From contig JABLXB010000005.1 in the NCBI GenBank assembly GCA_013178305.1, positions 62,001 through 126,000 of the forward strand: a stretch of 64,000 bases of DNA, read 5' to 3'. Under the pieces are notes generated by a model. The model was not told the DNA's origin. It worked only from the letters and a program-made list of their open reading frames with translations, and did no database searches. Made by a program: the position numbers and the translations under genes. Position 1 is the stretch's first letter; the number at the start of each line of letters is the position of its first letter. Positions 1-64,000 of the stretch are shown here, in pieces. This stretch comes from Bacillota bacterium. GTDB taxonomy: Bacteria > Bacillota > Sulfobacillia > JABLXB01.

Positions 1-293
1 GCTATTGATGATATCTGTGTGGTGGACTCATATATTCAGCGGCATTTGACGGTGCTGAGTTCCCGCCATGGAAAGCCGGATGCCAAGTTTCCTGGTGCTA
101 CCGATCGTACTGAAACAATGACAACACTCTCCAGCGTCACCCGGCACCGGTTGAGCGGGGTATTATCTGGGCTTCAGCCCTGGTATCTCGGATTTCCATG
201 GTATGGCCAGACTTCCTTTCAACGACGTGGGAGAGAAGAACACCAGGATATCCTTTTAGGTTATAATGGAAACTGGATACTTGAAGGGGCAAT
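1..293. other. Left-edge stretch without a recognisable gene
   Basis: The forward frame beginning at base 1 stays open until a stop at 295-297 (98 codons, first ATG-type start GTG at 19). The translation has no motif I recognise and looks unlike a conserved protein. It could be the 3' end of a gene starting outside the window or decayed DNA. The stretch is clearly more AT-rich than the rest of the window, matching the adjacent toxin-antitoxin genes. No RNA gene or repeat is evident. Confidence 0.3.
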
Positions 294-322
294 GTGACAA
301 GGTTCTTTCCAGGTTGTATGAT
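294..322 (+). promoter_or_regulatory. Predicted SigA-type promoter of vapBC
   Basis: GTGACA (294-299), a 17-base spacer and TATGAT (317-322) match the housekeeping consensus at five of six positions in each box. It lies just upstream of the antitoxin gene, so transcription would begin near 329. Confidence 0.6.
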
Positions 323-363
323 AAAATCTGGATAGTGAAGTGGACGACTTCACTTGGGAGGAA

Positions 364-633
364 ATGGCGGTGGTACCAGTCAGGAAAAGAGTTGAACCGG
401 ACGGCCGGATCGCGATTGGAGAGGTGTTGAAGGCGTCTAGAATCCAACCCGGTGATTTGGTTGAGATTATCCCGGCTGTAGATAGAATCATCATCAGGAC
501 CGTAACTCTTCCAAGAGCGGAAGGAATAGTCAGGTCTGTTGCTGGTAAGTGGATGAACCGCCGTGACCTCGTTGAAGATCTTCTCAGAATCAGAGAGGAT
601 GAAGATGACCGGCCAGGGACAAGCCTTGAATAA
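364..633 (+). CDS. AbrB/MazE-fold antitoxin (VapB-like)
   Basis: Small protein of about 89 residues with a SpoVT/AbrB-type swapped-hairpin DNA-binding domain at its N-terminus (VPVRKRVEPDGRIAIGEVL, then LKASRIQPGDLVEIIPAVDRIIIR). This fold binds operator DNA and, through its C-terminal tail, neutralises a partner toxin. I chose ATG 364 because the AbrB domain begins there. GTG 340 is an in-frame alternative giving 97 residues. The following PIN-domain gene overlaps its 3' end, the usual antitoxin-first layout of type II systems, so it probably also represses its own promoter at 294-322. Codon use and base composition are more AT-rich than the core genes, which suggests horizontal acquisition. 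Confidence 0.75.
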   Translation: MAVVPVRKRVEPDGRIAIGEVLKASRIQPGDLVEIIPAVDRIIIRTVTLPRAEGIVRSVAGKWMNRRDLVEDLLRIREDEDDRPGTSLE

Positions 634-1045
634 GTATGTCGTTGATACGAATATCGTAATCGCCACAATGCAGGGTATACCTGAAGCGGTCGATTTCATG
701 GAGGCAATTGAGTCTACTGAATCCGAAGTGCTGTACTCTGTGATCGTCGAAGCCGAGCTGTTTTCTTCGCCTCTATTAACTGAAGACGACAAGACGGATT
801 TGAGGAAGCTGCTCAGCATGGGTGACATAATTGATGTCGATTCCGAGACAGCCCTCAAGGCGGCCGAGTTAAGAGCATTGAGCAGAAGACTATACCACCG
901 AAAGATGAAGCTTCCTGATGCTCTAGTTGCAGCTACAGCCCTTATGACGTCTGCCACTCTGGTGACTCGGAATGTGGAGGATTTCAAGCATCTTCAGCGC
1001 CACGGCCTACGCATCCACAATCCGTTTGGGCCTTCTGCAGAATAG
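605..1045 (+). CDS. PIN-domain ribonuclease toxin (VapC-like)
   Basis: A protein of 146 residues with the PIN-domain acidic set: D14 (in YVVDTN), E51 (VEAEL), D105 (LPDAL) and D126 (RNVEDF). Together these bind the metal ions for RNA cleavage in VapC-type toxins, many of which cut tRNA or rRNA. ATG 605 is preferred because an AGGA box at 596-599 lies five bases upstream; starts at 563 or 599 are also in frame. It overlaps the antitoxin by 29 bases, implying coupled translation. The family call is firm. The RNA target cannot be read from the sequence. Confidence 0.82.
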   Translation: MTGQGQALNKYVVDTNIVIATMQGIPEAVDFMEAIESTESEVLYSVIVEAELFSSPLLTEDDKTDLRKLLSMGDIIDVDSETALKAAELRALSRRLYHRKMKLPDALVAATALMTSATLVTRNVEDFKHLQRHGLRIHNPFGPSAE

Positions 1046-1130
1046 ACCAGACTAAGCCTCAGCATGGCTCCGCAGGAATACCCCCAAGTGTAGTGCGCGA
1101 GTATCTGAAGAAGGTGAGGGACCTCGTCGA

Positions 1131-1478
1131 ATGCCTGAAGAAGCAGGCCGAGTGACAGCCGTGGTGAGCGCTTACATTGCGGCCCTCAGGCGCCATGGCA
1201 TCCCTGCGGAGAAGGTATACCTCTTCGGCTCCCGCGCAAGGGGTGACGCGAGGCCCGAGAGTGACATAGACCTCATCCTCGTGTCATCGGCGTTCTCGGG
1301 GATGCCGGCGTGGAAGCGCTGGGAGGTTCTCGGAGATGCCCTTGCCGAGGTACTGGAGCCCATAGAAGCTCTTGCCTATTCACCTGAGGAATTCGAGGCG
1401 AAGAAGGACAGGAAGGCTTCCTTTCTGGGCCACCTACTGAGCCAACCCGAGGTTGTGCAGTTCCAGCCGGAGACATGA
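1131..1478 (+). CDS. MntA-like minimal nucleotidyltransferase
   Basis: A 115-residue protein with the pol-beta/MNT signature GS-x10-DxD (LFGSRARGDARPESDIDLIL). In MntA/HepT systems this protein is the antitoxin that modifies a HEPN ribonuclease toxin. No HEPN gene is visible on either side: upstream is the vapC end plus 85 bases, and downstream is the truncated ylbJ. It is therefore either an orphan or a remnant of a pair. Its 3' end lies opposite the non-homologous tail of the ylbJ fragment. It sits inside the accessory patch at the left of the window. Confidence 0.7.
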   Translation: MPEEAGRVTAVVSAYIAALRRHGIPAEKVYLFGSRARGDARPESDIDLILVSSAFSGMPAWKRWEVLGDALAEVLEPIEALAYSPEEFEAKKDRKASFLGHLLSQPEVVQFQPET

Positions 1479-2014
1479 CGGCTCTTCCCCGGAATCGCCC
1501 CGCATTCGCTCCTAGTTAACCGCGTTAACACGGGATCTGCCGTATTCGCAGTGGACATGAGGCGCTCGGCCTCTGTCCTCGAACAGAGCCTGTCGGCGCG
1601 GAGCTTCGCCGTGAGGATCGCCCCGAGCGGGTAGCCGGACGCCAGGCCCATCGCCAGGACGAAAGAACCCACCCCCGGCAGATTGAACAGCGGCCTCATG
1701 AGCGGCTCCATGAGCACCCCCATGAAGTGTACGACGCCCAGGCCCATCAGGATCTGGGACCCGATGAAGAACGGGAGGAGGGCGGGGAACACGATATCCC
1801 ACCAGATCTTGAGGCCGTCCACCGCGGACTGGAAAGCGGCGTCCGGATATATCACCATGGACACAGTGATGAACACCGCGAACAGGGCGATCAAGTAGCT
1901 GAACAGTTCCCCTGAGGCGGTGGCCCCGAACCTCTTCCGAGCGCCGAGCGCCCAGGCGAACACAACGAGAAAGGCTACAAGAGTTGTCAAAGTCGCAGGT
2001 GAGACGGGGGGCAT
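1376..2014 (-). pseudogene. ylbJ: Truncated sporulation membrane protein YlbJ
   Basis: Residues 1-161 match the N-terminal part of YlbJ, a Gate-domain multi-spanning membrane protein needed for sporulation in Bacillus. The recognisable stretches are GLKIWWDIVFPALLPFF, GLGVVHFMGVLMEPLMRPLF, GVGSFVLAMGLASGYP and EAERLMSTANTADP. The family is about 400 residues long. Here homology stops at TADP (near base 1530) and the last 50 residues are unrelated and run antisense to the mntA-like gene. Hydrophobic segments of the surviving part are intact. The break coincides with a GTTAAC-CGC-GTTAAC dyad at 1515-1529. The ylbJ-to-rpmF neighbourhood of Bacillus is partly kept, because ylbL, yceD and rpmF follow at 6113-7964. 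Confidence 0.8.
1515..1529. repeat. GTTAAC-CGC-GTTAAC dyad at ylbJ break point
   Basis: Two copies of the self-complementary hexamer GTTAAC are separated by CGC, exactly where YlbJ homology ends and foreign sequence begins. It may be a recombination scar or the end of a lost mobile element. Chance is also possible. Confidence 0.4.
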
Positions 2015-2188
2015 CGTGTTCGCCTCCGGAGAAGGGATGGGCTGGTCGCTCGCGCCGGGACGTCCAGCGTTAAGAATTATATTTGGGCGTGGCGGGAGGT
2101 AGTACGTGCGCGTCCGGGGGGGGAGGAGGTTGGGGGCACGCGTAGAAAGCTGGCTGAATCCTGGGCCATTCCAGACAGGTGGTGCCGT

Positions 2189-2887
2189 ATGAAGAGACTC
2201 GGAATCGTGGTCGCCGGCCAGTCACCCCAGCCGGACTACAACGAGATGATGGAAAGGTACGTTTTTGGTATCGAGGTCGTGCAGGCGGGGGCGCTTGATG
2301 CCGCCTCCATTGACGAAATACACGCAAGCGTGGAGGAGGGCGGGTTCCACCTGGCCGTTAGGCTGAAGGATGGGACCCCCGTGGAGGTCTCTCACCGCCT
2401 TGTCAGCTCCGGGCTTCCGGCCGCTGTGAGGTCCCTGGCCGCGGATGGCTGCGGCGTGATCCTGGTCGCGTGTACCGGCGATTTCGATCCGTCAGTAGTT
2501 CGGGTGTCGACCGGGCATGAACCTGGGCCGGTCGTGTTATTCCCCGGAGAGATCCTCCTCGCATTTGCATCCTCGGTTTGGGCGGGTCAGCCAGTCGCCG
2601 TGTGCGTTCCACTCGCAGAGCAGCAAGAATGGGCGCGGGAGCGATGGGGGAGGCGGGGGGTCAAGCCCATCGTAATACACCAACCGATGTGCGAAGACGA
2701 ATCATCCGCGGCCATCCGTGTGTTCGAGGCCCTTGGCGGCAGACCGGCCTCACACGTTGGCGGGATCGTCATGGACTGCATGGGTTACACGGAAGCGGAA
2801 GCTCGGAATGTCCGTGAACGCACGGGGCTGCCCGTAGTGTGCGCACGCGGGCTCGTCGCTCTCAGTCTCAAGGCTCTACTCGTATAG
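2189..2887 (+). CDS. AroM family protein
   Basis: A 232-residue protein resembling Escherichia coli AroM over its whole length: an N-terminal MKRLGIVVAGQSPQPDY start, a central VILVACTGDFD block and a C-terminal GGIVMDCMGYTEAEARNVR segment followed by LPVVCARGLVA. The fold is related to the Asp/Glu/hydantoin racemase group, but no reaction has been established for AroM; the enteric gene is only linked to aromatic amino acid genes by position. No aromatic pathway gene is nearby here. The start ATG 2189 follows a weak ribosome site. It stands alone, divergent from the ylbJ fragment. Confidence 0.75.
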   Translation: MKRLGIVVAGQSPQPDYNEMMERYVFGIEVVQAGALDAASIDEIHASVEEGGFHLAVRLKDGTPVEVSHRLVSSGLPAAVRSLAADGCGVILVACTGDFDPSVVRVSTGHEPGPVVLFPGEILLAFASSVWAGQPVAVCVPLAEQQEWARERWGRRGVKPIVIHQPMCEDESSAAIRVFEALGGRPASHVGGIVMDCMGYTEAEARNVRERTGLPVVCARGLVALSLKALLV

Positions 2888-2915
2888 CGGGTTTGTTCGC
2901 GAGTTATGGGACCCC

Positions 2916-2937
2916 GAGGGCGGCTCGAGCCGCCCTC
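2916..2937. terminator. Perfect 22-base GC palindrome after aroM
   Basis: An eight-base GC arm, a CTCGAG centre and the matching arm form a perfect palindrome 29 bases after the AroM stop. No T-run follows, so it is at best an atypical terminator or a cruciform/binding site. Confidence 0.35.
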
Positions 2938-3047
2938 CCGGCGCGCGCCTCCCTCCCTCCGGCCAGCGTATGCCTTCAGCACATCCCTTCTGTACGCGTC
3001 GATCATTGCGGCGAGGGCGAGATCGCTGTGGAGAGACGCCCCGGCCG

Positions 3048-3105
3048 AACACCCGCAGGGAGCCCCGCATACGCTGAACCACAGGCGCCTGCATCCGCGG
3101 GTGTT
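3048..3105 (+). promoter_or_regulatory. Structured leader before the serine hydrolase gene
   Basis: Nine-base arms AACACCCGC (3048-3056) and GCGGGTGTT (3097-3105) enclose a perfect ten-base palindrome CAGGCGCCTG (3082-3091). The structure ends just upstream of the ribosome site GAGGTGAT of the next gene. It could act as a terminator-like or translational element. No known riboswitch is recognised. Confidence 0.3.
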
Positions 3106-3125
3106 GTTTCCGTGAGGTGATTTGA

Positions 3126-3926
3126 ATGGACTGGTGCGCCTCACCGGGCTTTCACCCCGGCTATGAGCCACTCCGCGCACAGGTGGAGTCATACCTTTCC
3201 GGGGACCCCGCGTCGTACGGGATCATGTTTCTGGACCTCGGGAGCGGCATGGGGTTTGGGGTGAACCCGGACCGTCCGGTGCCCCAGGCCAGCACCGTCA
3301 AGGTCCCGATAGTGCTCTACGTAAACTACCTTATCAGGCGCGGTCTCGCCGACTGGAGGGACCGGGTAGAATACCAGCCCGGAACGGACTACCGTGGGGG
3401 CGCCGGAGCCATGCAGTTCTTCGCGCGCCCCGGGAGTACGTACTCGCTCAGGCTGCTGACGAACCTGGTGATCACGCTGAGCGACAACGTGGCGAAGGCG
3501 ATGCTTGTGAGGCACTTTGGCCCCGGCAACATCGTGGCCTTCATGGCGGCCCTGGGGGCCTCATCCCCGAGATGGGAGGGAGAAGCGCCGACCACAGCGC
3601 GCGACATGACCATATACCTGTGTGAGGTGCTGCGCCTTGCGCGCGAATGCCCGGAACTGGGGTGCAGGGTCATCGACGACCTGTCGTTCACGATATTCGA
3701 CACGGGGCTTCCGCTACTACTGCCACGCGGACTCCAGGTGGCTCACAAGGAGGGGGACATAACGGGCGTCGCCGACGACGTCGGAATAGTCTTCTCGCGC
3801 CACCCCTACATCCTGAGCGTCCTGTCCGAGGGCCAGCGCGACGTGGAGGCCGGTTTCAGGAAGATCGCGGAGATCTCGAGGATGGTTTTTGACTACCAGG
3901 AGCAGGCCTACGCTTTCTGCCGGTAG
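3126..3926 (+). CDS. Class A beta-lactamase-like serine hydrolase
   Basis: A 266-residue protein of the beta-lactamase2/DD-peptidase fold. S56-T-V-K59 matches the SxxK nucleophile motif, S119-D-N121 the SDN motif, and K208-E-G210 stands where KTG normally is. There is no signal peptide or lipobox, so the protein should be cytoplasmic, unlike secreted beta-lactamases. The omega-loop ExxxN motif is not evident. These changes argue against classical penicillinase activity and for a relative of unknown substrate. The ATG is well set by the upstream GAGGTGAT. It is monocistronic between aroM and pyrB. Confidence 0.72.
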   Translation: MDWCASPGFHPGYEPLRAQVESYLSGDPASYGIMFLDLGSGMGFGVNPDRPVPQASTVKVPIVLYVNYLIRRGLADWRDRVEYQPGTDYRGGAGAMQFFARPGSTYSLRLLTNLVITLSDNVAKAMLVRHFGPGNIVAFMAALGASSPRWEGEAPTTARDMTIYLCEVLRLARECPELGCRVIDDLSFTIFDTGLPLLLPRGLQVAHKEGDITGVADDVGIVFSRHPYILSVLSEGQRDVEAGFRKIAEISRMVFDYQEQAYAFCR

Positions 3927-4016
3927 GCTGCTTCACCGGCGGTGCAGGGTTAGGCGACCCCTCCGGCGAACGTAGCGCGACGGGGACGACACTACGGCCC
4001 GGGAGGGGAGAATGGA

Positions 4017-4940
4017 GTGCTTACAGGCAAAGACATTCTGACTACCAGGCAGTTCAACACCGGTGAGCTCGACCTGATCTTGTCGACCGCGGAGAAGTTC
4101 GAGCGCGACCTCAAGGCGCGGAAGTCGCTGAGGAACCTGGAAGACCACGTAGTCGCGTCACTGTTCTTCGAGCCCAGCACCCGGACGAGATTGTCCTTTG
4201 AGACGGCCGCGCACAGGCTGTCGGCGAGGGTGATATCGGTGTCCGAAGCAAGCGGGTCGTCGATGGCAAAAGGGGAGTCCGTGGCGGACACGATCCGCAC
4301 CGTGGACGGATACGCCGACGTCATCGTCCAGAGGCACCCGCAGAAGGGATCGGCGCAGATAGCGGCCGACAACGCCGTCCACCCTGTCATCAACGCGGGA
4401 GACGGGACGGGACAGCATCCCACACAGGCCCTGCTCGACCTGTACACCATCGTGAGGGAAAAGGGCCGCCTCAACGGCCTCACGATCACTCTCCTCGGAG
4501 ACCTGAAGAACGGGCGGACCGTGCACTCGCTGTCCTACTTTATGGCGCTGTATGGAAACCACATGATATTCGCCAGCCCCCCGGAACTCACGATGCCGGC
4601 CGAAATCACCTCTGAACTGCGCGGCAAGGGCGCAAACATAACGGAGACGGGCGACGTCATCGCGGCGCTTGCCGAGAGCGACATTGTTTACGTCACCAGG
4701 GTCCAGCGCGAGAGATTCCAGGACCCCTCGGAATACGAACGGGTGAAGGGGTCATACATCGTCGACAGGGCAATGATCTCGAAAGCCAGGAAGGGCATTA
4801 CGGTAATGCACCCGCTGCCAAGGGTGGACGAAATTGCTACCGACCTCGATGACTACGAGGGCGCAGCATATTTCAGGCAGGCGCACAACGGCCTGCCCAT
4901 AAGGATGGCGTTGCTGGCGCTCGTGACTGGCGGGGTTTAG
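4017..4940 (+). CDS. pyrB: Aspartate carbamoyltransferase catalytic chain
   Basis: Condenses carbamoyl phosphate with aspartate, the committed step of pyrimidine synthesis, in the cytoplasm. The 307-residue length, the carbamoyl-phosphate motif FFEPSTRTRLSFE, the HPTQALLDLYT block and the C-terminal HPLPRVDEI motif are all diagnostic. GTG 4017 is chosen because GGGAGGGGAG ends six bases before it. Other pyr genes, PyrI and an obvious PyrR attenuator are absent nearby, so the gene is isolated from its usual operon. The catalytic residues look complete. Confidence 0.95.
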   Translation: MLTGKDILTTRQFNTGELDLILSTAEKFERDLKARKSLRNLEDHVVASLFFEPSTRTRLSFETAAHRLSARVISVSEASGSSMAKGESVADTIRTVDGYADVIVQRHPQKGSAQIAADNAVHPVINAGDGTGQHPTQALLDLYTIVREKGRLNGLTITLLGDLKNGRTVHSLSYFMALYGNHMIFASPPELTMPAEITSELRGKGANITETGDVIAALAESDIVYVTRVQRERFQDPSEYERVKGSYIVDRAMISKARKGITVMHPLPRVDEIATDLDDYEGAAYFRQAHNGLPIRMALLALVTGGV

Positions 4941-5020
4941 CAGGAGAAGGCCTGGCGGTGACGAAAGAACAGGGGATAGATTTCTAAGTATTCTGATCGG
5001 CCACCGCCGGGGGGATTGAC

Positions 5021-6088
5021 TTGTCCGACAAGATGAAGGCCCTGGTCAAGATGAGAGCCGCCCCCGGACTCGAGATCGCCGAGGTTTCGGTTCCGGATGT
5101 GGGTCCGGGCGAGGTGCTGGTCCGGCTGGAAGCCTGCTCGATTTGCGGCACAGACACCCACATCTATTCCTGGGATGACTGGTCCCGGTCCCGGATCGTC
5201 CCGCCGAGGGTAATCGGCCACGAAGGAGCGGGCTTCGTCGTGGCTGCGGGCCCTGGCGTCATGGGCGTGAAAGCGGGCGACTATGTGTCGTTCGACTCCC
5301 ACCAGACGTGCGGGATGTGCTACATGTGCAGGACCGGGCAGGCCCACGTTTGTAGAGATTACAGGATCCTCGGCGTGGACGTGGACGGTTGCTTCGCAGA
5401 GTACGCCAGGGTCCCCGCCGGCAGCGTGTGGGTGAATCCCCGCGAGATGCCGCCCGAGCACGCATCCGTCCAGGACCCGTTCGGCAACGCGGTGATGGCG
5501 ACGCTGGCTGGTGAGGTGGCGGGGCAGAGCGTCCTGGTCACCGGGTGCGGAGCCATCGGGGTCTTCTCTGTTGCTATAGCCAAGCGGTGTGGCGCATCGG
5601 TCGTGGTCGGGGTCGACGTCAACCCGTACCGGCTTGAGCTCGCCAGGCGAATGGGTGCGGACCACGTGTTTAATTCCCGAACACAGCCCTGGGAGGATGC
5701 TGTCAGGGATCTGACCGGTGGGCTCGGCGCAGATGTGGTGCTCGAGATGAGCGGGAACCCTGACGCCCTCCGTGCCGGGCTCTCCCTGGCAAGGAACGGG
5801 GGCAGGGTGGCTTTGCTGGGGATACCCCCGGGGGCCGTGGCGCTGGATTTGACCAGGGACGTTGTGTTCAAGGGGCTCAGGGTTGACGGGATCACCGGCA
5901 GGCGGCTTTTCGATACCTGGTACAAGACGTCCGCCCTCATCGGGCACGTGGTGGACGTGGCGCCGGTAATCACTCACCGGTTCTCGATCGACGATTACGA
6001 CATCGCGTTCAGGCTAATGATCAAGGGAGAGTGCGGGAAGGTAATCCTGTACCCTGGGCGTTCTGCGGGTAGCCTGGCAGCACGCTAA
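5021..6088 (+). CDS. tdh: L-threonine 3-dehydrogenase (zinc MDR family)
   Basis: Oxidises L-threonine to 2-amino-3-ketobutyrate with NAD. It is a medium-chain dehydrogenase: the catalytic zinc site is CSICGTDTHIY plus GHEGAG, the structural zinc cysteines are CGMCYMCRTGQAHVC, and the Rossmann glycine motif is GCGAIG. The stretches DPFGNAVMATL, GNGGRVALLGIPPG and THRFSIDDYDIAF match Tdh rather than general alcohol dehydrogenases. Length is 355 from TTG 5021, or 351 from ATG 5033. A kbl partner gene is not adjacent. A sorbitol or butanediol dehydrogenase is the main alternative, judged less likely. Confidence 0.85.
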   Translation: MSDKMKALVKMRAAPGLEIAEVSVPDVGPGEVLVRLEACSICGTDTHIYSWDDWSRSRIVPPRVIGHEGAGFVVAAGPGVMGVKAGDYVSFDSHQTCGMCYMCRTGQAHVCRDYRILGVDVDGCFAEYARVPAGSVWVNPREMPPEHASVQDPFGNAVMATLAGEVAGQSVLVTGCGAIGVFSVAIAKRCGASVVVGVDVNPYRLELARRMGADHVFNSRTQPWEDAVRDLTGGLGADVVLEMSGNPDALRAGLSLARNGGRVALLGIPPGAVALDLTRDVVFKGLRVDGITGRRLFDTWYKTSALIGHVVDVAPVITHRFSIDDYDIAFRLMIKGECGKVILYPGRSAGSLAAR

Positions 6089-6112
6089 CCGGAATCCAAG
6101 GAGTCCGTTCGA

Positions 6113-7165
6113 ATGCCTTTTTCGCGGGGTTTCGAGCGCCGCCTCGGGGCGACGCTACGCAGGTACGGCGCCTACGCTGTGGGCGCCTTGTTCGTGGCAT
6201 GGACGCTTCTCTACATACCCACGGGGTACTATCTGGTGTCCCCGGGGGAGGTCCGCGGGCTGAGGGATGCGGTGAAGGTGAAGGACGCCGCGCCGGCCCG
6301 GGGTGGGGACTTCTACATCGTCACCGTTTCGACGAGGAAGGCCAACGCCGTTGCTCACGCCTATGGACTGCTGGACCCCGCGAGCCGGTTGAGGCCGAAG
6401 GACCAGGTAATACCGCCTGGCACTGACGAGAGGCAGTACTTCGAGGAGAGCCGCCGGATGATGAGGGAGAGCCAGGAGACAGCCAAGGTCGTCGCCCTCA
6501 AGAAGATGGGCTTCGATGCGCGGCTTTCGGGTACCGGGGTCAGGGTAGTCGAGGTACTGCCATCGAGCGCGGCGGAGGGGGTCCTCGCCAGGGACGACGT
6601 GATAGTCAAGGTGGAGGATTACCCCGTCAGCCTGGCGGACGAACTCCTCCACGAGATGAGGAAGTACCGGCCGGGCCAGGTGCTGTCGGTCGAGGTGATG
6701 AGGGGCGGGGAGCGGGTGTCCCTGAAGGTGCCAACGGGGCACCACCCGGAGGATCCCCAGCGGGCCGCGATGGGGGTACGAATCGAAACTCATAACTGGC
6801 ATGCGGTTGTTCCCATCGACGTCAGCGTCGACACGGGCAGCATCAGCGGCCCATCCGGCGGCCTGATGCTTACGCTGGAGATAATGGAGCAGCTGAGCAG
6901 GGGGGGAAGCCTCCTGCCGGTCGCGAGGGTCGCGGGGACGGGGACGATAGCCCCGAGCGGCGGAGTCGGGCCCGTAGGCGGCGTTGCACAGAAGGTGATC
7001 GCAGCCGAGCGCGCAGGCATGCAGGTGTTCCTCGTTCCCAACGAGAACCTGGCGGAGGCCAGGGGCTCGGCTCGCCGGATAGAACTGGTGCCGGTGGGCA
7101 GCCTGGATGATGCTGTCGCATATCTGGTCCGGTCAGGCGGGACGCTCCGGACGGGAACGCATTAG
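6113..7165 (+). CDS. PDZ-domain serine protease, YlbL/SepM family
   Basis: A 350-residue membrane-anchored protease. It has one N-terminal transmembrane segment (about residues 16-40), a central PDZ domain (about 130-210) and a C-terminal Lon-type (S16) protease domain. The catalytic pair is S248 (in SGPSGGLM) with K294 (VAQKVIAAE). The active site would face outside. Streptococcal SepM processes a competence peptide, and Bacillus YlbL is linked to the recovery from DNA-damage arrest. The following yceD and rpmF match the Bacillus ylbL-ylbN-rpmF order. ylbM is missing here. Confidence 0.88.
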   Translation: MPFSRGFERRLGATLRRYGAYAVGALFVAWTLLYIPTGYYLVSPGEVRGLRDAVKVKDAAPARGGDFYIVTVSTRKANAVAHAYGLLDPASRLRPKDQVIPPGTDERQYFEESRRMMRESQETAKVVALKKMGFDARLSGTGVRVVEVLPSSAAEGVLARDDVIVKVEDYPVSLADELLHEMRKYRPGQVLSVEVMRGGERVSLKVPTGHHPEDPQRAAMGVRIETHNWHAVVPIDVSVDTGSISGPSGGLMLTLEIMEQLSRGGSLLPVARVAGTGTIAPSGGVGPVGGVAQKVIAAERAGMQVFLVPNENLAEARGSARRIELVPVGSLDDAVAYLVRSGGTLRTGTH

Positions 7166-7191
7166 GCGACCGGCCCCGTGGCAGCCATTCC

Positions 7192-7221
7192 TTGACACCG
7201 GTGGGGTGCGTTCACTATAAT
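7192..7221 (+). promoter_or_regulatory. SigA promoter of yceD-rpmF
   Basis: Perfect TTGACA (7192-7197) and TATAAT (7216-7221) boxes with an 18-base spacer. Transcription would start near 7228, leaving only about 20 bases before the preferred TTG start of yceD. Confidence 0.85.
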
Positions 7222-7247
7222 GATGACTGTTCTGCGGGGTGGCGTCA

Positions 7248-7781
7248 TTGAGGATTTACGTCGGTGAACTCAAGCGGGAAGTAGGCCTGCGAGAGTCGCA
7301 TTCGTTCGTCTACGAAGTCCCGCCGGCGGCCGAACATGGCGACCTCGCCATGTTCGACGGGCCGGTCAAGGTGGAAACCACCCTCACCAATGCGGGCAAG
7401 GGCATCATTGCCGAGGGGCGCGTTGAAGGCGTGGCCAGGCTACGGTGCTCGAGGTGCCTCGAAGAGTTCACGTCGCCGGTATCGGCGGAGTTCAAGGTGG
7501 AGTTTCGGGAAGGCGCCGGGCTCGAGACCGTGGACGACGATGAAGACGTTGTCCGGTATTCCGGCGACTACGTGAACCTTGGTGAGGAGATCAGGCAGAA
7601 CTTGATACTATCGCTTCCGATGAAGCCCTTGTGCGATCAGGCGTGCAAGGGGTTGTGCGCGCAGTGCGGCGCGAATCTGAATGAGGGCGAGTGTTCGTGC
7701 GAACGCCGGCCGGTCGATCCTCGCCTGGCGGGGCTCGAGGAGCTGCAGGCCAGGCTACGTGGCCGAGGGGGTGAATCGTGA
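7248..7781 (+). CDS. YceD/DUF177 family protein, zinc-ribbon type
   Basis: A member of the YceD/YlbN family, whose loss in Escherichia coli affects 23S rRNA accumulation; the gene almost always precedes rpmF. Cysteine pairs at CSRC and in CDQACKGLCAQCGANLNEGECSCE suggest metal binding. TTG 7248 is preferred over GTG 7239: GGGGTGG at 7236-7242 gives a five-base spacing, and the strong promoter just upstream would leave GTG 7239 almost leaderless. It is followed directly by rpmF with no gap. About 177 residues. Confidence 0.88.
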   Translation: MRIYVGELKREVGLRESHSFVYEVPPAAEHGDLAMFDGPVKVETTLTNAGKGIIAEGRVEGVARLRCSRCLEEFTSPVSAEFKVEFREGAGLETVDDDEDVVRYSGDYVNLGEEIRQNLILSLPMKPLCDQACKGLCAQCGANLNEGECSCERRPVDPRLAGLEELQARLRGRGGES

Positions 7782-7964
7782 ATGGCGGTCCCAAAGAAAC
7801 GGAAGTCGAAGTCGGCAACGGCGATGCGAAGGGCTAACTGGAAGCTCGGTGCACCGGGATTTGTTGAGTGCCCCCGCTGCCACAAGCCGAGGATGCCCCA
7901 CCGCGTTTGCGCGGAGTGCGGCTACTACGACGGCAGGGAAGTCATAAAGGTGAAGGAAGGATAG
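7782..7964 (+). CDS. rpmF: Ribosomal protein bL32
   Basis: A 60-residue large-subunit protein with the conserved start MAVPKKRKSKSATAMRRANW and a zinc ribbon CPRCHKPRMPHRVCAEC (two CxxC pairs). The ATG directly follows the yceD stop region. It is co-transcribed from the promoter at 7192 and ended by the hairpin at 7995. Confidence 0.97.
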   Translation: MAVPKKRKSKSATAMRRANWKLGAPGFVECPRCHKPRMPHRVCAECGYYDGREVIKVKEG

Positions 7965-7994
7965 CGGGAACCGGATGCCGCCGCTGGACGAGTG

Positions 7995-8028
7995 CCGTTG
8001 AACGAGATCGTTCGGCGGCCTTATTTTG
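7995..8028 (+). terminator. Intrinsic terminator after rpmF
   Basis: CCGTTGAACG (7995-8004) pairs with CGTTCGGCGG (8009-8018), including two G-U pairs, around the loop AGAT. The T-rich stretch CCTTATTTTG follows. Confidence 0.65.
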
Positions 8029-8035
8029 TCCTGCC

Positions 8036-8064
8036 TTGCGTACGGTAGCGGCTTCCGCTAAACT
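8036..8064 (+). promoter_or_regulatory. Possible fapR promoter with 15-base operator dyad
   Basis: A weak promoter TTGCGT (8036-8041), 17 bases, TAAACT (8059-8064). The spacer carries the perfect inverted repeat TAGCGG-CTT-CCGCTA (8046-8060), placed where a repressor would block RNA polymerase. It does not match the Bacillus FapR box, so the bound protein is unknown. Confidence 0.4.
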
Positions 8065-8120
8065 TGGGAATAGGACTTGCTATTAAGGGCTGGCATTACT
8101 GGTATGACGGTGGTGGCCCA

Positions 8121-8738
8121 ATGAGATCCGAGCGGCTTCACCAGTTAAAGGAGAAACTCGAGGAGAACCCGTTCCTGACCGATGAGGAACTCGCGCAGGC
8201 GTTCGAGGTTAGCGTGCAGACGATTCGCCTCGACAGGCTGGTGCTCGGGATCCCCGAGCTCAGGCAGAGGATTCGACTGATGGCCGAGCAGGCTCACGGG
8301 ATCGTCCGCTCGCTCAGGACGCGCGAGATCGTCGGAGAGATCGTCGACGCCCAGCTGGGGACGCGCGGAGTCTCGATCCTCGAGACCACGGAAGACATGG
8401 CGCTGGAGCGCACAGGCGTGGTTCGCGGCCACCACGTGTTCGCGCAGGCGGAGTCGCTGGCCATAGCCATCATAGATGCGGACGCGGCCATTACCGGGCT
8501 CGCCAACAGCAAGTTCAAGCGCCCTGTGAGGGTCGGAGAACGGCTGGTTGCGAAGGCCGAGGTAATCCGCACGAAGGGGCCGCAGTTCGTCGTTCAGGTC
8601 GTTACGAAATCGGGCGAGGAGCAAGTGTTCAGGGGCAAGTTCCTGGTTTCGGGCGTCGACGACGTCGAGATGGTCCTTGCCCATTACCAGGCGAGAACCA
8701 CGGAGGGTGTTGATGGATCGCCCGATAGTAGCCGTTGA
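8121..8738 (+). CDS. fapR: Fatty acid biosynthesis repressor FapR
   Basis: A 205-residue malonyl-CoA-sensing repressor of fatty acid and phospholipid genes. It has an N-terminal helix-turn-helix (FLTDEELAQAFEVSVQTIRLDRLVLGIPELRQR) and a C-terminal hot-dog effector domain (GVVRGHHVFAQAESLAIAIID, GLANSKFKRPV). ATG 8121 is taken because FapR proteins begin MRxxERxxxL; an in-frame start at 8064 would add unmatched residues. The 3' end overlaps plsX by 26 bases, the standard fapR-plsX layout. Autoregulation through the dyad at 8046 is plausible but unproven. Confidence 0.92.
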   Translation: MRSERLHQLKEKLEENPFLTDEELAQAFEVSVQTIRLDRLVLGIPELRQRIRLMAEQAHGIVRSLRTREIVGEIVDAQLGTRGVSILETTEDMALERTGVVRGHHVFAQAESLAIAIIDADAAITGLANSKFKRPVRVGERLVAKAEVIRTKGPQFVVQVVTKSGEEQVFRGKFLVSGVDDVEMVLAHYQARTTEGVDGSPDSSR

Positions 8739-9717
8739 CACGATGGGGGGCGACAATGCCCCCGAGGCTCCTGTCAGGGGCGCCTTCGAGGCGGCGCGCT
8801 CCCTGGGCGCTCGGGTGTGCCTCGTTGGGGACGAGGCCCGCATAAGGCAATTTATGGGCGATCCTGACTTGCAGCGGGCCGGACTGGTTACAATACGCCA
8901 CGCGCCTGGAGTTATAGAGGCGGGCGATCAGCCTGTGGCCGCGATACGGCGCAAAAAGGACAGCTCGATGGTCGTCGCTTTGAACATGGCCGCCGCCGGT
9001 GAGGCCGCCGCGGTGGTTTCGGCGGGGAATACCGGCGCGCTGATGGCGGGTGGCGTCCTGTTCGTGGGGCGACTCGAAGGGGTCGACCGGCCAGCGATAT
9101 CCACGGTGCTTCCGACGCAGGAGGGGAGCGGTGTGCTCCTCCTCGACGCGGGGGCGAACACCGACGTCAGGCCGGACCACCTGGCCCAGTTCGCCGCGAT
9201 GGGGGCGACATACGTCGAACGCGTACTGGGTTGGAAGCCGGCGAGGGTTGCCCTGCTCAACATCGGGACGGAGGAAAGCAAGGGCAACGAGGCCGCCCGC
9301 CAGGCATACGGGCTGCTGAAGACCCGCAGCGACTTCGCCGGCAACATTGAGGCGCGCGACGTGCTGAGCGGTTCGGTCAATGTGGTTGTATGCGACGGCT
9401 TTGCCGGAAACGTCTTCCTGAAGACGATCGAAGGCGTGGTCGAGATGATATTTAGCGGGCTCAAGGCGGAAGTGACGCGCGACTTGCTGTCAAAGGCGGG
9501 GGCGGCGCTCTTGAGACCCGCGTTCAGGAGACTCAAGGGCCGCCTCGACTACTCGGAGTATGGCGGCGCTCCGCTCCTCGGACTCAAGAAGGCATGCATC
9601 AAGTGTCACGGGAGCTCCGGCTCCAGGGCTATCATGAACGGCATAAGGGTGGCCGTCGAGTTCTCGCGATCCGGCGCAATCGAGGCGCTCGCTGCCGAAC
9701 TCGCGGGATCCGCATAA
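8713..9717 (+). CDS. plsX: Phosphate acyltransferase PlsX
   Basis: Makes acyl-phosphate from acyl-ACP for the PlsX/PlsY route of phosphatidic acid synthesis at the membrane. The start PIVAVDTMGGDNAPE, the middle VSAGNTGALMAGG and the C-terminal GFAGNVFLKTIEG and YGGAPLLGLKK blocks are family hallmarks. ATG 8713 has the strong ribosome site GGAGGGTG at 8702-8709. It is 334 residues, the usual length. It overlaps fapR, and its TAATG stop touches the possible first start of degV. Confidence 0.95.
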   Translation: MDRPIVAVDTMGGDNAPEAPVRGAFEAARSLGARVCLVGDEARIRQFMGDPDLQRAGLVTIRHAPGVIEAGDQPVAAIRRKKDSSMVVALNMAAAGEAAAVVSAGNTGALMAGGVLFVGRLEGVDRPAISTVLPTQEGSGVLLLDAGANTDVRPDHLAQFAAMGATYVERVLGWKPARVALLNIGTEESKGNEAARQAYGLLKTRSDFAGNIEARDVLSGSVNVVVCDGFAGNVFLKTIEGVVEMIFSGLKAEVTRDLLSKAGAALLRPAFRRLKGRLDYSEYGGAPLLGLKKACIKCHGSSGSRAIMNGIRVAVEFSRSGAIEALAAELAGSA

Positions 9718-9734
9718 TGGGGGAGGGACGGAAA

Positions 9735-10628
9735 GTGGCGGGTATCAAGGTCGTTGTGGACAGCACTTCGGATATACCGCAGGATATCAGGGAGTCTCAC
9801 GGTATAGTGATGGTGCCGCTAAAGGTGCATTTCGATCCCGAAGTGTACCTTGACCACGTCGAGATCACTCCCGCGCAGTTCTACCGGAAGATCAAGGATT
9901 CACAGGTTCACCCGAGGACGTCGCAGCCGTCCCCGGGGGAGTTCGTCGAGGTGTATCGCAGGCTTGGTCAAGACGGTTCGAAGATACTCTCGATCCACCT
10001 TTCGAAGAACATGAGCGGGACGTACCAGTCCGCAGTACTTGCGAAGTCAATGATCCCTGAAGTGGACGTGGAGGTCATGGACTCGCGGCTCGCATCGATG
10101 GGTTATGGGGTGATGGCGATAGCTGCGGCGAGGGCCGCGGCTGAGGGCAAGGGAGTTTCCGAGTGCATCGACGTCGCCGAACGGGTAAGGCAACATGTCC
10201 ACCTGTACTTCGCCGTCGACACCCTTGACTATCTCCGCCGCAACGGTCGTATCGGACGCGCGCAGCACCTCCTTGGAAGCCTCCTGCAGTTCAAGCCTAT
10301 CCTGACCGTCGACAACGACGGTTTCGTAAGCTCGTATGACAAGGTGCGTGGGCGGGGGCGGGTCCTCCCCAGGCTGGAAGAGATATTCAGGGAGCACATA
10401 CCCGAGGGCAGCAGCGTGGTTGCAGTGGTTGCTCATGCCGGCGCCCGGGAGGATGCAGAAAAACTTGTATCCGGCTTTCGTGCATCATACAATATCCGCG
10501 AGACAGTAGTCACCGATCTCGGGCCGGTCATCGGCACCCACACGGGGCCGGGGACCCTGGCATGTTTTGTAGTGGATGTATCAAGACTCGGATTCTGGCC
10601 ACCCGCACCCTCGAAGGAGGTGAATTGA
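9735..10628 (+). CDS. DegV family fatty-acid-binding protein
   Basis: A two-domain DegV/FakB-type protein of 297 residues that binds a fatty acid for phosphorylation by the FakA kinase. Visible blocks are VVVDSTSDIP at the start, HPRTSQPSPGEF, LSIHLSKNMSGTYQSA and DTLDYLRRNGRIG. GTG 9735 follows GGGAGGGACG with good spacing. An in-frame ATG 9717 overlapping the plsX stop is possible. No fakA (DAK2) gene is in the window. Its place between plsX and acpP fits fatty acid incorporation. Confidence 0.9.
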   Translation: MAGIKVVVDSTSDIPQDIRESHGIVMVPLKVHFDPEVYLDHVEITPAQFYRKIKDSQVHPRTSQPSPGEFVEVYRRLGQDGSKILSIHLSKNMSGTYQSAVLAKSMIPEVDVEVMDSRLASMGYGVMAIAAARAAAEGKGVSECIDVAERVRQHVHLYFAVDTLDYLRRNGRIGRAQHLLGSLLQFKPILTVDNDGFVSSYDKVRGRGRVLPRLEEIFREHIPEGSSVVAVVAHAGAREDAEKLVSGFRASYNIRETVVTDLGPVIGTHTGPGTLACFVVDVSRLGFWPPAPSKEVN

Positions 10629-10883
10629 ATGGGGGGTAGAGAAGCCATGAAGGATTCCATTTTGGGCCGGGTCAAGGACATCGTGGTGGAGCAGCTGGGC
10701 GTCGCCGAGGAAGACGTCATCCCTGAGGCCTCCTTCATCGATGATCTCGGCGCCGATTCTCTCGATATCGTGGAGCTGGTAATGGCGCTGGAAGAGGAGT
10801 TTGACATGGAAATCCCCGACGAGGACGCCGAAAGGATCGTGACTGTCGGGGATGCAGTGGATTACATAAGGGAAAACTCCTGA
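10629..10883 (+). CDS. acpP: Acyl carrier protein
   Basis: An 84-residue carrier whose serine in the [12 protein letters not shown] motif receives 4'-phosphopantetheine and carries growing acyl chains. The four-helix acidic sequence and length are typical. ATG 10629 has GGAGGTGA at 10616-10623. An internal ATG 10647 (MKDSILGRV) is where many homologues begin. It is followed by a GC hairpin and then rnc, as in many Bacillota. Confidence 0.96.
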
Positions 10884-10891
10884 TGAACGAG

Positions 10892-10910
10892 GGTCCCGCG
10901 GAGCGGGACC
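10892..10910 (+). terminator. GC hairpin between acpP and rnc
   Basis: GGTCCCGC (10892-10899) pairs perfectly with GCGGGACC (10903-10910) around a three-base loop. Only two T residues follow, so it may be a weak terminator or an RNA-stability element. Confidence 0.45.
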
Positions 10911-10956
10911 TTCGAGTCCCGGGACGCCGTACTCGTTCCGTTACTGCGGAGGACCG

Positions 10957-11646
10957 ATGAACGGACTTGGAGATCTGTTATCCCACCTCGAGAAAGCCGG
11001 GTTGAGACCGGGGGACCACCGGCTGTACAGCACCGCGCTTACCCACGCCTCGTACGTCAACGAGCAGCCAGAGGCCGGAGGGGACAACGAGAGACTGGAA
11101 TTCCTGGGAGACGCGGTCCTGGATTTCCTGGTAAGTGACGAGATTTACTCCACCCACAGGGACCTCCCCGAGGGAAACCTGACGCGTATGCGTGCGGGAA
11201 TCGTGTGCGAACCCTCGCTGGCGAGATGCGCAGAGGCGCTCGGCCTCGATAGAGCGCTCATGCTGGGCAGAGGTGAGGAGTCGACAGGCGGTCGCAGGAA
11301 GCCCTCCATACTCGCCGGCTGTATGGAGGCGGTTGTTGCGGCCGTGTACCTGGATGGTGGCCTGGACGCCGCGCGGCGGTTCGTGGCGGAATACGTCATG
11401 GCCGTCGCGGCCACCGGCGGGGACGCCCCCACGGACAACAAGACGACCCTGCAGGAGGCGCTGCAGGCGCGCCGGCCCGGTGTTGAAATATCCTACCGGA
11501 CAGTCGCCGAGGAGGGGCCCGACCACGACAGGACCTTCACGGTCGAGGTTGCTGCGAACGGCCGGACAGTGGGACGGGGGCGGGGGAAGAGCAAGCGGCG
11601 GGCCGAACAGGAAGCTGCACGCGACGCGATCAGCAGGTTAAATTGA
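10957..11646 (+). CDS. rnc: Ribonuclease III
   Basis: A 229-residue double-stranded RNA endonuclease that processes rRNA precursors. The signature NERLEFLGDAVLDF carries the catalytic acids, and a second acid lies in the GCMEAVVAAVYLDGG block. The C-terminal dsRNA-binding domain runs from about 160 (NKTTLQEALQARR) to the end (GKSKRRAEQEAARDAI). It precedes smc as in Bacillus, but a convergent S24-family gene overlaps its last 17 bases and separates the two. Confidence 0.95.
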   Translation: MNGLGDLLSHLEKAGLRPGDHRLYSTALTHASYVNEQPEAGGDNERLEFLGDAVLDFLVSDEIYSTHRDLPEGNLTRMRAGIVCEPSLARCAEALGLDRALMLGRGEESTGGRRKPSILAGCMEAVVAAVYLDGGLDAARRFVAEYVMAVAATGGDAPTDNKTTLQEALQARRPGVEISYRTVAEEGPDHDRTFTVEVAANGRTVGRGRGKSKRRAEQEAARDAISRLN

Positions 11647-12232
11647 ACCTCCGCACCACTCCGGTTACCTTCCCGATAACCCTGACCGCCTGGGCGCTCT
11701 GGACGGCCGCTTCCGCCGGGTGGGCGGGGTGCACCAGGACCTGGTTCCCGCCGGCCGAGTAGAACCGGACGATCCTCGGGTTCCCCTCGCTGTTCACGAG
11801 GACCAGGTCCCCCTGGCCTACACTGGCCGGAGGGTCGACGAGCAGCACGTCGCCCCTCACGAGGAACGGCGAGTATTCATCGGTTCCCAGGATGAAGCCG
11901 AATGTGTCGCGCGACGCGGGGACCATCGAGGATACGTTCTGGCTGGACGGTATGGGTCTCCCCTCCGGGGAGAACGAGGTTATGAGCGGGACCTCGTGCA
12001 GCGGATACGTCGCCCCGGGATCCTTCGCCGGGTCTCCCGCGCCGACGATGTACGACCCGCGCGGGAAGCGGCCGGTAAGCACCGCGTGGCGAAAATCCCT
12101 CAGCCCCTTGAACTGCCCTTTCTCGAGCCAGTAGTAGACCGATTTCTCTTCGGAGTAGCCGAGCTTCCGGGCTATGTCCTTCACGGTTACCGAGGGATCC
12201 TCCCTGATAACCTGGGCGATCTGTTCGAGCAA
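11630..12232 (-). CDS. LexA-like S24 regulator lacking the catalytic dyad
   Basis: A 200-residue protein with an N-terminal helix-turn-helix (SVTVKDIARKLGYSEEKSVYYWL) and a C-terminal S24/LexA-like beta domain. In LexA the nucleophile is the serine of GDSM and the base is the lysine before RFY. Here the corresponding stretches read TDEYSPFLVRGD and PRIVRFY, so Ser is replaced by Glu and Lys by Val. Self-cleavage should therefore be impossible, and the domain may serve only for dimerisation or ligand sensing. The gene is convergent with rnc (17-base overlap) and divergent from smc. DNA target unknown. Confidence 0.72.
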   Translation of the reverse strand: MLEQIAQVIREDPSVTVKDIARKLGYSEEKSVYYWLEKGQFKGLRDFRHAVLTGRFPRGSYIVGAGDPAKDPGATYPLHEVPLITSFSPEGRPIPSSQNVSSMVPASRDTFGFILGTDEYSPFLVRGDVLLVDPPASVGQGDLVLVNSEGNPRIVRFYSAGGNQVLVHPAHPAEAAVQSAQAVRVIGKVTGVVRRFNLTC

Positions 12233-12331
12233 CGTCCTGCCTCCTTGGGCCTTAGGCCTGGACAGACCTGCAGGAACCTATCTTAAACCACGCGGGTGCA
12301 AAACCTTTACTGTGAATATGTAAACCTAATG

Positions 12332-12342
12332 ACATTAAATGT
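12332..12342. promoter_or_regulatory. ACATT-A-AATGT dyad in S24/smc divergent region
   Basis: A perfect inverted repeat in an AT-rich island (about 12295-12350) between two divergent genes in otherwise GC-rich DNA. It is a candidate operator for the adjacent helix-turn-helix protein. No clear promoter boxes were found beside it. Confidence 0.3.
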
Positions 12343-12434
12343 GTATATGCCTCCCAGCCAGGACCACTGAAGGAATTAGACCCCGCTGCTAGAAAGTAAT
12401 GGCTGGTCCTTTTGTGGAAGGGCAGGTTGGTTGG

Positions 12435-15400
12435 TTGTTTTTGAAACGGGTCGAGATGTATGGATTCAAATCCTTCCCCGACAAGGTCGATCTCGAATTC
12501 GACCCGGGGGTCGCGGTCATCGTCGGTCCTAACGGTAGCGGCAAGTCGAATGTAGCGGACGCGATACGCTGGGTGCTCGGAGAACAGAGCGCACGCGCGG
12601 TCCGCGGCTCCCGGATGGAAGACGTTATCTTCGCAGGGAACCACAAGCGGAAACCCCTCTCGATCGCCGAGGTCTCCATCACCTTCGACAACTCCGACGG
12701 CCTGCTCCCACTGGACTTCAGCGAAGTCACCGTCACACGGCGCGTCCTTCGCGACGGCGAGAGCGAGTACTACGTGAACAAGAAGGCGTGCCGGCTGAAG
12801 GACATCGCCGAGTGGTTCGCCGACACGGGCGTGGGTAGAGACTCGTTTTCGGTACTTGCCCAGGGTCGCGTCGACGAGATCCTCCTGGTGAAGCCGGAGG
12901 AGCGTCGCGCGATATTTGAAGAAGTCGCCGGCATCGTCAAGTTCAGGAACAGAAAGCGCGAGGCTATCCGCAAGCTCGAGGAGACCGAGGAAGGTCTGGT
13001 CCGGCTCGGTGATATCATTCAGGAGGTAGAGAGGCAACTCGGGCCGCTCAAGGAGCAGGAGGAAAAGGCGCGAAGGCACCTCGACCTCCGGAATCGGCTG
13101 ATGTCCCTGCAGGTGGGTGTCTACCTGACGCAGATCCAGGGCGCGCGCATGTCGCTGCAGGCTACGATGAAAAGGATCGAGGGCCTGAAGGGTAAGCGGG
13201 CGGAAGCAGAGGAAGCCCTGCTCGGTCTCGAGGCGTGTATCGAGAAATTGAAGGCCGCCGAGCAGCAGGCCGCGGCGGCGGTTACCGCCCTGAAAGACAG
13301 GATCAGCGCCTGCGAGATAGAGGGTAGCCGGCTTGACGAGCAGATAAAGACGGGGCAGGAGCGTCTCAACGACGTCCGCGCCTCAATGGAGTCGCTGGTC
13401 AAGGAATCGTCGACTCTAGACGAGCAGATCAAGGCCCTCGCGGCCGAGGTCGAGGCGAGGTCCGCTGATGCCGCCGCCGCTGCGGGTGCGCTCGCCGGTG
13501 AGGCGGCAGCGCTTGCAGACGCCGAACTCAACCTGGGTGTCCTCAACCGCGCCGCCGTGAAGGCGGAGGAGGACCTCGAGCGGCGGAAAGGCGAGCTTAT
13601 CGAGGCGCTGAACGCGCTGAGCTCCAGGAGGAATGAGGCCGCGGAGATCAGGCTGCGGTCCGAGGGACTCGCCCGTGAGAAGGCGAGGCTAACCCAGGAG
13701 CGGATCAGGCTGGCCGCCGAGCTGCAGCGGCTGGGGGACGAGAGCCGCTCGGCAAGGGAAAGAAGGTCTTCGGCGGAGGCGGCCAGGGCCGAGAGTGAGT
13801 CGTTGCTGTCCGAGGCCAGGGAGCGGATTTCGGAGACCGAGGCTCGCAAAGTTGAGATGGAGGCGCGGGCGCAGGGCCTTCGCGACGAGGTGAGCAGCCT
13901 TGAGTCGCGGATAGGGTTGCTCGAGGAGATGCAGGCGTCGCACGAGGGGTACCTCCCCGGCCCCCGGGCCGTGCTGGAGGCGGTGAAGGGCCCCACACCG
14001 GCGGTTGCCGGGATCGTGGGCGCTGTGGCCGACGTTATAAAGGTCCCGAGGGAATACGAGGGCGCGTTCGAGATAGCGCTGGGGGAGTCGGCGCAATACG
14101 TCATCACGAGGGGCGAGGACGACGCGCGCGCCGCTATCGATTATCTGAACGGCGGGCGTTTCGGCAGAGCGACGTTCCTTCCGGCGGGCTCCGTGAGGCC
14201 CTCTGCGTTGACGCCTGAGGAGAGCGACGCGGTCGCGCGGGCCGGTTTCGCCAGGCCGGCCATGAGTATGGTCGAGTGCGACGCGAGGTACCTTCCGGCG
14301 GTGTCCCACCTCCTGGGCAGGATCGTCTTCACCGACACCGCAGAACACGCCCTCTTGCTGGCGCGCAGGACTGCCTACAGGCTCAAGGTGGTGTCAATGG
14401 ACGGCGCCGTCATCGGCCCCGGCGGGAGCCTGAGCGGTGGGCAGAACGGCGCCGCCACGGGACTCCTCGGCAGGTCGGGCGAGATCCGGCTGCTGAGAGA
14501 GAAACTCGCCCTGCTCGGGGTGGAGATAGCCGGCATGCGCGAGAGACTCGCGAGGACGATCACCGAGCGCGAGACCCTCGGCAGGCAGATGAAAATCCTT
14601 GAGCAGCAGATATGGAGCGCCGGTTCGGGAATCACCGAGGCCGGCAAAGAAGAGGAGAGGCTGGTCGCCGAGAGGTCGCGGCTCGAGGAAAGGGCGCGCG
14701 GCATCGACGCCGAACTCGAGCGGGCTGACGAGATGCTCCGGCAGGGTGAGGCGCGACTCCGGAACCTTGACGGGGAAGTCGCGGCATCCGAGGCGGAGCA
14801 GGAGAAGATCCGCGGCGACATCTCGTCGATGCAGGATGAGTTAAGGAAGGCGCGTGAGGGGCGTGACCAGGCGATGGAGTCCGTCACGCGGATGCGGGTA
14901 TCGGTCGCCGCTATCGAGGGGTCCCGTAACAACGCCCAGGAGTCACTCGGAAGGGCCACGCGCGAGCTCCTCGACGCGAAGAAGCGGCGCGATGCGCAGA
15001 AGGCCGAGATCGCCAGGCTGAAATCCACCGGGCAGGGTATTTCGAAGGATTCGGCGGCCGCAAGGCAGAGGTTGGAAGAACTCGCGCGTGAGAAGGAAGA
15101 GGCCGCAGGCGCCCTCAGTTCCGCCGTCAATCAGCGTGAGGAGACGCTGGCCAGGATCGCCGCGACCGAGAAGGAGACAGCCGCAAAGCGCAAGCACCTG
15201 CAGGACATCATAAACAGGGTGAACGAAGGCGACATCCAGATTGCCCGAGCCGAGATGGAGATAGACTCCCTGAAGGGGAGGCTGCTGTCCGAATGGGGTG
15301 TGGCGGAGGCCGATTACGGCGGTTTCGATGCGTTGCCGGTGGAGGAGACCGCGCCGGTCATTGCTGAGGCGCGAGCCGGCCTGGACGCCCTGGGGACCGT

Positions 15401-16043
15401 CAACCTCGGTGCGATCGAGGAGTACAGGACTACGAAGGAGCGGTACGACTTCCTCCGCCGCCAGATAGACGACATGCAGGCGGCCAGGGAATCACTCCAG
15501 GAAATCATCCGCGACGTCGACAAGAAAATGGCGCAGGTGTTCGTCGAGTCGTTCGAGAAGGTGCGGGAGAACTTCCGTGACGTGTTCAAGGAGATGTTCG
15601 GCGGTGGCAGCGCCGACCTCAGCCTGACCGAGGGCGTGCACCCGCTTGAGGCGGGGGTCGAGATCGCCGCTCAGCCTCCGGGCAGGAGGGTTCACAACCT
15701 CAACCTCCTGTCGGGCGGCGAGAAGGTGATGACGGCCATCGCACTCCTCTTCGCCATCCTGCGGGTCAAGCCCAGCCCGTTCTGTGTGCTCGACGAGATA
15801 GACTCGTCGCTCGACGACGCGAACGTGGAGCGGTTCGGCAAGTTCCTGAAGAACTACTCCGGCGGCACGCAGTTCATTGTGATAACGCATCAGAAGTCCA
15901 CGATGGAACTCGCGGATCGCCTGTACGGCATCACGATGGAGGAACCCGGCGTATCCAAGATGATCTCCGTGAGACTGGTCGAGAAGACGGGGGAGATCTC
16001 CGGCGGCAAGGCCGGCGAGAAGGCCGGTGCGAAGGCCGGCTAG
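12435..16043 (+). CDS. smc: Chromosome segregation ATPase SMC
   Basis: A 1202-residue condensin core that compacts and segregates DNA with ScpA/ScpB. The N-terminal Walker A is GPNGSGKS (residues 31-38). Long coiled coils follow on both sides of a hinge (roughly 505-660, including GYLPGPRAVLEAV and GGRFGRATFLP). The C-terminal head has the ABC signature LLSGGEKVMTAIAL (about 1092) and Walker B CVLDEIDSSLDD (about 1117). TTG 12435 is preferred because SMC proteins begin MxLKRxExxGFKSF; an in-frame ATG at 12399 would add 12 unusual residues. The extreme C-terminus is a GGKAGEKAGAKAG tail. Confidence 0.96.
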   Translation: MFLKRVEMYGFKSFPDKVDLEFDPGVAVIVGPNGSGKSNVADAIRWVLGEQSARAVRGSRMEDVIFAGNHKRKPLSIAEVSITFDNSDGLLPLDFSEVTVTRRVLRDGESEYYVNKKACRLKDIAEWFADTGVGRDSFSVLAQGRVDEILLVKPEERRAIFEEVAGIVKFRNRKREAIRKLEETEEGLVRLGDIIQEVERQLGPLKEQEEKARRHLDLRNRLMSLQVGVYLTQIQGARMSLQATMKRIEGLKGKRAEAEEALLGLEACIEKLKAAEQQAAAAVTALKDRISACEIEGSRLDEQIKTGQERLNDVRASMESLVKESSTLDEQIKALAAEVEARSADAAAAAGALAGEAAALADAELNLGVLNRAAVKAEEDLERRKGELIEALNALSSRRNEAAEIRLRSEGLAREKARLTQERIRLAAELQRLGDESRSARERRSSAEAARAESESLLSEARERISETEARKVEMEARAQGLRDEVSSLESRIGLLEEMQASHEGYLPGPRAVLEAVKGPTPAVAGIVGAVADVIKVPREYEGAFEIALGESAQYVITRGEDDARAAIDYLNGGRFGRATFLPAGSVRPSALTPEESDAVARAGFARPAMSMVECDARYLPAVSHLLGRIVFTDTAEHALLLARRTAYRLKVVSMDGAVIGPGGSLSGGQNGAATGLLGRSGEIRLLREKLALLGVEIAGMRERLARTITERETLGRQMKILEQQIWSAGSGITEAGKEEERLVAERSRLEERARGIDAELERADEMLRQGEARLRNLDGEVAASEAEQEKIRGDISSMQDELRKAREGRDQAMESVTRMRVSVAAIEGSRNNAQESLGRATRELLDAKKRRDAQKAEIARLKSTGQGISKDSAAARQRLEELAREKEEAAGALSSAVNQREETLARIAATEKETAAKRKHLQDIINRVNEGDIQIARAEMEIDSLKGRLLSEWGVAEADYGGFDALPVEETAPVIAEARAGLDALGTVNLGAIEEYRTTKERYDFLRRQIDDMQAARESLQEIIRDVDKKMAQVFVESFEKVRENFRDVFKEMFGGGSADLSLTEGVHPLEAGVEIAAQPPGRRVHNLNLLSGGEKVMTAIALLFAILRVKPSPFCVLDEIDSSLDDANVERFGKFLKNYSGGTQFIVITHQKSTMELADRLYGITMEEPGVSKMISVRLVEKTGEISGGKAGEKAGAKAG

Positions 16044-16076
16044 CCCACCGTCGTGGGGTTCCAGCGCTGGTACTGC

Positions 16077-16107
16077 GCGCCCCGCCGAGCGGCGGGCGCC
16101 GGTTTTT
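16077..16107 (+). terminator. Intrinsic terminator/attenuator between smc and ftsY
   Basis: GCGCCCCGCC (16077-16086) pairs with GGCGGGCGC (16091-16099) with one bulged C, followed by TTTTT at 16103-16107. The ftsY ribosome site begins two bases later, so the hairpin could set ftsY levels by attenuation. Confidence 0.7.
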
Positions 16108-16123
16108 CAGGAGGACGTTTCCC

Positions 16124-17029
16124 GTGAGAGAGTTCTTTGCCAGGCTGAAACATGGCCTTTCAAGGACGCGCGAGAACCTGGTCGCCCACATTCAGGAGGC
16201 GGCCGGGGTGGCTCACGACGATGACGCGGTGTTCGACGGGCTGGAGGAGGCGCTCATCGCCTGCGACGCCGGCGTCAGGGCTTCAACGAAGATCGTCGAG
16301 GACCTCCGCGCCAGGTTGCGAACCGCCCGCGCTGCGTCCCCGGCGGACCTGTTTCCGGCGCTCAAGGAGGTAATTCGCGAAACCCTGGCCCGGTACGAGG
16401 GGTCGATGGCCTTGCCCGCGGACCTGGCGGTGATAATGGTCGTCGGCGTAAACGGTGTGGGGAAGACGACGACCATAGCCAAGCTCGCCAACCGCCTCAA
16501 ATCGGAGGGACGGCAGGTGATCCTGGCCGCAGCGGACACGTTCAGGGCTGCGGCGATAGACCAGCTCGAGATATGGGCCGGCCGTGCCGGCGTCGAGATA
16601 GTGAGGCACAAGGAAGGCGGGGATCCCGCCGCGGTGGCGTTCGACGCCGTGCAGGCCGCCAGGTCCAGGGGTTTCGATACCGTGATCGTCGACACGGCCG
16701 GGCGGCTGCACACCAGGTCCAACCTCATGGAGGAACTGAAGAAAGTCAGGCGCGTCCTGTCGAGAGCGGCCGAAGGTGCCCCGCACGAGGTACTGCTCGT
16801 CCTGGACTCCACTACCGGGCAAAACGCCATCGAGCAGGCCAGGATATTTAAAGATGCGGTCGGCGTCACCGGCATAGCGCTGACCAAGCTCGACGGCTCG
16901 GCGAAAGGCGGCATTATCATACCAGTAGCGCAGGAAGTGGGGATCCCCATCAAATTCGTGGGCGTCGGCGAGGGCATGGAAGACCTGAGGGCCTTCTCCG
17001 CTGCCGAGTTTGCGGACGCCCTCCTCTAA
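16124..17029 (+). CDS. ftsY: Signal recognition particle receptor FtsY
   Basis: A 301-residue SRP GTPase that docks ribosome-SRP complexes at the membrane. An N domain (about 1-95) precedes the NG GTPase core: G1 GVNGVGKTT, the insertion-box DTFRAAAIDQL, G3 DTAGRLHT, G4 TKLDGSAKGG and the closing GVGEGMEDLRAF. The acidic A domain of proteobacterial FtsY is essentially absent, as usual for Gram-positives. GTG 16124 follows CAGGAGG at 16109. It sits next to ylxM and ffh, its functional partners. Confidence 0.96.
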   Translation: MREFFARLKHGLSRTRENLVAHIQEAAGVAHDDDAVFDGLEEALIACDAGVRASTKIVEDLRARLRTARAASPADLFPALKEVIRETLARYEGSMALPADLAVIMVVGVNGVGKTTTIAKLANRLKSEGRQVILAAADTFRAAAIDQLEIWAGRAGVEIVRHKEGGDPAAVAFDAVQAARSRGFDTVIVDTAGRLHTRSNLMEELKKVRRVLSRAAEGAPHEVLLVLDSTTGQNAIEQARIFKDAVGVTGIALTKLDGSAKGGIIIPVAQEVGIPIKFVGVGEGMEDLRAFSAAEFADALL

Positions 17030-17071
17030 GCGTAAGGCGCAGCTCCACCCGGGGCTGTAAAGGCCAGGGAC

Positions 17072-17100
17072 TTGACAGCGGTTTCCGTGACGGATAAGAT
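17072..17100 (+). promoter_or_regulatory. SigA promoter of ylxM-ffh
   Basis: TTGACA (17072-17077), 17 bases, TAAGAT (17095-17100). Transcription would begin near 17107, giving ylxM-ffh-rpsP and the following genes a promoter independent of smc-ftsY. Confidence 0.75.
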
Positions 17101-17151
17101 CTTGGCGTGGCGCAATGCGTCCCGCCTTTTGTTTTTCGGGGTGATAGGGGT

Positions 17152-17535
17152 TTGGACCGGACGTCGAAGCCCGGGAAGGTAGACAGGTTCGTCAGGATGG
17201 CGGTTCTCGCCGACGTGTACGGGCCGCTCCTCACGGACAACCAGAGGAAAGCGGTCGACCTCCACTACGGCGAGGACCTGTCGCTCGCGGAAATTGCCCA
17301 GCAGTTCGGCATATCGAGGGCGGCTGTGCACGACACGCTGGTTCGCGCGGAGGCATCCCTGGAGGAATACGAACGCGTGCTCGGGGTGGTTGAAGGGGCA
17401 GCGCGCCGCAGGCGGCTCGCGGACGAGGCGCTGCAGGCCCTGGCTGCCGCGGAGTCGGAAACACCCCCCGCCGGCGTGCGAGAGGCGCTGGCAAAGGCGG
17501 CAACGGCGATCCGGGGACTAAGGGAGCAAGGCTGA
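17152..17535 (+). CDS. ylxM: YlxM-family SRP-associated HTH protein
   Basis: A small protein (127 residues) with a sigma-70 region-4-like helix-turn-helix: LTDNQRKAVDLHYGEDLSLAEIAQQFGISRAAVHDTLVRAEASLEEYE. YlxM is encoded beside ffh and in streptococci binds SRP components and tunes their GTPase activity. TTG 17152 is chosen because the promoter at 17072-17100 would place an upstream in-frame start (17107) at the very transcript end. An alanine-rich C-terminal extension (about 50 residues) is longer than in Bacillus. Confidence 0.85.
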   Translation: MDRTSKPGKVDRFVRMAVLADVYGPLLTDNQRKAVDLHYGEDLSLAEIAQQFGISRAAVHDTLVRAEASLEEYERVLGVVEGAARRRRLADEALQALAAAESETPPAGVREALAKAATAIRGLREQG

Positions 17536-17607
17536 TTAGATCGGGTTGTATACCGGGCGGATTGACCGCGGCCCACGGGCTGGCGGGTGCCATTCGGAGG
17601 TAATCGG

Positions 17608-18966
17608 GTGGTTTTTGAGGGACTATCCAGCAAGATACAGGAGACGCTGAGGAAGCTCAGGGGCAAAGGCCGCCTGAGTGAGTCGGACGTCGTCGAGGCC
17701 TTGAGGGAGATACGATTGGCGCTTCTCGAGGCCGACGTCAACTTCAAAGTCGTCAAGGAGTTCATCGCGAAGGTCAAGGAACGCGCGGTGGGGCAGGAGG
17801 TAATGGGGAGCCTGAGCCCCGCCCAACAGGTCGTCAAGATCGTCCACGAGGAGATGACCTCGCTGATGGGTGAGGCGAACCTGCGACTTGCCCTCTCTCC
17901 CAAGCCGCCCACCGTGATCATGCTTGTAGGACTGCAGGGCTCCGGAAAGACGACCACTGCAGCTAAGCTGGGCCTGCACCTCAAGAAGCAGGGCAGGCAC
18001 CCCATGCTGGTTGCCGCCGACGTGTACCGTCCCGCAGCCGTGAAACAGCTCCAGGTGGTGGGGCAACAGGCGAGAATACCGGTGTACGCGGCCCTCGAGG
18101 GCGCCAGGCCGCTCGATATCGTCATGGCTGGCCTCGAGAAGGCCGCCGGCCTGATGTGCGACACGGTAATCATCGACACCGCGGGGAGACTTCAGGTAGA
18201 TGAGAACATGATGCGCGAGCTCGATGAGATCAGGGCGGCTGTCAACCCCGACGAGGTACTGCTCGTGGCGGACGCCATGACCGGACAGGAGGCAGTCAAC
18301 GTGGCCTCCACGTTTCATAGCAGGCTGTCCCTTGGCGGGGCGATCCTGACAAAGCTCGACAGCGACACGCGTGGCGGGGCCGCGCTATCTATACGCGCGG
18401 CGACGGGAGTGCCCATCAAGTTCGCCGGCGTCGGCGAGAAGCTGGACGCCCTCGAACCATTCCACCCCGACCGCATGGCATCCAGAATTCTCGGCATGGG
18501 GGATATCCTGACCCTCATAGAGAAGGCGGGGGAGGCCCTCGATCTGGAGAAGGCGAGGGAACTGGAGCGAAAGGTGCGCCGCGCGGAGTTCGGGCTGGAG
18601 GAGTTCCTGGAGCAGCTGAAGAGCGTCCGAAAGATGGGTCCGCTCGAGCAGGTACTCGGGATGATCCCGGGCCTCGGCGCGCAGGTAAAGAAGGCGATGC
18701 CGGCGGGCGCCGATGAGAAGGAACTTAAAAGGGTCGAGGCCATCATCAATTCGATGACGCGAGAGGAAAGGCGTAATCCGGCGGTCATAGACGCCGGCCG
18801 GAGAAGGCGAATCGCAGCCGGGAGCGGCACGGCCGTTCAGGACGTTAACAGGGTTTTGAAACAGTTTGAACAGGCAAGGGTGCTCGTCAGGCAGTTGCAG
18901 GGTATCGAGAAGGGCAAGGGTGGTGGGAAGTTTCCGCTCGGCCCCCTTGGACCTTTTGGCAGATAA
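17608..18966 (+). CDS. ffh: Signal recognition particle protein Ffh
   Basis: A 452-residue SRP54 homologue that binds signal peptides on the ribosome. The N domain (about 1-90) is followed by the GTPase: G1 GLQGSGKTT, DVYRPAAVKQL, G3 DTAGRLQ, G4 TKLDSDTRGGAAL. A methionine-containing M domain lies from about 300 onward (MGPLEQVLGMIPGLG, then RRRIAAGSGTAVQDVNRVLKQFEQ), which binds 4.5S/scRNA. GTG 17608 is preferred with GGAGG at 17596-17600. The SRP RNA gene is not in the window. Confidence 0.96.
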   Translation: MVFEGLSSKIQETLRKLRGKGRLSESDVVEALREIRLALLEADVNFKVVKEFIAKVKERAVGQEVMGSLSPAQQVVKIVHEEMTSLMGEANLRLALSPKPPTVIMLVGLQGSGKTTTAAKLGLHLKKQGRHPMLVAADVYRPAAVKQLQVVGQQARIPVYAALEGARPLDIVMAGLEKAAGLMCDTVIIDTAGRLQVDENMMRELDEIRAAVNPDEVLLVADAMTGQEAVNVASTFHSRLSLGGAILTKLDSDTRGGAALSIRAATGVPIKFAGVGEKLDALEPFHPDRMASRILGMGDILTLIEKAGEALDLEKARELERKVRRAEFGLEEFLEQLKSVRKMGPLEQVLGMIPGLGAQVKKAMPAGADEKELKRVEAIINSMTREERRNPAVIDAGRRRRIAAGSGTAVQDVNRVLKQFEQARVLVRQLQGIEKGKGGGKFPLGPLGPFGR

Positions 18967-18999
18967 ACACCGCTTTAGAGGACAGGAGGACTGGTCAGG

Positions 19000-19275
19000 G
19001 TGGCAGTCAAGATCCGGCTGAAGAGGATGGGAGCGAAGAAGGCGCCGTTCTACAGGGTGGTCGTAGCGGATTCCCGCTCCCCGAGGGACGGGAGGTTCAT
19101 TGAGGAGATCGGGTACTACAACCCGGCCGCCGAGCCCGCAGTATTGAACGTCAATGAGGAGAAGGCCCTGGAGTGGCTGAGTAAGGGCGCGCAGCCGTCG
19201 GACACGGTGAGGGGACTCCTCTCCAGGGTCGGCGTGATGAAGAGGCTGCACGAGGCCAGGACGGCGAAGAAGTAA
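19000..19275 (+). CDS. rpsP: Ribosomal protein bS16
   Basis: A 91-residue small-subunit protein with the typical start [20 protein letters not shown] and the block [15 protein letters not shown] 19000 follows a GGAGGA site. It lies between ffh and khpA in the conserved ribosome-maturation cluster. Confidence 0.97.
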
Positions 19276-19293
19276 CACCGGGAGGCTTGCAGG

Positions 19294-19524
19294 ATGAGGG
19301 ATCTGGTCGAGGTTCTCACCAGGGCGCTCGTCGACCACCCAGAGCAGGTGGACGTGAAAGAGGTGGAGAGCGAGTCGTCCGTAGTGGTCGAGGTCAGGGT
19401 GGCTCCGGATGACGTGGGGAAGATAATCGGCAGACAGGGCCGCATAGCCAGGGCTATCCGGACTGTGGTGAAGGCCGTCGCCGCGCGGGACGGGAAAAGG
19501 GCCTCGGTGGAGATATTGTCGTGA
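19294..19524 (+). CDS. khpA: RNA-binding KH-domain protein KhpA
   Basis: A 76-residue single KH domain with the GxxG RNA-binding loop IGRQGRIARAI (residues about 50-60). KhpA pairs with KhpB (Jag/EloR) and in streptococci affects cell elongation and division through RNA binding. It follows rpsP and overlaps the GTG start of ylqD by four bases, so the two are translationally coupled. Confidence 0.93.
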   Translation: MRDLVEVLTRALVDHPEQVDVKEVESESSVVVEVRVAPDDVGKIIGRQGRIARAIRTVVKAVAARDGKRASVEILS

Positions 19525-19955
19525 ACGTGGAAACCTCGAGCGACTGGCGGAGTATCACGGTGTCGAGGCCGGTTCAGATACGCGCGAAGGTTACCGAGGG
19601 GCTGAAGAAGCGCCTCGCCTCCGAACTGCAGGAGGCTCTCCGGCGGATCGACCTCGAGGTCCAGCAGATCGACCTCCAGGTGAAGAAGGCCTCGGCCGAG
19701 ATCGAGAAGGGTGGCCCCCAGCAGGTACAGGGGCTGAAGCAGCACCTCGAGTTGGAGAGGCAGAAGCGGGTGGAGCGGAAGTCCGCCCTTCTCGAGAAGC
19801 TCAAAGAGATCGCCCGGCTCGAGACCGGGTCGGAGGTCGTCCAGGGGACGGTCGAGGGGTTCGCCACGGTTTCGGTCGGCGACCGCTGGGAGGACGTTGC
19901 CCAGGCGTCGATCGTCCTGGAGGACGGCGTCGTGGTGGAGATAAGGTGCAGGTAG
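19521..19955 (+). CDS. ylqD: YlqD family protein
   Basis: A 144-residue protein whose N-terminal beta strand (ITVSRPVQIRAKVT) leads into a long charged coiled coil (about 30-100, LQEALRRIDLEVQQIDLQVKK) and a C-terminal beta segment (EVVQGTVEGFATVSVGDRWEDV). YlqD is conserved in this position in Bacillota and has no assigned function. GTG 19521 overlaps khpA, and its end overlaps rimM by ten bases. A link to ribosome assembly is inferred only from neighbours. Confidence 0.85.
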   Translation: MNVETSSDWRSITVSRPVQIRAKVTEGLKKRLASELQEALRRIDLEVQQIDLQVKKASAEIEKGGPQQVQGLKQHLELERQKRVERKSALLEKLKEIARLETGSEVVQGTVEGFATVSVGDRWEDVAQASIVLEDGVVVEIRCR

Positions 19956-20503
19956 GAACAGCAGCGGGAGAACTGATAGCGATCGGGTACGTGTTCGGAG
20001 CGCACGGTGTGATGGGCGACCTGAGAGTCGAGGCGCTGACGGACTTCCCGGAACGGTTTGAGCGCGGGGCCGGGGTGTGGGCGCAGCCCCGCGGGGACGG
20101 GGCGCCCCTGGCGAGGCACACCGTGGAGCGGGTGACGCGGGGAAAGCGCCACCTCCTCGTGAAGCTGTCAGGCGTCGATTCGAGGGCGGCGGCGCAGGCG
20201 CTCGCCGGTGGATACCTCAAGATCGGTCGCGACGAGCTCAGGCCGCTGCCCGAAGGGTCGTTCTATGTGTTCGAGATAATCGGCCTGGACGTTCTGACAG
20301 GGGACGGGCGGGCGCTGGGCCGCGTGTCGGACGTTCTCAAGACCGGAGCGAATGACGTCTATGTCGTGAAGCCTCCCCACGGGGGCAGGGACGTCCTGAT
20401 CCCCGCCTTGAAGGCGGTGGTCAAGCGCGTAGACCTCGAGACGCGGACGATGATCGTGGAACTCCCCGAGGGGCTGGTCGAGGCGGGTGCGAAACAGGAA
20501 TGA
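19946..20503 (+). CDS. rimM: 16S rRNA maturation factor RimM
   Basis: A 185-residue assembly factor for the 30S head that binds protein S19. The N-terminal RimM barrel begins [28 protein letters not shown]. The C-terminal PRC-like barrel has the block GVLTGD... and [26 protein letters not shown]-rich overlapping starts and a four-base overlap with trmD show tight coupling. Length and order rimM-trmD-rplS are standard. Confidence 0.94.
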
Positions 20504-21249
20504 AGATCGACGTCCTCACGCTTTTCCCCGAGATGTTCTCTGGTCCGCTGGACGCGAGTATCATCAAGCGCGCGCGGGACAACGGGCTGGTGGATGTCCG
20601 GGTGACGAACATCCGGGAATACGCCCCGGGAAAGCACAAGGTCACCGACGACTACCCGTACGGGGGCGGCTCGGGGATGGTCATGAAGCCCGAGCCCGTG
20701 TACGCGGCGCTCGAGGCCGTGATCGGGAATCGGGACTGCAAGCCCTGGGTGGTACTGATGACCCCGCAGGGCGAGGTTTTCAACCAGTCCGTGGCGGAAC
20801 GACTTTCGAGGCTGAGCTGGTTCGTGCTCGTCTGCGGGCACTACGAGGGCGTGGACGAGAGGATCAGGTACACGGTCGACCAGGAGATATCCATCGGCGA
20901 CTACGTCCTCACAGGGGGTGAACTCCCCGCACTGGTCGTCATAGACGCAGTCTGCAGGCTCATCCGCGGGGTTCTGGGGGACGAGGAGTCCGCCCTCGCC
21001 GATTCGTTCGCGTCGGGCATCCTCGAGGGACCGCAGTATACGAGGCCGCGCGAGTTCCGCGGGATGCGCGTGCCGGACGTTCTCCTTTCGGGCGATCACG
21101 AGAAAGTGCGCAGGTGGAGACGGAAGGAGGCGCTCCGGCGTACCCTGGTACGGCGGAGGGACCTCGTGAGGCGCGAATTGCTCACCGCAGAGGACATTGA
21201 GTTGCTTGAAGAAATTGAATCCGAAATCGCATCGGGGGCCGACGAATAG
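20500..21249 (+). CDS. trmD: tRNA (guanine-N1)-methyltransferase TrmD
   Basis: Methylates G37 of tRNAs that read codons starting with C, preventing +1 frameshifts. It belongs to the SPOUT (trefoil-knot) family. [38 protein letters not shown] and the knot region [18 protein letters not shown] are diagnostic. The C-terminal domain ends with [20 protein letters not shown]. 249 residues, usual length. ATG overlaps the rimM stop. Confidence 0.97.
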
Positions 21250-21266
21250 GGGCGTGGGGCCGGTAG

Positions 21267-21337
21267 GGCTGGCAATTGTCAGCCAGGATCAGGCATGCTA
21301 TAATAGGTCCGTTGATTTGCCGGAAACACGCGTCCGG
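21267..21337 (+). promoter_or_regulatory. rplS promoter and structured leader
   Basis: TTGTCA (21276-21281), 17 bases and TATAAT (21299-21304) with an extended TGC form a strong SigA promoter. A seven-pair inverted repeat (21267-21284) overlaps the -35 box. The leader contains a small hairpin CCGGA/TCCGG (21320-21324 with 21333-21337). The position fits an L19 autoregulatory leader, but the match to the described L19 leader RNA is not established. Confidence 0.7.
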
Positions 21338-21360
21338 TTATGGAGGGGTGGCTGGTTTCG

Positions 21361-21702
21361 ATGAACGTGATCGAACTCCTGGAGCAACAACAGCTCAAGA
21401 AGGACGTTCCGGCTTTCCTGCCGGGCGATGTTGTCCGGGTGCACGTGAAGGTCGTTGAGGGTGGCCGCGAAAGGCTGCAGGCATTTGAGGGTACCGTAAT
21501 CGGCAGATCGGGTTGCGGTGTTCGCGAGATGTTCACCGTTCGCCGGGTGTCGTACGGGGTAGGCGTGGAGCGCACGTTCCCGATTCATTCCCCGAGGATA
21601 GACAGGATAGAGCTCGTGCGCAGGGGCCGCGTCCGCCGCGCGAAGCTGTACTATCTCAGGGGACTGAGGGGAAAGGCCGCCAGGATCAAGGAAAGGGCGT
21701 AG
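21361..21702 (+). CDS. rplS: Ribosomal protein bL19
   Basis: A 113-residue large-subunit protein at the 30S-50S interface. [58 protein letters not shown] and the [17 protein letters not shown] tail are typical. ATG 21361 is the family start, 11 bases after GGAGGGG. It has its own promoter and a strong terminator. Confidence 0.97.
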
Positions 21703-21709
21703 ATTCAAG

Positions 21710-21735
21710 AAGGGGCCGGTTCGGTCCCTTTTTTT
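21710..21735 (+). terminator. Intrinsic terminator after rplS
   Basis: AAGGGGCC (21710-21717) pairs with GGTCCCTT (21723-21730) around loop GGTTC, with a T-run continuing to 21735. This is a textbook terminator. Confidence 0.9.
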
Positions 21736-21777
21736 GTTTTGTGCTCCAGTGCGATTGGGGCAGGGGTGGTGGTTCGA

Positions 21778-22290
21778 ATGAACTACAAGAGGCTGTTTCG
21801 CGAGGCTCTCGAGGTAATCCTGACCGCGATGGTACTCGCCTATTTCGTGCAGGCGTTCGTTGTACAGTCGTGGATCGTGGACGGCCCGTCAATGGAGCCG
21901 ACAGTGCACGATGCGGAGCGAGTCTTCCTCAGCAAGTTTGCCTACCGCATTGGAACGCCGCAACGTGGCGACGTGGTGGTGTTTCACCTTCCGAAGCGGG
22001 GAGACAAGGACTTCATCAAGCGTGTGATCGGCCTGCCGGGAGAGACGCTGGAAATCCGCCTCGGCAGGGTGTACATCAACCAGCAGCCCATTGACGAACC
22101 CTACGTCAGAAAGGACGTCCTGAGCGATCACCCGAAGGTGGTTATACCTGCCGGGCAGGTTTTCGTGATGGGAGATAACCGGCCGAACAGCCACGACAGC
22201 AGGGCGTTCGGCCCCGTGCCAATCAATCTGCTCCGCGGCAAGGCGCTTGTCGTGTACTGGCCGCTCGGCGACATCAGGGTTATCAGGTGA
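21778..22290 (+). CDS. lepB: Signal peptidase I
   Basis: A 170-residue membrane protease that removes signal peptides from exported proteins. One N-terminal membrane segment (about 12-30) precedes the catalytic S38 (GPSMEP) and K81 (DFIKRVIGLPGE). The C-terminal box GDNRPNSHDSRAFGPV is conserved. ATG 21778 follows GGGGTGGTGG. A single-span, short enzyme of Gram-positive type. The neighbouring rplS and rbgA match the Bacillus order. Confidence 0.95.
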   Translation: MNYKRLFREALEVILTAMVLAYFVQAFVVQSWIVDGPSMEPTVHDAERVFLSKFAYRIGTPQRGDVVVFHLPKRGDKDFIKRVIGLPGETLEIRLGRVYINQQPIDEPYVRKDVLSDHPKVVIPAGQVFVMGDNRPNSHDSRAFGPVPINLLRGKALVVYWPLGDIRVIR

Positions 22291-22302
22291 GGAGGTGTCC
22301 TC

Positions 22303-23142
22303 TTGGGCAGGCCGTGGTACCCCGGGCATATGGCGGCGGCTCTGCGCGCCGTCAGGGAGAACGCCAGGCTCGTCGACGTTGTCGTCGAGGTTGTCGACGC
22401 GCGCGGGCCGGAGACCAGCCGTGACCCGGCGCTCTCGCGCGTGATTGGCGACAAGCCGAGGGTAATAGGAATGGCCAGGGCGGATCTCGCGGACCCGCCC
22501 ATCACGGACCGCTGGGTCAAGTGGTTCCGGTCTCAAGATGCGCTGGCATTCCCAGTGGACGCCCTCACTGGTGCGGGCGTCCGGGACCTCCTGCGCGGGT
22601 GCCGCGAGGCGCTCGGCGAACGCGAAGCGCGCCTCTCGCGCGGCGGGCGGCCGAGGCCGCTCAGGATAATGGTTGCCGGCGTCCCCAACGTGGGCAAATC
22701 CTCGCTTATCAACCGCATGACCTCTAGCGGCTCAGCGCGGACGGGGGCGGCCCCGGGTATCACTCGTGGCAAGCAGTGGATCCGCGCTGGAGAGGGCATC
22801 GAAGTGCTCGACCTGCCCGGGATACTCAAGCACAGGGAAACGGGGGCCGGCGCCCAGGTCAAGCTGGCGCTGATGGGTATTATCCCGGAAACCACGTATG
22901 ACACCTATGAGATGGGGCTCGAGGCCGTCGCTCTGCTGGCCACGCTCCGTCCCGAGATGCTCACCGCGGTTGGTGTTGGAGACCCGGCCGCGCCGCCCGA
23001 ACTCATCATTGACGAACTGGGGCGGAAGAGAGGATTCCTCATGAGGGGTGGCGAGGTTGACCGCGGGAAGGCGGCCCTGTGGATGATTAAACAGTTGCGC
23101 GACGGAAGGGCGGGGAGATTCAGCCTTGAAACCCCGTCGTGA
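22303..23142 (+). CDS. rbgA: Ribosome biogenesis GTPase RbgA with altered G4
   Basis: A 279-residue circularly permuted GTPase (YlqF family) needed for late 50S assembly. The N-terminal WYPGHMAAAL motif and DARGPETSRDP match RbgA; G1 is GVPNVGKSS and G3 is DLPG instead of DTPG. The guanine-specificity motif G4, normally NKAD after KPRxxLL, reads ARAD (KPRVIGMARADLAD), so both key side chains are lost. The C-terminal ANTAR-like domain ends with GKAALWMIKQLRDGRAGRF. TTG 22303 follows GAGGAGGTG. Nucleotide preference may therefore be relaxed. Confidence 0.9.
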   Translation: MGRPWYPGHMAAALRAVRENARLVDVVVEVVDARGPETSRDPALSRVIGDKPRVIGMARADLADPPITDRWVKWFRSQDALAFPVDALTGAGVRDLLRGCREALGEREARLSRGGRPRPLRIMVAGVPNVGKSSLINRMTSSGSARTGAAPGITRGKQWIRAGEGIEVLDLPGILKHRETGAGAQVKLALMGIIPETTYDTYEMGLEAVALLATLRPEMLTAVGVGDPAAPPELIIDELGRKRGFLMRGGEVDRGKAALWMIKQLRDGRAGRFSLETPS

Positions 23143-24052
23143 ACCTCTCGATGGAGGGGGGCGAGGGTCTTGCGTAGGTGGGGCCGTGGCGTCCGCCTGC
23201 GGAGAGCTCTCAGCCCGGGCGTGTGAGGCGATCATTGAGGCCGCGGCAGAGAGCGGTGACTGCTCGGGGCTGGAAAGTCTACTCGAGATGCTCCAGTCCC
23301 TCGATCGCGGTGGGAAAGGACGGGCGCACCTTTTGTGCAGGCGGGTCGAACGCGCGCTCGCGAGGATCGCGGAGGACAGGCGTCGGTACGAGGAGCGGTG
23401 GGCTTACGAAAGGCGCTGCTGGCAACAGGGATTCCGGGTGGTGTGCGGTGTCGACGAGGCGGGGCGTGGGCCGCTCGCGGGGCCGGTGGTCGCGGGGGCG
23501 GCAGTGCTGGAGCCTGGGACCTACATACAGGGCCTCGATGACTCCAAGAAACTCACGCCAGCCCAAAGGGAACGGATCTACGACCTTGTCGTGGCGAGGG
23601 CAGATGCAGTCTCGACTGGTATAGCGACAGTCGAGGAGATCGACACGCACAACATCTACCGCGCCACGATAATCGCGATGGTGCGGGCCTTGAAAGGCCT
23701 CAGCATTGCCCCCGACTACGTAATTACCGACGCCGTCAGGCTGCCTGGACTACCTACACCTCAGTTACCCGTTATCGACGGTGACGCGCTCTGCAATTGC
23801 GTGGCTGCCGCGTCCATACTGGCAAAGGTGACGCGCGACCGCATCATGGTGGACATCGACCGTGAATTCCCCGAATACGGTTTCTGCAGGCACAAGGGAT
23901 ACGCCACATCCGAACACCTCCAGGCGCTCGAGCGACTGGGGCCGTGCCCGCACCACCGGACGACGTTCCACTGGCGTAGCGAGCAGGGTACTCTGCCCGG
24001 GCTCGACAGCGTGCCGGGGCGTGGGACCGGCGAGGGAGCGGGCTTCGATTGA
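23126..24052 (+). CDS. rnhB: Ribonuclease HII with N-terminal extension
   Basis: Removes ribonucleotides and RNA primers from RNA-DNA hybrids. The catalytic core starts at about residue 107 with VCGVDEAGRGPLAGPVVAGA. Further motifs are LDDSKKLTPAQRE, the NCVAAASILAKVTRD block and EFPEYGFCRHKGYAT. About 100 residues precede the core, an extension known in Gram-positive RNase HII. TTG 23126 with GGGGAG at 23112 overlaps rbgA by 17 bases. A short glycine-rich C-terminal tail is not conserved. Confidence 0.93.
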   Translation: MKPRREPLDGGGRGSCVGGAVASACGELSARACEAIIEAAAESGDCSGLESLLEMLQSLDRGGKGRAHLLCRRVERALARIAEDRRRYEERWAYERRCWQQGFRVVCGVDEAGRGPLAGPVVAGAAVLEPGTYIQGLDDSKKLTPAQRERIYDLVVARADAVSTGIATVEEIDTHNIYRATIIAMVRALKGLSIAPDYVITDAVRLPGLPTPQLPVIDGDALCNCVAAASILAKVTRDRIMVDIDREFPEYGFCRHKGYATSEHLQALERLGPCPHHRTTFHWRSEQGTLPGLDSVPGRGTGEGAGFD

Positions 24053-24405
24053 GCCGCCTCACGGGGATGGCCGGGGAAGACGTGGCGGTCGAGGAGCTCG
24101 AAAGGCGCGGGTATAAGATACTCCACCGCAACTGGCGCTGCAGGCTGGGGGAACTGGACATCATTGCCCTGGACGGGGCGACGCTGGTGTTCGTCGAGGT
24201 CAAGGCGCGGCGTTCGAGTGACTACGGGTTCCCCGCGGAGTTCGTCGATCACAGGAAGAGAATCAGGCTGGAGCGGCTTGCGCGCGCGTTTCTGACGGGC
24301 GCTGCCGGAGACCTCCGCGACCGCCCTTGCAGGTTCGACGTGGTTTCGGTCGTGATTGACGGCGGGCGGGTTTCGGCCGTGGATGTCATCGTGGATGCGT
24401 TCTAA
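24049..24405 (+). CDS. YraN/UPF0102 nuclease-like protein
   Basis: A 118-residue member of the restriction-endonuclease-like UPF0102 family, with the motif GELDIIALDGATLVFVEVKARRSSDYGFP containing the D, ExK catalytic pattern. The preceding ERRGYKILHRNWRC block is also typical. The family usually follows rnhB and its physiological role is not established. TTG 24049 overlaps the rnhB stop as TTGA, so translation is coupled. Confidence 0.88.
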   Translation: MSRLTGMAGEDVAVEELERRGYKILHRNWRCRLGELDIIALDGATLVFVEVKARRSSDYGFPAEFVDHRKRIRLERLARAFLTGAAGDLRDRPCRFDVVSVVIDGGRVSAVDVIVDAF

Positions 24406-24463
24406 CGAATAGGCCCTCGTCCAGATCCAATCCGCGATCGATACCCTGAGGAGGGAAGGCAAC

Positions 24464-24907
24464 ATGTTCGAATCCAGGGACCTCCGTGTGGAGACGAAGG
24501 ATTTACCCGAGCAACCCGTAGTGTCAGTCAGGAAGACGATACCAATCGGCGAGGTAGGGCGACTGTTCGGAGAGGTGGCCCGCAGGCTGCGCGGTCGCCC
24601 CGAGGGAGCGCCTTTTGCCATGTACCACAACCCTGACTTCGACCCGTCGGCTGTAGACGTGGAGGTCGCGTTCCCCGTCCAGAAGGGGGGCGACAGGGTT
24701 CTGCCGGCCGCGAAGGTGGCATCCGTCATGTACATCGGCGACTACGGCGGAGTGGGGAAGGCATACGAGGCGCTGTTCGCGTGGATGGAAGAGCAGGGTC
24801 TCAAGACCGCAGGACCCAGCCGCGAGATATACCTCGTCGGACCGCAGTCCAGCAAGGAACCGGCAGAGTACGTCACCGAGATACAGATCCCGATCACTCC
24901 CGCCTGA
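24464..24907 (+). CDS. GyrI-like effector-binding domain protein
   Basis: A stand-alone 147-residue GyrI/SOUL-type small-molecule binding domain without a DNA-binding part. It starts with the usual beta strand RVETKDLPEQPVVSVRKTIPIGEVGRLF. It contains AMYHNPDFDPSAVDVEVAFPV and ends with GPSREIYLVGP...EYVTEIQIPI. Such proteins bind cationic or hydrophobic compounds, or act as weak hydrolases. Good ribosome site GAGGAGGGAAGG. Ligand unknown. The next gene is a chemoreceptor with its own promoter. Confidence 0.8.
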   Translation: MFESRDLRVETKDLPEQPVVSVRKTIPIGEVGRLFGEVARRLRGRPEGAPFAMYHNPDFDPSAVDVEVAFPVQKGGDRVLPAAKVASVMYIGDYGGVGKAYEALFAWMEEQGLKTAGPSREIYLVGPQSSKEPAEYVTEIQIPITPA

Positions 24908-24980
24908 GCCGGAGTGCAGCCGGCGCCGCACTGGGCAGGTTCCACCGCCGCGGGCGACCCCGCTTCAGGCGAGCTCTCTC

Positions 24981-25008
24981 TAACGGAACCTGCTGATCGA
25001 GCCGATAT
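24981..25008 (+). promoter_or_regulatory. Sigma-28 (SigD/FliA-type) promoter of chemoreceptor
   Basis: TAAC (24981-24984), 16 bases and GCCGATAT (25001-25008), close to the motility consensus TAAA-N15-GCCGATAT. The downstream gene is a chemoreceptor, the classic target of this sigma factor, and the cognate sigma gene lies at 61855. Confidence 0.7.
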
Positions 25009-25048
25009 TTCTGTTATATCGAACTCTTCAATGGGGGGAGGGCTCTTC

Positions 25049-26710
25049 GTGTCCACACCCGAACTCCAGTCGGCAGCGGAACGGGTGGCCGAATTCGTCC
25101 GGGACCTCATTTCAGGAGGCAGGGACCTCACTCGCAGGCTCGAAACCAGGTGCACAGACCCCGCAATGGTGCTGATAGAGCGAGCGGTCAATGATATCGC
25201 AGGATCCTTTCGCGAGACTCTCCTCGCTTTGCATTCCGAAATCAGCCGTGCCTCTCACCTCGAAGCGATGAACCTGATGAGTCTCACCCAGATATCGTCG
25301 GCCGTCAGGGCGCAGAGCGAGCAGGTCGGACTGCTCTCGAAGATGGTGTCGGAGCTGTCGGACGCCGTCAAGGAAGTGGCATCCTCGGCCGCCAACTCCG
25401 CGGCGATGGCTTCGCAACTCAACCAGACGGTGGAGACCGGCCTCGGCGTGATCGGCGGCGCCATCTCCTCCATACAGTCGGTGATGGGCCTCGCCGAGGA
25501 TGCTTCCAGAGGTGTGAAGGGCCTATCCGAGAGGACGGCGCGCACGGATGAGGTCATCGAGGTAATCGATTCGGTTGCACGGCAGACGCAGCTCCTGTCC
25601 ATCAACGCGTCCATCGAGGCGGCGCACGCCGGCGACCGCGGGCGCGGGTTCGCGGTGGTCGCCTCGGAAGTACGCAACCTCGCGGACCGGACGGCGAGGT
25701 CCACGAAGGAGATATCCGCGCTCGTCGAGCAGATAAGGAAGTGGATGACGGACACTGAGGTGGCCATGTCCGGTTTCTCAGGTGGGATATCTGAGGGCGC
25801 TTCCAGGGCGGAAGCGGCTCGCGAATCCCTCGGGTCGATCCAGAGCCTCTCAAGAACGGCATCCACGACCGCCGACCGCCTGGCGGCGCTTGCGGAAGAA
25901 CAGGCCGCCACGGCTGCGAACCTCGAAGAAGGGGTGAGGCAGCTCTCCTCTGGCGCCGAGAAAGCCGCCGTCGCACTTGGGAAGTCGAGCGAGCTGAGGC
26001 TGTCAGGCGTGACGGAGTCGGCGCAGGCGATAATCGGAAGTTACCGCGTGGGCAGCCGGTTTGACGAGATCCGCGAGCTCATGAACGAGTTCGCGGAGCG
26101 CGCCGAAGCGGTGGTCGAACGGGCGATGCGTGAAGGCCGGCTGACTGCTGCGGACGTGTTCGACACCAACTACGTCGAGGTGAAGGGGGCACTCATCGCG
26201 AACCTGGCTGACCTGTTCGATGTCAGGCGGGTTCCACGAGAAGGCTTCAACCCCCCAAAATACACGACCAGGTATGACAGGAAAGTAGACAGGCAGCTGA
26301 TAGCGTTAATCGACGAATACGCTGCCGCGGACCCCGGCATTGCGTACCTCGCGGTCACGGACATCAACGGGTTTAGCATAGCCGTCGCGAGCAACGCCGC
26401 CCGCGATTGGACGGGAGACCCGGCGAAAGACCTGGCGGGCAACAGGCTCAAGCGCATGTTTGAGGACCCTGTGGGTCTGAAGGCCGCCCGAGTCGGGCTG
26501 CGCGGGGCCGAGAAGGTCAGGCCGCGAGCCCATCGCTCGGAGTTCACGGCCGCGGGAATCGACCTCTCGAAGCCGGGCGGAGGCAGGGAGTTCCTGCTTC
26601 AGACATACGCTAGGGACACTGGCGAGGTTTTGAAGGACCTCGTGGTCCCCATATATGCGGCGGGGCAGAGGTGGGCTGTAGTCCGCTGTGGATACAGCGT
26701 GGCCGTCTAG
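25049..26710 (+). CDS. Soluble methyl-accepting chemotaxis protein, sensor at C-terminus
   Basis: A 553-residue chemoreceptor without membrane segments. The signalling coiled coil comes first, with the hairpin tip [33 protein letters not shown] at about residues 178-205. A linker then leads to a C-terminal globular sensor (about 380-553) with [50 protein letters not shown] and [22 protein letters not shown]. This arrangement resembles cytoplasmic receptors known mainly from Alphaproteobacteria. GTG 25049 follows GGGGGAGGG at 25033; in-frame starts at 25031 and 24914 are possible. Ligand unknown. The sigma-28 promoter links expression to flagellar assembly. Confidence 0.88.
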
Positions 26711-26739
26711 AAGCGACCCGCCGGCGCCGCGAAGGCGCG

Positions 26740-28308
26740 TCAGATGCCCAGTTTGGCCGCGAAAAGAGGCAGCAGGAGATTATCCACGGGGGCGTGGTCG
26801 TCCGTTAGGACCAGGCCCTTGTTCTTTGGCTCTCGTGGGTTCACCGCGAAATCGACGTCTTCTGGGGCAGTCCACTTGTCAACCGGGAGCGGGGATGCAG
26901 ACGCCAGCACGAGGTGGGGGCTCCTGACCCCGTGTGCGGCCGACGCGCTGCCGGCGACTATCCAGATGTGTGGGAACACCTGCGACAGCGTGGTGGTGAA
27001 AGCGTCGAGGAAGCCACCGCCGGCCGTGTCTATGATGTTCGCCACGTACACCCCGTTGTCGGAGAGGTGGGCCCTCAGGAGACCGGCGAACTCCTTCGTG
27101 GTCAGATGGTACGGGACCGACAGGTCGTTGAATGCGTCACCGAATATCAGGTCGTACTTCTTGCCCGGCGGAAGGTTGTTTACCGCGGTCCGCCCGTCTT
27201 CGTTAAGGGACACGATTTTCGTCGGATTAACAATGAACTGCGAGAGGGCGATCTTCGTAACCTCGGGGTCGATCTCGACCACCTCGACGGCCCCCTTGGG
27301 GTAGCGGCGTTCGACCCAGTAAGGGAGCGTGTACCCCCCACCCCCCACAAACAGAGCGCGCACGTTTTCGGGCGCCCAGTTCCTGATGACCCAGGCGGAC
27401 ACCCGTTCGTACTCGTACCAGAGGAAGTCGGGGTTGTCAGGGTTGGCCGCCGAGTGGATGAGGTTGTCCAGTATGAGCTGCTTCACGATACCGCCTACCG
27501 GATGAACGCTGGTCGCGATCTTTATCCGGTAGTAAGCTGACTCGATTACGTTGCCATCCCGCACGAACCGGTTGAGGCCCGCGAGGCTTCCCACCGCAAC
27601 CGCCGCGACAAGAACCAGCGCTACAGCCCTCTCTCGGCGGGATTTCCACGTCATGGCGAGGACGCCCAGGAACAGCAGCCCCCCGGAAACCCCCAGCACG
27701 ATGGCCCTGGTGCCGAATGCCGGGATCAACCAGAACCCCGTGGCGAACGTCCCCGCGATACTGCCGAGGGATCCCGAGGCCGCGAGGCGCCCGACGGTGC
27801 TCCCTGTCCTCGCGGGGTCGTTCAGGCAGATCCGGTACAGGACGGGGGAAACGAGGCCTATCGCAAAGCAGGGTATGCCGAATACCGCGAGGATAGGCAG
27901 GGCCACCCTCAGGAGCGGCGCCTTCAGGAACGGGATGGCCAGGTGAAGGGCGGGGAGGATGGGGACGATGAGTGCCACGGCGATCCCCGAGACCACCAGT
28001 ATCGGGCCCAGTATCTGGCGCGGATCACGCCGGTCGGCGAGCCAGCCGCCGGCGAAGCTCCCGGCGCTCATGCCCGCGAGGACGGCGCCGATTACGCTGG
28101 TCCACGTATACAAGGAAACCCCCAGCACGGGGGCTACCAGCCTGCTTGCCACGAGCTCGAGTGTCATGGTAAAACCGCCGCAGAGGAACGCCATCAGGTA
28201 ATAAGCCAGCAAGTGCCATTCACCTCGTCTACGCCTGTGCGGTAATGCAGACGTATTTCGTCCACCCGGCCCGCATCCCTTCCGGCGTTGCGGCGCCGGT
28301 TGACCCAC
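26740..28308 (-). CDS. Fused MFS-like/spermidine synthase-like membrane protein
   Basis: A 522-residue fusion. Residues about 32-245 form several hydrophobic helices of the MFS-like spermidine-synthase transporter type (LMAFLCGGFTMTLELVASRLVAP). Residues about 260-500 form a methyltransferase-fold domain like polyamine synthases: VGGGGYTLPYWVERRYPKGAVEVVEIDPEV and IFGDAFNDLSVPYHLTTKEF. The catalytic aspartate pattern of true spermidine synthases is only partly kept, so aminopropyl transfer is uncertain. The first 31 residues are basic and probably cytoplasmic, or the start is further in. It converges with the chemoreceptor gene and diverges from comM. Confidence 0.82.
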   Translation of the reverse strand: MGQPAPQRRKGCGPGGRNTSALPHRRRRGEWHLLAYYLMAFLCGGFTMTLELVASRLVAPVLGVSLYTWTSVIGAVLAGMSAGSFAGGWLADRRDPRQILGPILVVSGIAVALIVPILPALHLAIPFLKAPLLRVALPILAVFGIPCFAIGLVSPVLYRICLNDPARTGSTVGRLAASGSLGSIAGTFATGFWLIPAFGTRAIVLGVSGGLLFLGVLAMTWKSRRERAVALVLVAAVAVGSLAGLNRFVRDGNVIESAYYRIKIATSVHPVGGIVKQLILDNLIHSAANPDNPDFLWYEYERVSAWVIRNWAPENVRALFVGGGGYTLPYWVERRYPKGAVEVVEIDPEVTKIALSQFIVNPTKIVSLNEDGRTAVNNLPPGKKYDLIFGDAFNDLSVPYHLTTKEFAGLLRAHLSDNGVYVANIIDTAGGGFLDAFTTTLSQVFPHIWIVAGSASAAHGVRSPHLVLASASPLPVDKWTAPEDVDFAVNPREPKNKGLVLTDDHAPVDNLLLPLFAAKLGI

Positions 28309-28392
28309 CGGCAGGAATAATATGGATCATGGAGAACACACCCGTGGGTGAGGGCGTCGGGCGCTGGCGTGAAGGGAGGCGTTCCGGCGCTC

Positions 28393-29973
28393 TTGGTCGT
28401 CAAGGTGAGGTCCGCGGGGGTCCGCGGTGTTGACGGATACATAGTGGAGGTCGAGGTGGACGTCGCCAACGGCCTGCCATGCTTCACGATAGTCGGCTTG
28501 CCGGATGCGGCGGTTCGCGAAGCGGCCGAGCGCGTCAGGTCGGCCGTGAAGAACTCGGGGTTCGAATTCCCCTGCAAACGGATAACGGTAAACCTCGCGC
28601 CGGCCCACACGCGCAAGGAAGGCCCTGGCTTCGACCTGCCCATAGCCCTGGGGATACTTGCGGCCTCGGGGCAACTCCGGCGCGGTGGCGCGTTGGACGA
28701 CTATGTCGCCATGGGGCAGCTGTCGTTGGACGGCTCGGTCGGGGCGGTGGCAGGGGTGCTTGCGGGGGCGCTGGCCGCGCGCGACGCGGGGCTGAAGGGG
28801 GTCATAGTCCCCGCGGGGAACGCGGGCGAGGCGGCCTGCGTAGGGGGTATAGACGTCATTCCGGCGGTATCGCTCGCGTGGCTGAGCGGCGGCTCCCGAG
28901 ATTCCTGCGGCAGGCGCATCCCACCGCCATGTGGGCCTGCCCCTCCGGACCCCGCACCCGACAGTGAGGACCTCGCCGATGTGGCCGGGCAGGACCATGC
29001 GAAGCGGGCCATGGAGATCGCGGCCGCCGGAGGGCACAACGTGTTGCTGGTAGGGCCCCCTGGGACAGGTAAGACCATGCTGGCGCGCCGGCTCCGCTGG
29101 ATCATGCCACCGCTGACAGGGGAAGAGTCCCTGGAGGTTACGAGGACATACAGCGTGTGCGGCCTGCTGAAGTGCCCGGACGGCCTGATGAGGGAAAGGC
29201 CTTTCAGGGCTCCTCACCACACCATATCTCAGGCGGCTCTAATCGGAGGGGGCTCGGGCGAACCCAGGCCGGGTGAGGTGTCGCTGGCGCATCGCGGGGT
29301 GCTGTTCCTTGACGAAGCGGCCGAGTTCAGGCGCGACACGCTGGAGGCGTTGAGGCAGCCGCTCGAGGACGGTTTCGTGCGGGTGGTCCGCTCAGGAGGG
29401 GCCGTCACATTCCCCGCGTCTTTCTTGCTCGTTCTCGCCACCAATCCCTGCCCGTGCGGGTTCCTCGGGGACCGCAGCCGGCCCTGCGAGTGCCCGCCTG
29501 CGCGGCTGGCGGCCTACCGTTCGAGGCTGTCCGGTCCGCTCATGGACAGAATCGACCTGCACGTGGAGATGAGGCGTGAGCCGTTCCCCCCGACCGGCGG
29601 CGAGCCGGCCGGGGGCGGAGCCCAGGGCGGCGGGCGCGGGGATCGAGGTGGGTGGTCTTCCGGAGAGGTCCGTGGGCGGGTGCTGCGCGCGCGCGAGTTG
29701 GCAGCCGCCAGGCTGGCCGGGGCCGGGCTTGACTGCAATGGCAGGATGGAGCGCCGGCACCTGCGGAGGCACGTAAGGCTCGGCTCCGGCGCGAGGGAAT
29801 TCCTCCGCGAGGTGTTCGAAAGTCTCGACCTGAGCATGAGGGCGTACGACAGGATCCTCAAGGTGTCGCGGACCATCGCGGACCTGGCGGGATCGGAAGA
29901 GGTTGCCGTCGAGCACGTCGCTGAGGCCGTGCAGTACAGGGTCACCGGCGGGCGGGGAGTCCAGGGGTTGTAG
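28393..29973 (+). CDS. comM: ComM/YifB family AAA ATPase
   Basis: A 526-residue helicase-like Mg-chelatase-family protein; in Vibrio, ComM drives branch migration during natural transformation. The N-terminal Lon-like domain holds GLPCFTIVGLPDAAVREA and ITVNLAPAHTRKEGPGFDLPIAL. The AAA core has Walker A GPPGTGKTM, Walker B LFLDEAAEF and RPFRAPHHTISQAALIGGG. A zinc-like CPCGFLGDRSRPCEC segment and an MgChl C-domain follow. TTG 28393 fits the family start (xxKVRSAGVRGVDG) after GGGAGGCG; starts from 28348 are also in frame. dprA lies downstream, another transformation gene. Confidence 0.92.
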   Translation: MVVKVRSAGVRGVDGYIVEVEVDVANGLPCFTIVGLPDAAVREAAERVRSAVKNSGFEFPCKRITVNLAPAHTRKEGPGFDLPIALGILAASGQLRRGGALDDYVAMGQLSLDGSVGAVAGVLAGALAARDAGLKGVIVPAGNAGEAACVGGIDVIPAVSLAWLSGGSRDSCGRRIPPPCGPAPPDPAPDSEDLADVAGQDHAKRAMEIAAAGGHNVLLVGPPGTGKTMLARRLRWIMPPLTGEESLEVTRTYSVCGLLKCPDGLMRERPFRAPHHTISQAALIGGGSGEPRPGEVSLAHRGVLFLDEAAEFRRDTLEALRQPLEDGFVRVVRSGGAVTFPASFLLVLATNPCPCGFLGDRSRPCECPPARLAAYRSRLSGPLMDRIDLHVEMRREPFPPTGGEPAGGGAQGGGRGDRGGWSSGEVRGRVLRARELAAARLAGAGLDCNGRMERRHLRRHVRLGSGAREFLREVFESLDLSMRAYDRILKVSRTIADLAGSEEVAVEHVAEAVQYRVTGGRGVQGL

Positions 29974-30145
29974 TATCGCCGCCCGCGCGGCACACCTCTT
30001 GCATGGGTGTCGGGTGGGGCCCCAGGGCAGGCGGCCGCCGCGCCGCTGAAGGCGAGCCTGGCGCGGCCCCAGTGGCCACGCAGAGCGTCGCCCGGGCGTG
30101 GTTAGCCGTGCCCGGAAGCGGGCGGTTTGCCCGCGGACGAGACAA
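29974..30145. other. GC-rich gap between comM and etfB
   Basis: No gene seen. One clear hairpin, GCGGGC (30118-30123) with GCCCGC (30129-30134), lies just before the etfB promoter and might end comM transcription, though no T-run follows. Confidence 0.4.
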
Positions 30146-30175
30146 TTGACAGCGGATCCGGCCGGGTGCTAAGCT
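30146..30175 (+). promoter_or_regulatory. SigA promoter of etfBA
   Basis: TTGACA (30146-30151), 18 bases, TAAGCT (30170-30175) preceded by TGC as an extended -10. The expected start is about 70 bases upstream of etfB. Confidence 0.65.
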
Positions 30176-30249
30176 TGGATAGTGCGTCCCAGCGTGGGCG
30201 CGTTACTGGTCCGTAACTGCGCGAATGCACGGCGAAAGGCGGGTATGTG

Positions 30250-31035
30250 ATGAGGATAATCGTATGCATCAAGCAAGTCCCCGATACGACGGAGGTCAAG
30301 ATAGACCCCGAAACGGGGACGCTCGTGCGCGAGGGAGTGCCAAGCATCATCAACCCATTCGACACGTACGCCCTGGAGGAGGGCATCCATACGCGCGAGC
30401 AGCTGGGCGGCACGGTTACGGTGGTCAGCATGGGGCCGCCCCAGGCGCGGGACGCGCTCAGGGACGCTGTCGCGATGGGCGCGGACGACGCGGTACTTCT
30501 CTCAGACAAACGATTCGCCGGAGCGGACACTCTGGCGACTGCGTACACGCTGGCCAGGGCCATTAAACAGTTAGGCGGCGCCGATCTGATACTCTGTGGA
30601 AAACAGGCGATAGACGGCGATACCGCTCAGGTCGGCCCGGGTGTAGCTGAAGAACTGGACATCCCGCACGTCACCTACGTCAAGAAAGTGGTCGCCTTCG
30701 ACGGCGGCAGGGTAAGGGTGGAGCGTATGGTGGAGGGCGGAGTGGAGGTCGTTGAATCCACGATGCCCGTACTGCTGACAGTCATGAAGGATATCAACCA
30801 GCCCCGTCTTCCCACGCTGAAAGGCATCATGCGCGCCAAGCGCACGGAGATCAAGGTGTGGGGACTCGAGGACATCGGTGCGGACGAGGAGAGGACCGGT
30901 CTCAAGGGGTCCCCGACCGAGGTCGTCAGGGTATTCACCCCCGAGCTCCGGAAACAGGGGCAGGTACTCGAGGCCCCTGTGGAGGAGCAGGTCAAGGTGC
31001 TCGTTTCGAGGCTGCGCGACGTCAGGTGTGGATGA
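30250..31035 (+). CDS. etfB: Electron transfer flavoprotein beta subunit
   Basis: A 261-residue EtfB that, with EtfA, passes electrons from a dehydrogenase to quinone or, in anaerobes, takes part in flavin-based electron bifurcation. MRIIVCIKQVPDTTEVKIDPETGTL, INPFDTYALEE, LCGKQAIDGDTAQVGPGVAEEL and the signature region VMKDINQPRLPTLKGIMRAKRTEI are present. GTG 30247 is directly upstream in frame. It is followed by etfA after 12 bases. No acyl-CoA dehydrogenase or FixC/FixX gene is adjacent, so the partner enzyme is unknown. Confidence 0.94.
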   Translation: MRIIVCIKQVPDTTEVKIDPETGTLVREGVPSIINPFDTYALEEGIHTREQLGGTVTVVSMGPPQARDALRDAVAMGADDAVLLSDKRFAGADTLATAYTLARAIKQLGGADLILCGKQAIDGDTAQVGPGVAEELDIPHVTYVKKVVAFDGGRVRVERMVEGGVEVVESTMPVLLTVMKDINQPRLPTLKGIMRAKRTEIKVWGLEDIGADEERTGLKGSPTEVVRVFTPELRKQGQVLEAPVEEQVKVLVSRLRDVRCG

Positions 31036-31047
31036 GGGGGAATCTGA

Positions 31048-32256
31048 GTGGGCGAGATCAGGATACTTGCTGAAGTATGTACACAGTGCGGCGCGTGCGT
31101 GAGCGCGTGTCCGTTTGGGGCCATAGAAATACGGGAGGACGGCCCTCCCAGGATAACCGAGGCGTGCACGCTGTGTGGCGCCTGTGTGACCGCGTGCCCG
31201 GTGGAAGCCATCGAGAAGATTGCCGAGGAGGGAGGCCTCCGCGGCGGTGCGGCCCAGGAGTCGAGCGGCGTCTGGGTTTTCGCGGAGCAGCGAAACGGTG
31301 AAATCGCAGGCGTCGTGTTCGAACTACTGGGTGAAGGCCGCAAGCTCGCAGGGGCGCGAGGGCAGAAGCTCGCGGCGGTGCTGTTGGGCAGCGGGGTGTC
31401 GGGGTGCGCCAGGGACCTCGTGGCGCACGGCGCCGACGCGGTGTACGTTGCCGACGACCCGTGCCTCAAGGATTTCAGGGATGAACCGTACGCCCTGGTG
31501 ATGGAGAGCATGGTCAACCAGTATAAGCCGGAGATCGTGTTGTTCGGGGCGACGTCCACCGGAAGGTCGCTGGCGCCCAGGCTGGCTGGCAAGCTCAGGA
31601 CCGGCCTCACGGCCGACTGCACGGGGCTGACCATCGACGAGGAAACCGGCCTCCTGAAACAGACCCGGCCCGCGTTCGGCGGGAACATCATGGCCACGAT
31701 TCTGTGCCGCAGGACGAGGCCGCAAATGGCCACGGTAAGGCCACGCGTTATGAAACGCGCGGTGGCGGACCCACACAGGGCTGGGGAGACCATACAGTTC
31801 AAGGTGGATTCCGCTTCGATTAAGCCCCGGACGAGCGTGCTCGAGTTCGTCGAGGAAGTCACCGAGACCGTCAAGATCGAGGATGCGGACATCATCGTGT
31901 CGGGCGGCAGAGGCCTCGGGGAGGCGAAGAACTTCGCCCTGATCGAGGAACTGGCCAAGGCCCTGAAGGCGGCTGTGGGGGCGTCCCGGGCGGCGGTTGA
32001 CTCGGGATGGATACCGTATTCGCACCAGGTGGGGCAGACCGGTAAGACCGTTTGCCCGAAGATATACGTGGCGGTCGGCATATCCGGCGCCATTCAGCAC
32101 CTGGCGGGAATGCAGGGGTCGGAGATGATCATTGCGATCAACAAGAACCCCGACGCGCCGATATTCAAGGTGGCCAACCTTGGCATCGTGGGCGACCTGT
32201 TCGAGGTCGTGCCGGCGCTGACGAAGGAGATGAAGAAGGCGTCGGGCCAATCGTGA
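31048..32256 (+). CDS. etfA: EtfA with N-terminal 2x[4Fe-4S] ferredoxin domain
   Basis: A 402-residue alpha subunit. Residues 1-60 hold two cluster motifs, CTQCGACVSACP and CTLCGACVTACP, each binding a [4Fe-4S] cluster. The Etf N-domain follows from about 75, and the FAD-binding C-domain starts near 270: DIIVSGGRGLG, SHQVGQTGKTVCPKIYVAVGISGAIQHLAGM. Ferredoxin-fused EtfA is known from anaerobic Bacillota and suggests an extra electron entry or exit route. GTG 31048 has GAGGGGG upstream. It is co-transcribed with etfB. Confidence 0.93.
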   Translation: MGEIRILAEVCTQCGACVSACPFGAIEIREDGPPRITEACTLCGACVTACPVEAIEKIAEEGGLRGGAAQESSGVWVFAEQRNGEIAGVVFELLGEGRKLAGARGQKLAAVLLGSGVSGCARDLVAHGADAVYVADDPCLKDFRDEPYALVMESMVNQYKPEIVLFGATSTGRSLAPRLAGKLRTGLTADCTGLTIDEETGLLKQTRPAFGGNIMATILCRRTRPQMATVRPRVMKRAVADPHRAGETIQFKVDSASIKPRTSVLEFVEEVTETVKIEDADIIVSGGRGLGEAKNFALIEELAKALKAAVGASRAAVDSGWIPYSHQVGQTGKTVCPKIYVAVGISGAIQHLAGMQGSEMIIAINKNPDAPIFKVANLGIVGDLFEVVPALTKEMKKASGQS

Positions 32257-32413
32257 TGCGCTGAGAATCCGAGCCTGCCCGTGTTTTATGGAGCAGGACT
32301 TACCTCTTTACCCATTGCGAACCATGAGTCGGGTTGTCCATAACGGCTGAGCCATAGTATGCTAGTTATGTCAAGCCGTGACACACCTGTACTCCATGAG
32401 CTGGAGGTCCGCG

Positions 32414-33886
32414 ATGGGTTTCGTTTTGTCGACTCGGGTGAGAGCCCCGCGTGTTACCGCGGTCACCCTCTTATCGATTTCGTTAGTCCTCGCGGGCTGG
32501 GCAGCCGCGGGCCGGACGGGCGCCGGTGGCCCCACAGGCCGCGCAGCGGCAGCGCCGTCTCAGAAGGGGGCGGCAACCGCCAGTATCTACACCGTGAAGC
32601 CAGGGGACTCCCTGTACTCGATATCCCGGAAGTTCAACATGACCGTCGCTCATCTCAAATCGGCCAACGGGCTCAAGAGCACCTTACTCAAGGTGGGCCA
32701 GCGCCTGGTAGTAGGGAAGGCCGCCGCCGGCGTCGCGGGGGGTTACGACCTTCGCCTACTGCACCGGCTTGAGCGGGGGGAAACGCTTGAGGCCGTGGCG
32801 ATGAGATACGGGACCCCCATGCAGGCCATAATCGAGGCGAACGGCGGAAAAGCCCCCGCTGCGGGAACGATCGCCGTCATTCCGTATCCCAGTCTCCCCG
32901 TCCGGCCAATCTCGAGGCAGCCACGGCTCCCGTCACATTTGGTCGCCGGATACTACGTGAAGTCCTCCGCCAGCGATTCCCTGGCGTTTTCCTCGGTCAA
33001 GGAGTACGGGCAGGCGCTCGACTTGCTCATATTCGCGTCACATCGCATCAGACCCGATGGCTCCGTCGATGGGACCCTGTATGACGACCAGCGTGAGGCG
33101 GCGCGCCAGGGCGGTGGAAGGTTCCTGATCATGTTCACGAATCTGAACGGCGGCCGGTTCGACCGCAACCTGGTGCATCTCATCTTGAGAAGCCCGGAAC
33201 TGAGGAAAAAGGCGGTCGACGGAATCCTCGAAGTCGTCGAGCGGGAAAAGGCGGCAGGGGCGGACATCGACTTCGAGAACGTACCCCCCGAAGACAGGCG
33301 TTACTTCTCCCAGTTCATGCGCGAACTGGCCGACGCGCTTCACCCGGTGGGGTACATGGTGACAGCATCGGTGCCCGCCAAACTCAAGGAAAACCCGTCC
33401 CAGGGCTGGTCCGGAGCGTTCGACTACCCGCTGCTGGCGAGCATCTGCGACCTCGTTTTCGTGATGGCTTACGACCAACACTATGCCACCGGGGCAGCCG
33501 GCCCGGTCGCTGGTATTGACTGGGTGCGGGCTGTCTGCGAATATGCCACCACGGCGGTGCCGGCCGACAAGCTCGTGCTCGGCGTGCCCTCTTACGGATA
33601 CGACTGGAGGATCGGCCGCCGTGGAGCCAGGGCCGTGCCGGCGTTCAGGGCGCTCGAGATGGCATCCGCACATGGGGTCCAGGTGAGCAGGGACGCCACC
33701 GGCCTGGTGCCATTCTTCTACTACAAGGACGGCCGCATCAAGCGCGTCGTCTACTTTGAAGATGCGGCGAGCCTGGCCCACAAAATGGAACTCGTAAGGA
33801 ATCTCGGGCTTCGAGGGATCGTGTTCTGGCGCCTCGGGTACGAGGATCCCCGGGTGTGGGAGGTCGTGAGCCCCGAGGCATCGTGA
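32414..33886 (+). CDS. LysM-GH18 spore cortex-type glycosidase (SleL/YaaH-like)
   Basis: A 490-residue exported enzyme. An N-terminal hydrophobic signal (about residues 11-33, VTAVTLLSISLVLAGWAAAG) precedes a LysM repeat (YTVKPGDSLYSISRKFNMTVAHLKSANGL), a second LysM-like stretch (LERGETLEAVAMRYGTPMQAIIEANG) and a GH18 barrel from about 185. The catalytic DxxDxDxE motif appears as AGADIDFENV. YaaH/SleL proteins act on spore cortex peptidoglycan during germination. ATG 32414 has GGAGGT at 32403-32408. The gene looks monocistronic and may be sporulation-controlled, but no convincing promoter was found. Confidence 0.88.
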   Translation: MGFVLSTRVRAPRVTAVTLLSISLVLAGWAAAGRTGAGGPTGRAAAAPSQKGAATASIYTVKPGDSLYSISRKFNMTVAHLKSANGLKSTLLKVGQRLVVGKAAAGVAGGYDLRLLHRLERGETLEAVAMRYGTPMQAIIEANGGKAPAAGTIAVIPYPSLPVRPISRQPRLPSHLVAGYYVKSSASDSLAFSSVKEYGQALDLLIFASHRIRPDGSVDGTLYDDQREAARQGGGRFLIMFTNLNGGRFDRNLVHLILRSPELRKKAVDGILEVVEREKAAGADIDFENVPPEDRRYFSQFMRELADALHPVGYMVTASVPAKLKENPSQGWSGAFDYPLLASICDLVFVMAYDQHYATGAAGPVAGIDWVRAVCEYATTAVPADKLVLGVPSYGYDWRIGRRGARAVPAFRALEMASAHGVQVSRDATGLVPFFYYKDGRIKRVVYFEDAASLAHKMELVRNLGLRGIVFWRLGYEDPRVWEVVSPEAS

Positions 33887-33896
33887 CCGGGAGATC

Positions 33897-35129
33897 GTGA
33901 CCCGCGATGGAAGGAAGCGATGGCCCCGTGGTAGAAACGATCCAGCCGTGTCGAGATCTCATCCGGTCCAACACGGGGCCGTTCAACCGGCGGCCGCCGG
34001 CGCCGCCGGCGCGGAGGACGCCCCATACTGGTTGTCTCTTGGCAGGGCGGCAGGGATAGGCCCACGTCGCTTCGTCCGCCTCGTAGAATTCTTTGGCTCG
34101 CCCCAGGCCGTATTGGGCCGTACCGCGGCCGAAGTGTCCAGGGCTGCGTGCGTGCCCCTGGATGTTGCAGCAGGCGTCCTGCGGAGCGTTCCCGGCATAG
34201 AAGAGGACCTGCAGGTCCAGGCGATGGCGAGGGCCGGAGCGCGCCTCGTCACGTACCTTTCCACGGAGTATCCCCCACTACTCAGAAACATCCACGATTT
34301 CCCGCCGTTTCTGTTTGTGCGCGGAATGACCCTTTCGAGTCTCGGTGCGCCGGCGCGCGGCCAAGACAGGACGCCCTGGGTCGCGGTCGTCGGTAGTCGC
34401 AAGGCCACGCCGTACGGAAGGTCCATGGCTGCCGCGCTGGCCCGGGATCTCTCATTGAGCGGCGTGGTGGTCGTCAGCGGGATGGCCGCGGGCATAGATT
34501 CCTGCGCGCATCGTGGGGCTCTCGACGGCGGGGGCCCGACCGTGGCCGTGCTCGGAACCGGTGTGGACGTGCCGTACCCAAGGGCAAACGCCGCTCTCCT
34601 TGAGAGCATCATCCACAGCGGCGCGGTGGTATCCGAATACCCCATGGGGTCGCAGCCCGAACCGTGGCGCTTTCCCGCGCGCAACAGGATTATCAGTGGT
34701 ATGTGCGAGGCCACCGTCGTGGTCGAGGCCGGGGAATCGAGCGGCGCGCTCATCACCGCGGACTTCGCACTGGAACAGGGGCGGGAGGTACTGGCGGTTC
34801 CGGGGCCGGCGGGGGCGGCGATGAGCCGCGGCACCAACGGGCTCATCAGGAGTGGAGCAGGGCTGGTTGAGACCGCTGCGGACGTCCTGGAGCCGCTTGG
34901 TCTGGAGACATCCGGCGGGGGAACCGGGCGGGGGACCGGTTGCGGCGCCCAACCTTCCGTCGAGGAAGGCGCGGTGATGGAGGCCCTTCGCGAAGGACCC
35001 ATGTCGGTCGGTGAAGTAGCGCAGAGCACGGGGATGGACCTGCCTGGTGTCATGGGCAGTCTTACGAAGCTGGAGATCATGGGGCTTGTGTGCAGGCTGC
35101 CGGGAGGGGTATACTGCAGGCGGCGCTAG
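33897..35129 (+). CDS. dprA: DNA-processing protein DprA
   Basis: A 410-residue transformation protein that loads RecA onto incoming single-stranded DNA. A helical SAM-like N-terminal region (YWLSLGRAAGIGPRRFVRLVEFFGS) leads to the extended Rossmann core: AVVGSRKATPYGR, GVVVVSGMAAGIDSCAHRGAL, VAVLGTGVDVPYPRAN and FPARNRIISG. The C-terminal winged helix (EGPMSVGEVAQSTGMDLPGVMGSLTKLEIMGLV) is present. About 40 unconserved residues follow the GTG 33897 start, so the true start may lie further in. It is upstream of topA, as in Bacillus. Confidence 0.93.
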   Translation: MTRDGRKRWPRGRNDPAVSRSHPVQHGAVQPAAAGAAGAEDAPYWLSLGRAAGIGPRRFVRLVEFFGSPQAVLGRTAAEVSRAACVPLDVAAGVLRSVPGIEEDLQVQAMARAGARLVTYLSTEYPPLLRNIHDFPPFLFVRGMTLSSLGAPARGQDRTPWVAVVGSRKATPYGRSMAAALARDLSLSGVVVVSGMAAGIDSCAHRGALDGGGPTVAVLGTGVDVPYPRANAALLESIIHSGAVVSEYPMGSQPEPWRFPARNRIISGMCEATVVVEAGESSGALITADFALEQGREVLAVPGPAGAAMSRGTNGLIRSGAGLVETAADVLEPLGLETSGGGTGRGTGCGAQPSVEEGAVMEALREGPMSVGEVAQSTGMDLPGVMGSLTKLEIMGLVCRLPGGVYCRRR

Positions 35130-35179
35130 GTAGAATACGAGCGGACGGAATCCAAGCCGGAGGGGTGTCACGCATCGGG

Positions 35180-37342
35180 ATGACCAAACCGTTAATCATC
35201 GTGGAGTCGCCGGCCAAGGCGAAGACCATACAGGGCTTCCTGGGGAAGCGATTCACCGTAAAGGCCTCGATGGGCCACGTCAGGGACCTTCCAAGGAGCC
35301 AGTTCGGTGTGGATGTCGATAATGGGTTCGAGCCGAAGTACATCGCGATCCGGGGTAAGGGCGATGTAATCAAGGACCTGCGTGAAGGGGCCAAAAAGGC
35401 TTCGAAGGTGTACCTCGCCACCGACCCTGACCGCGAGGGTGAAGCCATATCGTGGCATCTCGCCCACATACTCGGGCTCGGAGAAAGCGACTCGAACAGG
35501 CTCGAGTTCCACGAGATTACGCGGGACGTCGTCCAGCAAGCCGTCAAGCAGCCTCGTTCTATAAACATGAACCTCGTCAACGCGCAGCAGGCGAGGAGAA
35601 TACTCGACAGGCTCGTCGGCTACAAGCTCAGCCCGCTATTGTGGCGCAAGGTTGGGCCGGGACTGAGCGCCGGGAGGGTGCAGTCGGTCGCCGTCAGGCT
35701 CATCTGCGACAGGGAGAACGAGATCGAGCGGTTCGTCTCGGAGGAATACTGGACACTCGTTGCTGCGCTGGTCAAAGATGGAGGGGCTGGCGAGGCATTC
35801 ACCGCGAGGTACTACGGCGCGCGGGGCGAGAAGCGGGACCTCAAGACCGGTGACGAGGTCCGTGACCTCATCGGCGAGCTGAAGGCCCGCGAGTATGTGG
35901 TTTCGTCCGTCAAGAAGAAGGAAAGGCGGCGCATACAACCGCTGCCGTTCACAACGAGCACGATGCAGCAGGAGGCCGGCAGGAAACTCGGGTTCACTGT
36001 GCGGAGGACCATGCGCGCCGCCCAGCAGCTCTACGAGGGGCTTTCGCTCGGTTCCGCGGGAACGGTGGGACTCGTGACCTACATAAGGACCGACTCCACC
36101 AGGGTCAGTGAAGCCGCGCGAGGCGAAGCGCTTTCGTACGTCCAGTCGAAGTTCGGGCCCGAATACAGGGGCTTCGTGCGTAAGGAGCCCGGCGATAAGC
36201 CGTTCGTCCAGGGAGCGCACGAGTGCATAAGGCCGACTTCGGTGTTCAGGGATCCCGAGTCGGTCAAGCAGTTCCTCACAGCCGACCAGTACAGGCTGTA
36301 CCGGCTGGTTTGGGAGAGGTTCCTCGCCAGCCAGATGGCGCCGGCCGTGTATGACACTGTTACGGCCGACATAGCGGCGGGGGAGCACCTGTTCAAGGCG
36401 AGCGGCTCGGCCCTGAAGTTCGCGGGATTCACGAGAGTGTACGTCGAGGGAAAAGACGACGAAGAGAAAAACGGCGAAGAGGCGCTCCCGGAACTCGCGG
36501 AGGGCGAGCGCCTGCGGCTTCAGGGGCTGAAAGGAAAACAACATTTCACGCAACCGCCGTCCAGGTATACGGAGGCCATGCTCGTCAAGGCCCTAGAGGA
36601 GAAGGGCATTGGGCGTCCGAGCACGTATGCGCCGACGATTGAGACGATCCAGGACCGGGAGTATGTGAACAAGGAGCAGGGCCGGTTCAAGCCGACCGCG
36701 CTCGGGAGGATCGTTGTCGACCTTCTCAGGGAGCACTTCCCCAACATAATCGACGTCGAATTCACTGCGGCCATGGAGCAGGACCTCGATGGTGTGGAGT
36801 CGGGCAACCGCGGGTGGCTGAACGTGGTCCAGGAGTTCTACACCCCCTTCTCGTCAATGCTCGAGGCGGCCGATACGAGGATCGAGCGCGTCGAGCGGCC
36901 CGACGAGCCCACGGATGTTGTGTGCAACCAGTGCGGCAGGCAAATGGTAATCAAGCGTGGCCGCTTCGGGAGATTCCTGGCATGTCCCGGCTTCCCGGAA
37001 TGCCGGAACACCAAGCCGATCACCGAGCCGGCCGGCGTCAATTGCCCGGAGTGCGGGCGTGAGGTCGTGGTCAGGAAATCGAAGAAGGGGAGGAAATTCT
37101 ACGGTTGTAGCGGGTACCCCGGCTGCAAGTTCGTATCATGGGACAAGCCGCTACGTGAAAATTGCCCCAATTGTGGAGCTTTTCTTGTGGAGAAGAGGAC
37201 AAGGGAACGAGGCCTCGAATACCGTTGTTCCAGGGAGGGTTGCGGTTATGTAACCCGGCCCCCCAGGAAGGGCTCGCGAAAGGCTCCTCCGGAGGAGGTT
37301 GCCGGACAGGCTGCCCCAGTCGGGGTGGAGATATCCGGCTGA
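35180..37342 (+). CDS. topA: DNA topoisomerase I
   Basis: A 720-residue type IA enzyme relaxing negative supercoils. The Toprim domain starts KPLIIVESPAKAKTIQGFLG and includes DPDREGEAISWH. The active-site tyrosine is Y301 in VTYIRTDSTR. Three C-terminal C4 zinc fingers follow: CNQCGR...CPGFPEC, CPECGR...CSGYPGC and CPNCGA...CSREGC. ATG 35180 is the family start, after GGAGGGGTG at 35159; longer in-frame starts overlap dprA. Confidence 0.96.
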   Translation: MTKPLIIVESPAKAKTIQGFLGKRFTVKASMGHVRDLPRSQFGVDVDNGFEPKYIAIRGKGDVIKDLREGAKKASKVYLATDPDREGEAISWHLAHILGLGESDSNRLEFHEITRDVVQQAVKQPRSINMNLVNAQQARRILDRLVGYKLSPLLWRKVGPGLSAGRVQSVAVRLICDRENEIERFVSEEYWTLVAALVKDGGAGEAFTARYYGARGEKRDLKTGDEVRDLIGELKAREYVVSSVKKKERRRIQPLPFTTSTMQQEAGRKLGFTVRRTMRAAQQLYEGLSLGSAGTVGLVTYIRTDSTRVSEAARGEALSYVQSKFGPEYRGFVRKEPGDKPFVQGAHECIRPTSVFRDPESVKQFLTADQYRLYRLVWERFLASQMAPAVYDTVTADIAAGEHLFKASGSALKFAGFTRVYVEGKDDEEKNGEEALPELAEGERLRLQGLKGKQHFTQPPSRYTEAMLVKALEEKGIGRPSTYAPTIETIQDREYVNKEQGRFKPTALGRIVVDLLREHFPNIIDVEFTAAMEQDLDGVESGNRGWLNVVQEFYTPFSSMLEAADTRIERVERPDEPTDVVCNQCGRQMVIKRGRFGRFLACPGFPECRNTKPITEPAGVNCPECGREVVVRKSKKGRKFYGCSGYPGCKFVSWDKPLRENCPNCGAFLVEKRTRERGLEYRCSREGCGYVTRPPRKGSRKAPPEEVAGQAAPVGVEISG

Positions 37343-37358
37343 ACTGCAGCGATGGGTA

Positions 37359-38294
37359 ATGGTCCGCACCGTGAAAGGGGCAGAAGCCGACTTGGCGGAA
37401 AATCTCGTTGAAGAATTCCTCACGTATCTCGTCGCCGAGAAGAAGGCGTCGCCGAAGACCCTCGAGAGTTACAGCCGCGACATTTCACAGTTCTTGGGTT
37501 TTCTGGACCGGCTTGGCCGGGGCATCGAGAGACCCGAGGAGATAGATTACCTCGTCATCCGCGGCTTCGTCTCCCACCTGTCGGGGCAGGGCTATTCCAG
37601 GAGGTCCATCGCGAGAAAACAGGCATGCCTGCGCACGTTCTTCAAGTACCTTTGTAGGGAAGACCGGATCTCCAGCAATCCCGCCAAAGAGGTGGCAACC
37701 CCGAAGCTGGAGAAGAAGCTGCCTCACTTTCTTGACGAAGCGGAGGTCCGGGCGCTCATCGAGCAGCCTGACTCCTCCACGGTCCTGGGCGCTCGAGACA
37801 GGGCGATACTGGACCTCCTGTACGCGGCGGGGCTACGGGTTAGTGAACTCGTTTCGCTGAGCGCAGGGGATATCGATTACTCGGTGGGGTACGTGGTGGT
37901 AATGGGAAAGGGACGCAAGGAGCGATTCGTGCCGGTCGGCTCCGAGGCTATCGCATCTCTCGGACGATACCTCGAGTCGTCTCGCCCCGCGCTGGCCGCG
38001 AACTCCCGGAAACCGGGCAGGGCGCTGTTCCTGAGCAAGCGCGGCACGCGGCTGACGACGAGGAGCGTCATGCGCCTCGTAGACAAGTACGTGAAGATGC
38101 TCGCGATCAGGAAGCACGTCAGCCCCCACACACTGCGGCATTCGTTCGCCACACACCTGCTCGCCGGGGGCGCCGACCTGCGCTCTGTCCAGGAGATGCT
38201 TGGTCACGCGAGCATATCCACCACGCAGATCTACACGCACATCACGAGGAAGAAGATGAAAGAGGTGTACGACAAGGCGCACCCGCGGGCGTAG
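37359..38294 (+). CDS. xerC: Tyrosine recombinase XerC
   Basis: A 311-residue recombinase resolving chromosome dimers at dif with a XerD partner. The N-terminal SAM-like core-binding domain (FLTYLVAEKKASPKTLESYSRDISQFLGFL) is followed by the catalytic domain: R in AGLRVSEL, the HTLRHSF box, and nucleophile Y292 in YTHITRKKM. ATG 37359 is preferred; GTG 37371 is also possible. It sits between topA and hslV as in Bacillus codV, so it is part of the topA-xerC-hslVU-codY cluster and not a phage integrase. Confidence 0.94.
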   Translation: MVRTVKGAEADLAENLVEEFLTYLVAEKKASPKTLESYSRDISQFLGFLDRLGRGIERPEEIDYLVIRGFVSHLSGQGYSRRSIARKQACLRTFFKYLCREDRISSNPAKEVATPKLEKKLPHFLDEAEVRALIEQPDSSTVLGARDRAILDLLYAAGLRVSELVSLSAGDIDYSVGYVVVMGKGRKERFVPVGSEAIASLGRYLESSRPALAANSRKPGRALFLSKRGTRLTTRSVMRLVDKYVKMLAIRKHVSPHTLRHSFATHLLAGGADLRSVQEMLGHASISTTQIYTHITRKKMKEVYDKAHPRA

Positions 38295-38351
38295 CGCCGG
38301 CGGGGACGTTTCCATTTCGTGGCGCGGGAGCGCAACAGGGGGTAGTCTGGA

Positions 38352-38912
38352 TTGGCCGTGGAGAATGGGCCGTTTGTAGGCACCACGATCGTGGCCGTGA
38401 GGCGAGACGGCAAGGGCGCCATGGCGGGGGATGGGCAGGTAACGCTTAGCGCGAATAACACGATAATGAAACAAACTGCCCGTAAGGTGAGGCGTATAAG
38501 TGGAGGGAAAGTCCTCGCCGGTTTTGCCGGCTCCGCGGCAGATTCCTTCAGCCTGTTCGAGCGTTTTGAATCCAAGCTGGCCGAGAGCAGGGGGAACCTG
38601 CAGCGCGCCGCTGTGGAACTCGCCAAGGACTGGAGGACAGATAGGGCGCTTCGCCGGCTCGAAGCGCTGATGATCGTCATGGACTCGACCGGGCTCCTGG
38701 TCATCTCGGGTAGTGGTGACGTGATCGAACCGGATGACTCCGTGGCCGCCATCGGGTCCGGCGGGCCATACGCCCTGGCCGCGGCAAGGGCCCTCGTCCG
38801 GTTTACCGGCCTGGACGCTGGTAAAATCGCCGCGGAGGCGCTGAAAGTGGCGTCGGAGATTTGCGTATTCACCAACGACCGCGTGGTGCTCGAGGAGATA
38901 GACGCGAGTTGA
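38352..38912 (+). CDS. hslV: ATP-dependent protease subunit HslV
   Basis: A 186-residue proteasome-like peptidase of the HslUV complex. The N-terminal threonine nucleophile is probably T11 (in [13 protein letters not shown]), so about ten residues must be removed first; [22 protein letters not shown] and [16 protein letters not shown] are family motifs. Bacillus CodW uses serine instead. TTG 38352 is taken; an in-frame GTG 38358 would shorten the prosequence. It is co-transcribed with hslU and codY. Confidence 0.94.
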
Positions 38913-38951
38913 ACCATGGGTGTCTTTTGGGGGAGAGGGGGCCGTCTGGGC

Positions 38952-40352
38952 ATGGGTTCGAGTGAACTCACCCCTCGGCGGATCGTCGAGGAGCTTGACA
39001 AATATGTGGTCGGGCAGGCTAAAGCCAAGCGATCGGTAGCGATAGCGCTCAGGAACCGCATCCGGAGGCACAACGTCCCGCTGGAGCTGAGGGACGAGAT
39101 AGTACCCAAGAACATCCTCATGATCGGCCCGACCGGAGTGGGCAAGACCGAAATCGCACGCAGGCTGGCACGGCTCGTGCATGCGCCGTTTGTCAAGGTT
39201 GAGGCCACCAAGTTTACCGAAGTCGGCTACGTCGGCCGTGACGTGGACGCCATGGTGAGAGACCTCGTCGAAAGTTCCGTGAGGATGACGAGGGCCGAAC
39301 GCATGGAAGAGGTGAAGGACAAGGCGGCCGCGCTGGGCGAGGAACGCCTCCTGGATATCCTCGTCCCCATACCTTCACGGGAGTCGGGCCCCAGGAACCC
39401 GTTTGAGGCGATTTTCGGCGGGCAGAGGGCGCGGGAGCCTGACGAGGAGTTCGAGCAGCGCGTGAGCGAAGCCCGCAGGGCCCGCGATGAGGTGCGCGAG
39501 CTGTTGTCGGCCGGGGAGATCGAGGACCGCCTGGTGGATGTCGAGGTAGACGATAGTGCGACGCCGCTGATCGAGGTTTTCGACGGCAGCGGGATACAGG
39601 AAATGGGCGTGAATCTCCAGGACGTATTCGGCGGGTTGCTGCCCCGCAAGAAGAAGCGGCGGAAGATCCCCGTGGCCGAGGCGAGGAAGGTACTCGCGCA
39701 GGAAGAGGCGCAGAAACTCATCGACATGGACGCCGTCATATCCGAGGCTGTCCAGCGCGCCGAAGAAATGGGGATAGTCTTCATCGACGAAATGGACAAG
39801 ATAGCGGGTCGCGAGAAGGGCCTGGGCCCCGATGTTTCGAGGGAGGGAGTGCAAAGGGACATACTCCCCATCGTAGAGGGTTCGACCGTGATGACGAAAT
39901 ACGGCCCCGTGAAGACGGACCACGTCCTGTTCATCGCGGCGGGGGCGTTCCACGTGTCGAAGCCCTCGGACCTGATCCCTGAGCTCCAGGGGAGATTCCC
40001 GATCCGGGTCGAACTCGAGGCGCTGGGCAGGGAGGATTTCAAGCGGATACTCACTGAACCTGAGAACGCGCTTACGAAGCAGTACCAGGCGTTGCTCGCG
40101 AGCGACGGGGTCACTCTGCGGTTTACTCCCGACGGGGTGGACGAGATAGCCGACATGGCGACCAGAGTCAATGAGCAGGCCGAGAACATCGGCGCGAGGC
40201 GGCTCCACACCGTCATGGAGAAGCTACTGGAAGACCTGTCGTTCGATGCGCCCGGCGCGGGCCCCAGGTCGGTTGTAATAGACAGGAATTACGTAAGGGC
40301 CAGGCTTTCGGACATCGTCGCCAACGCGGACATTTCAAGGTATATACTGTAA
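38952..40352 (+). CDS. hslU: HslU ATPase subunit of HslUV protease
   Basis: A 466-residue AAA+ unfoldase. [32 protein letters not shown] starts the protein; Walker A is GPTGVGKTE, the pore loop region is [11 protein letters not shown], Walker B is [11 protein letters not shown], and sensor regions include [12 protein letters not shown] and [15 protein letters not shown]. The I domain spans roughly residues 110-235. ATG 38952 matches family starts. An in-frame ATG at 38916 would add 12 residues. It feeds substrates to HslV. Confidence 0.96.
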
Positions 40353-40386
40353 GTCGTGGGACCAGCGCACAGGGAGGGAAACAGAT

Positions 40387-41169
40387 ATGCAGTCGTTGTT
40401 GCAGAAGACGCGCTCCATTTTGCACCTGTTCCAGCAGCGCTCAGGAGGCTCCGGCGACTTCGGCGATGTGGCCGGGCTCCTCAGGGAATCGCTCTCGTGT
40501 AACGTCCTCATTTTGAACCGGAAGGGGGAGCTGCTGGGGGTTGCGCCGGCATGCGATTCCGGTTGCGAAATCATGAAGACGGATATCCTGGGGGCCGGGA
40601 GGGTTCCATTTGATTATAACGACCGTCTTCTCCTCATGGAGGAGACTGTAAACAACCTCCCACAGGACAGTGCGAGATGCGTGTTCTGCAGGGACAAGGC
40701 GTGCGACAGCGCCGACAGGATGACGACGGTAGTCCCGGTGACAGGCGACGGCGAGCGCCTGGGGACGCTCGTGCTGAACCGCCAGGGCAACGGGTTCGGC
40801 GAGGCGGACTTGGTCATCGCCGAGTACACCGCGATGATCATGGCCATGAAAATGCTCCGGTCGGCGGCCGTCGAGGCCGAGGAAGAGGGCAGGAAACGGG
40901 CGGCCGTCGAGGTCGCGCTCGGGACGCTCTCGTACTCCGAGATGGAGGCTGTCCACCACATATTCGACGAGCTCAACGGCACGGAGGGGTTCCTGGTTGC
41001 GTCGAAGATAGCCGACAGGGTGGGTATTACCAGATCGGTCATCGTCAACGCCCTGAGGAAGTTCGAGAGCGCGGGTGTCATCGAGTCCCGGTCACTGGGC
41101 ATGAAAGGCACATTCATTCGCGTCCTTAACGACAAACTCGTCGAGGAGCTCGCGCGTTCTCGCCGGTAA
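40387..41169 (+). CDS. codY: GTP/branched-chain amino acid-sensing regulator CodY
   Basis: A 260-residue global repressor of nutrient-limitation genes. The N-terminal GAF domain (about 1-155) carries LLQKTRSILHLFQQ and the stretch MTTVVPVTGDGERLGTLVLNR. The C-terminal winged helix has the near-invariant block ASKIADRVGITRSVIVNALR with RSLGMKGTFIRVLND. GGGAGGGAAAC precedes ATG. In several Bacillota CodY represses motility genes; here it sits directly upstream of the flagellar operon but is separated by a strong hairpin and a riboswitch. Confidence 0.96.
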   Translation: MQSLLQKTRSILHLFQQRSGGSGDFGDVAGLLRESLSCNVLILNRKGELLGVAPACDSGCEIMKTDILGAGRVPFDYNDRLLLMEETVNNLPQDSARCVFCRDKACDSADRMTTVVPVTGDGERLGTLVLNRQGNGFGEADLVIAEYTAMIMAMKMLRSAAVEAEEEGRKRAAVEVALGTLSYSEMEAVHHIFDELNGTEGFLVASKIADRVGITRSVIVNALRKFESAGVIESRSLGMKGTFIRVLNDKLVEELARSRR

Positions 41170-41189
41170 CAATATTTTGGCTGCTAGGC

Positions 41190-41227
41190 TACGAGGAACC
41201 GCAGGCGGAAGCCTGCGGTTCCTCGTA
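41190..41227 (+). terminator. Seventeen-pair hairpin after codY
   Basis: A perfect 17-base-pair stem with loop GGAA at 41207-41210. The lack of a T-run makes it an atypical terminator, but it likely insulates codY from the flagellar operon or protects the codY mRNA end. Confidence 0.6.
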
Positions 41228-41345
41228 CCTGTCCCGCGCCCCTTCATCGGATTATCGATAGATCTTGAAAAATATTTAGCTGCAAAAGAAGGAAAATGTG
41301 GTAATCTGTCGTATATGAGACAGCACCCAATTAAATAGGGCACGA
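41228..41345. other. AT-rich promoter region of the flagellar operon
   Basis: No gene seen. This AT-rich stretch (for example around 41262-41335) must hold the operon promoter, since the riboswitch follows directly. Elements such as TTGAAA (41265) and TAATCT (41302) are present, but no pair has correct spacing, so I cannot assign the sigma factor. Confidence 0.4.
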
Positions 41346-41437
41346 CTGCGCGATAAATGGCAAACCCACCGAAAGGTGGGGACGCAAAGCCACGGGTCTA
41401 AAGCCGCAAGGCCATGATAGCCGGGTTGCCGAAGCAG
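41346..41437 (+). promoter_or_regulatory. Cyclic di-GMP-I (GEMM) riboswitch aptamer
   Basis: The conserved core is nearly exact: GGCAAACC (41359-41366), a hairpin CCCACC-GAAA-GGTGGG (41365-41380) with the docking tetraloop, GACGCAAAGCCACGGG (41381-41396), and ATGATAGCCGGGTTGCCGA (41414-41432). P1 is closed by CTGC (41346-41349) and GCAG (41434-41437). This RNA class binds the bacterial second messenger c-di-GMP. It leads the whole flagellar operon, whose expression should therefore respond to c-di-GMP, usually a motility-to-biofilm signal. Confidence 0.96.
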
Positions 41438-41450
41438 AGGGGGAGCGTGT

Positions 41451-41495
41451 CTCGCTCGTCTGTTGCGAAGGCAACCGGCGAGCGAGTTTGTTTTT
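41451..41495 (+). terminator. Riboswitch expression platform: intrinsic terminator
   Basis: CTCGCTCGTC (41451-41460) pairs with GGCGAGCGAG (41477-41486), and GTTGC pairs with GCAAC around loop GAAG (41467-41470); TTTGTTTTT follows. A competing small hairpin GAGCG (41443-41447) with CGCTC (41453-41457) would open the terminator. It ends before the flgB ribosome site, so premature termination is the likely control step. Confidence 0.9.
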
Positions 41496-41511
41496 GGTGG
41501 AGGGATCGTGG

Positions 41512-41895
41512 ATGGTAGGCAGGGTCGTCAACGACGCGACGATGTCGCTCCTGGAGAAGGGGCTCGACCTCGCGTCCGTAAGGCACCGCGCGATCTCCGG
41601 AAATCTGGCTAACGCCAACACCCCCGGATATAAGCGCAGAGACGTATCGTTCGAGACGGTCATGCGCCGCGCCATCGAAGGGTCGATGTCCGGCGGTGAC
41701 GACGAGGATGTCCCCATCGAGCGCGTCGTCATGGTCGACGGGAACAGGTCTCAGCGCAACGATGGGAACAACGTCGACGTCGACTACGAGATGACGGTAC
41801 TGGGAGAGAACACGATCATCTACAACGCTATAGCCCGTCAGCTCTCGTTGAAGCTCGCGTTGATGAGGACAGTCATTACCGAGGGGAGGCGGTAG
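41512..41895 (+). CDS. flgB: Flagellar proximal rod protein FlgB
   Basis: A 127-residue rod subunit at the base of the flagellar drive shaft. The rod motif SGNLANANTPGYKRRDVSF is present and the C-terminal helix IYNAIARQLSLKLALMRTVI is typical. ATG 41512 has GGAGGGAT at 41499. It is the first gene after the riboswitch terminator. Confidence 0.95.
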   Translation: MVGRVVNDATMSLLEKGLDLASVRHRAISGNLANANTPGYKRRDVSFETVMRRAIEGSMSGGDDEDVPIERVVMVDGNRSQRNDGNNVDVDYEMTVLGENTIIYNAIARQLSLKLALMRTVITEGRR

Positions 41896-41897
41896 TC

Positions 41898-42341
41898 GTG
41901 CGCATCTTCAGATCCATGGATGCGAGCGCTTCCGGTCTGACCGCTGAAAGGTTGAGGCTCGACATCATCGCCGGAAACCTTGCGAACGCCAACACCACGC
42001 GTACGGCCGAGGGTGGCCCGTACCGCCGGAAGGTCCCCGTGTTTGTCCAGGGTGTAGGCAACGGGTTCCGGTCATTCTTCCAGGTGTTCTCGAAGTCCCT
42101 GGACGAAGCGCAGGGTGTCCAGGTGGGCGCGGTGGTTTCAGACGACCGGCCCGGGAAGATGAAGTACGAGCCCGGGCATCCGGATGCCGACCAGAACGGG
42201 TACGTGGCAATGCCGAACGTCGACGTTGTCACCGAAATGGTAGACATGATATCGGCCACCAGGGGATACGAGGCGAACGTATCCGCAATTAACGCCGCCA
42301 AGCAGATGGCGATGCGGGCGCTGGAGATCGGCCGCAGCTGA
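41898..42341 (+). CDS. flgC: Flagellar proximal rod protein FlgC
   Basis: A 147-residue rod protein, partner of FlgB. The N-terminal block LRLDIIAGNLANANTTRTAEGGPYRRK and the C-terminal NVDVVTEMVDMISATRGYEANVSAINAAKQM match. GTG 41898 with GGGGAGGCGG upstream. Two bases separate it from flgB. Confidence 0.96.
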   Translation: MRIFRSMDASASGLTAERLRLDIIAGNLANANTTRTAEGGPYRRKVPVFVQGVGNGFRSFFQVFSKSLDEAQGVQVGAVVSDDRPGKMKYEPGHPDADQNGYVAMPNVDVVTEMVDMISATRGYEANVSAINAAKQMAMRALEIGRS

Positions 42342-42352
42342 TGGGGGGATGA

Positions 42353-42712
42353 ATGATGCCCGGGATAGGGCCCGTCATAGGTAACATGGGAATACCGGTT
42401 TCGGGGGGTGCCTGGCCGCAGGCTCCGGTGACGAGGTCGAACGGCCTGGAGGGGGCCACAGGCGCATCCGCGCCCGGGACAACCGCTCAGGCACCGTCGT
42501 TTACTTCATATCTCAAGCAGGCGATCGATGACGTGAACGCGCTGCAGGTGGAGGCGGACGCCGCTTCCAGGTCGATGCTCGCCGGCGACGTGTCCGATAT
42601 CCACCGCGTCGTGATCGCGAGCGAGAAGGCAAGCCTGGCCATGCACCTGGCGATCGAGGTCAGGAACAAGGTTATCGAGGCGTACCAGGAGATCATGAGG
42701 ATGCAGGTTTGA
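42353..42712 (+). CDS. fliE: Flagellar hook-basal body protein FliE
   Basis: A 119-residue adaptor linking the MS ring to the rod. The C-terminal region is diagnostic (FTSYLKQAIDDVNALQVEADAASRSMLAGDV, then HRVVIASEKASLAMHLAIEVRNKVIEAYQEIMRMQV). The first 40 residues are a variable Gly/Pro-rich segment. Starts at 42353 or 42356 (ATGATG) are equivalent. Confidence 0.95.
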   Translation: MMPGIGPVIGNMGIPVSGGAWPQAPVTRSNGLEGATGASAPGTTAQAPSFTSYLKQAIDDVNALQVEADAASRSMLAGDVSDIHRVVIASEKASLAMHLAIEVRNKVIEAYQEIMRMQV

Positions 42713-42722
42713 GGGGTGAACC

Positions 42723-44255
42723 ATGACTCCTACGAAAATCTTGGCGCAGGTAATCGAAACCTGGAAGAAGATGTCCCTGGCGGCGAAGGCCGTGGTGTCG
42801 GGAGCCGGAGTGCTCGTGCTAGTCGGACTCATAGTGCTGGTAGCCACGAGCTCTCGCGGTCCGAGGATGGAGCCCCTGTTTACCGGGCTCGATCCGAGGG
42901 ATGCGTCGGACATGGTCGCGCGGCTTGAAAAGGACAAGGTGCCGTACAGGCTGGACGCCGGCGGGACCGCGATACTTGTCGCCGCTCACGACGTGCACAG
43001 GCTGAGATTGGTCCTCGCGGCCGACGGTCTTCCAAGGGGCGGAACCGTCGGGTTCGAGCTTATGGACAAGACCAGGATCGGGGCGACCGACTTCGACCGT
43101 CGCGTGAACTACGTCAGGGCCGTCCAGGGCGAGCTCACGCGCACAATTACGCAGATCGATGGTGTTGAGGCTGCGAGGGTGCACATAGTCCTGCCCGAGC
43201 AGAGCCTTTTCGTGTCCAAGGCAAGGCCGGCCACAGCGGCGGTGCTGGTAAAGGTCCGTCCGATGATGGAGCTGGACAAGCTGCAAGTCCGCGGGATCGC
43301 GAACCTTGTCTCGCGCAGTGTGGAGGGGCTCCGGCCCGAGGACGTCACAATCGTTGACTATAAGGGTAAAGTTCTGTCGTCCGAATACGGCCTGGATCAG
43401 ACCTCGGCGGACAAGCAAGCGGGGTCGTTCATGGAAGTCAAGATGGCCTTTCAGAAAGACCTCGAGCGCAGCGTGCAGACGCTGCTCGAGACGGCCCTGG
43501 GCCAGGGGAACGTGGTGGCGCGCGTCAACGCCGACGTGAGTTTCGACCAGACGACGGTGTCGCGGAGCCTTTTCACGCCGGCCGACAACAACGAGGGCAT
43601 CGCGAGAAGCATCAAGCAACTGCAGGAGGTGTTCCAGGGTACGGGCGGCGGAGCCGGCGGCGTGCCGGGAGTGCCATCCAACGTCCCCGGCTACTCCGGC
43701 GCTACGGTGCAGCCCGGGAACTCCTCCTACCAGAGGACGGAGACCACCAAGAACGTGGAGATTAACGAGGTACGCGAGAACACCGTAGTCGCTCCCGGGA
43801 CAGTGAAGAGGCTTTCGGTGGCGGTGATCGTCAACAGGGACCTCACACCGGCCGAGAAAGGCGCGATCGAGAACACGGTCGCGGCGGCGGTCGGCATCGA
43901 TCCGAAGCGCCAGGACACCATCACCGTTACCGGGATGCTGTTCGACACGACGCTGGTGGACCAGCTGAAGAAAGACATGGAGAAACCCGCCGGCGTGAAG
44001 ATCCCGAAGTACGCGTATGCCGGCGCGGCTGCCCTGGCGCTCGCCATAGTTGCGGGGACGGTTTTCGTGATATTGCGCAGGAGGCGGGCGCTCGAACCTC
44101 AGTCCATCGCCGCGGAGGCCCTCGAGGCGGTCGTGGCCGAATCGAAGGAGCCGACGCCGGCTTCACGCGCGAAGGAGCACATCGAGAAGCTTGTGAGGCA
44201 GAATCCTGAAGGCGTCGCCCAGCTGCTGAAGACGTGGCTGGCGGAGGCGAGGTGA
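42723..44255 (+). CDS. fliF: Flagellar MS-ring protein FliF
   Basis: A 510-residue membrane ring platform of the basal body and export gate. One membrane span lies near residues 25-45 and a second near 435-455 (YAYAGAAALALAIVAGTVFVIL). In between are ring-building motifs such as LFTGLDPRDASDMVARLEKDKVPYRL and the collar region. The C-terminal tail (EHIEKLVRQNPEGVAQLLKTWL) binds FliG. GAGGGGTGAACC precedes ATG. Confidence 0.96.
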   Translation: MTPTKILAQVIETWKKMSLAAKAVVSGAGVLVLVGLIVLVATSSRGPRMEPLFTGLDPRDASDMVARLEKDKVPYRLDAGGTAILVAAHDVHRLRLVLAADGLPRGGTVGFELMDKTRIGATDFDRRVNYVRAVQGELTRTITQIDGVEAARVHIVLPEQSLFVSKARPATAAVLVKVRPMMELDKLQVRGIANLVSRSVEGLRPEDVTIVDYKGKVLSSEYGLDQTSADKQAGSFMEVKMAFQKDLERSVQTLLETALGQGNVVARVNADVSFDQTTVSRSLFTPADNNEGIARSIKQLQEVFQGTGGGAGGVPGVPSNVPGYSGATVQPGNSSYQRTETTKNVEINEVRENTVVAPGTVKRLSVAVIVNRDLTPAEKGAIENTVAAAVGIDPKRQDTITVTGMLFDTTLVDQLKKDMEKPAGVKIPKYAYAGAAALALAIVAGTVFVILRRRRALEPQSIAAEALEAVVAESKEPTPASRAKEHIEKLVRQNPEGVAQLLKTWLAEAR

Positions 44256-44260
44256 GTGTG

Positions 44261-45274
44261 ATGCAGGCGCGTGCTGGCCTATCGGGAAGGCAGAAGGCGG
44301 CGATACTGATGATTTCCCTGGGGCCGGAGCTCTCGTCGAGGGTGTTCAAGCACCTGCGCGACGAGGAGATCGAGCAGCTCACGCTGGAGATCGCCGGTGT
44401 AAAGACCGTGCAGTCCGAGATCAGGGAGAAGGTATTCGAGGAGTTCCACGAGCTTGCCCTGGCTCAGCAGTACCTCAGCGAGGGCGGGATCGAGTATGCC
44501 AAGGAAGTGCTCGAAAAGGCCCTGGGCCAGCAAAAGGCCCTGAACGTACTGCAGCGGCTTACCGCGTCTTTACAGGTTCGGCCGTTCGACTTCCTGAGGA
44601 AGGCCGACCCATCGCAACTCATGGGCTTCATCCAGAACGAGCACCCGCAGACCATATCGCTGATACTGGCTTACCTGCATCCCGATCAGGCTGCGGCGGT
44701 GCTTTCCGCCCTGCCGCCGGAGGCGCAGGTTGAGGTGGCCAGGCGCGTGGCGCTCATGGACCGCACGTCTCCGGAAGTGATAAAGGAAGTCGAGAAGGTG
44801 CTCGAGCGAAAGCTTTCGTCGATGATGACCCACGAGTACTCAATGGCGGGGGGCGTGGGCACCGTGGTGGACGTGCTGAACAAGGTCGACCGCGGGACCG
44901 AGAAGACGATAATCGAGGCGCTCGAGATCCAGGATCCCGAGCTCGCCGAGGAAATCAAGAAGCGCATGTTCGTGTTCGAGGACGTCGTGATGCTCGACGA
45001 CCGGTCGGTGCAGAGAGTGCTGCGTGAGGTCGACATGAGCAAGGACCTGCCGCTGGCTCTCAAGGTCGCCTCCAATGAGGTCAAGGAGAAGATCATGAAG
45101 AACATCTCCAAGCGCGCTCAGGAGAACCTCAAGGAGAGCATGCAGTACCTCGGCCCGGTCAGGCTGCGTGACGTCGAAGAAGCGCAGCAAAAGATCGTCA
45201 ACCTGATCAGGCGCCTCGAGGACGAGGGCGAAGTCATGGTCATGCGCGGGGGGAGGGACGAGATCGTTGTCTAG
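44261..45274 (+). CDS. fliG: Flagellar motor switch protein FliG
   Basis: A 337-residue rotor protein that contacts the stator and sets rotation direction. N, middle and C domains are complete: KAAILMISLGPELSSRVFKHL, the EHPQTISLILAYLHPDQAAAVLSALP motif, and the charged torque helix near MFVFEDVVMLDDRSVQRVLREVD. ATG 44261 follows GGAGGCGAGGTGA. It overlaps fliH by eight bases. Confidence 0.97.
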   Translation: MQARAGLSGRQKAAILMISLGPELSSRVFKHLRDEEIEQLTLEIAGVKTVQSEIREKVFEEFHELALAQQYLSEGGIEYAKEVLEKALGQQKALNVLQRLTASLQVRPFDFLRKADPSQLMGFIQNEHPQTISLILAYLHPDQAAAVLSALPPEAQVEVARRVALMDRTSPEVIKEVEKVLERKLSSMMTHEYSMAGGVGTVVDVLNKVDRGTEKTIIEALEIQDPELAEEIKKRMFVFEDVVMLDDRSVQRVLREVDMSKDLPLALKVASNEVKEKIMKNISKRAQENLKESMQYLGPVRLRDVEEAQQKIVNLIRRLEDEGEVMVMRGGRDEIVV

Positions 45275-46049
45275 GGTGATAAAGTCGGGCGATGTTGCCC
45301 TTACTGAACCGGAGCCGTTGAACCTGAGGGTGATCATCCCGTTCCTGCGCGAGGCGCCAGCCCCGGCATCAGGGGCCCCTCAGGTGGCCGCTGAGGCCAC
45401 ACAGGGAAAAGCGGCGAAGATGGAAGGCCCGTCGCCGCATGAAGAGGCGGACCGGGTTCTGCGCGAGGCGCGGGAGCGGTCCGAGGAGATCCTGGCTGAG
45501 GCTCGCGCCGAGGCCGGCAGGATTAAGGATGTCGCCAGGCTCGAGGGGTTCGAGCTCGGCCAGAAAGAGGGATTCGATGAGGGGCTGAGCCGCGCCGAGA
45601 TCGAGGTCGAAGGGATGAAGAAGGAGGCGGCGCGCCTGGTCGAGGCGGCCAGGGACGAAGCCACGCGCATCGTGGCGGCGGCCGAACCCAAAATCGCCCA
45701 GATCGCCCTGGCGATCGCGAGGAAAGTGATCAAGCGCGAGGTCGCGGCGGACCCTGAGATAGTGCTCGGAAACGTGCGCGAGGCGCTGCGGAGGATCGGA
45801 CGGGACGAATCGGTGTCCGTCAGGACGAGCCCAATTGAAGTCTCCGTCGTGCACGAGGCGCGCAAGGACCTCGCGCGGGAGTTCGACGCAATTTCCGAGA
45901 TAAACGTGGAAGAGGACCCGTCCGTCGGTCCGGGCGGCTGCATAGTGACCACCGGGCGCGGGACCGTGGACGCCCGGATTGAGTCGCAGATCGACAAGGC
46001 CGGGGAGCATCTCATGGAGGCGGTAGATCTCAATGGTCGCGCTGGGTAG
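45267..46049 (+). CDS. fliH: Flagellar export stator protein FliH
   Basis: A 260-residue regulator of the FliI ATPase and export apparatus. A long alanine/glutamate/arginine-rich coiled coil (about 60-150, EARERSEEILAEARAEAGRI) precedes the conserved C-terminal domain (IAQIALAIARKVIKREVAADPEIVLGNVREAL and GGCIVTTGRGTVDARIESQI). TTG 45267 has GGGGGGAGGG upstream. It overlaps fliG and fliI. Confidence 0.92.
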   Translation: MSRVIKSGDVALTEPEPLNLRVIIPFLREAPAPASGAPQVAAEATQGKAAKMEGPSPHEEADRVLREARERSEEILAEARAEAGRIKDVARLEGFELGQKEGFDEGLSRAEIEVEGMKKEAARLVEAARDEATRIVAAAEPKIAQIALAIARKVIKREVAADPEIVLGNVREALRRIGRDESVSVRTSPIEVSVVHEARKDLAREFDAISEINVEEDPSVGPGGCIVTTGRGTVDARIESQIDKAGEHLMEAVDLNGRAG

Positions 46050-47352
46050 GCTGATCGACGCCATAGAAAAGGCCGACACAGTGACGTTCAAGGGAACGAT
46101 CACCCGAGTCGTGGGCCTTGCCATCGAGTCCAGGGGACCCGTGGCCAAGCTCGGTGACATCTGCCAGATCAGACCCCAGCACGGCGAGTCGATACCCGCC
46201 GAGGTCGTGGGGTTCAGGGACGGTAGCGTGCTACTCATGCCCCTTGGTGGGATGGACGGCATCGCCCCAGGCGCCGAGGTCATCGCCCTGGGCCACCCGT
46301 TCCTCGTGCGCGTGGGCAAGGGCCTGCTAGGCCGGGTGCTCAACGGGTTGGGCAAACCCATCGACGGCCGGCCTGAACCTGTGACCGGGACAGTCTACTC
46401 GGCGAACAACGCGCCGCCGGACCCGCTGCTGAGGCGGCGGATCACCAGCCCCCTCGGGGTAGGCGTCAGGGCGATCGACAGCGTGCTCACCTGCGGAAGG
46501 GGCCAGCGTCTCGGCATATTCTCCGGGTCCGGGGTGGGGAAGAGCACGCTCCTCGGCATGATCGCGAGGAACACGTCGGCGGACGTCAGCGTGATAGCGC
46601 TCGTAGGGGAACGTGGCCGCGAGGTCAAGGACTTCATCGAGAAGGACCTCGGGGAGGAAGGCCTCAAGCGCTCAGTGGTGGTCGCCGCAACCTCCGATCA
46701 GCCGGCGCTGATAAGGATCAAGGCGGCGTTCGTGGCGACGGCGATCGCGGAGTTCTTCAGGGACCAGGGTCTGGACGTCGTCCTCATGATGGACTCGGTA
46801 ACGAGGTTTGCGATGGCGCAGCGTGAGGTGGGACTCGCGATCGGCGAACCGCCGGCGACCAGGGGCTACACGCCGTCGGTCTTCGCGCTCCTGCCCAAGC
46901 TCCTGGAACGGTCGGGCACCGCGGCGCGGGGGAGCGTCACGGGGTTCTACACGGTACTCGTGGACGGCGACGACATGAACGAACCCATCGCGGACGCGGT
47001 GAGGGGTATCCTTGACGGGCACATCGTGCTTTCCCGCAACCTCGCGGCGCAGGGGCATTACCCGGCGATCGAGGTCCTGCAGAGCGTGAGCAGGGTTATG
47101 ATCGACGTGGCCACGAGCGAGCACATCTCGTCGGCGATGAAACTCAGGTCCGTGCTTGCCACGTACAAGGAGGCCGAGGACCTGATAAACATAGGCGCGT
47201 ACGTGCCGGGGTCCAATCCGCGGATCGACTACGCGCGGCAGATGATAGACAGGGTCAACGGTTTCCTGCGGCAGGGGATCTACGAGAGCGTTTCATACGA
47301 GGACGCCGTTAACGGGCTGCGTGAGATGTTCGTGGAGGCTGAGGCGGCTTGA
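46033..47352 (+). CDS. fliI: Flagellum-specific ATPase FliI
   Basis: A 439-residue F1-type ATPase that energises substrate delivery to the flagellar export gate. Walker A is GSGVGKSTL, Walker B LDVVLMMDSVTRFAMAQREVG, and the block GEPPATRGYTPSVFALLPKLLERSG is FliI/YscN-specific. ATG 46033 overlaps fliH. Its stop overlaps the TTG of fliJ as TTGA. Confidence 0.97.
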   Translation: MVALGRLIDAIEKADTVTFKGTITRVVGLAIESRGPVAKLGDICQIRPQHGESIPAEVVGFRDGSVLLMPLGGMDGIAPGAEVIALGHPFLVRVGKGLLGRVLNGLGKPIDGRPEPVTGTVYSANNAPPDPLLRRRITSPLGVGVRAIDSVLTCGRGQRLGIFSGSGVGKSTLLGMIARNTSADVSVIALVGERGREVKDFIEKDLGEEGLKRSVVVAATSDQPALIRIKAAFVATAIAEFFRDQGLDVVLMMDSVTRFAMAQREVGLAIGEPPATRGYTPSVFALLPKLLERSGTAARGSVTGFYTVLVDGDDMNEPIADAVRGILDGHIVLSRNLAAQGHYPAIEVLQSVSRVMIDVATSEHISSAMKLRSVLATYKEAEDLINIGAYVPGSNPRIDYARQMIDRVNGFLRQGIYESVSYEDAVNGLREMFVEAEAA

Positions 47353-47798
47353 AGCGGTTCGCGTTCCGGCTCGAGAGGGTACTCAAAGTCAGGGAGACCG
47401 TGCTGTCGACGAGGCAGGTCGCGCTCGCCGGAGCCCAGTTCCGGCTCGGCCAGGAGGAGGAAACCCTCGCCGCCGTCACCGGGACGCTCCGCAGGTCGGA
47501 GAGCCAGTTCCGCAAAGCGGCGTCGGGCGCCGCGGCTCCGTGGCGCCTGGCTCTCGCGTCCAGGTATGTCAGGTTCCTGGAGTTCGAGGAAGATAAGCAG
47601 CAGGTAGAGGTCGAGAAAGCCCGGGACCAGGTGGAGATATGCAGGCAGCGATTGATTGAGGCGCGGCAGGAGACCAGGATCCTTGAGAAACTGAAGGACA
47701 AGCGATTTGGCTCGTACGTATCCGAGGTACTGAAAGAAGACCAATCTACCCTGGACGAGATCGGAGTAACGAGTTACGTAACCAGGGGTCAGGTTTAG
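47349..47798 (+). CDS. fliJ: Flagellar export chaperone FliJ
   Basis: A 149-residue, almost wholly coiled-coil protein that inserts into the FliI ring and contacts FlhA. FAFRLERVLKVRETVLSTRQVALAGAQ is the usual FliJ opening. TTG 47349 overlaps the fliI stop, so translation is coupled. Sequence conservation is low in this family; position is the main support. Confidence 0.88.
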   Translation: MKRFAFRLERVLKVRETVLSTRQVALAGAQFRLGQEEETLAAVTGTLRRSESQFRKAASGAAAPWRLALASRYVRFLEFEEDKQQVEVEKARDQVEICRQRLIEARQETRILEKLKDKRFGSYVSEVLKEDQSTLDEIGVTSYVTRGQV

Positions 47799-47825
47799 GA
47801 GCATTTCAGCGGAAAGGAGGTGAGA

Positions 47826-49334
47826 ATGATGGTGGTTATCGACAGGGCAGTCGGGTTTGACTGTGGGGCGTGCGCCGGGGCCGGGCAAGACCGTAAGCAA
47901 GCGGCCGGCGACGTTCCGGCAGGGGCCTTCGCCGGGTTCGGCGACCTGCTGTCGCTACTCGTGGCGTCCATGGTCCAGCCCGGTGGCCAGGCTGTGCTGG
48001 GAGAACCGGTGGAACCCGGGATCGTAGGCGGGGTAGCCGGAGTGACCGGAACAGCCGTCGCACCCGGGCGTGTTCAATTTGCGAACGGGTCCGGCCAGGG
48101 CGTGCCGTTTCCGGACGGCGGGGTAGCCGGAGCCGCGGGCCTTCAGATGGCGGAAGCCGCGTGTGGTCCCACGCAGAGGCCTGCCGGTGAGGTCACGGGT
48201 ATCGGGGGCGCTGGTACTCAGGCGACGTCGATGTTCGAGAGCGTCGTGGACGCTGGTGCTCAGGCGATGTCGATGTTCGAGAGCGTCGTGGACGCTGGTG
48301 CTCAGGCGATGTCGATGTTGGCGGTCGGGCTGGACAGGCCTCCGGTTGATGGTATCCCGTTCGCCGTGATCGAGACAAAGGACTCGGGCGCTGGTGTAGC
48401 CCACAGCGCGGCCCGGAAAGACGACGGCGCAAACCGGAATGACGGGATCGCGGGCGCTGTGGCACTGGGAGTGGCTGGGGACGGAGTCGCCGGATCGGGG
48501 ACGAGTGAGGAGGCTGAATTGGCCTCTGCCGGAGATGCCGCGGAAGTTGGCGTTAGTGAGCCGGTCAGCGACGTTCCGGTGAAGGCGGGACCGGTTGCCA
48601 CGGGTGAGGACGCGCCAGGCAAATATGCTACTCGGAAGACAGGCGACGCGGCCAGCGCTGAAAAGAGCTCGGAAAAGAGCGCGGAAAGCAGCGCCCGGGC
48701 CGGAGATGAACGGCCTGAGCAGGTACGCCCCAGGAAGTCGGCCGGTCGCACTGACGACGGGGGTCCGGAGACGGACGGCGCGGAATCGTCCAGGAATTCG
48801 GGCCAGCCGTTTGCGACCCACCTGGAGGCGCAGCCGGCGGAAACCGGCGAGGCTGCGGGCGCCCGTGCAACGGGAGTCGACCGCGCCGGACTCCGGACTT
48901 CGGAGATCGCGAGGCAAATCGTCCAGCAGGGGCGGCTCCTGAAGTTCCCCGAGCGGACGGAGGTGGAGATCAGGCTGAAGCCCGAGTGGCTTGGCCGAGT
49001 GACGCTGAGGATCGCATCCCAGGAGGGGCGTATCTCCGCGAGGTTCACGGTCGGGGAAGCCGGGGCCAAGACCGAAATCGAGTCGCGCCTCGGCGAACTC
49101 AGGCAAGGAATGTCCGACCAGGGCCTCGAGGTGAGTGACATCTCAGTCTCCGTTGGGGACGGACGCCAGTGGGCCGGACAACGCCACTGGGCACCGCAGG
49201 ACGGTCAGATGGGCGGTAACCGTGGGGCGGCAGCCCACACCGGAGCCGCTGAGCCGACGGCGCCCGGTGACGTGGTGGTGGGGTTGCGTGCGCGTTACCG
49301 GTCAACGCCGGGGTCGTTGGACCTCATGGCGTGA
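47826..49334 (+). CDS. fliK: Flagellar hook-length control protein FliK
   Basis: A 502-residue secreted ruler that switches export from hook to filament subunits. The C-terminal hook-length domain is recognisable (FPERTEVEIRLKPEWLGRVTLRI, then ARFTVGEAGAKTEIESRLGELR, ending near residue 450). The N-terminal 350 residues are Gly/Ala/Glu-rich and variable, and include 14-residue tandem repeats (see 48210-48320). ATG 47826 has AAAGGAGG just upstream. Bacillus places ylxF between fliJ and fliK; here there is none. Confidence 0.88.
   Translation: MMVVIDRAVGFDCGACAGAGQDRKQAAGDVPAGAFAGFGDLLSLLVASMVQPGGQAVLGEPVEPGIVGGVAGVTGTAVAPGRVQFANGSGQGVPFPDGGVAGAAGLQMAEAACGPTQRPAGEVTGIGGAGTQATSMFESVVDAGAQAMSMFESVVDAGAQAMSMLAVGLDRPPVDGIPFAVIETKDSGAGVAHSAARKDDGANRNDGIAGAVALGVAGDGVAGSGTSEEAELASAGDAAEVGVSEPVSDVPVKAGPVATGEDAPGKYATRKTGDAASAEKSSEKSAESSARAGDERPEQVRPRKSAGRTDDGGPETDGAESSRNSGQPFATHLEAQPAETGEAAGARATGVDRAGLRTSEIARQIVQQGRLLKFPERTEVEIRLKPEWLGRVTLRIASQEGRISARFTVGEAGAKTEIESRLGELRQGMSDQGLEVSDISVSVGDGRQWAGQRHWAPQDGQMGGNRGAAAHTGAAEPTAPGDVVVGLRARYRSTPGSLDLMA
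48210..48320 (+). repeat. 42-base tandem repeat within fliK
   Basis: Two complete near-identical 42-base units (48210-48251 and 48252-48293) and a partial third (48294 to about 48320). The unit encodes AGAQAMSMFESVVD, so length changes would stay in frame and would lengthen the ruler in 14-residue steps. Confidence 0.9.
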
Positions 49335-49380
49335 TCTGTGGCCAGCCAGGTGGGACACGACGAAAAGGAGGTTAGGGACG

Positions 49381-49752
49381 ATGGAGATCCAGGGTGTACA
49401 GGGCACGACGACCCAGAGCACGACGGCGGTCACCAAGAGCGCGCAAGATCTCTCGGGACAATTCATGAAGCTGCTCGCGGCCGAGCTCAAATACCAGGAC
49501 CCGATGTCGCCGCTCGAGGACAAGGACCTCATGGCGCAGGTCGCACAACTCTCGACGCTCGACTCGATCAACGAGATGAAAGAGAGCCAGGAAAGGTTGA
49601 TGGCAGCCTCGCTCGTGGGCAGGCAGGTCAAGGTGGCCGACGGCGACTCGGAGCTCGAGGGCCTTGTGTGGGGCGTCAGGCTTCGTGATGGCATAGGGCT
49701 GCTGATCGGGGACAAGGAGGTTTCACTGGACCAGGTGATCGAGGTGAGGTGA
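49381..49752 (+). CDS. flgD: Flagellar hook-capping protein FlgD
   Basis: A 123-residue scaffold required for hook assembly. The conserved N-terminal part is present: LSGQFMKLLAAELKYQDPMSPLEDKDLMAQVAQLSTLDSINEM. The protein ends after a short beta segment (LVGRQVKVADGDSELEGLVWGVRLRDG), lacking the Ig-like C-terminal domain of enteric FlgD, as in many Bacillota. ATG 49381 follows AAAAGGAGG. Confidence 0.93.
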   Translation: MEIQGVQGTTTQSTTAVTKSAQDLSGQFMKLLAAELKYQDPMSPLEDKDLMAQVAQLSTLDSINEMKESQERLMAASLVGRQVKVADGDSELEGLVWGVRLRDGIGLLIGDKEVSLDQVIEVR

Positions 49753-49759
49753 ACTCAGG

Positions 49760-50146
49760 ATGGCCATCGACGGGCTTGAAGCCTCAAGACGGCTGATTCC
49801 CATAGGGCCGCCGGGGCCAAGGCCTCCTGTGGAAGGGGCGGAGCGGGCGCCCGGTGAGTTCCGGAAGATCCTGGAGAGCGAGCTCGACGGGCACAGGCTG
49901 AAGTTCTCGGCTCACGCGCAGAAGAGAATCGAGCAGAGCCCGGTGAGTTTCGGCAGGGCGGAAGTGGACAGGGTGGCCAGGGCGGTGAATCTGGCGGAGT
50001 CCAAGGGCTCAAGGGAATCGCTGGTACTGCTTGATAACATGGCGCTGGTGGTGAGCGTGAAGAACCGCACGGTGATCACGGCGGTGGACATGCAGAGGAT
50101 GAAAGACAACATCTTCACAAACATCGACAGCGCGGTGATCGTGTAA
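49760..50146 (+). CDS. Flagellar operon protein (conserved, function unknown)
   Basis: A 128-residue protein of the small family found between flgD and flgE in Bacillota flagellar operons. The core LKFSAHAQKRIEQSPVSFGRAEVDRVARAVNLAESKGSRESLVLLDNMALVVSVKNRTVITAVD is highly typical. A role in hook assembly is assumed from position only. It is followed by a 126-base structured gap before flgE. Confidence 0.88.
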   Translation: MAIDGLEASRRLIPIGPPGPRPPVEGAERAPGEFRKILESELDGHRLKFSAHAQKRIEQSPVSFGRAEVDRVARAVNLAESKGSRESLVLLDNMALVVSVKNRTVITAVDMQRMKDNIFTNIDSAVIV

Positions 50147-50172
50147 AGGGGCCGGACCTCTTTGAGGGAGCC

Positions 50173-50230
50173 CCAGGAGCCGCCGAACAATCGAGGCGGC
50201 GCAGACGTCCCGCTTGCCCGGTGGAAGCGG
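50173..50230 (+). promoter_or_regulatory. Hairpin-rich leader before flgE
   Basis: GCCGCC (50179-50184) pairs with GGCGGC (50195-50200), and CCGCTT (50210-50215) with AAGCGG (50225-50230). The 126-base gap is the longest inside the flagellar gene run. It may be a processing site or translational control element. No known riboswitch consensus was recognised. Confidence 0.35.
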
Positions 50231-50272
50231 CAGCGGAGGCAGGTTCCAAACTAAAGGGAGGTCAGAAAGACT

Positions 50273-51490
50273 ATGATGCGTTCGATGTTCTCGGCCGTTT
50301 CGGGCCTGAAGACCCACCAGATAAGGATGGACGCCATCGGCAACAACATCGCCAACGTCAACACGATCGGCTTCAAAGCCGGCCGCGTGACCTTTCAGGA
50401 GATGTTCAGCCAGACAATGAGGGGCGCGTCGGCGCCCGACGCTGACAAGGGCGGCACCAACCCGCAGCAAGTGGGGCTCGGTGTAGCACTGGGAAGCATC
50501 GACACGATCCATGGCCAGGGCAACCGGCAATCGACCGCCAAGGTCACCGACCTCGCGATCCAGGGCAGTGGGTTTTTTGTAGTCGATGACGGTGGCACGA
50601 AGTACTACACCCGCGCCGGCGCGTTCGACCTCGACAGCCAGGGCAACCTGGTTGACCCCGGCGGGAGGCTGGTCCAGGGCTGGATGGCCACGAACGGCGT
50701 GTTCGGGTCGAAGGACACCGCGACCCTGTCGAGCATAGCGATTCCGGTTGGGCAGGCCATCCAGGCGACGCCTACTACGAACGTGACCTGGGGTCACAAC
50801 CTGGACGCAAGCGCCGTCGCTGGCTTCACCCGGACGACGTCGGTGGACGCACTCGACTCACTCGGCCGGTCCCACTCCATAACCATGGAGTTCCAGAAGA
50901 CGGCGGTCCCAAACGAGTGGGCGTGGACCGCAACCGGACCGGCCGGCATCTCGGGCAACACGGGGACGATCACGTTTAACCCCGACGGGACGTTTAACGC
51001 AATGACCGGTGGCCCGGTGCAGTTCAGCCCGGCAGGAGCCAACCCGGTCAGCATTACGTGGGACTTCAGCCGTGTCACACAGAACGCCGGCGAGTCCTCT
51101 ATGGAGTTCATCGAAAGGGACGGGAGCCCGATGGGCACCCTCGGGAGGATCACGATAGATGCGTCCGGCGTAATCACCGGGACGTACTCAAACGGCCGTA
51201 CGCAGGCGATAGCGCAGGTATCCATCGGGAACTTCGCGAACCCGGGTGGCCTCCTGAGAGTCGGTGACAACCTGTACGAGGAGTCGAACAACTCCGGTCC
51301 GGTACAGATAGGTGAGGCGGGCACCGGCGGCCGCGGGGACATATTCCCGAGCGCGCTGGAGATGTCCAACGTGGACCTGGCGGAGGAGTTCACCAGCATG
51401 ATCGTTACCCAGAGAGGCTTCCAGGCCAACTCGAGGGTAATCACGGCCTCCGACGAGCTACTGCAGGACCTGGTTAATCTGAAGAGGTAA
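50273..51490 (+). CDS. flgE: Flagellar hook protein FlgE
   Basis: A 405-residue subunit of the universal joint. The N-terminal MFSAVSGLKTHQIRMDAIGNNIANVNTIGFK and C-terminal SNVDLAEEFTSMIVTQRGFQANSRVITASDELLQDLVNLKR coiled-coil segments flank variable surface domains. ATG 50273 (or 50276) follows AAAGGGAGGTC. A separate hook-basal protein pair flgF/flgG is not in the window. Confidence 0.95.
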   Translation: MMRSMFSAVSGLKTHQIRMDAIGNNIANVNTIGFKAGRVTFQEMFSQTMRGASAPDADKGGTNPQQVGLGVALGSIDTIHGQGNRQSTAKVTDLAIQGSGFFVVDDGGTKYYTRAGAFDLDSQGNLVDPGGRLVQGWMATNGVFGSKDTATLSSIAIPVGQAIQATPTTNVTWGHNLDASAVAGFTRTTSVDALDSLGRSHSITMEFQKTAVPNEWAWTATGPAGISGNTGTITFNPDGTFNAMTGGPVQFSPAGANPVSITWDFSRVTQNAGESSMEFIERDGSPMGTLGRITIDASGVITGTYSNGRTQAIAQVSIGNFANPGGLLRVGDNLYEESNNSGPVQIGEAGTGGRGDIFPSALEMSNVDLAEEFTSMIVTQRGFQANSRVITASDELLQDLVNLKR

Positions 51491-51516
51491 CGCTTGAGGC
51501 TCAGGGGGAGTGACCT

Positions 51517-51750
51517 ATGGTCAAGGTTCGCCGGCTGAACGGTGAGGAGATTGTCATAAGTGCCGACATGATCGAGGCCATGGAGGCCACCCCGGATACG
51601 GTCATAACACTGACCAACGGCAAGCGGTTCGTCGTGAAGGACAGCGTGGACGATGTGATCCGGAAGGTCGTCGAGTACAAGAGGGGCATCTTCGGGTTCC
51701 CCTGGGGGTGCCCCCCTTCCTCCCCTGGCTGCGGATCGTTTGGGGGGTAA
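51517..51750 (+). CDS. flbD: FlbD family flagellar protein
   Basis: A 77-residue protein typical of this position in spirochaete and Bacillota operons: VKVRRLNGEEIVISADMIEAMEATPDTVITLTNGKRFVVKDSVDDVIRKV. The C-terminal FPWGCPPSSPGCGSFGG is an unusual Cys/Pro/Gly tail. Function in motility is not defined. Confidence 0.88.
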   Translation: MVKVRRLNGEEIVISADMIEAMEATPDTVITLTNGKRFVVKDSVDDVIRKVVEYKRGIFGFPWGCPPSSPGCGSFGG

Positions 51751-51753
51751 CGT

Positions 51754-52560
51754 ATGGACGTCGGGACGCTAGTAGGGCTCGGACTGGGATTCACGTTCAT
51801 AATCCTAGGGATTGTGCAGGGAGGGAACCTGGCCGGTTTCTGGGACTTCCCGTCGATAATGATCACTTGCGGGGGGTGCCTCGCCTCCACGGTCGTTGCG
51901 TACCCGCTGTTACAGCTGTCCGCGGTTACGAAGGTCCTGCGCAAGGCGTTCATGACGAAGAATGACGATCCGTCCAGCATAATAGATTTCCTGGTCCAGT
52001 TCGCCGAGAAGGCGAGGCGGGAGGGGCTCCTCTCGCTGGAAGAGGACGCCGATCAGCTGGAGGACGACTTTCTTAAGAAGGGTATCCAGCTCGTGGTCGA
52101 CGGGACTGACCCCGAGCTTGTGCGGACGATGCTTGAGACGGAGCTTGCGTTCCTCGAGGAGAGGCACAAGCAAGGCCAGGCGATGTTCGAGACGATGGGC
52201 AGCATGGCGCCCGCGTACGGCATGATCGGCACGCTCATCGGACTCATCCAGATGTTGCGCACACTGGATGACCCGAAGAAAATAGGCCCGGGTATGGCGG
52301 TGGCCATCGTTACCACGTTCTACGGAGCCGTGCTGTCCAATCTCGTGTTCATGCCAATCGCGAACCGGCTCAAGGTCAGGACCGCCGAGGAGATCCTCCT
52401 CAAGGAGGTTATGATCGAGGGCATTCTCTCGATCCAGTCCGGCGACAACCCCAGGATCGTGGAGGAGAAGCTCAAGTCATTCCTCGCGCCCAATCTCAGG
52501 AAGTCCACCAGGGGCCGGATAGGGGAGGTGGCCGAGAATGGCCAGGCGGCAGAAAGGTAG
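51754..52560 (+). CDS. motA: Flagellar motor stator protein MotA
   Basis: A 268-residue four-helix membrane protein forming the ion channel with MotB and pushing on FliG. Hydrophobic segments lie near residues 7-25, 34-52, 148-170 and 180-200. The cytoplasmic loop has the charged REGLLSLEEDADQLEDDFLKKGIQLVVDG, and GSMAPAYGMIGTLIGLIQML is the conserved helix pair. It overlaps motB by 23 bases. Confidence 0.95.
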   Translation: MDVGTLVGLGLGFTFIILGIVQGGNLAGFWDFPSIMITCGGCLASTVVAYPLLQLSAVTKVLRKAFMTKNDDPSSIIDFLVQFAEKARREGLLSLEEDADQLEDDFLKKGIQLVVDGTDPELVRTMLETELAFLEERHKQGQAMFETMGSMAPAYGMIGTLIGLIQMLRTLDDPKKIGPGMAVAIVTTFYGAVLSNLVFMPIANRLKVRTAEEILLKEVMIEGILSIQSGDNPRIVEEKLKSFLAPNLRKSTRGRIGEVAENGQAAER

Positions 52561-53299
52561 TCCGTCAGGATCGGCGCCGGCGACCTGGATCACGACATAC
52601 GGTGATATGATGTCGCTGCTCCTGACCTTCTTTATCCTGTTGTTCGCGCTCTCGACCATAAACGAAGCCAAGTTCAGGCTGGCCAGGGCATCGCTGGCGG
52701 CGGCGTTCGGCGGCATATTCACCGAAAACACCACGGTGGTGGGCGAGGCGACGCCACCGACGCAACAGCAGCTGGAAGCCGCCCTGCAGGAGTTGGAGAG
52801 ACAGGACTTCGCGCAGTTTGAGGACGTACGCCAGGCTGTGCAGAATTACGTGGCCAGGGAAGGACTCGCCACGCAGATAGAGGTGTCGGAGGACTCGCGC
52901 GGTCTGATAATCCGGTTTGCCGATTCGGTGCTGTTCGACCTGGGTAAGGCCGACCTCAGGCCGGACGCAAGGTCGATACTCGACAAGGTGATTGCGGTCA
53001 TAAAACCGCTCCCTAATCACATCAGGGTCGAGGGGCACACCGACGACCTGAAGATCAACACCGAGAGGTTCCCGTCGAACTGGGAGCTCTCGGCGGGGCG
53101 CTCGAGCGCCGTGGCGCGGTATTTCATTGATAGGCACGGAATGCCGCCCACGCGGCTGTCAATTGCCGGCTACGGAGAGTACCGGCCGATCGCACCCAAT
53201 GACAGCGAATCTAACAGGCGGAGAAACCGTCGCGTCGACATAGTTATCCTGAGGCTCAGTACGGGACGAAACGAGCCGAAAGCCGGGGGGGCCTGGTAA
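52538..53299 (+). CDS. motB: Flagellar motor stator protein MotB
   Basis: A 253-residue stator subunit. D23 in TTYGDMMSLLLTFFILLFALS is the ion-carrying aspartate in the single membrane helix. A C-terminal OmpA-like peptidoglycan-binding domain includes LFDLGKADLRPDARSILD and VEGHTDDLKINTERFPSNWELSAGRS. Whether protons or sodium ions are used cannot be told. ATG has GGGGAGGTGG upstream. Confidence 0.95.
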   Translation: MARRQKGSPSGSAPATWITTYGDMMSLLLTFFILLFALSTINEAKFRLARASLAAAFGGIFTENTTVVGEATPPTQQQLEAALQELERQDFAQFEDVRQAVQNYVAREGLATQIEVSEDSRGLIIRFADSVLFDLGKADLRPDARSILDKVIAVIKPLPNHIRVEGHTDDLKINTERFPSNWELSAGRSSAVARYFIDRHGMPPTRLSIAGYGEYRPIAPNDSESNRRRNRRVDIVILRLSTGRNEPKAGGAW

Positions 53300-53300
53300 C

Positions 53301-53732
53301 GTGAAGAAGTTCCTTCCCAGGGTGATCAGTGTTGTGGTGGCCACATTGCTGATTACGGGTGTGTCCGCGGGCACGGCCTACATAATCACCAGGAGACCGC
53401 TGGTCATAAGGGAGGCCAAGAGCGCAAAGAAGGGTATGTTCTCGGCCGGCGAGTTCACGACCAACCTTGCGCCGAACGAAGCCAAGACGAAGTACATCAA
53501 GGTCAGGATCGAGCTCGAGGTCGCGGATGAGAAGAGCCTCGAGGCTATGGCTGCTCAACAGGCGGTCATAAGGGACCAGATACTCGGCGTGCTGCGGTCG
53601 AAGACATTCCACGACGTGACGGGCGACGAAGGTATGCAGGCCCTCGGCCGCGCGATCGTGGTACAGCTGAACAACGTGCTGAAAGGTACGCAGGTAACAG
53701 GGGTTTATTTCACCGAGTTCGTCGTGCAGTAA
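53301..53732 (+). CDS. fliL: Flagellar basal body protein FliL
   Basis: A 143-residue protein with one N-terminal membrane helix (VISVVVATLLITGVSAGTAYII) and a periplasm-side SPFH-like domain (FSAGEFTTNLAPNEAKTKYIKVRIELEV, ending LKGTQVTGVYFTEFVVQ). It surrounds the stator and raises motor output. GTG 53301 directly follows motB. Confidence 0.9.
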   Translation: MKKFLPRVISVVVATLLITGVSAGTAYIITRRPLVIREAKSAKKGMFSAGEFTTNLAPNEAKTKYIKVRIELEVADEKSLEAMAAQQAVIRDQILGVLRSKTFHDVTGDEGMQALGRAIVVQLNNVLKGTQVTGVYFTEFVVQ

Positions 53733-53757
53733 GGCGGGTATTCGGAGGGCGACAGCG

Positions 53758-54738
53758 ATGGAGATGTTGAGCCAGGCGGAAGTCGATCAGCTCATATCAC
53801 AACTGGCGACAGGCGTTCCCGCGAAGACCGGTGGGCGGTCGAAGCAGGATGAACCCAGCGTGGGTAGTGTGAGGATATACGACTTCCGGAGACCCGACAA
53901 GTTCTCCAAGGACCAGCTGAGGACGATTCAGATGATCCACGACGGCCTGTCGAGGCAGCTGACCGGATTTCTGGCCAGCAAGACCAGGACGGTCGTGCAG
54001 CTATTCATAACGTCCGTGGACCAGATGACGTACATGGAATTCCTCAGGGGGGTTTCAAACCCCGGCATAATCGGCGTGATCAACATGACGCCGCTCAACG
54101 GGAGGGCCCTTCTCGAGATAACCCCCAACGTCGGGTTTCCAATGATAGACCGGCTGCTGGGTGGTCCGGGGCACGCCATGAGCAAGGCGCGTTCGCTGAC
54201 GGAGATAGAGCTGACTGTCATCGACGGTATAATACGCGGTTTTGTCGGTGCCCTCATGGAATCGTGGAAGAACATCATTGAGATCGAACCCTCGCTCGAA
54301 GGGATAGAGACCAACCCGTTGTTCGTGCAGGTCATCGCACCCAACGAGGTAGTGGTCGTGGTTTCAATGGAGACACGCATCGGCGATTGTGCGGGCGCAA
54401 TGAACCTGTGCCTCCCGTACCTCTGCATTGAGCCCGTACTCCCGAGGCTGTCCGCCCACCAGTGGTTCTCGAGCGCGCAGCGTAGCGGGCAAAAGGAGAC
54501 GGAGAGCATAACCACCGGCCTCAGCGAGGTGTCGCTCAACATCACCGCGGAGCTCGGGGATGCGGAGATTACTGTGGAAGACCTGCTCAGCCTGGAGCCC
54601 GGCGACGTCGTGGAGCTACGCCAGAGGATCAGCCAGTGCCTCAAGGTTATCGTAGACGGCCGGTACAAGCTGGCCGGCAGGGCGGTCAGGTCCGGGAAGA
54701 AAATCGCGGTTGTCATCAGTAAGGCTGTGGGGGAGTGA
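53758..54738 (+). CDS. fliM: Flagellar motor switch protein FliM
   Basis: A 326-residue C-ring protein. The N-terminal LSQAEVDQLISQL motif binds phosphorylated CheY. The CheC-like middle domain includes VYITSVDQMTYMEFLRGVSNP-type segments (seen as FITSVDQMTYMEFLRG), and the C-terminal SpoA domain LLSLEPGDVVELRQRISQCLKVIVDGRYKLAGRAV pairs with FliN. Followed by fliY after six bases. Confidence 0.96.
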   Translation: MEMLSQAEVDQLISQLATGVPAKTGGRSKQDEPSVGSVRIYDFRRPDKFSKDQLRTIQMIHDGLSRQLTGFLASKTRTVVQLFITSVDQMTYMEFLRGVSNPGIIGVINMTPLNGRALLEITPNVGFPMIDRLLGGPGHAMSKARSLTEIELTVIDGIIRGFVGALMESWKNIIEIEPSLEGIETNPLFVQVIAPNEVVVVVSMETRIGDCAGAMNLCLPYLCIEPVLPRLSAHQWFSSAQRSGQKETESITTGLSEVSLNITAELGDAEITVEDLLSLEPGDVVELRQRISQCLKVIVDGRYKLAGRAVRSGKKIAVVISKAVGE

Positions 54739-54744
54739 AATAGC

Positions 54745-55824
54745 ATGGGCGGCGTCATAAAGGGGACGGGTATGCCGGGAGACCGGGAACTCAAGGCGCT
54801 GGGGGAAATGATGGGGCGGGTACTTTCCGCAACCACGGACGCCCTCGGCACGCTGTTGGGCAGGAAGGTGTCCTTCGAGGCGGGCGGCGCCACCGTGGTT
54901 AAACAGGGGCCGGTGCTCGACAAGCAGGGAGAGCGGGTACTGGCGGCCATAGCCCTGAACGGAGAGGCGGAAGGGAACGCAGTTCTCAGTTGCGCCGCCG
55001 CATCCGCTGTCGTGCTAATCGACCTCATGATGGGGGGAGACGGATCCGGGGCGGACCAGGCGTTGAAGCCTGAGGAGATCGACGCGCTGGGGGAACTCGT
55101 GAACCAGGCAACCGGCGCGGCGATGACCGGGCTGGGCGCCCTGTACGGAATCCAGTGCAAGCACTCCGTCCAGAGGGTTTTCACCGTCGCGCCGGATTCG
55201 GTCGACGCGTTCAACCAGAGGCTCGATTACCCTGTCATAAATCTCTCCTGGACTATGCAGATCGGCGAGAGCCTGGCGGTGGAGTTCGATCAGATCGTGG
55301 AAAGGCGGCTCATCACGGCCCTGCTTGACGCGCTCAACGAGAAAGGTGATGCGCGGGATGCGAAGCCCGCGGCGCCCAAGGCGGCTCCTGCGGTAGCGCT
55401 GGAGCAGGCGCCTGCCGCAGGGGTTTCCGACGCGGCCCTCCTGATTTCGAGGCAGTCCGGGATCTCGGGAGATGGCAATGGCGCAGGGGCGCAGACCGGT
55501 CCGGTGCCGGTTCGGATGCACCAGTTCCCCGAGCTCGAGGGAGCGGGGGTCTCACAGGAGCCTCGAAAGATAGACATGCTGCTGGACGTACCCCTGAACC
55601 TCACCGTGGAACTCGGGCGGACGAGGAGACTCGTGAAAGACATCCTCCAGCTGGGGCCGGGGTCTGTTATAGAACTGGACAAGCTCGCGGGTGAGGCTGT
55701 CGATGTGCTGGTCAACGGCAGGCTGCTTGCGAAGGCCGAAGTTGTGGTGATAGACGAAAATTTCGGGGTCAGGATCACGGAGATCGTCGGCCGGACCGAT
55801 CGGCTCAAGGACCTCAGGCAATAG
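54745..55824 (+). CDS. fliY: Flagellar switch phosphatase FliY (CheC-FliN type)
   Basis: A 359-residue protein: a CheC-like phosphatase domain (about 15-195, with EEIDALGELVNQATGAAMTGLG carrying an ExxN active-site pair) is joined by an Ala/Pro-rich linker (about 198-265) to a C-terminal FliN/SpoA domain (IDMLLDVPLNLTVELGRTRRLVKDILQL). In Bacillus FliY both builds the C ring and removes phosphate from CheY. Here the extreme N-terminus does not show the LSQxEIDxLL CheY-binding motif. No cheY lies beside it. Confidence 0.92.
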   Translation: MGGVIKGTGMPGDRELKALGEMMGRVLSATTDALGTLLGRKVSFEAGGATVVKQGPVLDKQGERVLAAIALNGEAEGNAVLSCAAASAVVLIDLMMGGDGSGADQALKPEEIDALGELVNQATGAAMTGLGALYGIQCKHSVQRVFTVAPDSVDAFNQRLDYPVINLSWTMQIGESLAVEFDQIVERRLITALLDALNEKGDARDAKPAAPKAAPAVALEQAPAAGVSDAALLISRQSGISGDGNGAGAQTGPVPVRMHQFPELEGAGVSQEPRKIDMLLDVPLNLTVELGRTRRLVKDILQLGPGSVIELDKLAGEAVDVLVNGRLLAKAEVVVIDENFGVRITEIVGRTDRLKDLRQ

Positions 55825-55834
55825 GGGTGAGCGG

Positions 55835-56194
55835 ATGTTCCAGGTAATCCAGGCTTTGTTCTTCCTGGCACTGGTCGCGGGACTTGCGTATCTTGCCTCG
55901 AGGCTCATGGGGGCCGGCGTCGTTCGCATGGCTCAGGGGCGAAGAATCCGGCTGATCGAAGTCGTCAGCCTGGGGGCGAGGAGGCACGCCTGCATAGTCT
56001 CGGTTGGCGGGCGGGCGTTCCTGCTGGGCGTGACCGAGCAGTGCGTTTCGAAAATCGCCGAGTTCGCCGGCGATGAGGCGGAGGCTCTGTGGGCGGCCGA
56101 GTCGCTCGAGGATGGATACTCCGCGGGTTCGCCCGATTTCCTCTCGAAGCTGGGCTCGATTTTGAAGAGGCCGGGGGAGGGCCGCAAGGGATGA
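55835..56194 (+). CDS. fliO: Flagellar export protein FliO
   Basis: A 119-residue protein with one membrane helix (VIQALFFLALVAGLAYLASRL) and a small cytoplasmic domain (RRIRLIEVVSLGARRHACIVSVGGRAFLLGVTEQ). It helps assemble FliP in the export gate. Its stop overlaps the fliP start as ATGA. Confidence 0.9.
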   Translation: MFQVIQALFFLALVAGLAYLASRLMGAGVVRMAQGRRIRLIEVVSLGARRHACIVSVGGRAFLLGVTEQCVSKIAEFAGDEAEALWAAESLEDGYSAGSPDFLSKLGSILKRPGEGRKG

Positions 56195-56958
56195 GTCGTC
56201 GTGGCCGGACCCTCGTGGTCCTCGCAGTTGTCATCGCATCGGTGTTGGTGGTGAGCCGTGGCGCCGGAGCCGCGCCTCAGATTCCCATCCCGAAGATAAG
56301 CATTGACGTCGGGACTGCGGACAAGCCGCAGGAAGTCTCGGGCGCGCTGAAGATCCTCCTGCTGCTCACTGTGCTGTCGCTGGCGCCGGCGATCCTGATC
56401 CTGATGACCTCGTTCACGAGGATCATGGTGGTGCTGTCGTTCGTGAGGAACGCTCTCGCGACCCAACAGATGCCACCGAACCAGGTGCTTATCGGGCTTG
56501 CGCTTTTCTTGACGTTTTTCGTGATGTCGCCCGTCTGGAACCAGGTAAACGATAACGCGCTGCAGCCTTACCTGGCCGGTGAGATCGCCCAGGACCGCGC
56601 GATGGAGCTCGCGCTGAAACCGGTTCGCGAGTTCATGCTCAAGCAGACCCGGGAGAAGGACCTGGAGCTGTTCATCGGCCTCGGGGGGTTCCCGAGGCCG
56701 AATACGCCGGACGACGTGCCGACTTACGCCATCGTCCCCGCGTTCTGCCTGAGCGAACTGAAGACGGCCTTCCAGATAGGGTTCATGGTATTCGTCCCGT
56801 TCCTGGTCATCGACATGGTAGTGGCGGCGACGCTCATGTCCATGGGCATGTTGATGCTGCCGCCGATGATGATATCGCTTCCCTTCAAGATACTCCTCTT
56901 CGTGCTCGTGGACGGCTGGCACCTGATTACGAAGTCGCTGCTGCTGAGCTTCAAGTGA
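56191..56958 (+). CDS. fliP: Flagellar export gate protein FliP
   Basis: A 255-residue gate protein. An N-terminal signal-like segment (residues about 7-25) precedes the conserved helices ILLLLTVLSLAPAILILMTSFTRIMVVLSFVRNALATQQMPPNQVLIGLALFLT-type region and FVPFLVIDMVVAATLMSMGMLMLPP. ATG 56191 overlaps the fliO stop; the longer upstream frame is not used. Followed by fliQ. Confidence 0.96.
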   Translation: MSRRGRTLVVLAVVIASVLVVSRGAGAAPQIPIPKISIDVGTADKPQEVSGALKILLLLTVLSLAPAILILMTSFTRIMVVLSFVRNALATQQMPPNQVLIGLALFLTFFVMSPVWNQVNDNALQPYLAGEIAQDRAMELALKPVREFMLKQTREKDLELFIGLGGFPRPNTPDDVPTYAIVPAFCLSELKTAFQIGFMVFVPFLVIDMVVAATLMSMGMLMLPPMMISLPFKILLFVLVDGWHLITKSLLLSFK

Positions 56959-56977
56959 CCGTCGCGGGGGTGGCGGA

Positions 56978-57247
56978 ATGACTCAGGAATTCGTTATTTC
57001 CATGGGGCGCGAAAGCCTCGGGATCGTGCTCCTGTTGTGTGGCCCGCTGGTCGGACTGGCCCTCGTGGTCGGGATACTCGTTTCATTGTTCCAGGCGACA
57101 ACGCAGATACACGAGCAGACGCTGACCTTCGCGCCGAAGATGGTGGCAGTGTTCGCGGGCCTGTTGATATTCGGCCCGTGGATGCTGACGACCGCCGTGG
57201 AGTACACGGTGCGCCTCCTGAGCGCGATACCGGCGAACGTCAGGTAG
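56978..57247 (+). CDS. fliQ: Flagellar export gate protein FliQ
   Basis: An 89-residue two-helix protein of the FliPQR gate: GPLVGLALVVGILVSLFQATTQIHEQTLTFAPKMVAVF is highly conserved. The stop directly abuts GTG 57248 of fliR. Confidence 0.96.
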   Translation: MTQEFVISMGRESLGIVLLLCGPLVGLALVVGILVSLFQATTQIHEQTLTFAPKMVAVFAGLLIFGPWMLTTAVEYTVRLLSAIPANVR

Positions 57248-58027
57248 GTGACGGGATTGGACGTCGACACTGTCATAGAGAGATTCCCGGCGTTATTGCT
57301 GATATTCGTAAGGTTCTCGGGGCTCATGGCCACCATGCCTGTGTTCTCGTCCAGGTACATACCTGTCAGGATCAGGGTCATGGTTGCTGGTTTCCTGGCG
57401 GTGTTTGCATTGCCGTCGGTAACGCCGGTCGAGGTGCCCGGCAGCCTCGTCGGTCTGGCGCTGTTCGCCGTGAACGAGCTGGCGGTCGGGATGGCCGTGG
57501 GATATGCGGCTTCGGTCGTGCTGTCGGCTATCCAGCTCGCGGGGCAGTTGATTGACACGGAGCTCGGTTTCGGGATGGTGAACGTGATCGACCCGCAGTA
57601 CGGGCTGCCGGCGCCCCTTTTCGGCAACTTCTACTATCTTATAGCTCTCATGCTTCTGCTTGCGGTTGGTGGGGAAAGGGCGACGATAGCGGCTCTTGTG
57701 AGGAGCTTCAAGGAGATCCCGATAGGGGCGATCGTGTCCCCTCCGGAGCCCGGGTTCGTGGTCGACCTGGTCGCCGGCGTGTTCACAACGGCGCTCAAGA
57801 TCTCCGCGCCGCTCCTGGGGGCGCTGTTCCTGGTGACCCTTGCGCTGGGCATCGTGGCCAGGACGGTACCGCAAATGAACGTGTTCATAGTCGGGCTTCC
57901 CGTCAAACTGGTGGCGGGGCTCATAGTCCTCGTGGCGGGTTTCCCGGTCTATCTTGGACTCGTCGATGACATCGTGAGCGACATGGTCCGGGCGGCGGAG
58001 GGAGCCGCGCGGCTCCTGGCGCGGTAG
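57248..58027 (+). CDS. fliR: Flagellar export gate protein FliR
   Basis: A 259-residue polytopic membrane protein completing the export gate. Conserved parts are FVRFSGLMATMPVFSSRYIPVRIRV, GYAASVVLSAIQLAGQLIDTELGFGMVNVIDPQ and PQMNVFIVGLPVKLVAGL. GTG 57248 or TTG 57257 start. flhB follows after 21 bases. Confidence 0.95.
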   Translation: MTGLDVDTVIERFPALLLIFVRFSGLMATMPVFSSRYIPVRIRVMVAGFLAVFALPSVTPVEVPGSLVGLALFAVNELAVGMAVGYAASVVLSAIQLAGQLIDTELGFGMVNVIDPQYGLPAPLFGNFYYLIALMLLLAVGGERATIAALVRSFKEIPIGAIVSPPEPGFVVDLVAGVFTTALKISAPLLGALFLVTLALGIVARTVPQMNVFIVGLPVKLVAGLIVLVAGFPVYLGLVDDIVSDMVRAAEGAARLLAR

Positions 58028-58048
58028 GCGGAACGGAGGCCGGCGGAG

Positions 58049-59128
58049 TTGTTCAACCTCCAGGTGTTTGCTGAGGAGAAAAGGGAGGCCCCCACACCGC
58101 GGCGCAGGCTGCTGGCGCGGCAGAGGGGTCAGGTGTTCCGCTCCGCGGACCTCGTCTCCGCCGTGGGGCTCGTCGCCGGGGTCACGGCCATGCGGATCTG
58201 GGTTCCCTACTCGACGCACGAGATCGCCGCCTTCGCGAAGCGCCTGTGGGGGAACGCCCCCGCTGCGGATGTTGGGATAAGTGGACTCGCGGACCTCGGA
58301 CTGGCGTCACTCTGGCTGGTGGCGAAAACCCTGGCCGTGGTGATCGGCGCCGTCCTTATCGCAGGGGTCGCGGCGAGTTCCATTCAGACGGGCGCCGTGT
58401 TCACGGCTGAACCGCTCGCTCCGAAGCTGGACAGGTTGAACCCGATCACCGGATTCCAGAGGATATTCTCGAAAAGGGCGGCCGTCGAGGCCCTGAAGTC
58501 GCTGCTCAAGGTCATGATCGTGGGGTGGATAGCTTTCGGGTCGGTGAAGGGCGAATGGGAGCGCCTCGGGGCGCTGTCGATGATACATCCCATTGAGGCG
58601 GTGGCAAGGGTCGGGGACATGTCGGTGGGGCTTTTCAACAGAGCGGGCCTCGGCCTGCTAATCATAGGTATGCTGGACATGGGGTACCAGTGGTGGGAGC
58701 ACGAGATGAGCCTCAAGATGACCAGGCAGGAACTCAAAGAGGAATTGAAAGAGACCGAAGGCAGGCCGGAGGTCAAAGCGAGGATCCGCCAGATCCAGCG
58801 GCAGATGGCTATGCGCCGCATGATGCAGGATGTCAAGAAGGCGGACGTCGTGGTTACCAACCCGACGCACTACGCGGTAGCCCTCAGGTACGAGGCTCAC
58901 CGAATGGTCGCGCCGCTGGTGCTGGCCAAGGGGGCGGACCTGCTGGCTCAGAGGATCAGGAGCGAGGCGGAGAAACACGGGGTAACCATCGTGAGGAACC
59001 AGCCGCTGGCTCAGGCGCTGTACAGGATGGTGGACATCGGCAAGGCCATACCGCCGGAGCTTTACCAGGGTGTCGCCGAGGTACTCGCTTTCGTATATCG
59101 CCTGAAGTCGAGGGCGGTGCATGAATGA
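58049..59128 (+). CDS. flhB: Flagellar export switch protein FlhB
   Basis: A 359-residue protein that changes export specificity by self-cleavage between N271 and P272 in VVTNPTHYAVAL. Four membrane helices precede the cytoplasmic domain. The start reads FAEEKREAPTPRRRLLARQRGQVFRS, the usual basic opening. TTG 58049. FliK, its partner in switching, is at 47826. Confidence 0.95.
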   Translation: MFNLQVFAEEKREAPTPRRRLLARQRGQVFRSADLVSAVGLVAGVTAMRIWVPYSTHEIAAFAKRLWGNAPAADVGISGLADLGLASLWLVAKTLAVVIGAVLIAGVAASSIQTGAVFTAEPLAPKLDRLNPITGFQRIFSKRAAVEALKSLLKVMIVGWIAFGSVKGEWERLGALSMIHPIEAVARVGDMSVGLFNRAGLGLLIIGMLDMGYQWWEHEMSLKMTRQELKEELKETEGRPEVKARIRQIQRQMAMRRMMQDVKKADVVVTNPTHYAVALRYEAHRMVAPLVLAKGADLLAQRIRSEAEKHGVTIVRNQPLAQALYRMVDIGKAIPPELYQGVAEVLAFVYRLKSRAVHE

Positions 59129-59162
59129 TGATTGATCGCCAGGTCCGGAAGGGGGTGGGTCG

Positions 59163-61193
59163 GTGAGGAACGGAGACGCCGTACTGGCGGCGGCTGTAGT
59201 GCTCGTGGTGGGCATGATGCTCATCCCGTTGCCGCCTGTGCTGCTCGACCTGCTGTTTGCCGTCAACATAAGCATCAGCCTGATGATGCTGCTGGTGACG
59301 ATGTACACCATGCAACCGCTCGACTTCGCGGTGTTCCCATCGCTCTTGTTGCTCACCACCATCCTGAGGCTGGCTCTGAACGTCTCGGCGACGAGGCTGA
59401 TCCTGCTCGGGGGCTACGCAGGGCAGATCATCAATTCGTTCGGGAACTTCGTGGTCGGCGGCGACCCGGTGGTAGGGTTCATCGTGTTCCTGATTCTCGT
59501 AATCATCCAGTTTATTGTGATCACACGGGGTGCCGAGAGGGTGGCCGAGGTTGCGGCGAGGTTCACGCTGGACGCCCTGCCCGGCAAGCAGATGAGCATT
59601 GACGCGGATCTGAACGCGGGTCTCATCAACGATCAGCAGGCCAGGGAGCGCCGCCAGAAGGTGCAACGGGAGGCCGATTTCTACGGCTCCATGGACGGCG
59701 CGTCCAAGTTCGTGAAGGGCGACGCGATCGCCGCGCTGCTAATCACGGCGATCAACCTGATCGGCGGGTTCATTATCGGCGTGTTCAGCGGGATGTCGCC
59801 TCTCGACTCGTGGCAGACGTACGCGCTGCTGACGGTGGGTGGCGGCCTCGCGGCGCAGGTGCCGGCCCTGCTGATCTCCACGGCTACGGGCATCATCGTC
59901 ACGCGGGCAGCGTCGGATGGAAGTCTCGGCGAGGACCTGGTCGGGCAGCTCCTTGCGCAGCCGAAGATACTGGGCATCTCGGGCGGCGTGCTGATGGCGC
60001 TCGGAGTCGTGCCCGGGCTTCCGCACATACCGTTCCTGGCGCTGGGGGTAGGGCTGCTGGGGCTGGCGAGCGTGGTGAGATCGGGCGCCCGGAAGAAGAA
60101 GGAAGCCGCGGCCAGGGAGGCCAGGGACGAGGAGGCCGAGGCGCTGCGCAGGCCGGAAAGCGTCCTCCCGCTGATACCGCTCGATCCGCTCGAGATAGAG
60201 CTGGGTTACGGGTTGATCGGCCTCGCCGACCCCAGCCAGGGCGGCGACCTCCTGGACAGGGTGGTCATGGTCAGGCGTCAGATGGCGCTGGACTGGGGCC
60301 TTGTCGTACCGCCCATCAGGGTGAGAGACAACCTCGGGCAGCTCGAACCGAACGAATACGTGATCAAGCTGAGGGGCGCCGAGGTGGCGAAGGGCGAGCT
60401 GATGGCCGACCACTACCTTGCGATGAGCCCGTGCGGAGAGGACGACGTGCAGGGCATTCCGACGAAAGAACCCGCGTTCGGGCTGCCGGCGGTGTGGGTA
60501 ACCGGGGAGGCGAAGGAGAAGACGGAACTGCTCGGCTACACAGTAGTCGATCCGTCGTCGGTACTGGCGACACACCTGGCCGAGGTGCTGAAGTCGAGAG
60601 CCTATGAGCTGCTGACCCGTCAGACGGTGAAGGACCTGCTGGACACGGTCAAGCAGTCGCACGCGGCCCTGGTGGACGAGCTATCGCCCAACCTCCTGAG
60701 TCTGGGCGAGATACAGAAGGTGCTCCAGAACCTCCTGCGCGAGGGCATACCCGTGCGGGACATGGTGACGATACTCGAGACCCTGGCGGACTACGCCCGC
60801 GTCACGAGGGAGACGGATCTCCTGACTGAGTACGTCAGACAGGCGATGGCGAGGACGATCACCAGGCAGTTCAAGCTGAACAGCGGCAGGGCCAAGGTGG
60901 TGACCGTAGATCCTGCGCTGGAGAGGCGGGTCCTCGAAGCGGTCAAGAAGTCCGACCGGGGCAGCTACATAGCGCTGGACCCCGCGTTGATAGAAAGTAT
61001 AGGGCGCTCGCTCGACGAGATGGTCGGTAGACTCATCTCGACCGGCGCCCAGCCTGTGGTCCTGTGCTCGTCCCCTGTGAGGGTTTACGTGAGGCGACTC
61101 GTCGAGAGGCTGTCTCCGAGAGTTGCAGTTCTGGCTTATGAGGAGATCGACCCGTCGGCCCAACTCGAATCGGTGGGGATGATCAGCGCATGA
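59163..61193 (+). CDS. flhA: Flagellar export apparatus protein FlhA
   Basis: A 676-residue nonameric ring protein: eight membrane helices in residues about 7-310 with the FHIPEP-type loop FTLDALPGKQMSIDADLNAGLI, then a large cytoplasmic domain that receives export chaperones. GTG 59163. In Bacillus flhA is followed by flhF and flhG; here it overlaps a PilZ gene (ATGA), so these genes are missing at this place. Confidence 0.97.
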   Translation: MRNGDAVLAAAVVLVVGMMLIPLPPVLLDLLFAVNISISLMMLLVTMYTMQPLDFAVFPSLLLLTTILRLALNVSATRLILLGGYAGQIINSFGNFVVGGDPVVGFIVFLILVIIQFIVITRGAERVAEVAARFTLDALPGKQMSIDADLNAGLINDQQARERRQKVQREADFYGSMDGASKFVKGDAIAALLITAINLIGGFIIGVFSGMSPLDSWQTYALLTVGGGLAAQVPALLISTATGIIVTRAASDGSLGEDLVGQLLAQPKILGISGGVLMALGVVPGLPHIPFLALGVGLLGLASVVRSGARKKKEAAAREARDEEAEALRRPESVLPLIPLDPLEIELGYGLIGLADPSQGGDLLDRVVMVRRQMALDWGLVVPPIRVRDNLGQLEPNEYVIKLRGAEVAKGELMADHYLAMSPCGEDDVQGIPTKEPAFGLPAVWVTGEAKEKTELLGYTVVDPSSVLATHLAEVLKSRAYELLTRQTVKDLLDTVKQSHAALVDELSPNLLSLGEIQKVLQNLLREGIPVRDMVTILETLADYARVTRETDLLTEYVRQAMARTITRQFKLNSGRAKVVTVDPALERRVLEAVKKSDRGSYIALDPALIESIGRSLDEMVGRLISTGAQPVVLCSSPVRVYVRRLVERLSPRVAVLAYEEIDPSAQLESVGMISA

Positions 61194-61843
61194 GTGAGAA
61201 GCATCCCATAAGACCCGGGTCCCTGTGGAGAATCACGGTGCGGGGTGGACGCCACCAGGGGGCCTATCCGACGGTGGTGGAGTGGGTTTCGAACGAAGAC
61301 CGCGCGGTAGGCGTGGGGATGCCCATCCGGCGCGGGCGGTTCGTGGCGATACCGCGTGGGACTGCGGTGCACGTAATGCAGGACGGTGAGCCGGCGTACA
61401 CGTTCGACACCGTGGTTGAGGGCTTCCGCGATGACGGCGCCCCGGTGCTGATAGTGAAGTACCCGGAGAAGATGGACAAGATTCAGCGGCGGTCCTTCGT
61501 GAGGGTCCCTGTGACAGCCAAGGCGACCGTGGCGGTAATCAGGCCGGATGGCACCGCCGGACGGCGCGTGGACGTGAACCTCAAAGACATCAGCGCGGGC
61601 GGTGTCGGGTTCGTCTCGAAAGAGGCGTTCAACACCGGGGACGTGGTGCACATGCTGGTTCCATCGTTCGAGGTACGAGCGTTCGCGGAAGTGATTCGGG
61701 TGGAGAACCTCCATCCTGTGGGGAGCCCGCAGCACTACGTGATCGGTGTGAGATTCAGAGGAATACCCGAGAGGGAAATAGCCAGGATGACACGGAGGAT
61801 CTTCCACGAGCAACTGGTCCTCCGGCGCAAAGGACTGGTATAG
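61190..61843 (+). CDS. PilZ-domain flagellar brake protein (YpfA/YcgR family)
   Basis: A 217-residue c-di-GMP effector. An N-terminal YcgR-type beta domain (about 1-90) is followed by a PilZ domain with both ligand-binding motifs: RRSFVRV (RxxxR) and DISAGGVGF (D/NxSxxG). In Bacillus and enterics, relatives bound to c-di-GMP slow the motor through MotA or FliG. Its position between flhA and fliA, under the c-di-GMP riboswitch, makes this role likely. ATG overlaps the flhA stop. Confidence 0.9.
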   Translation: MSEKHPIRPGSLWRITVRGGRHQGAYPTVVEWVSNEDRAVGVGMPIRRGRFVAIPRGTAVHVMQDGEPAYTFDTVVEGFRDDGAPVLIVKYPEKMDKIQRRSFVRVPVTAKATVAVIRPDGTAGRRVDVNLKDISAGGVGFVSKEAFNTGDVVHMLVPSFEVRAFAEVIRVENLHPVGSPQHYVIGVRFRGIPEREIARMTRRIFHEQLVLRRKGLV

Positions 61844-61854
61844 GGGGTGGCCAC

Positions 61855-62634
61855 GTGGTTGTGAGTCAGGAACCGGTTGACCTGTGGTCAATCTACAAGT
61901 CCGCGCGCGACGCGGGCGCCAGAGAGAAGATCGTGATGAAGCACGCGGCGCTCGTCAAGTACGTGGCGGGGAGGCTCGCCATGGGGCTGCCTCCGTACGT
62001 GGAAGTTGACGACCTGGTAAGCTACGGCATACTCGGGCTGCTCGATGCCATCGAGAAATTCGACCCGCGCCGCGGCGTGAAGTTCGAGACGTACGCGATC
62101 GCGCGGATACGGGGAGCCATGCTGGACGGGCTCAGGGCGCTCGACTGGGTGCCGGCGTCGCTCAGGCAGAAGGCCCGCGAGATCGAGAGGCAGTACCAAG
62201 CGCTGGAGGCGAAGCTCGGGAGGCCCGCCAGCGATGAGGAGGTCGCGCAGGCTCTCGGCCTGAGTGTCGGCGAGTTCCAGAAGCGCCTGGCCACACTGAG
62301 CGGGGTTTCGCTGGTGTACCTCGAGGACATCTGGTTTGGATCCGATGACGACGAGGGCGGTTTCCGCGCGATAGAGATGATACCCGACCCGGATGGGGCC
62401 GACCCCGCAGGTCACCTGGAAGTGGAAGAGACGAAGAGACTCGTCGCGGAGGCTATAGACCGTCTTCCGGAAAAGGAACGCCTCGTTATCGCCCTGTACT
62501 ACTACGAAGGCCTGACTGTCAAGGAAATCAGCAAGATAATGACTGTGTCGCCGTCGCGAGTGTCGCAGCTCCACACGAGGGCCATTCTGAGACTGAGGGG
62601 GCGCCTTTCGAGGGACAAAGTGGACCTGATGTAG
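61855..62634 (+). CDS. fliA: Motility sigma factor sigma-28 (FliA/SigD)
   Basis: A 259-residue sigma factor for late flagellar and chemotaxis genes. Region 2 contains DDLVSYGILGLLDAIEKFDPRRGVKFETYAIARIRGAMLDGLR, region 3 KLGRPASDEEVAQALGLS, and region 4 LPEKERLVIALYYYEGLTVKEISKIMTVSPSRVSQLHTRAILRLR. GTG 61855 follows GGGGGTGG. Its expected target promoter type is seen before the chemoreceptor at 25049. An anti-sigma flgM is not in the window. Confidence 0.96.
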   Translation: MVVSQEPVDLWSIYKSARDAGAREKIVMKHAALVKYVAGRLAMGLPPYVEVDDLVSYGILGLLDAIEKFDPRRGVKFETYAIARIRGAMLDGLRALDWVPASLRQKAREIERQYQALEAKLGRPASDEEVAQALGLSVGEFQKRLATLSGVSLVYLEDIWFGSDDDEGGFRAIEMIPDPDGADPAGHLEVEETKRLVAEAIDRLPEKERLVIALYYYEGLTVKEISKIMTVSPSRVSQLHTRAILRLRGRLSRDKVDLM

Positions 62635-62649
62635 GAGGGGGTTTCCACA

Positions 62650-64000
62650 ATGGGAGACACCGGCAGGGTTACCGTGCAAATTTCGGCCGATCTGATGAAG
62701 GTATTCGTCATCGTGGCCAAGGATGACGACAAGCCCGTCACGATGGATGAAGCGCTCGCGGCGATCAAGGGGCAGGGCGTGGTTGTCGCTGTGGACAGGG
62801 ACGCCCTCGACAAGGCGGTATCGGAGCCGGGTCTCAAGGTGCAGGTGGCCTCGGGGGTCGCACCCGTCAACGGCGAGGACTCGCAGTTCAAAATCGAGTT
62901 CGCCCAGCCGAACGGCAAACCGGATGAGGCCGCGGACGGAAGAGTGGATTTCTACGAGCTTCACATCGTGACCAGCGTTAAGAAGGGCGACCTCCTGGCG
63001 ACGAGGATCCCGCCGACGGCGGGGACGGACGGCATAAACGCGAAGGGTGAACCAGTACCGGCGAAACCCGGCAGGCTCAAGCCGTTGCCGGGCGGCAAGA
63101 ACACGGCCGAATCGGAGACCGGCGACCAGCTATTCGCCGCGATCGATGGCCAGGCGGTGGTGGACAGGGCCGGGAAGATCACCGTGTCCCCCGTCTATAC
63201 TGTCAGCGAGGACGTCGACTTCTCGACCGGTAATGTGGATTTCATAGGCAGCGTGAAGGTGTCCGGTTCGATATGCGCCGGTTTCAGCGTGAAGGCCGGG
63301 GTCAACGTCGAGGTTGGGGCCTCGTGCGAGGCGCTGCTGTGCAACGCCGGCGAGGACGTGGTGGTAAGGGGAGGAATACAGGGGGGCAGGCGACAGGGTA
63401 GGGTCGTTGCAGGCCGCGACATCCACGCGCGGTTTGCGGAAAACGCGTTGATGGACGCCGGCCGCGACGTGCTGGTGGGAGAGGCCATCCTCCACTCCAC
63501 GGTCAATGCCGGGCGCAAGGTTGTCGTGAGGGGGGGCAAGGGCCTCATCTCCGGCGGCGTCATCACCGCCGGTGAAGAGGTATCCGCCAGAGTAATCGGC
63601 TCAACACTGGCTACTCCGACCGAAATCCAGGTCGGGGTCGACCCAAGGACGCGAGACGACCTATCGGGGGCGTCCACCGCTGCCGATAAGATCAAGAAGG
63701 AACTGACCCAGGTGGAGCTCGCACTGAAGAAACTGAAGGAGCTCGAGGAGACGCTGCCGCCCGACAAGAAGGCGCTTATCCCGGTTTTGACGAGGCAGAG
63801 ATTCGTCCTGGCTGGTGAGTACCAGCGCCAGGCTGACAAGTCAAAGTCCCTTCAGGAGACCCTTAAGGCCCAGCGCAAGGGGCGAATCCGGGCGGACATC
63901 ATATTCCCGGGGGTCAAGGTGACCATCGGGGGCGCGGTCCTGTTCCTCAAGGACGAGATGAAATACGTTACCCTGGGACTGAACGAGGAGGGAGAGATCA
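62650..64000 (+). CDS. DUF342/FapA polymerising beta-helix protein (partial)
   Basis: Starts at ATG 62650 after GGAGGGGG and runs off the right edge (450 codons seen, no stop). An N-terminal region leads to RIPPTAGTDGINAKGEPVPAKPGRL, a FapA hallmark, then a repetitive beta-helix (about 190-330; SGSICAGFSVKAGVNVEVG, VNAGRKVVVRGGKGLISGG), a coiled coil (about 345-400, KKELTQVELALKKLKEL) and the last helix repeats. FapA-type proteins often lie in flagellar operons; in Vibrio vulnificus FapA affects flagellation. Function here is inferred from position. Confidence 0.88.
   Translation, partial: MGDTGRVTVQISADLMKVFVIVAKDDDKPVTMDEALAAIKGQGVVVAVDRDALDKAVSEPGLKVQVASGVAPVNGEDSQFKIEFAQPNGKPDEAADGRVDFYELHIVTSVKKGDLLATRIPPTAGTDGINAKGEPVPAKPGRLKPLPGGKNTAESETGDQLFAAIDGQAVVDRAGKITVSPVYTVSEDVDFSTGNVDFIGSVKVSGSICAGFSVKAGVNVEVGASCEALLCNAGEDVVVRGGIQGGRRQGRVVAGRDIHARFAENALMDAGRDVLVGEAILHSTVNAGRKVVVRGGKGLISGGVITAGEEVSARVIGSTLATPTEIQVGVDPRTRDDLSGASTAADKIKKELTQVELALKKLKELEETLPPDKKALIPVLTRQRFVLAGEYQRQADKSKSLQETLKAQRKGRIRADIIFPGVKVTIGGAVLFLKDEMKYVTLGLNEEGEI

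Follow-up and report, generated by a model that had tools for sequence, protein, structure and literature searches.

The leader at positions 41346-41495 of the window (the whole 64,000-nt stretch of DNA that was analyzed) is a real feature and very probably acts as a transcriptional OFF switch of the c-di-GMP-I type in front of the early flagellar operon, similar to Cd1 of Clostridioides difficile. As modeled by folding calculations, this operon is most likely shut off at high c-di-GMP, as has been shown in C. difficile. The type of feature, a c-di-GMP-I switch before a flgB operon, is already well known and ordinary; the less ordinary point is the trio of switches before flgB, flgF-flgG and flp/tad, which is repeated in five other examined genomes of the class. 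These results extend a well-studied switch of a pathogen to a little-studied and largely uncultivated lineage. The features are listed in Table 1, where the host genome is the one from which the window was taken.

Table 1. Coordinates of the riboswitch, the operon genes and related elements (window positions unless a locus or contig is named)
Feature	Position	Strand	Evidence
Weak candidate extended -10 box (TGG-TAATCT), leader promoter	41302-41307	+	Top score in 41170-41349
c-di-GMP-I (GEMM-I) riboswitch aptamer	41349-41433	+	RF01051 covariance model, full length
Antiterminator hairpin, predicted	41420-41479	+	Minimum-free-energy fold
Intrinsic terminator hairpin	41451-41486	+	-26.1 kcal/mol
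Terminator U-tract TTTGTTTTT	41487-41495	+	Sequence
flgB, first operon gene	41512-41895	+	TIGR01396, 96 bits, above cut-off
flgC, fliE, fliF	41898-44255	+	TIGR01395, TIGR00205, TIGR00206
fliG, fliH, fliI, fliJ	44234-47798	+	TIGR00207, FliH models below cut-offs, TIGR03497, TIGR02473
fliK, flgD, TIGR02530-family gene	47820-50146	+	PF02120, PF03963, TIGR02530
flgE, flbD, motA, motB, fliL	50273-53732	+	Profile matches; flbD by PF06289
fliM, fliY, fliO, fliP, fliQ, fliR	53758-58027	+	Profile matches
flhB, flhA	58049-61193	+	TIGR00328, TIGR01398
YcgR-like PilZ protein, predicted c-di-GMP receptor	61190-61843	+	PF07238, PF12945
fliA/whiG-type sigma-28	61855-62634	+	TIGR02479, 270 bits
fapA (DUF342)	62651-64000, on to 64018 outside the window	+	PF03961, PF20250 (L064:4651-6015)
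Second c-di-GMP-I aptamer with terminator, before flgF-flgG	L002:1501-1594, G000:C1:754824-754917	-	Directly downstream of mreB/mbl gene
Third c-di-GMP-I aptamer, before flp pilin and tad operon	L003:1501-1588, G000:C3:272633-272720	+	RNA match

The c-di-GMP-I aptamer

A covariance-model search of the whole window identified a match to RF01051 (score, 89.2 bits; gathering score, 35 bits; E = 2.3e-16) that covered model positions 1-87 of 87. This outcome bears out the sequence-only reading, which had described the core as an almost exact GEMM-I match and had proposed a search with the Rfam c-di-GMP-I model. No other RNA family reached its gathering score anywhere in the window, and RF01051 was again the sole family above cut-off when 41200-41600 was searched alone. 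The sequence and its Rfam alignment contained GGCAAACC, GACGCAAAGCC and GUUGCCG together with a GAAA loop. We take the ligand-contacting bases to be G20, A47 and C92 in Vc2 numbering, along with a GNRA loop on P2; the aptamer carries G, A and C at the equivalent positions, and its GAAA tetraloop is intact. In addition, the full leader was more stable in folding than 200 of 200 dinucleotide shuffles (z = -2.8). On the basis of sequence, the 41349-41433 element is a c-di-GMP-I riboswitch aptamer, which is predicted to bind its ligand.

The flagellar operon and its transcription

Profile matches downstream of the leader defined 27 co-directional genes, from flgB (41512) to fapA/DUF342 (ending at 64018, 18 bases past the window), that span 22,507 nt, whereas the genes 5′ of the leader are hslU and codY. 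The overlaps of fliK with flgD and of fliO with fliP in the list of open reading frames are probably due to over-long start choices. Terminator-like pattern matches inside the block numbered 6 and 10, close to the averages of 7.4 and 6.1 in shuffles, and the intergenic gaps were mostly <35 nt, with the widest being 126 nt; as far as sequence patterns indicate, the block appears to contain no credible terminator. About 27 genes from flgB through fliA to the DUF342 gene, with no other clear terminator, had also been reported by the sequence-only reading, and its proposal that motor, export, stator and sigma-28 could all be controlled by a single RNA agrees with an aptamer and terminator that head the flgB-to-fapA operon, fliA included. 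A promoter-like site is located ahead of rpsB (L064:6395; rpsB was assigned by position and deduced start, without a model match), indicating a probable end of the block at about 64.4 kb.

The same reading had considered the reach of this switch to be unusually large. This is ruled out by C. difficile, where the flgB operon under Cdi-1-3/Cd1 comprises 29 genes over 23 kb with sigD inside (PMC6200980, PMC6366702), slightly more than the 27 genes over 22.5 kb in the host genome; the two operons are thus similar in size, and both include the flagellar sigma factor.

Because the PilZ brake gene lies within the operon, c-di-GMP could act on both operon transcription and the motor, with the YcgR-like brake itself placed under the switch. 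The RxxxR (RSFVR) and DxSxxG (DISAGG) motifs are intact in the translation of this protein.

We infer that the 27 genes are transcribed from one promoter upstream of the leader. The best site in the scanned 41170-41349 interval scored 8.0 (shuffle median, 7.4; 95%, 11.6), and no leader promoter above shuffle level was found there. It is possible, but in our view doubtful, that the distal genes from motA to fapA, fliA included, depend largely on internal promoters, in which case the switch would gate only part of the operon. Internal promoters are frequent in long operons, and weak sigma-70-like sites were found, the best at 62006-62033 inside fliA and another at 51494-51521 near flbD. However, promoter-like matches in 40300-64000 numbered 1 and 6, at or modestly above shuffle expectation, an exact sigma-28 consensus was absent from the whole window, and the mostly short intergenic gaps also argue against this explanation.

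Between codY and the leader, we observed a hairpin with 16 bp of perfect pairing, a loop of 4 bases and no U-tract (41191-41226), which is perhaps the end of the codY transcript.

The expression platform and the predicted direction of switching

The strong terminator that the sequence-only reading had placed after the aptamer was recovered as a hairpin followed by a U-tract, although a simple pattern scan overlooked it because its loop is large and partly paired. In the folding ensemble, the mean probability of the terminator stem was 1.00 on the platform alone, 0.09-0.10 in the unconstrained full leader and ∼0.99 when the aptamer was enforced, with the two outermost pairs at 0.43 and 0.74. 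In the antiterminator, the outer helix pairs the aptamer 3′ strand GCCGGGUUGCC (41420-41430) with GGCAACCGGC (41470-41479), and the inner helices pair 41434-41441 with 41459-41466 and 41443-41447 with 41453-41457. The three outer antiterminator pairs had probabilities of 0.87-0.88 in the unconstrained ensemble. The innermost 5-bp helix had previously been proposed as the competing hairpin; it does exist, but it is the inner part of the longer helix and is ruled out as the entire antiterminator. Because the antiterminator recruits the aptamer 3′ strand, the device is predicted to be ligand-responsive and OFF.

The aptamer and terminator folds were compatible with each other, and both excluded the antiterminator. 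The best energies were -66.4 kcal/mol with the aptamer forced and -68.5 kcal/mol without constraint. This difference of 2.1 kcal/mol, obtained from a two-state calculation that treats secondary structure at equilibrium and leaves out tertiary contacts and kinetics, is small, and ligand binding could overturn it. In this leader, the aptamer 3′ strand was also more complementary to the terminator than in stem-preserving shuffles (p = 0.01).

At low c-di-GMP, the antiterminator would take up the aptamer 3′ strand and keep the terminator stem open, allowing polymerase to continue into flgB and on through the other 26 genes of the operon. At high c-di-GMP, the bound aptamer would retain this strand, the terminator and U-tract would form, and transcription would end upstream of flgB, with a joint drop in basal body, export gate, stator, switch complex, YcgR-like brake and sigma-28. 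Because the terminator fits the bound aptamer and the antiterminator needs the aptamer open, bound ligand should terminate transcription.

The same design is found in Cd1, where T+H form the terminator and T+A+H the antiterminator (PMC9262584). Both leaders have a c-di-GMP-I aptamer, an aptamer-compatible terminator on its 3′ side and an antiterminator built partly from the aptamer 3′ strand, the combination that marks a Cd1-type OFF switch in folding. The sequence-only reading had rightly pointed to comparable flagellar switches in Clostridioides: Cd1 heads the flgB operon and turns it OFF both in vitro and in cells (PMC6366702, PMC3649979). A difference is that Cd1 lies in a 496-nt 5′ UTR (PMC3649979), whereas in the host genome 16 nt separate the end of the terminator from the flgB start.

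An ON switch, or a translational switch rather than ligand-induced termination, is unlikely for this c-di-GMP-I leader. GEMM-I riboswitches of both signs are known, as Bc2 is ON, and Vibrio cholerae has switches that operate without termination (PMC6366702). However, the terminator here lies entirely 3′ of the aptamer and can form alongside it while the antiterminator uses up the aptamer 3′ strand, whereas in the ON-type Geobacter pilM switch the aptamer and terminator exclude each other (PMC9262584). This GEMM-Ib riboswitch has a homologous aptamer fold but responds to cGAMP (PMC9262584). The flgB ribosome-binding site (about 41496-41504) lies outside both the aptamer/terminator and the antiterminator folds, which also argues against translational control.

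We infer that the ligand of the proposed OFF switch is c-di-GMP. GEMM-Ib aptamers presumably have a non-G base at the equivalent of Vc2 position 20, and the aptamer studied here has a G. With this G and the 7 GGDEF proteins of the host genome (EAL domains, 0), it is very improbable that the main ligand is another cyclic dinucleotide such as cGAMP, although the GEMM-I aptamer closely resembles that of GEMM-Ib (PMC9262584). The equivalent of Vc2 G20 in Cd1 is a selectivity factor among cyclic dinucleotides (PMC9262584). A search of the host genome for c-di-GMP-II riboswitches, run without a positive control, detected none.

Other c-di-GMP-I switches in the host genome and its class

The host genome contains three c-di-GMP-I aptamers in total. 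The leader of flgF-flgG is predicted to be bistable, with terminator probabilities of 0.86 on the platform alone and 0.02 in the full leader. The flp/tad leader may be either an ON or an OFF switch: its hairpin has a poor U-tract, its complementarity test was not significant (p = 0.24), and 0 of 11 tad leaders were bistable in folding.

In the class, which includes Symbiobacterium thermophilum, c-di-GMP-I aptamers were present in 58 of 61 genomes. We examined the 132 of 150 listed aptamer matches that had downstream DNA, and the next genes were flgB (33), flgF-flgG (19), tad/flp pilus (17), fliA (3) and others (60). The 33 flgB-preceding aptamers belonged to 31 genomes, two of which had tandem aptamers, and five more genomes (G006, G013, G059, G012 and G026) had a pre-flgB aptamer by coordinates or direct scan. 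An aptamer was thus located just upstream of flgB in 36 of the 55 class genomes having a FlgB-family match. The same-family genomes G001 and G002 were outside the leader comparison, as the flgB fragment of G001 begins inside the gene and flgB of G002 is at a contig end.

A hairpin and U-tract followed the aptamer in 32 of the 33 class flgB leaders. When related leaders were counted as independent, the aptamer 3′ strand was more complementary to the terminator than in stem-preserving shuffles across 29 flgB leaders (Fisher p = 1e-9) and across 12 flgF-flgG leaders (p = 1e-7), and the 29 flgB leaders also differed from reverse-complement hairpins (Wilcoxon p = 0.003). In unconstrained folds, the terminator probability was <0.5 in just 8 of the 29 flgB leaders, and most still favored the terminator. 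The host flgB leader is among the clearest bistable cases in this modeling, and the predicted mechanism of the others depends to a greater extent on the complementarity test.

Switches precede flgF-flgG in 19 examined class genomes and tad/flp genes in 15. The flgB and flgF-flgG switches occurred together in 14 examined genomes, and all three in six, host included. A tentative proposal, which we regard as possible rather than probable, is that separate c-di-GMP-I switches (before the flgB operon, flgF-flgG, flp/tad and, in some relatives, fliA) wire the flagellar program in this class instead of a protein master regulator, with flagellum and pilus output set by RNA alone and possibly with opposite signs. 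Our literature search on GEMM with Tad pili or Limnochordia found nothing relevant. The recurrence of switches before flgB, flgF-flgG and tad makes RNA-only coordination of motility and attachment open to testing.

Aptamers before flgB in other Bacillota

In a phylum sample of the best 30 flgB loci, an aptamer was present just upstream in 13; in a second set, none of the 20 loci, which came mainly from Clostridia and in part from Bacilli and other phyla, had one before flgB. Same-strand aptamers precede the flgB match by about 50-190 nt in Carboxydocella thermautotrophica (L166), Pelotomaculum sp. UBA3103 (L177), a Fermentithermobacillaceae MAG (L189) and a Symbiobacterium thermophilum MAG (L168), the last measured from the nearer aptamer of a tandem pair. 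Some members from other Bacillota differ in scoring best with RF03167 (c-di-GMP-I-GGC). The aptamer-before-flgB arrangement is common, showing that Bacillota widely place their flgB operons under c-di-GMP-I control and that this is not a C. difficile speciality.

The tandem pair that sets Symbiobacterium apart is located at L168:2106-2199 and 2302-2398, and another class member has a tandem pair before flgB in L093 (G018:C69:52907-52995 and 53070-53158); in both, each aptamer is followed by a hairpin and U-tract. Such tandem aptamers may form a steeper or two-input gate. In L136, L088 and L116 (G039, G015 and G029, respectively), a c-di-GMP-I aptamer lies directly 5′ of a gene for a fliA-like sigma factor, as though this gene had a switch to itself in these genomes.
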